Source: Luteitalea sp. (lineage in GTDB: Bacteria; Acidobacteriota; Vicinamibacteria; Vicinamibacterales; Vicinamibacteraceae). Taken from it: 34,551 bases of DNA. The stretch spans positions 1-34,551 of the forward strand of contig WHTT01000015.1 of assembly GCA_009377605.1 (NCBI GenBank). Reading direction: 5' to 3'. Of this stretch, positions 1 through 34,551 are shown one piece after another. The notes below the pieces were generated by a model, which worked only from the letters and a program-made list of their open reading frames with translations, was not told the origin of the DNA and ran no database searches. Numbering within the stretch: position 1 is the stretch's first letter; every line of letters begins with the position of its first letter. The translations under genes and the position numbers were made by a program.

Positions 1-220
1 TGCCGGCCTCGTTGGAGACGGCCTCGAGCACGAGGCCCGTCTGCGTGTTGGTGGCCGTCACGGTGGCGCCGGGGACAGGAGCCCCCGAGCTGTCCCTGAC
101 ACTACCCACCAGTCCGCCGTAGAGGACTTGGGCGCTCGCCGAAGCCGCCACGACGCACACAACCACGAGTCCACCTAGAAGAGCGCCCATGGCGCTCCAT
201 TTCGTTGTCGGCGCCTTCAC
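1..220 (-). CDS. TonB-dependent receptor N-terminus (Oar/CarboxypepD_reg type), partial
   Basis: The gene runs off the left edge, so only its first 73 codons are visible. I chose a GTG start at 220 because a purine-rich ribosome site (AGAAGGGGGA) lies just upstream; an in-frame ATG at 190 is the alternative. The translation begins with a charged stretch, then a hydrophobic Sec-type signal ending in ASASAQ, then YGGLVGSVRDSSGAPVPGAT, the hallmark start of a carboxypeptidase-regulatory-like beta-sandwich (residue pattern G.V.D.SGA.VPGA.V.). In Acidobacteriota and Bacteroidota this domain typically opens large TonB-dependent outer-membrane receptors for glycan or peptide uptake. It is divergently transcribed from the aldolase, so the two may share a control region. 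The exact substrate cannot be seen, and another protein with this leader domain is possible. Confidence 0.75.
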   Translation of the reverse strand, partial: MKAPTTKWSAMGALLGGLVVVCVVAASASAQVLYGGLVGSVRDSSGAPVPGATVTATNTQTGLVLEAVSNEAG

Positions 221-353
221 GTTAAATCTCCCCCTTCTAAACTGACGCGCGTTCCCCACCTGCAGTAAGGTGGATCGCCGTAACCGAGGTCGTTCCAGGC
301 TGGCCCCGGTGGTGGCGACGGGGAGCGGGTGGCACAGGAGTGTTACAGCCAAC

Positions 354-382
354 GACAATAATCATAATTATGTTTGCTTGTC
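354..382. promoter_or_regulatory. AT-rich nested dyad upstream of the aldolase, possible operator
   Basis: GACAA (354-358) and TTGTC (378-382) flank a perfect 10-bp palindrome, CATAATTATG (363-372). This is an AT-rich island in GC-rich sequence, immediately upstream of a -10-like TACAAT (390-395). The outer arms are off-centre by one base. The layout fits an operator for a sugar-catabolism repressor (GntR, LacI or DeoR type), but the protein is not identified. Confidence 0.4.
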
Positions 383-409
383 AATGCTTTACAATACGGG
401 CAAAACGCC

Positions 410-1243
410 ATGCCACTCGTCCGGACGCAAGAGATCGTCGACAACGCCCGCCATGCCGGCCGTGGAGTCGCGGCGTTCAACGTCATCACCCTCGAGCACG
501 CCGAGGCCATCGTGACCGGCGCGGAGCGGGTGGGTGCCTCGGTGATCCTGCAGATCAGCCAGAACGCGGTGAAGTTCCATCATGGTCGCGTCGAGCCCAT
601 CGCGGCTGCGTCGGCGGCCGTCGCGCGGGCGGCGGGAGTCTCGGTCTCACTGCATCTGGACCATGTCGACGACGAGGCGCTGCTGCGGCGTGCGGTCGAG
701 GCGGGATTCAGCTCGGTGATGTACGACGGCTCCACGCTCGACTACGACGCGAACGTGGCGGCAACGCGGGCGGCCGTTGACTGGGCGCATCACCATGGGC
801 TCTGGCTGGAAGCGGAGCTCGGTGAGGTCGGCGGCAAGGGAGGAGCGCATGCTCCGGGCGTTCGAACCCAACCGGCCGAGGCGCGTCGGTTCGTTGGTGC
901 CACCGGCGTTGATGCGTTAGCGGTGGCGGTGGGCAGCACGCATGCGATGACGAGCCGAAGCGCTCGATTGGATCATGTGCTCATCGAGGAATTGCGGAAC
1001 GCGGTGCCGGTTCCGCTCGTGCTGCACGGGTCGTCTGGAGTGCCAGACGATGAGCTCGTGAGGGGCGTCGCTGCGGGCCTCGTGAAGATCAACATTGGAA
1101 CCGCGCTCAACATCGCGTTCACTGGCGCCGTTCGAGAGCTCCTGGCCGCCGACGCCGACGTGGTCGACCCTCGCAAGTACACCGCGTCCGGCCGCGAAGC
1201 GATGGCGGCCACGGTGGCACGGCTCTTAAGGGTGCTAAGGTGA
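410..1243 (+). CDS. Class II (zinc) ketose-bisphosphate aldolase
   Basis: The product is 277 residues and belongs to the class II fructose-bisphosphate/tagatose-bisphosphate aldolase family, which cleaves a ketose bisphosphate to dihydroxyacetone phosphate and an aldehyde using zinc. The start MPLVRTQEIVDNAR matches the family's usual first helix (..LV...E.L..A...), so I prefer ATG 410 over an in-frame TTG at 374. Visible motifs are AAFNV near residue 21, the zinc-binding HLDH (H82, D84, H85), GFSSVMYDGS, the glycine-rich ELGEVGGKGG loop, HGSSGVPDDE (zinc histidine) and KINIGT (phosphate binding). No strong Shine-Dalgarno site is seen. The length fits the short GatY/KbaY/FbaA-like members. 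Whether the natural substrate is fructose- or tagatose-bisphosphate, or a sulfosugar intermediate, cannot be told from sequence alone. Confidence 0.88.
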   Translation: MPLVRTQEIVDNARHAGRGVAAFNVITLEHAEAIVTGAERVGASVILQISQNAVKFHHGRVEPIAAASAAVARAAGVSVSLHLDHVDDEALLRRAVEAGFSSVMYDGSTLDYDANVAATRAAVDWAHHHGLWLEAELGEVGGKGGAHAPGVRTQPAEARRFVGATGVDALAVAVGSTHAMTSRSARLDHVLIEELRNAVPVPLVLHGSSGVPDDELVRGVAAGLVKINIGTALNIAFTGAVRELLAADADVVDPRKYTASGREAMAATVARLLRVLR

Positions 1244-1295
1244 TGGGGTGATAAGGGTGACAATGTGAACGGGGTGTTTCCGACGTACGTATTAC

Positions 1296-1355
1296 GTAGC
1301 GCAGGCCTTTAGGCCTGCCCACTGTGGCGTTGGCAGGCCTGAAGGCCTGCGCTAC
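1296..1355. repeat. 24-bp inverted repeat (REP-like), may act as bidirectional terminator
   Basis: Arms 1296-1319 and 1332-1355 are reverse complements with one mismatch in 24, around a 12-nt loop. Each arm is itself nearly palindromic around GCAGGCCT..AGGCCTGC. The element lies between the convergent stop codons of the aldolase (1243) and amidohydrolase (1396), where a shared terminator would be expected. The composite structure also resembles dispersed REP-type repeats. Confidence 0.7.
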
Positions 1356-1395
1356 GGCCACATCATTCTCACGCTCTAAAGCCCCGCCCTACCCT

Positions 1396-2550
1396 CTACT
1401 TCGACTGTTTGAAACCCTCGATCGAGGCGCCAGGTATGAGCTTGAGCGCATTCTTGTAATACAACTTCTCGAGCACTTCATCCGGCAGATAGAGCCCATG
1501 GACCATCCACCGGCCTTGGCGGTGATGGCTCTCCGCGATGTCGAAATACTCGTCGTCTGTTTCGAGGAAGCGCCAATACAACCGGTATGCATCCGTGCGC
1601 GGAGGCGTATCCGTGCCGAACAAGACCCGATCCTGATACTTGATCAGGAAGCGACGCGCCGTGTACGGCTGACGGCCCAGCTCGCTGAGACGTGCATCGA
1701 TGTCGATGTAATAGTTGGGATACTTGTCGAGCATGGCGCCGACCACGACCAGGTTCTCCGCATACCAGCCCATGTGCGCACCGATGAATATCGTCTTCGG
1801 ATGGCGTGCGACGACGCGCTCTCCCTGCTTGACGATCTCCTCGAGCGACGGATAGTCGGGATAGAAGAGCCACTCCGGTCGGGACTGCAGCTCGTCGAAT
1901 CGCTCGTTGAAGCGATCCAGCGGCGTGAAGAAGGCCGCGGGGTCTCCAATGTGGACCTCGACGGGAATGCCGAGCTCGCCAGCCTTCGCCCAGAGCGGAT
2001 CGAGTCGAGGATCGTCGACCGCGATCAGCTTGCCTTGGGCGTCGGTCAACTGCAGTCCGAGACCCTTGTGAATCTTCAAGCCGCGCGCGCCGGCCTTCAC
2101 ACCGGCTTCGAGCTCGGCAGCAGCCTGCACACCGAAGTCCGGTTCTGTGACCTTGCTCCAGTCCGGCCGGGCGTAGGTCAGAAAGCGCCCCGGGTACTGC
2201 TTGTCGAATCGCTCGATGGCCCGAACCAGATCTTCGCCAAAACCGCCGTCGAGATTGACCACCTGCGCGACGCCCGTCTGGTCCATCACCGCAATGGCCT
2301 CCGCCGGCTCCGCGTTGCGTAAGTGATTGTGATTGTCGATGGCGGGATATCGCGCTCTCGGAACGTTCGTTTCATCAGTAACGAGCATGGAGCGCGGCTC
2401 GTACTCGCGTAGGGCGATGTCCGGGGCTCCCTTCTGCTGTGCGGCACTGGAATCACTATCGTTGCGGCTGCATCCCGAGCCGGCGGCGATCGAGATCAGC
2501 GCAGCGACTGCCAGCGCGGAACGGTTCGAGCTACCCAACGCTTGTCTCAC
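1396..2550 (-). CDS. Amidohydrolase-2 family (ACMSD-like) metal-dependent hydrolase, exported
   Basis: A 384-residue protein starts with GTG behind a strong AGGAGG site. The first about 27 residues form an export signal ending in GSGC, a weak lipobox, so it may be a lipoprotein. The mature part is a TIM-barrel amidohydrolase of the ACMSD/PF04909 type. It shows DNHNHL (metal ligands, about residue 72), a VEVHIGDP histidine, GAHMGW and the late FGTDTPP aspartate. These proteins hydrolyse or decarboxylate cyclic or aromatic substrates at a zinc centre. A secreted member suggests degradation of an environmental compound, but no substrate is indicated by the neighbours. It is convergent with the aldolase and separated from the methyltransferase-like gene by about 275 bp without a recognisable gene. 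Confidence 0.82.
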   Translation of the reverse strand: MRQALGSSNRSALAVAALISIAAGSGCSRNDSDSSAAQQKGAPDIALREYEPRSMLVTDETNVPRARYPAIDNHNHLRNAEPAEAIAVMDQTGVAQVVNLDGGFGEDLVRAIERFDKQYPGRFLTYARPDWSKVTEPDFGVQAAAELEAGVKAGARGLKIHKGLGLQLTDAQGKLIAVDDPRLDPLWAKAGELGIPVEVHIGDPAAFFTPLDRFNERFDELQSRPEWLFYPDYPSLEEIVKQGERVVARHPKTIFIGAHMGWYAENLVVVGAMLDKYPNYYIDIDARLSELGRQPYTARRFLIKYQDRVLFGTDTPPRTDAYRLYWRFLETDDEYFDIAESHHRQGRWMVHGLYLPDEVLEKLYYKNALKLIPGASIEGFKQSK

Positions 2551-2825
2551 GATGTCCTCCTGCGGGCCAGCGGTTACTCGAAACCCAAAGAAAGCTTTCT
2601 ACAGCCAGTGAGGATAGTAGTCAAGCGAAATCACAATCAAACATCGATGGCGAACGATGGAAAAAGAACTGCGCCAGGGGAAGACTGTCCTATGAGCAGC
2701 AAGTGGCGGCGATTCGAGGTGCTGCTCCCTCCACACTCTAGCAGAGCAGGCGACCAATGCGGACTGCCGTGATGAACGGCTCGCTGTCAGGACTTTCCAG
2801 CGATTCCTCGCAGGTCACACCGTAC

Positions 2826-3764
2826 TTACCTCGAACCTCGAACCTTCGTCTGCCGCGGCCTCAGGCTGTCCTTCTCGGGTTTGGCCTTTAGCGGAAGCGG
2901 ACGGCTTGCGCCTCTCCGCGGCTCGACGCCATTCACGGCGGGGGTCCCGTTGGACGATGTCGGGCGCAAACCTGCGTTGGCCCGGTGCACCGCAAGATTC
3001 AGCGACGCGGACGCCGGCGCGGGACGACCGTTCACCGGCCGCTGTCTTCGAACCGGGGACGGCGCCTTCGCCGTCGCGTCGAGGGGCAACCGCTTCCGGA
3101 ACAACATCTCCCGCATGCGCGTACGCAGCAGGCACGAGTGCGACACGTTCAGACCGTCGAACAGCCGATCGATGTCCCGGCTCGCCAAGACGTGCCGGTC
3201 ACGGGGCGCGGCCGTGTAGGAGTTATGGTGGAGGGTCCTGTCATCGACAACGATGAACTTGCTGTAGGCGGATGTCGCGTCGCGTGTCGTGGCGAAAAAC
3301 GCCAGCAACGCACCCCCGGGCTTGAGGAGCCGCGCCAGCTCGCGCGCCAGCGCATCGGCCGCACGCTTGTCGAGGTGATCAAAGAGGTCCCAGCAGAGGA
3401 TGCCGTCGATGCTCTCGCTCGGTCGATTGAATCGGCGGGCCAGGAACCGAGGGATGTCTTCGCCCGTTCCGCTACGCGCGAAGCGGTCGAGATCCTCGTG
3501 GATATCTTCCACGAAGATCTTGCACCCGAGCTGCTCGCCAAAGAACGCGACGTTTGACCCCACCACCGGACCGAGGTCCAACAGCACCGGCGCCTCGCGC
3601 GAGGACAGACACGCCAAGAAACGCGTCAACGCCTGCGTCTGTACTCGGGGCGCGGCGGACGAGGCCCAGGGGTCGTTGCCGTTCCGCGCAGCAATTGCGC
3701 CGCGACGCGTCCAGCCAACGAGACGATCAGTAAACGCCCTCAACTGAGAACTCGGACCAGCCAC
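2826..3764 (-). CDS. Class I SAM-dependent methyltransferase-like protein with basic tail
   Basis: The 312-residue product begins with GTG at 3764, preceded by a GAGG site. Residues about 60-180 carry the Rossmann methyltransferase signature: LLDLGPVVGSN (motif I, SAM binding), FVEDI (acidic end of strand 2), GILCWDLFDHL (motif IV region) and LLKPGGALLAFF (post-motif). Residues about 225-312 are low-complexity, rich in R, P, S and K, and probably disordered or nucleic-acid/surface binding. The gene follows the bactofilin with a 65-bp gap on the same strand, suggesting an operon. The methyl acceptor is unknown, and the motif I glycine pattern is slightly unusual (DLGPVVGSN rather than DLGCGTG). 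Confidence 0.7.
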   Translation of the reverse strand: MAGPSSQLRAFTDRLVGWTRRGAIAARNGNDPWASSAAPRVQTQALTRFLACLSSREAPVLLDLGPVVGSNVAFFGEQLGCKIFVEDIHEDLDRFARSGTGEDIPRFLARRFNRPSESIDGILCWDLFDHLDKRAADALARELARLLKPGGALLAFFATTRDATSAYSKFIVVDDRTLHHNSYTAAPRDRHVLASRDIDRLFDGLNVSHSCLLRTRMREMLFRKRLPLDATAKAPSPVRRQRPVNGRPAPASASLNLAVHRANAGLRPTSSNGTPAVNGVEPRRGASRPLPLKAKPEKDSLRPRQTKVRGSR

Positions 3765-3829
3765 CGTGCCTCGTTTCCGTAGAAAAACGCACCCCGCCCG
3801 CCTTCACACGCTCATGGCTTCCGATTGCT

Positions 3830-4351
3830 CTACGCTTTGAGAGCGGCGCTGCTCGCCCCAACAGTCGCCCCGGCGACAACGGGCGCAGGCTTGACTTCGG
3901 CCGGCCGCGGGACCGCGCGCGGCCCACGCTGCATGTCGATGCTGCCGCGGAAATGCGCCCCTTCGGCAATCGCCACCTTCGGGGACGTAATGTCGCCATC
4001 GACGGAACCCTTGTCCCGGACGTCCACCCTCTCCGAGGCGGTGATGTTACCCACCACCTCGCCCAGGACAATGATCGCCTTCGCAAAGACCTCCGCCGTG
4101 ATCTTCCCGTTCGCGCCAATCGTCAGGACGTGCTCTCGCAGCTCGATTTTGCCGTCGACCTGGCCCTCGATGGTGAGATCCTCGCTGCCGTTCAGCTCGC
4201 CTTTGATCACGACCGACTTCCCAATGTTCACGGTATCCCTTCCTACAGAGGCCTGCGACGCTGGTGCGGGCGGGTTCATGGTTCGCGACGGGCCCTTTGT
4301 CGGCGTGATGCCCGTCGGCGGCTGCGGTGTCTTCTCATCTCGTTTCCACAT
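3830..4351 (-). CDS. Bactofilin (polymer-forming cytoskeletal protein)
   Basis: The 173-residue product starts at MWKRDEK, supported by a GGAGAG ribosome site 6 nt upstream; longer in-frame starts lack support. The core from about residue 37 to 135 is a right-handed beta-helix of bactofilin type with regularly spaced hydrophobic/glycine rungs (IGKSVVIKGELNGSEDLTIEG, VDGKI, GANGKITAEV, KAIIVLGEVVGNI, KGSVDGDI). A proline/charged N-terminus and an alanine/proline-rich C-terminus flank it, as usual for bactofilins. Bactofilins polymerise without nucleotide, attach to the inner membrane and scaffold cell-shape, polarity or envelope functions. It lies downstream of the large exported-protein gene but is separated from it by a conserved hairpin, and is probably co-transcribed with the methyltransferase-like gene. 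Confidence 0.9.
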   Translation of the reverse strand: MWKRDEKTPQPPTGITPTKGPSRTMNPPAPASQASVGRDTVNIGKSVVIKGELNGSEDLTIEGQVDGKIELREHVLTIGANGKITAEVFAKAIIVLGEVVGNITASERVDVRDKGSVDGDITSPKVAIAEGAHFRGSIDMQRGPRAVPRPAEVKPAPVVAGATVGASSAALKA

Positions 4352-4408
4352 GGGCTCTCTCCAGCACGGCGATGTTTGACAGAGGCTCGCCAGATATCCA
4401 GATATAGC

Positions 4409-4448
4409 GGGACGGATCGACACCGGCTACGGAGTGCCGACCCGTCCC
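4409..4448 (-). terminator. Hairpin after the 489-residue exported protein gene
   Basis: GGGACGG (4409-4415) pairs with CCGTCCC (4442-4448), and the interior arms TCGACAC/GTGCCGA also pair partly. The surrounding block, including the downstream flank to about 4495, is repeated behind the second large gene at 8385-8470. No U-tract is present, so terminator function is inferred from position and conservation. Confidence 0.5.
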
Positions 4449-4545
4449 CTTCCGAACCGCCCCTGGGGGTGCGACGCCAGGCGGTCCGGACTTGTCGTCT
4501 CTGGCAGGGCCGCCTCGCCGTGGCGGCCGTCCCCGTGGCGCCCGA

Positions 4546-4584
4546 CGAGCGCGCCCTACTAGTCCCCGGCGAGCGCGCCCTACT
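4546..4584. repeat. Short direct repeat at the 3' end of the exported protein gene
   Basis: CGAGCGCGCCCTACT occurs at 4546-4560 and again at 4570-4584, a 24-bp tandem duplication. The second copy overlaps the TAG stop codon of the minus-strand gene. The second large gene lacks it. Confidence 0.7.
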
Positions 4585-6049
4585 GGAGCGGCGTGGCGCG
4601 CGCGGCAGCGCCGGCGATCCACACGCGACCCGGAATCGAGCTGTAGCACGCGTGCTCCACGGTGATCGGCACCGTGGGGTCGAGACTCTCGACGACGACG
4701 CTCGCACGCTGGCCCGAGAGCTCCGGCCACTCGACGCCGAGGGCGAGCGTGCGCCGCGCGTGGCCCGCCACCTCCACGATCCGCTCGAGGGTCGTGCCAT
4801 CGTCCGTGATGAGGCGGACGCGCACCTGGCCAGCCGTGGCCGAGGCGTTCGCGATGAGCACGAAGCTTTCCGAGGGAAGCGCCGGGTCGTCGGCTTCCGT
4901 GCGGCCATCGGTGCCGACGCGCGCTTCGGCAATGGCCCAGGAAGCGCCGGCGGCCGTGGACCCGAGCGTGGCACTGGCTTCGGTCCAGTGTCCCGCGGTT
5001 GGCCCTGGCCACCACATGGCCCGCTCGGCCACGATGGCCGGCAGCACCGCCCCCACCGTCGAGGTGACGGCACCGCCAAAGGTGACCCCGTCTACCGAGC
5101 TCTCAACGATCACTTCTCCTTCGAACCCAGCCGGTTCACCGACATGGAGCGTCACCACTTCACCTTCGGGAACGAGGGTGGACATGTCCAACGTCAGAAT
5201 GTTGCTCTGCGCCGAGAACAGTTGCACGCCCTGCCCCTCCGGCGCGTTGATCGCCAGCACGGGTGAATTGCCGGAAACCGTTTGCCAGGTGCTGTCAGGC
5301 GTCCACGCCTGAGCATTGCCCGAGATGGTGATTGGTGTATCGCCGCCGCAGTCCAATGCCGACTGCGGCGGACACAGCCCGGTTGCGGTGATCTGCGCGA
5401 GCAGGCCCACCCATCCCGGCCCGCTCGAGACGTGGATGACGAGCTCATTGGCGCCCGTCTGCCAGCCGGACGTCAACAAGAGGGATGCCTGATTGCCTTG
5501 GGCGAACCCTCCATAGAAATAGGGATCGTCCGGATTCTGGGGGATCGTGCCGGGCGGCAGCACGGTGCTCTGCGGCGCACCGTTGATGTAGACCTCCTGG
5601 ACGGAGTTGTCGGTATAGAAATCGATGCCGATCCCAAACGTCGCAGGATCCACCGAAGGATCCAGCTCGAACTGATAGCGGAAGTAGTGATCGACGTTCG
5701 CCGCCCCCTGACGGCCGTCGGGATAGAAGTCGATCCAGTCGGCATTCCCAAATGGGCTCGGCGTCCAGGCCCCGACCGCCTGACCGACCACCCACGCCGG
5801 GATCCACGTCTCGACGCTCGCCGGTCCCCCGTCGAAGGTCCCCTGTCCCACCTCCCAGTTGGCGTCGGTCTGCCCGACCGGCAGCCTGCCGCCTGCCCCG
5901 TCGTACGCCGTGTTGAACAGCGACGAGTCACTGTCACAGGTGATGACTGGCTGGGCGAGCGCCGGAGGCGCCGCGAACAGGGCGCTCAGCGCGATCAATA
6001 CAACAGGGATACCGGTCGACTTGGGAATCAATGGGTGACGCAGGGCCAT
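4580..6049 (-). CDS. Large exported surface protein A (jelly-roll-like N-domain plus shared C-terminal module)
   Basis: From ATG 6049 the product is 489 residues. The leader MALRHPLIPKSTGIP, followed by a hydrophobic stretch ending APPALAQ, is a Sec signal and matches the leader of protein B (8499-14198). Residues about 45-230 form a beta-rich domain typical of exported lectin/jelly-roll proteins (LFNTAYDGAG, VEVYING-like segment, two Cys). The last about 150 residues (from PAIVAERAMWWPGPTAG) are nearly identical to the end of protein B, including EARVGTDGRTE and the closing VEHACYSS. A sigma54-like promoter and enhancer site lie upstream. I infer an extracellular or outer-surface protein; adhesion is plausible but not shown. 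In protein B the codon equivalent to this protein's CTG4 is ATG, so the exact start is uncertain by three codons. Confidence 0.75.
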   Translation of the reverse strand: MALRHPLIPKSTGIPVVLIALSALFAAPPALAQPVITCDSDSSLFNTAYDGAGGRLPVGQTDANWEVGQGTFDGGPASVETWIPAWVVGQAVGAWTPSPFGNADWIDFYPDGRQGAANVDHYFRYQFELDPSVDPATFGIGIDFYTDNSVQEVYINGAPQSTVLPPGTIPQNPDDPYFYGGFAQGNQASLLLTSGWQTGANELVIHVSSGPGWVGLLAQITATGLCPPQSALDCGGDTPITISGNAQAWTPDSTWQTVSGNSPVLAINAPEGQGVQLFSAQSNILTLDMSTLVPEGEVVTLHVGEPAGFEGEVIVESSVDGVTFGGAVTSTVGAVLPAIVAERAMWWPGPTAGHWTEASATLGSTAAGASWAIAEARVGTDGRTEADDPALPSESFVLIANASATAGQVRVRLITDDGTTLERIVEVAGHARRTLALGVEWPELSGQRASVVVESLDPTVPITVEHACYSSIPGRVWIAGAAARATPLQ

Positions 6050-6121
6050 GCCTCGTTGAACCTGGCGTGTGTGGGAGGGCACCACGGCCCTCTGGCGTGC
6101 GAGAATGCCAGCCGCGGATAG

Positions 6122-6137
6122 ACCACGAACCATGCCA
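6122..6137 (-). promoter_or_regulatory. Sigma54-like promoter of surface protein A
   Basis: On the minus strand this reads TGGCATGGTTCGTGGT. The -24 box TGGCATG fits the sigma54 consensus TGGCACG. The -12 box is GTGGT instead of TTGCT. It lies 73 bp before ATG 6049 and 114 bp downstream of the GAGACA enhancer pair. The same element precedes two other genes here at nearly the same spacing. Confidence 0.6.
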
Positions 6138-6210
6138 GACTCCAGCATTGACTCTCAATCTGTTTGATATGAGTGTCTAAAGGGCATGTCACACGAAAGA
6201 CATCACGATG

Positions 6211-6275
6211 GTCTGAGACAAGGACCGTATCGGTGCTGTTGCAGGGCAGGTGTCCGCTGAGACACTACTGAGACA
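6211..6275 (-). promoter_or_regulatory. Upstream activating sites (copy A)
   Basis: GAGACA occurs at 6259-6264 and 6270-6275, 11 bp apart (one helical turn). The first is part of the dyad TGTCCGCTGAGACA (6251-6264). A third GAGACA lies at 6215-6220 within GTCTGAGACA. The arrangement recurs in copies B and C and is a good candidate binding site for the Fis-type HTH of the two AAA+ regulators. Confidence 0.65.
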
Positions 6276-6379
6276 CTCGGTCGGACGCCGGTGCCAACAC
6301 CGCAATGGGCGTCTAACGGCCTGCGCTATGGCTATCAACTCAAGTGGGCGCCGGGGCTCAGAGAAGGACGCCTGTCAGT

Positions 6380-6757
6380 TTAGCGGGCGAGCTGTTGGAC
6401 GCGCTGATGCGAGAGAGCGAGTAGCCTTCCAGCGTCGCGCCGGCTCAGGTGCAATCGCTCGGTGAGGAGCTTAACCGCCTGACGTGCAACCTGCGCGGAG
6501 GACGCCTGCTGCTCGGCGGCCCGTTTTCGCGCCACCCGAGCCTGCCGCACGACCCGCCGCGCCACCGCTGGCAGGCGCACGTCGGGCTTGAACGCAATCG
6601 TATCCACGTCATCACGAAACAGTTCCAACGCCTCACGGATGCGCCGTTCGGCCTCCTCGAGCGTGCGGCCGTAGCTATGGCACCCCTTCACGCGCGGGAG
6701 AGTGGCGATCCAGTGCCCCGATTCGTCCAACGCAAAGCGCACCGTCAACGTCTTCAT
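6380..6757 (-). CDS. hicB: HicB family antitoxin
   Basis: The 125-residue protein has the HicB-like N-terminal RNase-H-fold domain (MKTLTVRFALDESGHWIATL, then PGV-equivalent PRVKGCHSYGRTLEEAERRIREALELF). Its C-terminal segment (SRRDAGRLLALSHQRVQQLAR) looks like the DNA-binding helices used for autorepression. HicB binds and neutralises HicA and represses the operon. Its ATG overlaps the stop of hicA by 4 nt (ATGA), the classic toxin-first hicAB order, implying translational coupling. The gene ends just downstream of the enhancer sites of surface protein A, so the pair sits in the intergenic space between the two large paralogues. Confidence 0.88.
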   Translation of the reverse strand: MKTLTVRFALDESGHWIATLPRVKGCHSYGRTLEEAERRIREALELFRDDVDTIAFKPDVRLPAVARRVVRQARVARKRAAEQQASSAQVARQAVKLLTERLHLSRRDAGRLLALSHQRVQQLAR

Positions 6758-6963
6758 GGCAACCAGTCCTTCCCCAAGCAGGGCGCCAGGTCACGCACGA
6801 TCTGGCGCAACGTTCCAGGAGGCAGTGTCTCTCCGGCATGGACCGCCACCGTCGTCACGCACGGTCCACACGCAACACGCAGATGCGAGCCCTTCTGCCG
6901 GACCTTCCGGCACCCGAGGCTCACCAGGTGCCGCACGAGGTCCGTGCCGGTCCATGCCTTCAT
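6754..6963 (-). CDS. hicA: HicA family mRNA interferase toxin
   Basis: I chose ATG 6963 (MKAWTGTDLVRHL), giving 69 residues. This matches the usual HicA size and its first helix (K..elir.L...G). The double-stranded-RNA-binding-like fold shows GCRKVRQKGSHLRVACG with the catalytic histidine in GSHLR, then TTVAVHAGETLPPGTLRQIV (canonical P.H..ELp.GTlr.Il). HicA cleaves mRNA independently of ribosomes when HicB is lost. A longer in-frame start at 7059 would add 32 residues unlike the family and would read through the promoter dyad. No inactivating change is visible. Confidence 0.88.
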   Translation of the reverse strand: MKAWTGTDLVRHLVSLGCRKVRQKGSHLRVACGPCVTTVAVHAGETLPPGTLRQIVRDLAPCLGKDWLP

Positions 6964-7002
6964 GATATAGAGGCTTGGGCGGATCTGTCTAGTGATATAG
7001 AC
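6963..7002 (-). promoter_or_regulatory. Probable hicAB operator/promoter
   Basis: A 16-bp region 6987-7002 (GTCTAGTGATATAGAC on plus) has GTCTA/TAGAC inverted arms, and TGATATAGA recurs at 6963-6971 and 6993-7001. The repeats lie directly upstream of hicA in an AT-rich patch and include a -10-like TATATC on the minus strand. HicB-type antitoxins commonly autorepress through such sites; the link here is inferred. Confidence 0.5.
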
Positions 7003-7225
7003 ACATTGGCGAAGGGCCGCCATCATCGGCAGGCCGTCGTCGTACACGACGTGAGACATGGTTGTCGCCTCAGTGGTGCGAGGACCATGCCGTCACCGTC
7101 GCCGTCACGATCTGGCGAAATCTAGCGGAGATCCTTCGCGGGCACTCATGAGGCCGTCCGAAAGATGGCGAATTGCGCAATAGGACTGCGCTGAAGGATG
7201 GCAGAATTTTCAACCCTTTGAGGCG

Positions 7226-7257
7226 CCGAAAGCTTGACTCCCCGAGTCAAGTTTCGG
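7226..7257. repeat. Strong stem-loop in the toxin-antitoxin intergenic region
   Basis: CCGAAA-G-CTTGACTC pairs with GAGTCAAG-TTTCGG around a 3-nt loop (14 bp with one bulged G). The stretch 6964-7391 otherwise holds only the hicA operator and no gene that I recognise. The hairpin may terminate minus-strand transcription from the upstream toxin-antitoxin genes, or mark an old insertion end. Confidence 0.55.
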
Positions 7258-7391
7258 TGCGTCAAGTGAGCGTCGCCCCTCGACTCGCTGTCGCTCGCTC
7301 GGCCCGCAAGAACTGGCTGCGCGGCCAGTTGGAAGCTGGGTACGCGAGCCGTGCGAGATCCGTGGTGGAGCCGGGAGATTGCGCGGCGCCG

Positions 7392-7550
7392 CTACGCCGC
7401 CTCGTGATTCGGAACGGGCCGCATTTCCAAGCGCATGTGGAGCGCCCTCGCGATCCGCCGAAGCACGTCCCCGGAATGGCCGTTGTCGTCCGCGTCTTCG
7501 AGGCGAGCAACGGTGGGCTGGCTGACGACGGGGCCTTCGTTCAGATTGGG
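7392..7550 (-). pseudogene. Remnant of an XRE-type HTH antitoxin/regulator (C-terminal half)
   Basis: The minus-strand frame reads VVSQPTVARLEDADDN, then DVLRRIARALHMRLEMRPVP. This is the recognition helix and C-terminal helices of an XRE-family regulator (canonical G.SQ..VARlE.G...p.l.TL.riA.ALg..L.i...). The first helices are missing: upstream the frame runs into the 3' end of the DUF5615 gene without homology. I read it as a 5'-truncated relic of a third toxin-antitoxin module whose toxin is gone. No start codon with a ribosome site is evident. Confidence 0.6.
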
Positions 7551-7897
7551 AGATAGAACACCTGGTTCACACATTCTGCAGTCGTGGAGCACTCAATCAG
7601 CGTGGCAAGCTCCGAAATGGCGAGCCCGACGCCGAGATTCCCGGGAACTAGGACGACCCCAGGCATCGGCTGGTCCGCCCGAACACGGTCGTACGCGTGC
7701 CTCGGAACGGTATTGACATCGTGTGTGACCAGAATGCGCCCATGCTCGGCCGCCCACTCGAGCACGGTTTCGTCCGCCGCGCCACGGAGGGTGGCGTTCT
7801 GAGCAACGATGTAGTCCAGCGCCGGAAGACGAAGCCGCAGACCACGTAGGATCTGGTGGTTCAGGTTCTCATCAATCAGGAGCGGAAGCATCGACAC
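7541..7897 (-). CDS. DUF5615 PIN-like toxin protein
   Basis: The 118-residue product has the DUF5615 signature: LPLLIDENLNHQILRGL near the start (acidic D..L), DYIVAQNATLRGAADETVLEWAAEHGRILVTHDVNT (second acidic cluster HD) and a late PGVVLVPG strand. These are minimal PIN-fold proteins, presumed ribonucleases, that occur as toxins with DUF433 antitoxins. The gene lies 15 bp after the DUF433 gene on the same strand, the usual antitoxin-toxin order. All the acidic residues expected are present, so it may be active. Confidence 0.82.
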   Translation of the reverse strand: MSMLPLLIDENLNHQILRGLRLRLPALDYIVAQNATLRGAADETVLEWAAEHGRILVTHDVNTVPRHAYDRVRADQPMPGVVLVPGNLGVGLAISELATLIECSTTAECVNQVFYLPI

Positions 7898-7912
7898 GCG
7901 AGCGCGGAAGTG

Positions 7913-8248
7913 CTACAGCGACGCCTGTCGGGCCCGGCGAGCGCGCACACGCTCACGAAGTCCGGTGACATCCTGATGAGATTCGATTTCGCGACGAATC
8001 ACTGACGCACGCTCGCAGCGCGCCGTCAGGTACGCCTCGACCTCGACCGTGTGCTCGAGATAGTAGGCCACCGCGCCATAGATATCGCGCAGCGACAAAG
8101 AGGGCAAGCTGTCGTTGATCTGCTCTGCCGTGGCCCCTTGTCGAAAGAGCTCGACGAGCGTGTCGAGCGTGACGCGGCTTCCGCGCACGCGCACGCTTCC
8201 GTCGGGCTCCTGAACGAGCGGTGTCGTTTGCGTGAGCGGCAGCCTCAT
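7913..8248 (-). CDS. DUF433 family antitoxin
   Basis: The 111-residue protein (ATG 8248; a GTG at 8251 is the alternative) is a DUF433 small DNA-binding protein. It shows the core RVRGSRVTLDTLVELFRQGATAEQINDSLPSLSLRDIYGAVAYYLEH (canonical irGtRitv..il.l...G.s.eei...yp.Lt.edv.aal.y). DUF433 proteins are the partner antitoxins of DUF5615/PIN toxins and resemble the HTH of VapB-type regulators. A long charged C-terminal helix (RREIESHQDVTGLRERVRARRAR) probably contacts the toxin. A perfect -10 box lies only a few bases before the start, suggesting a leaderless transcript. Confidence 0.85.
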   Translation of the reverse strand: MRLPLTQTTPLVQEPDGSVRVRGSRVTLDTLVELFRQGATAEQINDSLPSLSLRDIYGAVAYYLEHTVEVEAYLTARCERASVIRREIESHQDVTGLRERVRARRARQASL

Positions 8249-8258
8249 CACCTCTCAC

Positions 8259-8264
8259 ATTATA
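8259..8264 (-). promoter_or_regulatory. TATAAT -10 box of the DUF433/DUF5615 operon
   Basis: The minus strand reads TATAAT at 8264-8259, ending 8 nt before GTG 8251 and 11 nt before ATG 8248. A start point about 7 nt downstream would leave essentially no 5' leader. No good -35 box is visible. Confidence 0.5.
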
Positions 8265-8384
8265 CCTACACGCTGGCGGGCCGGGCCGGTCCGGCTCTTT
8301 CTTCGAGCCGCACAGATTCTCGTCAGAGAACGGCTGAGGGGTTGGGAGCGCTCGTGTTGATTGGTTCATAGCCGACGAGCAGGT

Positions 8385-8424
8385 GGGACAGATCGACACG
8401 GGCTACGGCGTGCCGACCTGTCCC
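8385..8424 (-). terminator. Conserved hairpin after surface protein B gene
   Basis: GGGACAG (8385-8391) pairs with CTGTCCC (8418-8424), with further pairing of TCGACACG with CGTGCCGA inside. The same hairpin and about 45 bp of flank follow the protein A gene at 4409-4495. Compensatory differences (GGGACGG/CCGTCCC versus GGGACAG/CTGTCCC) support a selected stem. Confidence 0.6.
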
Positions 8425-8498
8425 TTCCGAAGCGTCCTGGGGGTGCGACGCCAGGCGGTCCGGACCTTGGTGGGCGGGACGGCGTCCCGCCCGGTGCG

Positions 8499-11400
8499 TT
8501 ACGGCAGCGGTGTGGCGCGGGCGGCGGCGCCCGCCATCCACACGCGGCCGGGAGTCGAGCTGTAGCAGGCGTGCTCGACGGTGATCGGCACCGCCGGGTC
8601 GAGACTCTCGACCACCACGCTCGCGCGTTGGCCCGCCAGCTCCGGCCACTCGACGCCGAGGGCGAGTGTCCGCCGCGCATGCGCCGCGATGTCGAGGGTC
8701 CGCTCGACCGTGGTGCCGCTGTCGGTGATGAGCCGCACGCGGACCTCGCCGGCCGTGGCTGACGTATTCGAGAGCAGCACGAAGCTTTCCGCCGGGAGCG
8801 GCTGCGCGCTGTCTTCCGTGCGGCCGTCGGTGCCGACCCGCGCTTCGGCAATGGCCCAGGCCGCGCCGGGCGCGGTGGCGCCGAGCGTGGCGCTGGCTTC
8901 GGTCCACTGCCCGGCGGTCGGGCCCGGCCACCACATGGCCCGCTCGGCCACGATGGGGGCACTGGCGGTCACCGACGCCGCGAAGGCCGTCTCGGCGAGC
9001 GCCGGATCTTCGGCATCCACGTACACCGTGAGCCGCTGCTGCGCGGGCACGACGTAGGTCTTGGCGAGGACCTCGCCGCTGGGGAGCTGATACTGCACCT
9101 CGACGGTGACCGGCGCCGGTTCCGGGTTGCCGAAGAGCAGGAAGGCATCGAAGAACGCGCCGGTCGCCCCCTCGGCGAAATGCCAGGTGGGCGACGGTGC
9201 CGCCACGCCGGCGGCGGCGTGCCCGGCGAGGCCGAAGGTGTCGTGCGGACTGAAATACATCGCCCGCTCGGCGACGATTGGCGCGTCGGCGGTGATGCTG
9301 GCGGCCACGAGCGCCTCCTCGAGCCCCGGTTCCGCATCGACCCAGATGGTGCGGCGGCTCTGCGCCGGCACCACGTAGCTCCGCGTGACCGGGGTGTCCC
9401 CCTGCCGCAGATACTGGATCGTCGCCGTGACATCGCGGTCCTCCGGGTTCTGCAGCAAGTAATAGAGATCGAAGAGGCCGGCCGTGGCGCCTTCGGCGAA
9501 ATGCCACGTGGGGGAGGGCGCGGCGACGGCGGTCTCGAGCGAGCTCCCGTAGTTCGGCACCACGACGCCCTCGGCCATGGTGTCGTGGACGTATTGGGCC
9601 GCGGGCCAGGTCATGAGCCGGTCGGCCGCGACCGCGCGGTCGCTCTCCACCAAGGTGGCGGCGGCGATGTTCCAGCCGGCCAAGGCGGCGTTGAGCGGGA
9701 CGGTGGTGCGTGCGCCCGGCCCCAGCGTGAGGGCGCGGGTGAGATGCGCGCCCGTCTCGGTGACGAACGACAGCACGACCTCCGTCGCCTCGTCGGTCGG
9801 ATTGACGAGGCCGAGGTCGGTCTGGAAGAAGCCGACAGCGCCTTCGGCGAAATGGCCGCGGAAGAAGCCGCGCGGATGTGTGCCGCGCAGGAACTCGTCG
9901 AGGTTGGAGACGCCGTCGCCATCGGGGTCGGCCGCGGCATCGGCGTCCGCGCCCTCGAGGCCGTAGCGGGTGCGCCAGGCGGTGGGCACGCCGGTGCCTT
10001 CGGGATCGAGCGCCGGGTCAGGCGGGAGCAGCGTGGTCTCTTTCACCTGGTTGTTGGTGACGGCCGGGTCCGGCACGATGCCGGTGGCCGAGACGATGTG
10101 GGTGAGGGCACCGGTCCGGAGCGTTTCGAGCGTCACGGTGACCTCGGCGGTTTCTTCGACGGCCAGCGCATTGAGCGTGCATGCGAGTACCGCCTGATTG
10201 GGGCTGGCGTGGCAGGTGCCCTGCGGACTCGTCGCCGAGACCAACGTGGCGCCAGCGGGGAGCACGTCGGAGAGCCGGATGGCCGGCGTCGTCTCCGCGC
10301 CGAGATTGCGCACGCCCACCGTGTACGTGACGTGGCGCGCGAGATCGACCGTGGTGACGGCGCTCGTTTGCGTGATCGCGATATCGGCCGGCGCCGCAGC
10401 CTGCTCGGCCGCGCGGGCCTCGGCGACGCGCCCACAGCAGTCATCGAGGGTGATGACGTTGTTCCCCGGATCGATATCCGGCGGATAGGTGACGTGCGCC
10501 GCGACGGTCACCGCATCCGGCGTCTCCCCCTGCGACCAGAGGGCGAACCGGATGGACTCGCCAGGCTCGATCGCGAGATCGAAGCGCGTGCAGGCGGCGG
10601 TGTTGGTCTCGGCTTCGACCTCACAGGCCCAGCCGGGCTCCGCCATGGTGAAGGTGATGCCCTCGGGGAGCGGGATCGTCACCGTGATGGGCCCGTCGGT
10701 GACCTGCGGGCCGTTGTTGCGAATGGTGACGTAGAAGTCGAAGGTGTCGTGGTCTGGGTTGTAGCCCCACCAGATCTCGGTGGCCTCGACGTCGGTGCCG
10801 CAGCCGTCGAGTGTGGCGGTGGCGGCGTTGTTGTCCGGATTGACGTCCGCCGGTTCGACACCGCCGACCGCGGCTTCAGCCGAGAAGCTCCCCGGCTCGA
10901 GGACCATGGCGACCACGCGCAACGTGGCCACGTGCGCCTGCTCGAGGCGGCTACGCTCAGCGGCCCCGGCCGCCAGAACGCCGATCTGCCAGGTGCCGGC
11001 CTCCGGATCGTAGGCGCCGACCGACGGCGAGGCGGCGACGAACGCGAGGCCCTCGGGCAGCACATAGTTCACCACCAGGTTCGTGGCATCCGACGGCCCG
11101 AGGTTCTGCGCCGACACGACGAACTCGACCTCATCGTCCGGCACCGCGCAGGAGCCGGTCTCGACATCGACTGTCTGCGTGATCGCGATGTCGAGCTCCA
11201 TGAGCGGCGGCGGCCCACCGATGATCGACGCGCACTCGGGCACGAAGGCGGGATCCTCCGGATCGGTCACCGCTGGATCGGGGCAGTTCGGGGGGCCGAC
11301 GATGGCGTTGAGGAGGACGCCGTCGGCCGTGGTGCTCGGCGGATTGACGGTCACCGAGTAGGTCACCACCGCCGACTCGCCCACCAGGAGGTCGCCGGTC

Positions 11401-14198
11401 CAGGTCAGCGCCGGCGCGGCGAACGTTGCCTGGCCGGCCGTCGCGCTCAGATCGTCGTTGAACGTAGCCTCGTCGAGCACACCTGACAGGTCGTCGCTCA
11501 CGCTCAGCGCGGCGCCGTCACTGACGAAGTCAGCGCCGCCCGTGTTGGTGATGGTGACCGTATACGTCACCACATCACCCGATCCCACCGGTCCGGTGGC
11601 ATCCGATGTCTTCTGCGCCTCCCACGCGCCCACCTCGTTGACGCTGACGCAATCGGGGTTGAAGGCCGGATCATTCGGGTCAGTGATCGCGGGGGCGGGA
11701 CAGTTCGGCGCGCCGGTCACGGCGTTGGCAAGCACGCCGTCCGCCAGCTCCTCGTTGGCGCGCACCGTGACTGAATAGGTCACGGTCGCCGTCGCGCCGA
11801 CGGCCAAGTTGCCCGTCCAGGTCACCGTCGGCTCACTGAAGGTAGCTTCCCCGACGTCGGCGTCGTCGTTGAAGAGCGCATCGTCGAGCACGGCCGTCAG
11901 GTCGTCGCTGAAGGAGATATCTGTCAGATCGACGGCGCCGGTGTTCTCGACTGCGATCGTGTAGGAGACCACGGTCTCCGCCACCACGGTGCCTTCCGGA
12001 CTCGAGGTCTTGGTCGTCGTCCATGCCTCGATCTGGCTCACCGTCTCACAGGTTGCGTCCGGGTCGTCACAGCCCGGCCCCGTGACCGCGTTCTCCAGTA
12101 TGCCGTCGCCCAGCGCGTCCGCGCCGTTCACGGTCACCGAATACGTGATGGTCACCGCTCCGCCGTTCGCAGCCAGCGGGCCGCCCCAGGAGAGCTGCTG
12201 GGTGTCGGGGTCGAAGACCACCGTGCCGGAGGTGGCACTGGCGTCATCGTTGAAGATGGCATCGTCCAACACACCGGATAGGTCGTCGGACACGACGGCA
12301 TTGAACGCCTCGGCCGGCCCGGTGTTGGTGATGGTGAGCTCGTAGCTGACCACGTCGCCGGCCTGGACCGTGTCCCCACCATCGGAGGTCTTTGCGACGC
12401 TGAGCTGCGGTTGGGGCACCTGCGTGACGCAGGCCGGATCCGTTGCAGGCGAGGTCGCGCAATTGGAGCCGGGACCTTCGCCGAGGACGCCGTTGGCGAT
12501 GATGGCGTCACCCGCGGGTGGGTCATTGATGGTCACCGAGTAGGTGATGGTGGCAGTGTCACCGGGGTCGAGAGACCCCGACCAGGTGATGGCGTCATCT
12601 GTGAACTCTGCATCTCCCACGCTGGCGTCGACGTCGTCGTTGTAGGTGGCATCGCCGTCGAGGGCACCGGAGAGATCGTCGGTGAACGAGAGGTTGGTCA
12701 GCGGCACCGAGCCCACGTTGGACACCGTCACGGTGTAGGTGAACGAGTCACCAGGCTCGAGCTCCGTGGCGTCGTCATTCGTCACGGTCTTCTCGTATTG
12801 GACCCGTCCTGCCAGCACCGGGTAGTCCTCGACCTCGCCGCCGGAGGCGGCCTCGGTCGGGAGCGGGTCCGTCACCTCGCCGGAGAAGATGCGGAACCGG
12901 GCGAATGCGTCAGTGCTCGTGGTGCCTGCCGGGAACATCAGATCGACGGCCGTGGTGCCCGAGCCGGCAGGGATCGACTCAACCGCACGCTCGCCGGGAT
13001 CGAAGGCGCCGCTCCCGTCGAGATCGATCCAGCCGGCCAGTGTGGCCACTGTGTCGCTGGTGTTCGTGACCGTGACCGCCACCGTGGTCGGCTCGCCGGC
13101 AATCACCTGAATCGGGTCGGTCACGCCGTCGTCCGTGTCCGAGTCGGCGCCAGGCGAGGGTTGGCCCTCGGCCTCGTGATCGACCGTGGTCCCGAGCATC
13201 AACGGTGCAGTGTTATCCCCGGAATTCCAGCCGGCGAGACCATGGCGGGCGCCATCGGATGCGAGCAGCGTGGCGTACGACGCGTCGGGAGCGTCGCCAA
13301 AGTCGATTGGGACGGGGGCGTTGAAGCAGCGGGCGCCATCGTTGCCGGCTGCCGTTGGGCCGTCCGAGAAGAATGTTCCCGTGACGTTCTGGACATCGAC
13401 GCGCGAGATGATTCCCGTGACGTTGCTCGAGGGATACAGAAATCCATCGGCATCGGCAAAGAAGGCCCCGAATAGGTTGTCCGAGAGGGCCCCCAGCGTA
13501 CCACGGTTCTCCCACGTATGGTCGGTCCGATTGAAGCTGTAGAGCACCGACTCGGTGTCACCGTTCATTACGCGGTAAAGGAAGTCCCCGCCTCCGGGGA
13601 CAAACACCCAGTCGCATCCACAGGTGAAGTTCTCGATACCTGCCCCACTGACCGGACCAGTGTCGATGACGTGATTGAAGGTCGGGGATCCAGGTGCGAG
13701 GTCGATCTGAACCCACTGGTTTCCAGGGTAACTGGCTCCAGCAGTGATGACCCAGTACTGCCCGTTCTCGTCAACCTCGCCTATGACGGTGTTCGCAGGA
13801 ACGCCATTAGAATTCGTGGGCCAACCGTCGGGAATGCCGTGCGCGACGACGCTGCCGTCACTTCCCACACTGACCACGCCACGCGTGGCTGGCGTTTCCG
13901 GAACGTTGTTCCAGCCGTAAATCAAGTCATCGAGGATGTGGTATCCGACTGCGTTGATGTTCCATCCGGTGAGACTCAGAATCGGGTCGTCGTCACCGGT
14001 CACCAAGTCGATCGCCTGCACAGTCGTGGGCGGGGTCCCTCCACTCTGGAAAAGGAACGCCCGGGCATCGCAGGCCGGCCAGGGCTGCTGCGGCGGCGGC
14101 TCCTGCGTTTGCGCGCGAGGTGCTGTGAGGAGGAAGACGACCGCCATCATGGCGGCGACAATAATGCCTGTCGACTTGGGAGTCCGTGGGTGACGCAT
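8499..14198 (-). CDS. Giant exported multi-domain surface protein B (DUF11 repeats)
   Basis: ATG 14198 gives 1899 residues; GAGG lies 7 nt upstream, whereas ATG 14204 is too close to it. The order is a signal peptide (to about residue 35), a DUF6923-like propeller region (about 40-295; LFQSGGTPPTTVQAIDLVTG), a GEVEDY domain (about 299-457; DFGDAPDASYATLL to GGEVEDYPV), and about seven DUF11-like Ig repeats (about 470-1390; pattern D.VTYTVTITNTG..). A calcium-binding-like DPDGDGVSNLDEF follows near 1426. Four C-terminal modules of about 115 residues start around 1446 (three opening with HFAEGA, the last with AIAEAR), and the final one is shared with protein A. It is secreted and probably cell-surface or matrix associated. 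No sorting signal (LPXTG, PEP-CTERM, T9SS CTD) is recognised, so the C-terminal module may itself be the anchor. Sigma54-like control is inferred from upstream sites. Confidence 0.82.
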   Translation of the reverse strand: MRHPRTPKSTGIIVAAMMAVVFLLTAPRAQTQEPPPQQPWPACDARAFLFQSGGTPPTTVQAIDLVTGDDDPILSLTGWNINAVGYHILDDLIYGWNNVPETPATRGVVSVGSDGSVVAHGIPDGWPTNSNGVPANTVIGEVDENGQYWVITAGASYPGNQWVQIDLAPGSPTFNHVIDTGPVSGAGIENFTCGCDWVFVPGGGDFLYRVMNGDTESVLYSFNRTDHTWENRGTLGALSDNLFGAFFADADGFLYPSSNVTGIISRVDVQNVTGTFFSDGPTAAGNDGARCFNAPVPIDFGDAPDASYATLLASDGARHGLAGWNSGDNTAPLMLGTTVDHEAEGQPSPGADSDTDDGVTDPIQVIAGEPTTVAVTVTNTSDTVATLAGWIDLDGSGAFDPGERAVESIPAGSGTTAVDLMFPAGTTSTDAFARFRIFSGEVTDPLPTEAASGGEVEDYPVLAGRVQYEKTVTNDDATELEPGDSFTYTVTVSNVGSVPLTNLSFTDDLSGALDGDATYNDDVDASVGDAEFTDDAITWSGSLDPGDTATITYSVTINDPPAGDAIIANGVLGEGPGSNCATSPATDPACVTQVPQPQLSVAKTSDGGDTVQAGDVVSYELTITNTGPAEAFNAVVSDDLSGVLDDAIFNDDASATSGTVVFDPDTQQLSWGGPLAANGGAVTITYSVTVNGADALGDGILENAVTGPGCDDPDATCETVSQIEAWTTTKTSSPEGTVVAETVVSYTIAVENTGAVDLTDISFSDDLTAVLDDALFNDDADVGEATFSEPTVTWTGNLAVGATATVTYSVTVRANEELADGVLANAVTGAPNCPAPAITDPNDPAFNPDCVSVNEVGAWEAQKTSDATGPVGSGDVVTYTVTITNTGGADFVSDGAALSVSDDLSGVLDEATFNDDLSATAGQATFAAPALTWTGDLLVGESAVVTYSVTVNPPSTTADGVLLNAIVGPPNCPDPAVTDPEDPAFVPECASIIGGPPPLMELDIAITQTVDVETGSCAVPDDEVEFVVSAQNLGPSDATNLVVNYVLPEGLAFVAASPSVGAYDPEAGTWQIGVLAAGAAERSRLEQAHVATLRVVAMVLEPGSFSAEAAVGGVEPADVNPDNNAATATLDGCGTDVEATEIWWGYNPDHDTFDFYVTIRNNGPQVTDGPITVTIPLPEGITFTMAEPGWACEVEAETNTAACTRFDLAIEPGESIRFALWSQGETPDAVTVAAHVTYPPDIDPGNNVITLDDCCGRVAEARAAEQAAAPADIAITQTSAVTTVDLARHVTYTVGVRNLGAETTPAIRLSDVLPAGATLVSATSPQGTCHASPNQAVLACTLNALAVEETAEVTVTLETLRTGALTHIVSATGIVPDPAVTNNQVKETTLLPPDPALDPEGTGVPTAWRTRYGLEGADADAAADPDGDGVSNLDEFLRGTHPRGFFRGHFAEGAVGFFQTDLGLVNPTDEATEVVLSFVTETGAHLTRALTLGPGARTTVPLNAALAGWNIAAATLVESDRAVAADRLMTWPAAQYVHDTMAEGVVVPNYGSSLETAVAAPSPTWHFAEGATAGLFDLYYLLQNPEDRDVTATIQYLRQGDTPVTRSYVVPAQSRRTIWVDAEPGLEEALVAASITADAPIVAERAMYFSPHDTFGLAGHAAAGVAAPSPTWHFAEGATGAFFDAFLLFGNPEPAPVTVEVQYQLPSGEVLAKTYVVPAQQRLTVYVDAEDPALAETAFAASVTASAPIVAERAMWWPGPTAGQWTEASATLGATAPGAAWAIAEARVGTDGRTEDSAQPLPAESFVLLSNTSATAGEVRVRLITDSGTTVERTLDIAAHARRTLALGVEWPELAGQRASVVVESLDPAVPITVEHACYSSTPGRVWMAGAAARATPLP

Positions 14199-14280
14199 GG
14201 TCATGCCTCGTGTCTGGTTCCTTGCGCGTCGGAACGGCAAAAGCGCCCTCCTCGCGCGCGATCACGGCTGGCGGGGATAG

Positions 14281-14296
14281 ACCAGGAACCATGCCA
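14281..14296 (-). promoter_or_regulatory. Sigma54-like promoter of surface protein B
   Basis: The minus strand reads TGGCATGGTTCCTGGT. The -24 TGGCATG is consensus-like and the -12 is CTGGT. It lies 83 bp before ATG 14198 and 115 bp from the enhancer pair. CTCTCAA lies 15 bp upstream of the -24 box, exactly as in copy A. Confidence 0.6.
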
Positions 14297-14370
14297 AACT
14301 CCACGATTAGCTCTCAAGGCACTGAGTATGAGCGCTTTGAGAGTGGTACTCCGCGAAGGGTGCTACGAGA

Positions 14371-14435
14371 GTCTGAGACAGAGACCGTATCGATGCTGTC
14401 GCAGTGCGGGTGTCCGCTGAGACACTTCTGAGACA
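14371..14435 (-). promoter_or_regulatory. Upstream activating sites (copy B)
   Basis: GAGACA at 14419-14424 and 14430-14435 (11 bp apart) are preceded by the dyad TGTCCGCTGAGACA (14411-14424). A third GAGACA lies at 14375-14380. The block 14371-14435 is close to copy A base for base. Confidence 0.65.
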
Positions 14436-14452
14436 CCGAAGGGTAGGGCCGG

Positions 14453-15397
14453 CTACCTGTTGTTCTCGTTGCCCATCGCCGCGAGGCGGCGGTAGAGCGT
14501 GGCGCGGCTCATGCCAAGCAGGCGCGCGGCCAGGCTGCGATTACCGCCGGTCTGCTTCAGCGTGTCGAGCACCCGCTGTCGTTCGAGCTCGGACATCGGT
14601 GGCCGCGGCGGTGGGACCGTATCGCCGGCGAGCTCCGGTAGCAGGTCGGCGACGCCGATCGTTCGAGCGGTCGCGCGGACGACGGCCAGCTCGATCGTCG
14701 ACTCCAGCTCGCGGACGTTGCCCGGCCAGCGATGGGCCAACAGCCGCGCCATTGCCTCCGAGCCGATGAGATCGACGGCCTTCCGGTGCTTGACCGCGGC
14801 GCGACCCAAGAAGGCAGCGGCCAGCAGTGGAATGTCGTCGCGCCGCCGTCGCAGCGGTGGCAGGATGATTCGCGCACCCCAGAGGCGATAGAGAAGATCC
14901 TCCCGGAACCGTCCCGCAGCAACTTCCTGACTGAGATTGCGGTGAGTAGTTGCGAGCACTCTGACGTCGCTCGGCCACCGTGTGGACTCGCCGAGGCGCA
15001 GACTCTCGCGCTCTCGCAGCACTCGGAGCAGGTGAGTCTGCATGTTCGCCGGCATGTCACCGAGCTCGTCCAGGAGCAGCGTGCCGCCCCGTACCTGGTC
15101 GAACAGACGTCCATCGTCTGCCGCCGCGCCGCTGAACACGCCGGGCGCGTACTCGAGCCATCGGCGTGTTCCAAGCAGCTCGGCGAGCCCGGCGATGCCG
15201 AGGGGGATGAAGGGCCGGTGTCTCCGCTGGCTCGCCTCGTGGATCGCTCGGGCCACGAGCTCCTTGCCGGTTCCTGTCTCCCCCTCGATGACGACCGTCG
15301 TGTCAACCGGACCCAACAGCCGAATCTGCTGGCGTACGAGGCGCATCGCGGCCGACTCGCCGAGCAGGCTCGCGGTTGCCTCTCTCGTTGGTTCCAT
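14453..15397 (-). CDS. Stand-alone AAA+ / Fis-HTH enhancer-binding-like protein with degenerate sigma54-contact loop
   Basis: The 314-residue protein has no sensor domain. It consists of an NtrC-type AAA+ domain (residues about 11-245) and a Fis-type HTH (about 282-308, TGGNRSLAARLLGMSRATLY). Walker A (GETGTGKE, 39-46), Walker B (GGTLLLDELGD, 104-114) and the arginine region GRFREDLLYRL are intact. The sigma54-contacting loop is GVFSGA (86-91) instead of GAFTGA, and the preceding NCA.L...LLESELFGH stretch is rewritten as GIAGLAELLGTRRW. ATP binding is therefore likely, but direct sigma54 remodelling is doubtful. It could be a DNA-binding partner or antagonist of the large receptor (15719-19549), whose HTH is almost the same. 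Its own promoter carries enhancer copy C, so it is probably in the same regulon. Confidence 0.82.
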   Translation of the reverse strand: MEPTREATASLLGESAAMRLVRQQIRLLGPVDTTVVIEGETGTGKELVARAIHEASQRRHRPFIPLGIAGLAELLGTRRWLEYAPGVFSGAAADDGRLFDQVRGGTLLLDELGDMPANMQTHLLRVLRERESLRLGESTRWPSDVRVLATTHRNLSQEVAAGRFREDLLYRLWGARIILPPLRRRRDDIPLLAAAFLGRAAVKHRKAVDLIGSEAMARLLAHRWPGNVRELESTIELAVVRATARTIGVADLLPELAGDTVPPPRPPMSELERQRVLDTLKQTGGNRSLAARLLGMSRATLYRRLAAMGNENNR

Positions 15398-15473
15398 CCT
15401 GCTTTGTGAGACGTCGGCCTCGGCGCAGCCGGCCTATCGGTGAACGTCATCCGCACCCGTGTCTAGTCCGCAT

Positions 15474-15489
15474 ACCAGGAGTCGTGCCA
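15474..15489 (-). promoter_or_regulatory. Sigma54-like promoter of the small AAA+ regulator
   Basis: The minus strand reads TGGCACGACTCCTGGT: a perfect -24 TGGCACG, with -12 CTGGT. It is 77 bp before ATG 15397 and 111 bp from enhancer pair C. Confidence 0.65.
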
Positions 15490-15563
15490 TCGGCGACGAT
15501 CGCGGGAACCGATTGAAACTACAAGAAGTATCGGGACGTCGCGGCAAGGGATGCCGAACGACT

Positions 15564-15624
15564 GAGACGCCGGCCGTCACAGACCTGTCGCAGTCACAGT
15601 GTCCGGCGAGACAGGATTGAGACA
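15564..15624 (-). promoter_or_regulatory. Upstream activating sites (copy C)
   Basis: GAGACA at 15608-15613 and 15619-15624 (11 bp apart) are preceded by the dyad TGTCCGGCGAGACA (15600-15613). A degenerate third site GAGACG lies at 15564-15569. The 321-bp gap 15398-15718 between the two regulator genes holds only this site and the promoter at 15474. Confidence 0.65.
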
Positions 15625-15718
15625 GTTCTTGGAGCTAGATGGGCTGTCCGCCTTCGCGCTGCGCGCTTCGGTGGACAGGTCGGCGGGCGAGTCGGCGAGC
15701 GCGCCCTCCCGTGGGGGG

Positions 15719-18700
15719 CTAACGGGGATCCGCACCTTCGTGTCGGCCCTCATCGAGCGCGGCGAGCCGGCGATACAGCGTTGCGCGGCTGACACCGAGC
15801 AGGCGTGCCGCCACGCTGCGATTCCCGCCCGTGCGGTTGAGCGTTTCGATGAGCAGCCGGCGCTCGCTCTCCGGCATCGACGTACGCGACCGTGGCATGC
15901 CGTTCGGCGACAGCTCCGGTGGGAGATCCGCGAGCTTGAGCACGGGACCGGCGGCGCGAATCACCGCCCACTCGATCGCCGACCGAAGCTCGCGGACGTT
16001 CCCCGGCCACCGGTGGCTCAGGAGCTGATCCATCGCCTCCCGGGCGATCCCTTTCACAGACTTCCCGTGCGCCGTGGAGAACTGCGAGATGAGCGCGGTC
16101 GTGAGTTGGGGAATGTCCTCGGTGCGGAGCCGTAGCGGGGGTAGCAGGATACGCGTCACGCGAATGCGGTAGAGGAGATCCTCACGAAATCGGCCGGCGG
16201 AGACTTCCGCCTCCAGGCTGCGGTGCGTCGACGCGAGCACGCGGACGTCGATCGGCCGCGGTTTGGAATCGCCCACGCGAATGATCTCCCGCTCCTGCAA
16301 CACGCGCAGCAGATGCGTCTGCATGCTCATGGGCATGTCGCCGATCTCGTCGAGGAGCAGCGTGCCGCCCTGCGCGGATTCGAAGAGCCCGACGTGATCG
16401 GTGACCGCGCCTGTAAAGGCGCCGCGCTTGTGGCCAAAGAGCTGGCTGGCGAGCAACGACTCGGTGAGCCCGGCGCAGTTGATCGCCAGGAACTGGCGGG
16501 CTCGCCGGCTGCTCGCCTCGTGAATCGATCGGGCGACGAGCTCCTTGCCCGTCCCGGTCTCGCCTTCGATGAGCACTGTCGCATCGACGCCAGCCATAGT
16601 GCGAATTTGCGCGTGCACGAGCCGCATGGCGGCTGACGAGCCGATGAGCGTGCCACTGGAGCCGGTGCGCATGGGACCGGCCGCCCGCTCGAGATCGTAC
16701 GCTTCCGTCACATCGTACAGATACAAGATGCGGTGTCGCTCGTCGCGTGGATCGATACGCACCTCGATCTCTGTCCAGTAGCACGGTCCAGACGACGGCG
16801 CCAGCCTGGCGGCCACCCGCGCACCGACGCGCGGGGCCAGGAGGGCGGTCCGCACCTTCGTCATGGCCTCCGCCGAGATCGGCAGCACCTCATCGAGCGA
16901 GCGCCCGTCCACACTGCCGTTTGCCCCTCCGATCAGGCGTTGTGTGGCCCGGCTCACGAAGCGCACCCGCTCACGGTGATCGACCACGATAACGCCGACC
17001 TGGAGCTGATCGAGCACCGAGACGAGGTGCGCGTGCGACGTTTCGACCACCTCCTTGGCGACGCTCAACTCCGCGTTGGTCTCGCTCATCTGTTGATTCG
17101 CGAGGGCGAGACCTTCACGTTCGCTGCCCAGCTCCGCGGTGCGCTCGGAGACCACGGCCTCCAGCCAACGTGCGCGCTCGCGCAACTGCACGACGCGCAG
17201 GCGGAACACCAGGTAGCCGACGGCCGCCACCAACAGCACGATCACGGCGTAGAACGTTGGCCGCTGATAGAAATGTGGCCGGAGCACCAGCGCCGTCGTG
17301 GCCCCGGTCTCGCTCCAGAGCCCCGCGCTGTTGCGCGCCACGACCTGGAAGCGGTACGAGCCGGGCGCCAGGTTCGCGTAGTGCGCGACGCGTCGAGTGC
17401 CGGCATCCACCCACCCGGTGTCGTGCCCTTCCAGACGATATCGGAACTGGATCTGCTCGGGCCGGGAGAACGCCGGTGCCGTGTAATGGATCTCCAGCTC
17501 GGTTGATCCCGGAGGAGCCGTGATTTGCCGGCGCGTGTCGTAGGCCGTCTCGTTGACCAGCACCTCTTCAATGATGACGGGTGGCGGCGAGGCAGTGTGC
17601 TTGGCTGCCGCCGGATCGATCCGCGCAATACCGCCCTGCGTGGGGAACCATAGGCTGCCGTCGCGCATCCTCCAGCCGGCGGGCTGTGCCATGCCGTTCG
17701 CCTCGGCGTTCTTCATCCCGTCGTGCTCGTCGTAGATGCTGACGCTGAGCCGCTTCACCTTGCCGTCGGCAAAGTCGTTCAGCTCGCGGCGGCTGACGCG
17801 GCGGATGCCCTGGTCGCCGGTCATCCAGAAGTTGCCCTGATCATCCTCGAGGATGCGGTGCACGCCGTTGTCGAGAAGCCCGCCGAGGGTGCCAAAGCGC
17901 GTCACCTGGCCGTCTTTCAGCCGGCACAGGCCGCCGCCGTAAGTGCCGATCCAAACAGTATCCTCCCGGTCGATGTAGATGGCACGCACGGCGCCACGTG
18001 GGAGTCCATCCTCCGTCGTCAAGTTCGTGAACCGGCCGCCAGCATATCGACTGACGCCTCCGCGGGTGCCGATCCAGAGCGCTCCCCGGCGGTCGGTGGT
18101 GATGAAGCGCACGTCGTCGTGCACGAGACCGTCGGTTGTTCGGAACTCGGCCCACCGCCCATCGTGGTAGCGATGCAGGCCGCCATCCGTCCCAATCCAT
18201 AGCGCCCCGGCGTGGTCGCGATGCAGGGCGACGACGTACTCACCCGCGAGCGCGCTATCGCGCACGGTATAGCGGGTGAAACCACCCCCCACGACGTGGA
18301 ACAGCTCACCGCCAAACGTCCCCACCCACACACTGCCGTCGGGGTCCGCCAGCAGCGACGCGGGCACCACGTCCGGATTGCGGTGGCGCGTGATCTGGCC
18401 ATCCTTGATGGCGAGCAGTCCCCCTTCCTTGCCACAGAGGACACCGACCCACACCGTGCCGTCGGGGCCTTGGGTGATGGACATAACGTTGTCACAGGGC
18501 AATCCGTGCTCGCGGGTCAAGCCCGTCACCCGCTCCGGTGTGAGGCGATGTAGCCCCCCGCGTCCTCCGGACATGCCGAACCAAAAGTGGCCCTCTCGGT
18601 CCTGCAGCATCGTCGTGACTTGGCCGTCGGCCTGGTCGGCTACGGGGTGCTCGATCAGTTTCCCCGTCTGCGTGTACTCGAACAGCGCGCCGCGCGCGGC

Positions 18701-19549
18701 CATCCACAACCGGTCGCTTCGGTCCTTCAGGATCTGAAGAACGGTCGTCTGGGCGAGCGGCTCTGGCGCCCGCTCGACGGTCTTGGTATCTCGATCGACC
18801 AGCACGAGCCCTCCCGGCGTGTGCACCCACACCGGGCCGCCTTCCTCCGCATACCGCGGCTCGATCCAGCCGGGTTGCTCGGGAAGGCCGTCACGAGTGG
18901 TGATGGTGCGGACGACTCGGCCGCGCCACTCGATTAGGCCAGTCGTGGTGCCAATCCAGAGCGCGTCACGATCCACGAGGAGACCGGTCGCACGGACGTC
19001 ACCGAGCGAGAGCTTCGTCCATTGATCGCCCGTGCGACACAGGACCTGCCCGCCAATCGCGACCCAGAGACGACCCGAGGCATCCTGCTCGATTGCGTGG
19101 ACGTAGTTGTCCCCGGTATCGATATCGAATTGCGGTCGGGCGAAGGTGCGGTCGAGATAGACAACCAGGCCGGCGTCCGTGCCAATCCACAGTGCACCGT
19201 CTCGATCCTCGTAAAGCGCGGAGATCCAGTTCGCTGGCAGCTCCGGGGTGGTCGTCACGTCGAAGACCGTGAATTCGACGCCGTCGAAGCGCACGAGCCC
19301 GCTGCCGGTGCCAATCCAGAGGTATCCGTCGCGGGTCTGCACGATGGTTCGGATCTGGTTCTGCGGAAGGCCGTGCTGCGTCGTCCAGATGTCGTGAACG
19401 TACCCGGAAACCGGAGGGCCGACCAGCTGTGCCGAGGCAGGCGGGGCGGAGTCATGGAGCACCCAGAGACCCGCCAGGAGGAGCGCCACAGTGGGGTTGG
19501 GACGCCACTGTGGCCAAGCGAACGCGACGGAACGCTTCAAAGCCCACAT
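15719..19549 (-). CDS. Membrane one-component receptor: propeller–Y_Y_Y–TM–PAS–sigma54 AAA+–Fis HTH
   Basis: From ATG 19549 (MWALKRSV) the product is 1276 residues; the frame upstream is not protein-like. A signal/anchor segment (about 18-40) precedes a periplasmic two-component-regulator propeller (about 45-650) with repeats such as HGLPQNQIRTIVQTRDGYLW and LWIGT.GGL.R. A Y_Y_Y domain (about 690-755, FRYRLEGHDTGW..) and a TM helix (about 766-784) follow. Next are a coiled coil, a PAS domain (about 841-950) and a complete sigma54 AAA+ domain: Walker A GETGTGKE (996-1003), GAFTGA (1043-1048), LLLDEIGD. The HTH is about 1237-1264. In usual hybrid systems the same sensor ends in a histidine kinase plus AraC; here neither kinase nor receiver is present, so ligand binding outside is presumably passed straight to the sigma54 activator. 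Carbohydrate is the typical ligand class for such propellers. Confidence 0.88.
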   Translation of the reverse strand: MWALKRSVAFAWPQWRPNPTVALLLAGLWVLHDSAPPASAQLVGPPVSGYVHDIWTTQHGLPQNQIRTIVQTRDGYLWIGTGSGLVRFDGVEFTVFDVTTTPELPANWISALYEDRDGALWIGTDAGLVVYLDRTFARPQFDIDTGDNYVHAIEQDASGRLWVAIGGQVLCRTGDQWTKLSLGDVRATGLLVDRDALWIGTTTGLIEWRGRVVRTITTRDGLPEQPGWIEPRYAEEGGPVWVHTPGGLVLVDRDTKTVERAPEPLAQTTVLQILKDRSDRLWMAARGALFEYTQTGKLIEHPVADQADGQVTTMLQDREGHFWFGMSGGRGGLHRLTPERVTGLTREHGLPCDNVMSITQGPDGTVWVGVLCGKEGGLLAIKDGQITRHRNPDVVPASLLADPDGSVWVGTFGGELFHVVGGGFTRYTVRDSALAGEYVVALHRDHAGALWIGTDGGLHRYHDGRWAEFRTTDGLVHDDVRFITTDRRGALWIGTRGGVSRYAGGRFTNLTTEDGLPRGAVRAIYIDREDTVWIGTYGGGLCRLKDGQVTRFGTLGGLLDNGVHRILEDDQGNFWMTGDQGIRRVSRRELNDFADGKVKRLSVSIYDEHDGMKNAEANGMAQPAGWRMRDGSLWFPTQGGIARIDPAAAKHTASPPPVIIEEVLVNETAYDTRRQITAPPGSTELEIHYTAPAFSRPEQIQFRYRLEGHDTGWVDAGTRRVAHYANLAPGSYRFQVVARNSAGLWSETGATTALVLRPHFYQRPTFYAVIVLLVAAVGYLVFRLRVVQLRERARWLEAVVSERTAELGSEREGLALANQQMSETNAELSVAKEVVETSHAHLVSVLDQLQVGVIVVDHRERVRFVSRATQRLIGGANGSVDGRSLDEVLPISAEAMTKVRTALLAPRVGARVAARLAPSSGPCYWTEIEVRIDPRDERHRILYLYDVTEAYDLERAAGPMRTGSSGTLIGSSAAMRLVHAQIRTMAGVDATVLIEGETGTGKELVARSIHEASSRRARQFLAINCAGLTESLLASQLFGHKRGAFTGAVTDHVGLFESAQGGTLLLDEIGDMPMSMQTHLLRVLQEREIIRVGDSKPRPIDVRVLASTHRSLEAEVSAGRFREDLLYRIRVTRILLPPLRLRTEDIPQLTTALISQFSTAHGKSVKGIAREAMDQLLSHRWPGNVRELRSAIEWAVIRAAGPVLKLADLPPELSPNGMPRSRTSMPESERRLLIETLNRTGGNRSVAARLLGVSRATLYRRLAALDEGRHEGADPR

Positions 19550-19671
19550 TCTATTCGGGAAATCTCTGATAGTGCCCTGGAGTGACCAACTCCAGCACAG
19601 GTTGACTATCGTACACAGAAGAGGTCTCAAGTCAAGATCGAGGGACTGGTGGGGGCCCACCAGGCTCGGTC

Positions 19672-19730
19672 GGAAAACGGGGACAGCCCTCGTTTTCCGC
19701 ATGATGGAAGACGGGCTGTCCCCGTTTTCC
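19672..19730. repeat. 18-bp perfect inverted repeat, REP/RAYT-type
   Basis: GGAAAACGGGGACAGCCC (19672-19689) and its exact reverse complement (19713-19730) flank a 23-nt loop that itself contains CGTTTTCC. The AAAACGGGGACAG motif is widely seen next to REP-associated tyrosine transposases. No transposase gene is in the window. It lies between the divergent receptor and coaA genes, overlapping the region expected to hold their promoters. Confidence 0.75.
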
Positions 19731-19780
19731 CGTTTTCCACGCTTTGACAAACCTGCAAAATGCGGCATGCTGAGTCGCGG

Positions 19781-20728
19781 ATGGCCGAGGCAGCGACGAC
19801 CGCTTCTCGTTTTTCTTCGTTCACGCGCGAGGAATGGGCGCGGCTCCGCGACTCCATGCCACTGACGCTGAGCGAAGGGGACCTGGAGTCCACGCGCTCG
19901 CTGAACGACCAGGTGTCGATGGAGGAGGTGGAGACGATCTACCTCCCGCTGTCGCGGTTGCTGAATCTCTACGTTCACGCGACACAGGAGCTCTATCGCG
20001 CCACGCAGACCTTCCTTGGCAATCACGAAGCCAAGGTGCCATACGTGATTGGCATTGCCGGCAGCGTCGCGGTTGGTAAGAGCACGATTGCCCGGTTGCT
20101 CCAGGCGCTGCTATCCCGCTGGCCAACCCACCCGCGCGTGGACCTCATCACCACCGATGGGTTCCTCTATCCCAACCGTGTCCTGGAGCAGCGCGGCCTG
20201 CTCAGGCGCAAAGGCTTTCCCGAGAGCTATGACAGAGGGCGGTTGGTGCGATTCATGGCGGACCTGAAGGCTGGAGTTCCCGAGGTGCACGCTCCCATGT
20301 ACTCGCACCTCGCCTATGACGTGGTCGCCGGCCACTTCCAAGTGGTGCGGCAGCCAGACGTCGTCATCGTCGAGGGACTCAACGTTCTCGAGGCGCCCGA
20401 GCGGCGGCCGCACCTGTCGCAACTGTTCGTGTCGGACTTCTTCGACTTCTCGATCTATGTCGACGCGGACGAGACGGATGTCGAGCGCTGGTACGTCGAG
20501 CGGTTCCTGACGCTTCGCGATACCGTGTTCCAGGATCCGAAGTCGTACTTTCATCGCTACGGCGGGTTGTCGCGGTCCGAGGCGCGCGATGTGGCGCGCG
20601 GCATTTGGCGCGACATCAATTGGGTGAACCTCCGCGAGAACATCCTCCCGACCCGAGAGCGCGCGCACCTGGTGCTGACCAAGGTGGCGAACCATTTCGT
20701 CCAGCAGGTGCAGTTACGGCGTGTGTGA
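19781..20728 (+). CDS. coaA: Type I pantothenate kinase
   Basis: ATG 19781 gives 315 residues, the size of the E. coli enzyme (316); an in-frame ATG at 19760 adds seven. The enzyme phosphorylates pantothenate with ATP, the first step of coenzyme A synthesis, in the cytoplasm. The P-loop is [12 protein letters not shown] (about residue 90). Also present are TTDGFLYPN, the FPESYD substrate segment, [20 protein letters not shown] and [13 protein letters not shown], all family signatures in the usual order, and the C-terminal [17 protein letters not shown]. It is divergent from the receptor gene. The gene looks intact and is a likely housekeeping marker at the edge of the accessory region. Confidence 0.95.
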
Positions 20729-20767
20729 CAGGGCGCTCACCGAGGTCCGGCATTCACGAGGTGAATT

Positions 20768-20986
20768 TTGACGCGACGTCTCCTGTTTGGACTGGCGCTG
20801 CTGTTGGCGATGGGGTCGGTCTACGCCGGCTTGTTCGACTTTCCGCGCTGGGTGCAGTGGACGCTGGCCGCCGCCGCCATCATCACGGCGATCGTCGGTT
20901 CACGTGCGCCTGACGAGCCGGGCGGAGGCGAGCGCGAGCGAGATCAGCACCGGGACCAGGGAGGCACGAGCTCGCGTCAGCCTTGA
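20768..20986 (+). CDS. Small membrane protein of unknown function
   Basis: A TTG start at 20768 follows a GAGGTG ribosome site, giving 72 residues. Two hydrophobic segments (LLFGLALLLAMGSVYAGLF and VQWTLAAAAIITAIVG) are followed by a hydrophilic tail rich in E, R and D. I do not recognise a family. It lies 39 bp after coaA and about 100 bp before the heme peroxidase gene on the same strand and may be co-transcribed with either. Confidence 0.55.
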   Translation: MTRRLLFGLALLLAMGSVYAGLFDFPRWVQWTLAAAAIITAIVGSRAPDEPGGGERERDQHRDQGGTSSRQP

Positions 20987-21085
20987 TGTCGCCCGGTGGT
21001 AAGTCCACGAATCCGACGGCACGATTTCGTTCTTAGGAGTTCTATCGGGTGGCGGCCGGCGTTGATCCCTACTGGAGGGAACATC

Positions 21086-22864
21086 ATGGCCAAGTCCGTG
21101 CGCGACCGCGTCGGCGATGCGCTGCGCCACAACCGTCCTTGGTACAAGCTGCCGCGGCTGCTCGCGATGCCGCGCCTCGTGGAGATTCGGAACGACCAGC
21201 GGGAGCAGAACCTGCACGACACCGAGGAGCCGCCGCTCCAGAAGCAGGAGATTCCGCCCGACCTCAGCCCTCAGCTGCGGGAAGAGCGGACGGTCGATGG
21301 CACGCACAACGACTTGCGCTACCCCCGGATGGGCAGCGCCGGCTGTCGGTTTGGCCGGAACTTTGCGCTCCAGCACGTGGCGCCGGACAGCGCCAATCTG
21401 CTGAATCCAAACCCCCGCGTCGTCTCGCGGGAGCTCATGACCCGCGAGACGTTCCAGCCCGCCACGATCTTGAATCTGATGGCCGCCTCCTGGATCCAGT
21501 TCATGGTGCACGACTGGTTCGTGCACAAGACATCCAGTCTGGCCGACGGTATGGACATCCCGGTGCCTGCGGGTGACACGTGGCCAGCAGCGGCCATTCG
21601 GGTGCCGCAGAGCGTGCCAGATCCCGCACCCGCCGGGTCATCGAATCCACCGGCCTACGTCAATCTCAATAGCCACTGGTGGGACGCTTCGCAGATCTAT
21701 GGGTGTGACGAGGCCAGTGCCGCCAAGCTGCGGAGCAGCGAAGGCGGCAAGCTCGAGGTGGAGGCGACCAAACTCCTGCCGCTCGATCCGGCGACCGGTA
21801 TCGAGTGCACCGGATTCACCGACAACTGGTGGCTCGGCCTGGCAACGCTGCACACGCTGTTCACGCTCGAGCACAATCACATCTGCGATCTCTTGCAGCA
21901 GCAGCACCCCGGCTGGAGCGACGGCCAGATCTACGGCAAGGCGAGGCTGATCAACGCTGCGCTCATGGCGAAGATCCACACCGTCGAGTGGACGCCCGCG
22001 ATCCTGCCGAACCCGATCATCAAGACGGCGATGAACGCCAACTGGAACGGTCTCACCGGGCCGGATCTGCAGGAGGTGCTCGAGTTCCTCAACGACAGCG
22101 AGCTGCTCGGCGGGATCATCGGCTCCAAGGCGGATCACCATGCAGCGCCGTACTCACTAACCGAGGAGTTCGTGGCGGTGTATCGCATGCACCCACTGAT
22201 CCCGGACGAGCTCGTGCTGCGATCGGCGACGACCGGCGAGGTGCTGGAGCGACATCAGCTGCCGGAGGTCTCTGGCCGCGAGTCGCGTCCCATCCTCGAG
22301 CGTGTCTCCATGGCGGACCTGTTCTATTCGTTTGGCGTTGCGCACCCGGGAGCGCTGACGCTCCACAACTACCCACAGCACCTGCAGAATCTCCATCGCG
22401 AGAACGGCGAGCACCTGGACTTGGCGGCTGTCGACATCCTGCGCGATCGCGAGCGCGGGGTGCCACGCTACAACCAGTTTCGACGATTGCTCCGCAAGGA
22501 GCCGGTCAAGTCTTTCGAAGAGCTCACCGACAATGCCGAGTGGCGCGAGCAGATCCGCAAGGTCTATGACGACGACCTCGAGAAGGTGGATCTCATGACG
22601 GGCCTCTATGCGGAGCCGTTGCCCGAAGGCTTCGGCTTCAGCGAGACGGCGTTTCGGATCTTCGTCTTGATGGCCTCGAGGCGGCTCAAGAGCGATCGCT
22701 TCTTCACAGACGACTATCGGCCCGAGATCTACACCGAGCTCGGCCTGAGTTACATTCGCGACAACGGCATGGCCAGCGTCCTGAAGCGACATCTTCCGGA
22801 GCTCGCGCCGGCGCTTCAAGGCGTCGAGAACCCATTCGCACCTTGGCGGGCCGTGGGAGGTTAG
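21086..22864 (+). CDS. Heme peroxidase family, alpha-dioxygenase/cyclooxygenase-like
   Basis: ATG 21086 follows GGAGGG by 6 nt and gives 592 residues. The fold is the animal-heme-peroxidase/COX/plant alpha-dioxygenase superfamily (PF03098). Residues 141-147 VHDWFVH contain the distal histidine (H142). HTLFTLEHNHIC (about 256-267) is the conserved R/LEHN helix. EFVAVYRMHPLIPDEL carries Y366-R-M-H369, equivalent to the catalytic tyrosine and proximal heme histidine of COX (Tyr385/His388). Presence of this tyrosine suggests fatty-acid oxygenation (hydroperoxide formation) rather than simple peroxidase chemistry. There is no signal peptide. The substrate and whether products act as signals are unknown. 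It is the last gene before the motif-bearing accessory zone. Confidence 0.85.
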   Translation: MAKSVRDRVGDALRHNRPWYKLPRLLAMPRLVEIRNDQREQNLHDTEEPPLQKQEIPPDLSPQLREERTVDGTHNDLRYPRMGSAGCRFGRNFALQHVAPDSANLLNPNPRVVSRELMTRETFQPATILNLMAASWIQFMVHDWFVHKTSSLADGMDIPVPAGDTWPAAAIRVPQSVPDPAPAGSSNPPAYVNLNSHWWDASQIYGCDEASAAKLRSSEGGKLEVEATKLLPLDPATGIECTGFTDNWWLGLATLHTLFTLEHNHICDLLQQQHPGWSDGQIYGKARLINAALMAKIHTVEWTPAILPNPIIKTAMNANWNGLTGPDLQEVLEFLNDSELLGGIIGSKADHHAAPYSLTEEFVAVYRMHPLIPDELVLRSATTGEVLERHQLPEVSGRESRPILERVSMADLFYSFGVAHPGALTLHNYPQHLQNLHRENGEHLDLAAVDILRDRERGVPRYNQFRRLLRKEPVKSFEELTDNAEWREQIRKVYDDDLEKVDLMTGLYAEPLPEGFGFSETAFRIFVLMASRRLKSDRFFTDDYRPEIYTELGLSYIRDNGMASVLKRHLPELAPALQGVENPFAPWRAVGG

Positions 22865-22937
22865 CCCGGTCGTCCCCGCAGAAAGCAGCTCCCGCGCTTC
22901 CATCTGTGCAGCGTATAGATCTGTCGTGCGTGATGTT

Positions 22938-22963
22938 GTGCCGGCATCAACTCGTGCCGGCAC
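22938..22963 (+). terminator. Hairpin downstream of the heme peroxidase gene
   Basis: GTGCCGGCA (22938-22946) pairs perfectly with TGCCGGCAC (22955-22963) around an 8-nt loop, 74 nt after the stop codon. There is no U-tract, so this is a possible rather than a typical intrinsic terminator. Confidence 0.4.
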
Positions 22964-23031
22964 GATGTCATCGAGTCGATCTGTGTCAACTCGCGCCTGG
23001 CCGGGCATCGGCACCGCTGAGCTTCGAATTT

Positions 23032-23047
23032 CTACGTACGTAGGTAG
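23032..23047 (+). promoter_or_regulatory. 7-2-7 motif copy 1 (upstream of secreted tail-tube-like gene)
   Basis: CTACGTA-CG-TAGGTAG followed by TGACG. It lies 91 bp before ATG 23138. A -10-like TATACT at 23089-23094 would place the motif centre near -61, typical for class I activation. Confidence 0.7.
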
Positions 23048-23137
23048 TGACGCGCGCCCGAGTCCGTGGTTCACTTCGTCACGAGCTATATACTTGGCGG
23101 GGGTATAGTCCCCAGGCCTTCGAGAAAGGACGAGGAG

Positions 23138-23683
23138 ATGCAACCAGAGAAGTACTCTTGTCGTTTGTTTACCTGTCTCTCTGAACGGGGATTGGCAGGA
23201 ATCTCGGGCGCCGCCGGATCGGTGTTGGTAGCTGCCGCAATGGTTCTCGTTGCGTTCCAGCAGGTCAGCGCACAGGAACCGACGGCCGGCCGCGTCTCGC
23301 TGATCATTGACGAGGTGGAAATTGCCTCCTTTTCAGAGCTTGTGGAGATCTCGTCGACCACACATCACGTGAACCGCTTGACCGGCTTCCGGCTCGTGCA
23401 GCCCCAAGTCGAATGCACCGCTGTCCTGCGACGAGGGGTGACGACCGACGACGAGTTGTGGGCGTGGTATCAAAGCGTCGTCGGCGGCGTCGGTGGGCCC
23501 CTGGGGAAGAACGCCGCGATCGCGATTCTCGACCGCGCTGGGACACCGATTGTGCGGTTCAATCTCGAGAACGCTTGGCCTTCACAGATCGAGATCGGCG
23601 GCTTCGACGCGGCCGGCTCCACGGCAATCGTGACGGAGACCGTGACGTTGACGTGCGAGCGCATCACGCGGGCGGCGCCGTAA
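23138..23683 (+). CDS. Exported T4 gp19-like (phage tail-tube fold) protein
   Basis: ATG 23138 follows an AGGACGAGGAG ribosome site; the product is 181 residues. The first about 46 residues are a basic region and a long hydrophobic stretch ending FQQVSAQ, a Sec signal or anchor. The rest matches the T4 gp19-like tail-tube family: a starting strand GRVSLIIDEVEIASFSELVEIS, then AVLRRGVTTDDELWAWYQSVVGG, NAAIAILDRAGTPIVRFNLENAWPSQ and a final ETVTLTCERI strand. Tail-tube proteins of phages and contractile injection systems are cytoplasmic and polymerise into hexameric rings, so an exported version is unusual. No other tail or sheath gene is near. Motif copy 1 lies upstream, and the gene ends 6 bp from the convergent exported-protein gene. 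Confidence 0.78.
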   Translation: MQPEKYSCRLFTCLSERGLAGISGAAGSVLVAAAMVLVAFQQVSAQEPTAGRVSLIIDEVEIASFSELVEISSTTHHVNRLTGFRLVQPQVECTAVLRRGVTTDDELWAWYQSVVGGVGGPLGKNAAIAILDRAGTPIVRFNLENAWPSQIEIGGFDAAGSTAIVTETVTLTCERITRAAP

Positions 23684-23689
23684 GAGACA

Positions 23690-24469
23690 CTAGAGAGGCG
23701 ACTGGCGTGTGGTGAACGGTGAGTCGAACGACAGGCCCGTCGTGGCGCTCAGGGTCGTGATGTTGGCCGAGATGGCGCCTTGCGCCCCATCGTGAGCAAG
23801 CTGTACGGAGCCACTCTGATCGCCCGTGAGGGTAAAATGTGCCTTGAGTCCCACCACGGTGTTGCCGTTGGCAAGAATCACCGTCGAGGTCTGCCCCACG
23901 ACGGTCCCATCGCCGCTGTAGGCGGTCAAGTAAACGCGTCTCTGAATGTCGGTGTTGTTCTTGATCTCGACGAAGCCTTCATACCCGTCGTCCACCGACG
24001 TGTACCACCAGGGTGAGAAGAGTGTGGTCTCCACCAGCAGCACGTGGACGGTGAACGTAGCAGTGGGTGTCTGTTGGAACCAATCGACCGAAAGCCGGAC
24101 GGTTCCGGAGCCCCCGGGCAAATAGACCTTTTGCGCGCCGCGGTGGCCATGAAGAAAAAGGTGCGGCTCGGAAAGGAGGGTATTGGGGCCTAGTGAAAAC
24201 CCGTCGTCGGCGAACCCGCTACCCTGAAGGTTCACCGAGCTCTCGGAGGGGTCCGTGTAGGGCGCCCAGGCGTACAGGTAGTACGACCGGCCCTCGACGA
24301 AGCGCGCTTTGAACCAGCGCTTTTTGATTTCTGGCGAGAGCGTTGTTGACCTGACTTGTCCCATGAACAGGAAGTCTGCGTTGTCCGACGTCGTGTTGTC
24401 GGCCCACGCGACGGTTGATCCGGTGCACAGCATGGCAGTTGCCACAACCAGTGTGGTGAGTTGCTTCAT
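23690..24469 (-). CDS. Exported protein of unknown function
   Basis: ATG 24469 has AGGAGG 6 nt upstream; the product is 259 residues. A clear signal peptide (MKQLTTLVVATAMLCTG..VAWA) is cleaved near residue 24. The mature part is beta-rich with aromatic clusters (RSYYLYAWAPYTDPSESS; LFSPWWYTSVDDGYEGFVEIKNNT) and two apparent sandwich-like halves. The second half resembles the pattern of the C-terminal modules in proteins A and B (an 'I.N.T....V.LT....G....' strand order), but I cannot claim homology. It is convergent with the tail-tube-like gene and is preceded by motif copy 2, so I place it in the NarL-type regulon. Confidence 0.75.
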   Translation of the reverse strand: MKQLTTLVVATAMLCTGSTVAWADNTTSDNADFLFMGQVRSTTLSPEIKKRWFKARFVEGRSYYLYAWAPYTDPSESSVNLQGSGFADDGFSLGPNTLLSEPHLFLHGHRGAQKVYLPGGSGTVRLSVDWFQQTPTATFTVHVLLVETTLFSPWWYTSVDDGYEGFVEIKNNTDIQRRVYLTAYSGDGTVVGQTSTVILANGNTVVGLKAHFTLTGDQSGSVQLAHDGAQGAISANITTLSATTGLSFDSPFTTRQSPL

Positions 24470-24521
24470 CGTTCGCCTCCTGTGACGCACGACCTCACGG
24501 CCGTTGTCGCTTGGCTCCGCA

Positions 24522-24534
24522 CCTGCGTAGTGAC
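24522..24534 (+). promoter_or_regulatory. Half-site of the 7-2-7 motif facing copy 2
   Basis: CCTGCGTAGTGAC matches the right half of the motif (CCTWCGTAGTGAC) with one change, in the opposite orientation to copy 2. GTAGTGAC here and GTCACTAC at copy 2 form a 8-bp inverted repeat about 40 bp apart. Confidence 0.4.
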
Positions 24535-24580
24535 CCCGACTCGAGTGCCGCTATGGTGGACCATCTCCCGGTTCGCGTCA

Positions 24581-24596
24581 CTACGTAGGTACGTAG
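24581..24596 (-). promoter_or_regulatory. 7-2-7 motif copy 2 (upstream of exported protein 23690-24469)
   Basis: On the minus strand this is CTACGTA-CC-TACGTAG, a perfect 7-2-7 inverted repeat, followed by TGACG. It is 112 bp before ATG 24469. The surrounding about 70 bp is shared with copy 4. Confidence 0.75.
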
Positions 24597-24659
24597 GAAT
24601 CTTCGTCCGATGCGAGCGGCCCGAATCGCTCCCGCGGTCCTGGCCACTCCGCTGCGCGT

Positions 24660-25367
24660 TCACCGCAGGAGGCGATGGTGCAGCGCCTTGGCGACCGCTT
24701 CGGTCTTGCTGTGGACCTGGAGCTTCTCGTAGATGCGGCGGAGGTGGAACGAGATCGTGTGCACGGTGACGCCGAGCTCGGTGGCGGCCGTCTTGTAGTT
24801 GTAGCCGTCGGCAAAGAGGCGGAGGACGCGGATTTCGTGCGGTGTCAGGTTGTAGTCGGCCTGTGCTGGCGGCCGGACGGCGCGAAAGAGCGTGATGACA
24901 CGGCTTGCCACGTCTGGTGACATGGGCGCCCCGCCAGCGACGGCATCGTTCAGAGCGTCGAGGATTTGCGGTGGCGGCGTTTTCTTGAGCAGGTACCCGC
25001 ACGCGCCGGCACAGAGCGCCTCGAAGATCCGTGCGTCATCCTCGTAGACGGTGAGCATCACGCACAGAATCTTCGGCGCGATGGCGGCCAGACGGCGAAC
25101 GCCGTCGATGCCGGACATCCCGGGCAGTCCGATATCGAGCAACGCGACCTGAGGCCGGTCGCTCAGGAGCGGACCGAGGGCTGCCTCCATGGAGCGATAG
25201 GCCCCCGAACAATGGAACTCGGGCGTGCTGTCGAGCAGCGTGGCGAGGGACTCGCGAATCTCGCGCTGGTCTTCGACGATGGCCACGCGGATGCGCGGGA
25301 CGGCGCGGGGAAGCGGCTCGGTGCCAGGGGCTTGGTCGGGGACTTGGTCGGGGGCTTGGTCGGGCAT
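24660..25367 (-). CDS. NarL/FixJ-family response regulator, orphan
   Basis: ATG 25367 gives 235 residues; an ATG further upstream (25412) would overlap regulatory DNA. After a PDQA-type repeat tail (residues 2-14), a receiver domain (about 26-145) has the acidic pair E32/D33, phosphoacceptor D78 (VALLDIGLPGMSG), T106 and K128/K129. A LuxR-type HTH follows (about 170-230; LTPHEIRVLRLFADGYNYKTAATELGV, then VHTISFHLRRIYEKL). Such proteins dimerise on phosphorylation and bind inverted heptamers. No histidine kinase is nearby. The gene's own upstream region carries motif copy 3, suggesting autoregulation, and five neighbouring genes carry the same motif. Confidence 0.9.
   Translation of the reverse strand: MPDQAPDQVPDQAPGTEPLPRAVPRIRVAIVEDQREIRESLATLLDSTPEFHCSGAYRSMEAALGPLLSDRPQVALLDIGLPGMSGIDGVRRLAAIAPKILCVMLTVYEDDARIFEALCAGACGYLLKKTPPPQILDALNDAVAGGAPMSPDVASRVITLFRAVRPPAQADYNLTPHEIRVLRLFADGYNYKTAATELGVTVHTISFHLRRIYEKLQVHSKTEAVAKALHHRLLR
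25331..25366. repeat. 12-bp tandem repeat (3 units) at the response regulator start
   Basis: Three units of CTTGGTCGGGGN lie immediately after the start codon (minus strand) and encode PDQAPDQVPDQA. A whole number of codons per unit means copy-number change would alter only the tail length. Confidence 0.75.
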
Positions 25368-25419
25368 GGACGATTCCAACGGACCAGTACAGCTTGCCCG
25401 TGCGTGCCACATCACGTCA

Positions 25420-25435
25420 CTACGAAGGTACGTAG
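25420..25435 (-). promoter_or_regulatory. 7-2-7 motif copy 3 (upstream of the response regulator itself)
   Basis: The minus strand reads CTACGTA-CC-TTCGTAG followed by TGACG, 53 bp before ATG 25367. It lies at the junction with the truncated methyltransferase fragment that begins about 25441. Confidence 0.75.
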
Positions 25436-25440
25436 GTCTT

Positions 25441-25755
25441 TTCATAAACGTCAGCGAGACGGTACTCACGAAGAACGATCATCAACTCGTCACCACGGGC
25501 CCTTATCGTTGGGTTCGTCATCCCTTGTACACGACGGGGGTCGTGCTCTTCTCGAGCATTGGTCTGATGGCAGGAGGCTGGCTCATCTTGCTGTGGGCAG
25601 TGATCGCCCTGATCGCCGTTCGCCTCGTTGTCATTCCGCGCGAGGAGACACACTTGGTGTCGGCGTTCGGAGATGAGTATCCGCATTATCGGCGTGGGAC
25701 GGGTTCGATGCTGCCATTGTTCCTAAGCGCCCGGAGCAGAGGCCGTGCTGGCTAA
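25441..25755 (+). pseudogene. 5'-truncated isoprenylcysteine carboxyl methyltransferase-like gene
   Basis: The frame from about 25441 reads TKNDHQLVTTGPYRWVRHPLYTTGV, a TM helix, then VIPREETHLVSAFGDEYPHYRR. This is the conserved C-terminal half of ICMT/PEMT-type membrane methyltransferases (canonical LVTTGPYRWVRHPMY ... EE..L...FG..Y..Y). The normal N-terminal half with two or three TM helices is absent. Upstream in frame is antisense to the response regulator. The break coincides with motif copy 3. I see no ribosome site or start at the break, so it is likely a relic. Confidence 0.7.
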
Positions 25756-25829
25756 CACCCGCTGCCACGCGACGCGCTCAGGATCAATTGTCGTGAGCCT
25801 CCCGCAGGCCGGATTGCACATTCCCGATC

Positions 25830-26204
25830 ATGAAGACATTCATCACCACGATCGTGATCAGCATGCTGCTGGGAGGCTCAATCGCCGCGCACGGCGACGA
25901 GGGCGCGCCAGATTATCGCCGCATCCGTCAGGGACTTCGACGATCCGCGGCGCCCTCGACTTTTGCTATCGTCGAGCTGCCGCCAGCGCGCCGGCAGCCC
26001 CCACAGGTCCGCCAGCGTGATTCCATCTGGAACGGTGTGCTGATAGGGGCCGGCGTCGGCGCCGCCGGTGGGTTCCTCTGGGCGCAGAACATCTGCGACG
26101 GCAACGACAGTGAATGTTCCGCCATCGCGACCCCAGTCGGGGTGCTCGCAGGCGCGGGCATCGGCACCGCAGTGGGCGCGATCGTGGATCTCCTGCACAA
26201 GTAG
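25830..26204 (+). CDS. Small exported glycine-zipper protein
   Basis: The 124-residue product starts with a signal-like segment (MKTFITTIVISMLLGGSIAAHG). After a proline/arginine-rich linker come two glycine-rich hydrophobic segments (GVLIGAGVGAAGGFLWAQN and VGVLAGAGIGTAVGAIVDLL), a glycine-zipper arrangement usual in small membrane-inserting or outer-membrane lipoprotein-like proteins. Two cysteines (ICDGNDSEC) lie between them. Function is unknown. No strong ribosome site is visible, so the start is tentative. It is convergent with the 26272-26910 gene. Confidence 0.6.
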   Translation: MKTFITTIVISMLLGGSIAAHGDEGAPDYRRIRQGLRRSAAPSTFAIVELPPARRQPPQVRQRDSIWNGVLIGAGVGAAGGFLWAQNICDGNDSECSAIATPVGVLAGAGIGTAVGAIVDLLHK

Positions 26205-26271
26205 CAGGATTGCGCGCAGGATACCGTCCTGGATCCCGATCTCAGCAAACACGTCGACGCCAAGATTGCGT

Positions 26272-26910
26272 TCAGTCGAGCAGATACCCGGTGATCGTCG
26301 CTCCGACGGTGCCGCGCCCGTTCACGGGATCCACCAGCTGTGCCCTGAGGCACCAGGGGTCGGCTTCCGGTGTAAGGGGAAACACGATTGGGACGGGATA
26401 GGTGAGCTGCACGGTGTGAAACGATGGCACGACCACGTTAAAGCCCGTCGATACGATGCTGCCCTGGCAGTCGTCTACCACCAGACGCACGGTCACGTAC
26501 CGCGTGGCGCTCGAGGCAGGTAGGAAGCTGAACGCGGCGCTGCTGATCGCGTAGTGACCGGACAGCTCAGAGACAAAGCCGTTGGTGTCCACCAGCTCGA
26601 CGTCCGCCAGGTAGGCGCTGCCCTGCATGACTTTCTGTCGCGTGGGCGCTGCGAGCAAATTGTCGACGCGCACCGCCCCGTTTACGGGGACGGGCTCGGC
26701 CGGCGCGTTCGTCACGGTCACCGGAAGGCCGACGGCGGCCGGGCTTCCGGGCTCGATCTGGCTGACCGCCTGGACCTCCTTGGCGTTGGGGGTGTCGATG
26801 CCCTGACCGGCGTGGGTCACCCCGATGACACCTGTCGCGCCGGCCAGCAGGCCAACCACGACGATCTTCGTCACCGCGGCTTTCACGGCTGTTGTCATGT
26901 GTGCTTGCAC
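26272..26910 (-). CDS. Exported protein of unknown function
   Basis: GTG 26910 has AAGGAGG close upstream, giving 212 residues. A hydrophobic signal (IVVVGLLAGATGVIGVTHAG) precedes a mature part without recognised family. Its central VPVNGAVRVDNLLAAPTRQKV and the beta-rich remainder with two Cys (VDDCQGS, DPWCLRAQL) resemble the non-collagen C-terminal domains of exported proteins. It is 104 bp downstream of the collagen/propeller gene on the same strand, so probably the second gene of that motif-4 operon. Confidence 0.7.
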   Translation of the reverse strand: MQAHMTTAVKAAVTKIVVVGLLAGATGVIGVTHAGQGIDTPNAKEVQAVSQIEPGSPAAVGLPVTVTNAPAEPVPVNGAVRVDNLLAAPTRQKVMQGSAYLADVELVDTNGFVSELSGHYAISSAAFSFLPASSATRYVTVRLVVDDCQGSIVSTGFNVVVPSFHTVQLTYPVPIVFPLTPEADPWCLRAQLVDPVNGRGTVGATITGYLLD

Positions 26911-27014
26911 GTTTCCTCCTTAGCGCGGTCACCTCACGGCACGCCCAACGCGCCTAATTGCAGATCGGTGTCGCGCGGTGCAGGACCTTCAGATTGGCGT
27001 TGGTGGCGTTGCCT

Positions 27015-28271
27015 CTACAGCTTTGTCACCGAGCTGTTGCCAGAATTCGCGACCCAGATATTGGCACCGTCAAAGGCCAGGCCGAGCGCCCCTGTTGGTG
27101 CCGAGATGACGGTGAAGGTACCCAGCACGGCGCCGTCGACCGCGCGCAGCTTCGTCACCGTGTTGTCCAAGAGGGTGGCGATCCAGACGTTGGCTCCGTC
27201 GAAGGCAATACTTCGCGGCAAGCCGCCGACGCTGAACGTGGCCAACACGGTGCCGTCGACCGCGCGCAGCTTCGTCACCGTGTTACTGCCTGAATTGGCA
27301 ACCCAGATGTTGCTGCCGTCGAAGGCGACGCCTTCAGGGTTGAGGCCGACGCTAATCGTGTCGAGTGCGGTGCCGTCGGTCGCCTGCAGCTTCGTCACTG
27401 TGCCGCTACCGGAGTTGGCGACCCAGATGTTGGCCCCGTCGAAGGCCACGCCTGTTGGCTGGTCGCCGACGTTGAAAGTGCCCAGCAGGTTGGCGTTGGC
27501 CGCCCCCATCTTCGTCACGGTATTGCTGCCCGAGTTGGTCACCCAGACGTTTTCACCATCGAAGGCCACGCTCTGGGGGCTCACTCCGACGGGGAAGGGG
27601 CCGAGCACGGCGCCGTCGGATGCGCGTAGCTTGTTCACCGTGTCGTTGCCTGAGTTCGCCACCCAGATGTTGGCGCCATCGAAGGCCACGCCTTCGGGGT
27701 TGAGGCCGACGAAAAAGCTGCCCAGAACGGAACCATCGGCTGCCTGCAGCTTCGTGACCGTGTGGTCGCCGTAGTTGGTGACCCAGATGTTGGCTCCATC
27801 GAACGCCATGGCACGCGGTATTTCACCGACGCTGAACTCGGCGCCAGACTGATTTCCTCCGTACCACCGCAGCAACGCGACCCGCAAAGGATCGAGACCA
27901 TTGCTCGGAGGCCCGGGTGGGCCGGGCGGTCCCACAGGACCGTCGACACCGGCAGGACCCTGCTCGCCCGAGGGACCAGCCGCGCCGGCGGGGCCCGATG
28001 GCCCGGTAGGACCAGCAGGACCCTGCGGGCCGGGTTCCCCCTGTCGGTTCCACGTCACGCGCTTCTCCCACGCGTAGCACGCCTGAGTGGCGACGACGAT
28101 TCTCGTGGCGAGCGTCGTCGTGCATGCGTGAATCTCCTCCACGTCGGTCGTGGACTGGGCGACTGCTGCGGCCGTGATGCCGGCGACCACCACGACCGCG
28201 ACGACGAACCAGATCAAGAGGCTCCGGTTCGGGCCTCGCCGATCGTTCCTGCGTCGAATCCACGTGCTCAC
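27015..28271 (-). CDS. Exported collagen-like plus seven-bladed propeller protein
   Basis: GTG 28271 follows AGGAGG; the product is 418 residues. A TM/signal segment (about 17-39) precedes a short two-cysteine region ([22 protein letters not shown]), then 15 Gly-X-Y triplets (GEPGPQGPA.. to GPP). Then come seven repeats of about 40 residues with the signature VG..P.[15 protein letters not shown]..TVTKL.A.DG..LG, a YncE/NHL-type beta-propeller; the last blade ends at VTKL. The 120-bp DNA period of these repeats spans about 27015-27840. Such proteins are secreted or surface-exposed and the propeller probably binds ligand or partner. The same IHAC..WN.QG start plus collagen block occurs in the 29551 gene. 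Motif copy 4 lies 93 bp upstream. Confidence 0.85.
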
Positions 28272-28363
28272 GCGAGATCCTCCTCGTCTACCCAGGTGTC
28301 AGTCAGGGCGGCTGTCGCCGCGACTCGAGGGCTCCATGGTGGGCCACGTCCCGGTTCGCGTCA

Positions 28364-28379
28364 CTACGTAGGTACGTAG
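28364..28379 (-). promoter_or_regulatory. 7-2-7 motif copy 4 (upstream of collagen/propeller gene)
   Basis: The minus strand reads CTACGTA-CC-TACGTAG followed by TGACG, identical to copy 2, with about 70 bp of shared flank (28321-28393 against 24537-24612). Confidence 0.75.
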
Positions 28380-28428
28380 GAATCTCTGTCCGTGGCAGGA
28401 ATCGGTGGCGTGAGTCGACCCGTGGCAA

Positions 28429-28448
28429 CTCGTTCCGGCCGGAACGAG
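28429..28448. repeat. 20-bp perfect palindrome
   Basis: CTCGTTCCGG and its exact complement meet without a spacer, 10 bp after the end of the broken serine-hydrolase gene. It could be that gene's old terminator stem or a protein-binding site. Confidence 0.5.
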
Positions 28449-28457
28449 CTCTTGCGT

Positions 28458-29302
28458 CTAGCGGGCGGCAGTCGACGACGACGCGGCAAGCGCCGGGAAG
28501 ACCCGCTGCGCGAAGTGATCACGGATCGCATCGTCCAGCCGGCGTGTGTTGGGCCGATCCGGATTCGCCTGTGAGCTTGCGTTCGTGTTGTAGGCGACGA
28601 TGAACGCGGCGCGCGAGGCGGGATGGACGAAGAAGTGGGACATGAAGCCGTTCTGCTCGCCGCTGTGCCCGATCAGATCGAGGCCGTCGCGGCGCTCCAG
28701 GAAGTAGCCGAGGCCGAGCGACACACCGGGCTCTGGCCCCGCGATCTGCGGCCGGAACATCTCTTCGAGCGAGCTGCGCTTCAGGACCACGTCATCGCGT
28801 CGAGCTGCTTCCAGGACGGCGGCTCGAACGGGTGCCACGCCTTGTCGCCGCCCCACGAGCCCCACGTCGGATCGCGGAAGCCGGAGCTGTGCGACAACAG
28901 GTGCCGAATCGTGATCGCCGACATCTCACCGAAGGGATTGTGCGCGTGCCGCAGCTCCGGCACGTACTTCACGATGGGATCCTCGAGTGCCAGCAGGCCG
29001 CGATCGCGCAGCTGCAGGATCGCGATCGCCGTGAACGTCTTCGTGATCGACGCCCAGTGATAGATCGTCCGCTCGTCCACCTGGCGCTTCGCGTCGCGAT
29101 CCTGCAGGCCGTAAACCTCGTGCCGCAGGACGTCTCCGTCCTGTATCACGAACAGGGATCGACGCGGAGTTCCTGAAGCTTCGAGCGCAGCTGCCACAGC
29201 TTGCCCAGCCGAACATGCGCGTGCTGGAGACTGTTGACCCCCGCGCGTCGTCGCTGGTCGACCTGGCTTTCGCGGCCGCGTGCACCGTCTTTGTCCTTGC
29301 AC
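28458..29302 (-). pseudogene. Broken serine beta-lactamase-like (class C) hydrolase
   Basis: Two minus-strand frames are needed. The first (to about 28781) holds the catalytic SITK (HWASITKTFTAIAILQL), LEDPIVKYVPELRHAHNP and LLSHSSGFRDP, typical of class C/PF00144 hydrolases. The second (28458-28865) holds SLEEMF, GLGYFLERRDGLDLIGHSGEQNGFMSHFFV, the late HSG element and closing helices. Between them the central part with the YxN motif (about 130-150 residues in relatives) is missing and the frame changes, with overlap at about 28781-28830. The start is also uncertain: the expected N-terminal helix appears in another frame (LRSKLQELRVDP, near 29170). An intact member would be about 380 residues. 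Confidence 0.75.
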
Positions 29303-29436
29303 ATCGCGCGCTCGACCTGCCCTATCGCGACTCTCCTCGCCCGAGTTTCAGCTAACCCGTCGACCCCGAATAGTTGTTTCGCGGCGCTCCTTATCACTGG
29401 CGTCAAAGCGGTCCTTTGATGGGGCGCGTGCGATTG

Positions 29437-29452
29437 CTACGTACCTTCGTAG
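29437..29452 (+). promoter_or_regulatory. 7-2-7 motif copy 5 (upstream of collagen-like gene)
   Basis: CTACGTA-CC-TTCGTAG followed by TGACA, 99 bp before ATG 29551. Confidence 0.75.
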
Positions 29453-29499
29453 TGACACCGGCCGCAACGTGGCGAATCCTTGACCGAAACCGGACCTGA

Positions 29500-30225
<726 letters not shown>

Positions 30226-30312
30226 GCGTATTGTCGCCTTCGGCCCGCGGCGATCGGCTCGGACGGCTTCCTCGGGCGCCTGACAGCGCTGGGGCCGCCG
30301 GATGGAGAGACC

Positions 30313-31845
30313 ATGAGAAGCAAGCGCGTGTCATTGTTCCGCGGTGCGGCAGAGGTCCGTCGTCTGCGGCCCGCATACGGCATCACGTTGGTGCTGGCGC
30401 TGGCGGCGTGCTCGCCCAGCGGGCAGGAGCCGAGCGAGCCGGTAGCAAGGTCGTCGGAAGAGCCCGCGGTGAAGCGTGCCGAGCCGTCGACAGCGACGGA
30501 GGCGGAGCCGAAGCCGAAGAACCCCGTCAAGGGCGTGGATGCCAAACCGGCAGCGAGCGCACTCGCGATTGAAGGCCGGAACATACGTTTGGTGCGGGTG
30601 GGTGAGGACGAGCTCGCCCTGCAGTTCGAGTTCTTCAACGGCACGAAGGATACGCTCCGCCCGAGTGATGTGGACATCTACGTGCTGGGGCCCAAGGTGC
30701 TGCTCGCTGATCTGCCCCGCGGGACGTCCTATGGCGTGCTGCCGGAATCGGGGAACGACTCGCGGATCAGCGAGAGCTCTCACGAGCCGGCGCCGCCCGG
30801 CAGGTCGGTCATCGTGACCGCGATGTTCACAGCGCCCCCTGCGGAGACCACCAAGATGCTGGTCATGGTCGCGGGTCTGCTCCCGGTGATCGTGCCCGTG
30901 CAACCGCAGGGCGCGAGCGCGCTGCAGGATGACCCGGTGTTGAGAGGCCCGCAGCCCGAGCGCCGCATGCTCGGGCCCCTCGTGTGCCGCACCGAAGGTG
31001 GAGACGGGGAGTCGGATCAGTCGGTCGTCGAGCTCAGACTGCCCAGCGACCTCCTGTTCGAGTTCGGCAGTGCCAAGCTGTCCGCAGAGGCGCAGTCGGC
31101 GATCAGCACGGCCGGGAAGGAGATCAGTGGTCGCAGCGGCACAGTCACCATCGAGGGGCACACCGACAGCGTGGGCGAGGATGCCTCCAACCAGACCCTG
31201 TCTGAGCAACGCGCAGCGTCGGTGCGAGACGGGCTGCGTGCCGAGCTCGGTGACGGGTTCAGTTACGAAACCGTTGGCTTCGGCGAGACCAAGCCGGTCG
31301 CGACGAACCAGAACCCCGACGGCAGCGACAACCCGGACGGGCGGGCCCAAAACCGGCGGGTCGAGGTGCGTCTCGGCACGCTGACCCCGGCAGGTCCCCC
31401 GACGTTGGAACCTGCCGAGCTCCAGAACGATCTGGTCGAGGCCGGCTTCCAGGTCAGTGCCGAGAGCCTCGAGCGGCGCGCGGGCTACGTCCTCGCCCGG
31501 GTAACGGTGACCAACCCGACCTCCGCTCCATTGGAGCTCACCTTCGGCAGTGGACTTATGCCCTCCATAAGCCAGGCACCAGAAGGGTTGACCCTGGCCG
31601 ACAAGACGACCCAGCGCCGCCACAGCATCTGCCACGCCCCGGAAGCCGGGATGTACCTGCACTACCTGGGGAACTTCGTCGGCGTCTACGAACCGTCAGA
31701 CTCCAGCGTTGTACCCGGCGGCGCCGATGTGGTCTTCTGGGGGCTGTATCCCGCTCCCCCAACCGAGGTCACCTCCATGGATCTTGAGATCGGCGGGTTC
31801 GGCAAGGTCGTATCGGCTCAGGTCAAGGCCACAGGTATCCCGTGA
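30313..31845 (+). CDS. OmpA-family lipoprotein with extra domains
   Basis: ATG 30313 follows GGAGAG; 510 residues. The leader ends LALAAC, a lipobox with acylation at C33. A charged linker is followed by a beta-rich domain (about 75-215), then an OmpA/Pal peptidoglycan-binding domain (about 230-345). The latter shows LLFEFGSAKLSAEA, IEGHTDSVGEDASNQTLSEQRAASV and NPDGRAQNRRVEVRL (conserved TD.......N..LS..RA..V and NRRVE). The C-terminal 150 residues form another beta-rich domain of unknown family. It probably anchors the outer membrane to peptidoglycan. Its position after the collagen-like gene suggests a shared transcript under motif copy 5. Confidence 0.85.
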   Translation: MRSKRVSLFRGAAEVRRLRPAYGITLVLALAACSPSGQEPSEPVARSSEEPAVKRAEPSTATEAEPKPKNPVKGVDAKPAASALAIEGRNIRLVRVGEDELALQFEFFNGTKDTLRPSDVDIYVLGPKVLLADLPRGTSYGVLPESGNDSRISESSHEPAPPGRSVIVTAMFTAPPAETTKMLVMVAGLLPVIVPVQPQGASALQDDPVLRGPQPERRMLGPLVCRTEGGDGESDQSVVELRLPSDLLFEFGSAKLSAEAQSAISTAGKEISGRSGTVTIEGHTDSVGEDASNQTLSEQRAASVRDGLRAELGDGFSYETVGFGETKPVATNQNPDGSDNPDGRAQNRRVEVRLGTLTPAGPPTLEPAELQNDLVEAGFQVSAESLERRAGYVLARVTVTNPTSAPLELTFGSGLMPSISQAPEGLTLADKTTQRRHSICHAPEAGMYLHYLGNFVGVYEPSDSSVVPGGADVVFWGLYPAPPTEVTSMDLEIGGFGKVVSAQVKATGIP

Positions 31846-32264
31846 ACACCGGGAAGGTCCTGCCCTGCTCAACGGTTGCAGCGATCAGGTCCGTCCACAG
31901 GACACCTGCGTCCACATCGGTTGACGAGATGGCGAACCCCAGACTCGTGGAGAAAGTCGAACGCCTTCTGACAGAAGGATGTGAACGGGCTCGCAACGGG
32001 GTTCTTCATGTCGCCCGCTGGAGCCGTTCCGGCGGGATCCCGAGTGAGCGCGCCAGGCTGATGGGGTGGTCGTCGTCCGCAAACACGGCGATGTCCATGA
32101 GCTCCGATGTGAGCAATGCCTCCAGGACGGCGATCGAAGTGTCGATGCTCATCGCGCTTGTGAGATCTAGGCGATACGCAGATGGAAGCCATCGGGATTC
32201 GCGGGATGTCCGCTCCCACACCACGATGAGACGTCAGCGCGGCCGCACGTGGCGGCGCGATGGA
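31846..32264. other. No recognisable gene
   Basis: This 419-bp stretch between the OmpA-like gene and the GNAT remnant holds only a 72-codon minus frame (32006-32224, with VLEALLTSELMDIAVFADDDHP) that I cannot assign. It may be decayed coding sequence. Confidence 0.4.
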
Positions 32265-32743
32265 CTACCGTTCATCCCAAGGCTTGATCAGCACCGCCCG
32301 CGTGTAGAGCAGGATGAAGCCGCGCCTCATCACGTTGGCCTGCGATCGCGAGCCGGGTGCAGTGGTGACGACGGCCAGATCGCAGCCGGCGGCAGCGGCA
32401 TCGGTGAGACGACGATGGAGGAGCGCGGTCTGGACGCCGCGACCGCGGAACGCCGGTAGCGTTGCGGCGCCCGCGACCTGCGCGAGCCCATCGCGGAGCG
32501 CCAGACTGGCGACACCAGAGCTCGACGCGGACGGCCTCGCCGCGCGCGTGCCATTCCTGCTCGATCGTTTCCAGGCTTGTTCGCGGGAGAGCTCGGGCTG
32601 ACGTACACAGCCAGCCCTCCGACAGTGGGCAGGACGAGCGCGCGGCTATCAGGCCGCGACTCGCGCACGGCAGTGGCGGCGCCCGCCAGGAGATGAGCCT
32701 CCGCACGATCGATGCGCGCAGCGAGCGCGGTATCGGCGAACAC
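32265..32743 (-). pseudogene. Broken GNAT-type acetyltransferase
   Basis: Three minus-strand frames contribute. The N-terminus MFADTALAARIDRAEAHLL...PTVGGLAVYVSPSSPANK is in one frame. SLETIEQEWHARGEAVRVEL is in a second. The acetyl-CoA-binding C-terminus (GLAQVAGAATLPAFRGRGVQ, TALLHRRLTDAAAAGCDLAV, PGSRSQANVMRRGF) is in a third, ending at TAG 32265-32267. RGRGVQ is the GNAT motif A (Q/RxxGxG/A). Relatives are about 270 residues; about 100 residues between VRVEL and the C-terminal part are deleted. At least two frame changes plus this internal deletion make it a pseudogene. Confidence 0.7.
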
Positions 32744-32786
32744 GCGGGGATTCTATCAGTCTCTCGTGTAATTCATCGCTTGACCG

Positions 32787-34295
32787 TCAAGGTTTTCCTG
32801 GCGTCCGAGTGAGGCTGTATTCCACGACTCCGTCCATACCTCCAAGCAACAGCACCTCGCCTTGTCCATCTGATCGTGGTGCTGCGAGAATTGTACGGAC
32901 TTTATCTATTTCTTCTTGCCAGACTAGGCGGCCCTTGGGGTCGAACAGCAATAGCACTGAGCGTGCATATCCTGAGCTGCCATGGCTCATCACTGCAAGA
33001 TAGGGTTCGTCGGTCGTATTGAATCGCACGGCAGTGCCATCCGGTCCATGGTAGGGGTTGAACGATGTGCCTTGAATAACGTGCCTTAGTACTTCCTTCC
33101 CGTCCGGGTCCAATACTCCAATCCGGCTGCCTCCACCCACAAGCAAATGGCCTGGCTTTGGCCAAGCGATTGATTCAATCTCTGAGGTCCGTTGAGGAAG
33201 ATGAATCGTCCTCTTAGGATTACCTGCATTGTCATAGAGTCTGAGCTCCCGCGACTCGCCATATCCAGTAATTGCAAGTGGGAATCGGGTCCCATCGGCT
33301 GCCACGTACACGCCGACATCCGATACTGGCAGCTTGATGCTCCATAAGACTTTGCCGTCCGGGCCGTGAAGGTCAGCACGATCATTGCTTTGATACGAGA
33401 AGAAAGTTAGATCGCCGGGAGAAACGCGAATCGGCACCAGCCGAGAGAACCCTGTAGCCTTCAACGCCCATAGCAAGCGTCCACGACTGTCGGATACGCC
33501 AGCGCTGGAGGCGACGAGTAGACCGCCTTTTCCGTCTGCCACCAAATATGGGTACATATGGACACAGCCGTCGCAGGACTCGTGGGCGAAGGCTGCCTTG
33601 AACTTGACCGTGTAATTCAGGGGGCTCAGCAAGGCAACGCCAGAAGTTCCGAGTACCGCAATGTCATTTCCTGGCTTTGAATCGAAGTTGCCGAGCGCTA
33701 AGACTTCTACTCTACCAAGGGGACAGCACGGGTGAACTCCGCGCTTCGTCAACGGCACGTCCTTCACTGCAACCACTGGAAACCGCGCCTCTCGCTCCGC
33801 AATGGACCTCGATCCATAAATGCCAGCGCCCGCTCCTGCGGCAATGGCAATGACAATTGCGAGGCCGGCCATCCATGCGCGGCGACGATCGTCTTTGACG
33901 ATTGCATGCGCGAGCCGTCCAAGGACCCATCCTGCTGCCCCTGCACCCGTGGCCAATATTGGAATGAACATCAACGCGATCCCAGCCGTTGAGCTAGACC
34001 GCAAGTTCAGCGTGCCGTGCGCCCATAGAAGAAAGGCCAACCCTCCGGACAGCGCGAACCAGAACGCGAGCGGAGCGTGCTTGCTCAATGTTCCCAGCCC
34101 ATACAGTGCGCCCGCCGGGATCAAATTGAATGCGGAAAGGAAAAGAACGCCACCGACGCTAGGAAGATAATCGGCAAACCATTCCCAGCCACGCGTAGGC
34201 ACGCTCGGCAATCGGGCAAGGAAAGGTACGAGTAGTCCCACTACGACAGAGAAGGAGAAAAGATGCCGAGGTAAGCCGATCGACAGTTGCTTCAT
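32787..34295 (-). CDS. Membrane protein with extracytoplasmic propeller-like domain
   Basis: The 502-residue product starts at ATG 34295 with no strong ribosome site. About five hydrophobic helices lie in the first 165 residues (for example HLFSFSVVVGLLVPFL, AFWFALSGGLAFLLWA, GIALMFIPILATGAGAAGWV, WMAGLAIVIAIAAGAGAGIY). The remaining about 335 residues form WD/PQQ-like repeats (LNYTVKFKA; DSRGRLLWALKATG; GPDGKVLWSIKLP; DPDGKEVLRHVIQG; DPKGRLVWQEEI), each with a DG.G.. .LW strand, as in beta-propellers. A paired cysteine cluster (HPCCPLG, ESCDGCVH) may be a disulfide or metal site. The gene is visibly lower in GC than its neighbours. Motif copy 6 lies 52 bp upstream. Confidence 0.75.
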   Translation of the reverse strand: MKQLSIGLPRHLFSFSVVVGLLVPFLARLPSVPTRGWEWFADYLPSVGGVLFLSAFNLIPAGALYGLGTLSKHAPLAFWFALSGGLAFLLWAHGTLNLRSSSTAGIALMFIPILATGAGAAGWVLGRLAHAIVKDDRRRAWMAGLAIVIAIAAGAGAGIYGSRSIAEREARFPVVAVKDVPLTKRGVHPCCPLGRVEVLALGNFDSKPGNDIAVLGTSGVALLSPLNYTVKFKAAFAHESCDGCVHMYPYLVADGKGGLLVASSAGVSDSRGRLLWALKATGFSRLVPIRVSPGDLTFFSYQSNDRADLHGPDGKVLWSIKLPVSDVGVYVAADGTRFPLAITGYGESRELRLYDNAGNPKRTIHLPQRTSEIESIAWPKPGHLLVGGGSRIGVLDPDGKEVLRHVIQGTSFNPYHGPDGTAVRFNTTDEPYLAVMSHGSSGYARSVLLLFDPKGRLVWQEEIDKVRTILAAPRSDGQGEVLLLGGMDGVVEYSLTRTPGKP

Positions 34296-34346
34296 ACGAT
34301 CCCGAGCTCAGGAAGCAAGTCAACACCAAGATTGCGTTGCGCGTCA

Positions 34347-34362
34347 CTACGAGGGTACGTAG
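34347..34362 (-). promoter_or_regulatory. 7-2-7 motif copy 6 (upstream of membrane-propeller gene)
   Basis: The minus strand reads CTACGTA-CC-CTCGTAG followed by TGACG, 52 bp before ATG 34295. The right heptamer is the most divergent of the six. Confidence 0.7.
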
Positions 34363-34454
34363 AAATACGATCCAACGAGGAGCCCAGCTCGTCCATGCGG
34401 CCGGGACCGTGCAGAAGGTGCCTGGGAAATCGATGGCCCGTACAGGCCGTCACG

Positions 34455-34551
34455 CTAGCGCGTCGGGCGATACGTGGAGCGCACGGCCAGGATGCGGCTA
34501 GTCCCGGCACCAGGGCTGTTGTCCGCATAGAACCCGACGGTCACGTTCGGG
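34455..34551 (-). CDS. C-terminal end of an unidentified protein, partial
   Basis: One minus-strand frame entering from the right edge is open to TAG 34455-34457 and reads PNVTVGFYADNSPGAG, then TSRILAVRSTYRPTR. The residue mix is protein-like, but 31 codons do not allow family assignment, so it is a weak call. Confidence 0.3.
   Translation of the reverse strand, partial: PNVTVGFYADNSPGAGTSRILAVRSTYRPTR

Follow-up and report, generated by a model that had tools for sequence, protein, structure and literature searches.

A phage tail-tube fold behind a signal-like N-terminus: a rare clade of probably exported gp19-like proteins in Acidobacteriota

The tail-tube fold is found in phages, eCIS, R-type bacteriocins, gene transfer agents and T6SS, and we know of no case in which the protein is synthesized other than in the cytoplasm. 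Hcp, the T6SS tube protein, forms rings and occurs outside cells, but it has no signal, being synthesized in the cytoplasm and released via the T6SS. Our search of the literature, limited to open-licence papers, found no relevant description of signal-bearing or orphan tail-tube proteins. In known tubes a hairpin loop of near-constant length (25-28 residues) passes under the neighbouring subunit and reaches two subunits of the next ring (PMC6088184), and mutation of two residues in the equivalent loop of Hcp1 abolishes ring stacking (PMC4650826). The gene analysed here lies on a contig of Luteitalea sp., within a stretch of 34,551 nucleotides which we call the window, and the features of its product are the following.

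23138-23683, plus strand: gp19/tail-tube-fold protein of 181 aa, probably exported (ORF; PF06841, E 7.9e-18; 65% identical paralogue; dN/dS about 0.2-0.3 for the mature part)
23138-23272, plus strand: signal-peptide-like segment, with an n-region containing K/R, an h-region VLVAAAMVLVAF (aa 29-40) and VSA/Q after aa 45 (hydropathy; kept in the paralogue and in two other genomes)
23273-23680, plus strand: predicted mature tube-fold domain of 136 aa (AlphaFold pLDDT 83.3, pTM 0.77; Foldseek; VIA)
23366-23404, plus strand: shortened hairpin loop, mature residues 32-44, in the inter-ring contact region of canonical tubes (FxE-to-VLRRG spacing; PMC6088184)

The ORF starts with an ATG directly preceded by GAGGAG. 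PF06841 (Phage_T4_gp19) is the sole Pfam match of the product, at 65 bits for a curated cut-off of 28.2; the absence of the Hcp family among the Pfam matches sets the protein apart from the T6SS Hcp proteins. Against TIGR02241 (conserved phage tail region protein) it scores 57.7 bits, slightly below the curated cut-off of 62.4, and thus falls just outside that family. Matches to the CIS1 and CIS5 inner-tube models are weak, those to PHROG tail-tube families are at 7e-7 and 4e-4, and every solved structure found by sequence is a contractile-injection tube protein or a chain of such an assembly. A monomer model was predicted with AlphaFold from the mature part together with eleven viral-contig homologues. 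Foldseek ranked eCIS tube proteins first for this model (PlPVC1, Pvc1 and Afp1, E about 2e-7; 1.7e-7 for the PlPVC1 tube), and VIA-align gave Z scores in the range 9.5-11, with 11.2 to Hcp1 (6bdc), 9.9 to Afp1 and 9.8 to Pvc1; the rmsd was about 6 A in most long alignments and 2.8 A over 94 residues for 9vne_B. Vibrio GspE (4ksr_A) stands among the Hcp rows of the VIA list, but this entry is an Hcp1 fusion and hence no independent fold match. The T4 gp19-like domain that the earlier note had called clear, and whose predicted structure it had proposed as a check, is borne out by Pfam, PHROG and the model alike, and we regard the predicted tail-tube fold of the mature protein as firm.

The window protein begins with a long n-region (28 aa), followed by a hydrophobic core and then VSA/QE. 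Its 12-residue hydropathy maximum is 3.02, compared with at most 1.97 among some 64 non-exported homologues (L032 in this list is a clade member counted twice); the three relatives described below reach 2.43-2.71. As judged by sequence pattern, the Sec-type arrangement (charged n-region, hydrophobic h-region, AXA-type site) is present and conserved across these four proteins, so that the Sec-type signal asserted by the earlier note is upheld as a signal-like N-terminus. The window protein would thus probably be exported across the inner membrane by the Sec route, with putative cleavage at VSA/Q.

PF06841 genes number exactly two in the source genome (6.8 Mb, 97.5% complete): the one in the window and a paralogue on contig C46, which is likewise signal-bearing and 65% identical to the window protein over 166 residues. 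For the mature part of the pair dN is 0.21-0.22 and dS 0.75-1.17; both genes are therefore kept by purifying selection. A survey for signal-bearing orthologues, as suggested in the earlier note, revealed two more among 396 genomes of the phylum, one each in two distant genomes, G179 and G247. With a profile of the two paralogues these members ranked first phylum-wide (8e-29 and 1e-21, the next homologue being at 3e-14); with a profile of all four they are at 5e-85 and 1e-73, values which are high by construction since both sequences are part of the profile, and the next best homologue is at 3e-20. Maximum-likelihood analysis of 67 proteins united the four signal-bearing ones in one clade (support 100/98, recovered in 200 of 200 bootstrap trees), set apart from about 60 non-exported homologues by a branch of 0.97. 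The signal is found in all four members and in no other homologue. The clade retains core motifs of the family such as FxE, the helix W, the E-x-A-W-P-S strand and E-x-V-T. It spans three families of the phylum and is rare, with 3 genomes among some 500 searched: no further member was found among 162 genomes of the order or among 41 of the class of G247, the clade profile had no match in viral contigs, and phage records gave no tblastn match at 0.01. Relatives were retrieved by whole-genome profile searches; back-translated one- and two-protein pattern scans of genome contigs were too specific and retrieved none. Plasmid matches reaching the signal region, in Deinococcus and Streptomyces, proved to be eCIS tube genes of the ordinary kind, adjoining sheath or tail genes.

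Genomic context separates these genes from those of known tubes. A contractile-tail or eCIS tube gene is expected in one cluster with sheath, baseplate and gp25 genes, but neither the window nor 84 kb of the contig showed a recognisable tail, sheath or baseplate gene, in agreement with what the earlier note had seen, and no sheath, baseplate or gp25 gene was recognised within 17 kb or more around any of the four clade genes (ORFs were called by a simple length and codon-position caller, and Pfam scans were run on selected ORFs). The G179 and G247 members stand alone. At the genome level, the PF04984 tail sheath is absent from all three genomes of the clade and gp25 from G179 and G247; the source genome has a single gp25 match, which belongs to a T6SS-like cluster on contig C36, and no other contractile system was seen in this genome. 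This cluster (C36:1-18000), whose subunits were recognised by eye from gene order and N-termini, contains two different Hcp-like genes (8427-8945 and 9627-10109), both without signal. Signal-free homologues adjoin sheath genes in G002, G011, Deinococcus, Streptomyces and Cereibacter, and those of tail or eCIS clusters that were placed in the tree fall outside the signal-bearing clade; true orthologues lacking the signal within tail clusters, which the earlier note had named as a refutation, were not encountered. Signal-free homologues in three further genomes (G003, G005 and G118) stand alone, with no recognisable tail gene in the surrounding 17 kb. They belong to the same tube family and are the nearest relatives in the tree, but differ from the signal-bearing proteins in having no signal and a hairpin of normal length (spacing 36-37). 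The one from G118 is the sister of the clade (99/87), albeit on a long branch, which suggests an evolutionary order from tail gene to stand-alone gene and then to exported gene.

A structural difference concerns the inter-ring hairpin. In an alignment at about 30% identity, the stretch between FxE and VLRRG, which contains this loop, measures 31 residues in three clade members, including the window protein, and 26 in the fourth, for a median of 37 in canonical homologues. All four have thus shortened the hairpin, by 6-11 residues, and depart from the normal length of known tubes (PMC6088184). Leaving aside the duplicate L032, a spacing below 34 occurs in a single homologue, the non-exported L024 (27). 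Since this loop joins the rings in known tubes, the signal-bearing proteins would not be expected to stack as canonical tubes. Taken together, the proteins resemble the eCIS inner tubes Pvc1 and Afp1 and T4 gp19 (PF06841, TIGR02241) in domain family, predicted fold, core motifs and best structural matches, but differ from them by the signal, the lack of sheath and baseplate genes, the shortened hairpin and their separate clade. They share the fold class with Hcp, to which the highest VIA score was obtained, but carry a putative Sec-type signal and belong to another Pfam family.

The promoter region links the gene to others in the same genome. Sites matching TACGTAGGTA with at most one mismatch number 10 in the window, 0.3 being expected, and the longer element TACGNAGGTACGTAGG, again with at most one mismatch, has 12 sites in the genome against 0 for a reversed-pattern control; 8 of the 12 are on the contig of the window and 2 on that of the paralogue. 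With a 26-bp matrix built from these 12 sites, the gp19 site being left out of training, the gp19 promoter scores 31.7 bits, the control maximum being 14.0. The copy before the gp19 gene is degenerate, and that of the paralogue lies about 590 bp before its ATG. Relative to its gene the element always points the same way, typically about 50-210 bp upstream, and it is common to a dozen or so genes, mostly for putatively exported, signal-bearing products, three of them collagen-like, and including a LuxR-type response regulator. The earlier note's claim of a promoter with a regulon motif of surface proteins is supported in that the element is shared with mostly putatively exported proteins. The site and the main genes that share it are listed here.

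23025-23050, minus strand: promoter element TCACTACCTACGTACGTAGAAATTCG, 87 bp before the gp19 ATG (31.7 bits; orientation as at the other regulon genes)
23690-24469, minus strand: signal-bearing protein, convergent neighbour, with no Pfam family above cut-off (element 45.5 bits, 109 bp upstream)
24660-25445, minus strand: NarL/LuxR-type response regulator (PF00072, PF00196; element 38.6 bits)
27015-28271, minus strand: putatively exported collagen-like and NHL-repeat protein (Pfam Collagen, NHL; element 45.0 bits)
29551-30225, plus strand: putatively exported collagen-like protein (Pfam Collagen, 4e-8; element 43.3 bits)
C11:91741: collagen-like protein
C15:50078: outer-membrane barrel
C46:8342: 767-aa protein with beta-lactamase-like, Calx-beta and Big_1 domains

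At 25417-25442 the element runs across the annotated start of the response regulator; the true start of the regulator is therefore probably at or below 25412, and the overlap suggests autoregulation. By its position, this regulator may well be the protein that binds the shared element. A propeller histidine kinase with HisKA_3 adjoins the paralogue (C46:3207-6551), and HisKA_3 kinases are the usual partner type of LuxR-type response regulators. Outside the source genome, the element has 6 sites in the other genome of the genus and one in G007, and none was found in thirteen others that were checked, among them G179 and G247; collagen-like neighbours are likewise absent at the G179 and G247 genes. 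Regulation by this element thus looks local, whereas probable export is common to the whole clade. Viewed for itself, the exported-protein regulon defined by TCACTACGnAGGTACGTAGGAATC (23025-34369 in the window, contig C15 to 61 kb, C46 and C11) is concentrated on one contig, includes its own likely response regulator of LuxR type, and is found also in the other genome of the genus. Bacterial collagen-like exported proteins and the tube-fold proteins have this promoter element and putative export in common, but their sequences are unrelated: they are only co-regulated, and adjoin each other at the paralogue. There, 17 bp 3' of the paralogue, a signal-bearing ORF with a GPPGPPGG collagen-like stretch (L058:2267-2953, on C46) shares its EIHAC-type head with the collagen-like proteins 27015-28271 and 29551-30225. 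Paralogue and ORF likely form an operon.

We favour, at a probability of about one half, a domesticated, putatively exported tube-fold protein residing in the envelope or at the surface as single rings or small oligomers, and being neither a tail component nor a secreted tube. A stand-alone gene of the tube family would have gained a signal peptide once and shortened its inter-ring hairpin. The protein would probably cross the inner membrane via Sec, be cleaved at VSA/Q and act in the periplasm or at the cell surface. As the mature protein keeps the beta-barrel core, it may still assemble into one ring or a small oligomer, while a long stacked tube would be improbable. The LuxR-type regulator, perhaps driven by the propeller kinase beside the paralogue, might bind the shared element and so bring about co-production with collagen-like and other exported proteins, and the tube-fold protein could then be a scaffold or an adhesive part of the envelope. 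Points that weigh against this reading are the long n-region of the window protein, the low identity of the alignment behind the loop comparison together with the equally short loop of the non-exported L024, the degenerate element before the gp19 gene and the distant one of the paralogue, and the G179 and G247 members, which have neither the element nor collagen-like neighbours. The other readings differ from this one mostly in what becomes of the ring. Loss of ring formation as well, leaving a monomeric exported beta-barrel whose fold serves only as a stable framework for binding or inhibition, is a possibility to which we lend limited weight: the shortened loop is the one that also passes under the neighbouring subunit (PMC6088184), and the clade has strongly diverged, but the core motifs of the family are retained. 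At the other extreme, the mature protein may stack into hexameric tubes in the periplasm or outside the cell, giving a nanotube possibly decorated by collagen-like fibres. The tube fold with its best matches among eCIS inner tubes, the likely operon of the paralogue with a collagen-like ORF, and the presence of a second copy, reminiscent of systems that use multiple tube proteins, would all fit, but we consider this unlikely, given a shortened hairpin in each of the four members (PMC6088184, PMC4650826), no initiator, terminator or baseplate genes, and G179 and G247 members that stand alone. The proposal of the earlier note, a tail-tube fold repurposed as an exported polymer or tube, is sustained by fold, signal and clade as far as repurposing for export is concerned, while the hairpin argues against its tube or polymer part. 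A bolder variant, which we think improbable, has a phage tail tube exapted for export: assembling beyond the cytoplasm as a ring or tube, it would be linked to collagen-like fibres in the way that tail tubes are linked to tail fibres, making a non-contractile, Sec-secreted, tail-derived surface structure under its own two-component switch.

Two more conventional explanations can be given very little credit. A decaying tube gene left by a prophage or eCIS, with an accidental hydrophobic N-terminus, would be in keeping with the common occurrence of relatives in eCIS clusters; this reading is disfavoured by four signal-bearing members from three families in one clade, by purifying selection, by the shared promoter element and by the lack of tail genes nearby. 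That the protein is an extra tube subunit of the T6SS of its own genome is no more credible. Such a cluster is present and the fold does resemble that of Hcp, but the cluster has its own two signal-free Hcp-like genes, a Sec-exported subunit would be unable to load a tube built in the cytoplasm, and G179 and G247 are without gp25 or sheath match.

If the preferred reading, that of a domesticated envelope protein, is correct, a clade with a signal peptide, a partly lost ring-stacking loop and, in this genus, membership of an exported-protein regulon would show that the fold can quit the injection machine entirely. It would also provide a natural experiment as to which parts of the fold serve rings and which serve tubes.

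Several other genes of the window deserve mention. Upstream of the gp19 gene and on the same strand, 20996-22864 encodes an animal haem peroxidase family protein (E 1e-109). The 1435-aa product of 15719-20026 has a two-component-type beta-propeller and Y_Y_Y fused to PAS, sigma-54 activator and Fis HTH domains, apparently with no kinase, and 8499-14204 encodes a signal-bearing protein of 1901 aa with GEVED, DUF7927 and seven DUF11 repeats.
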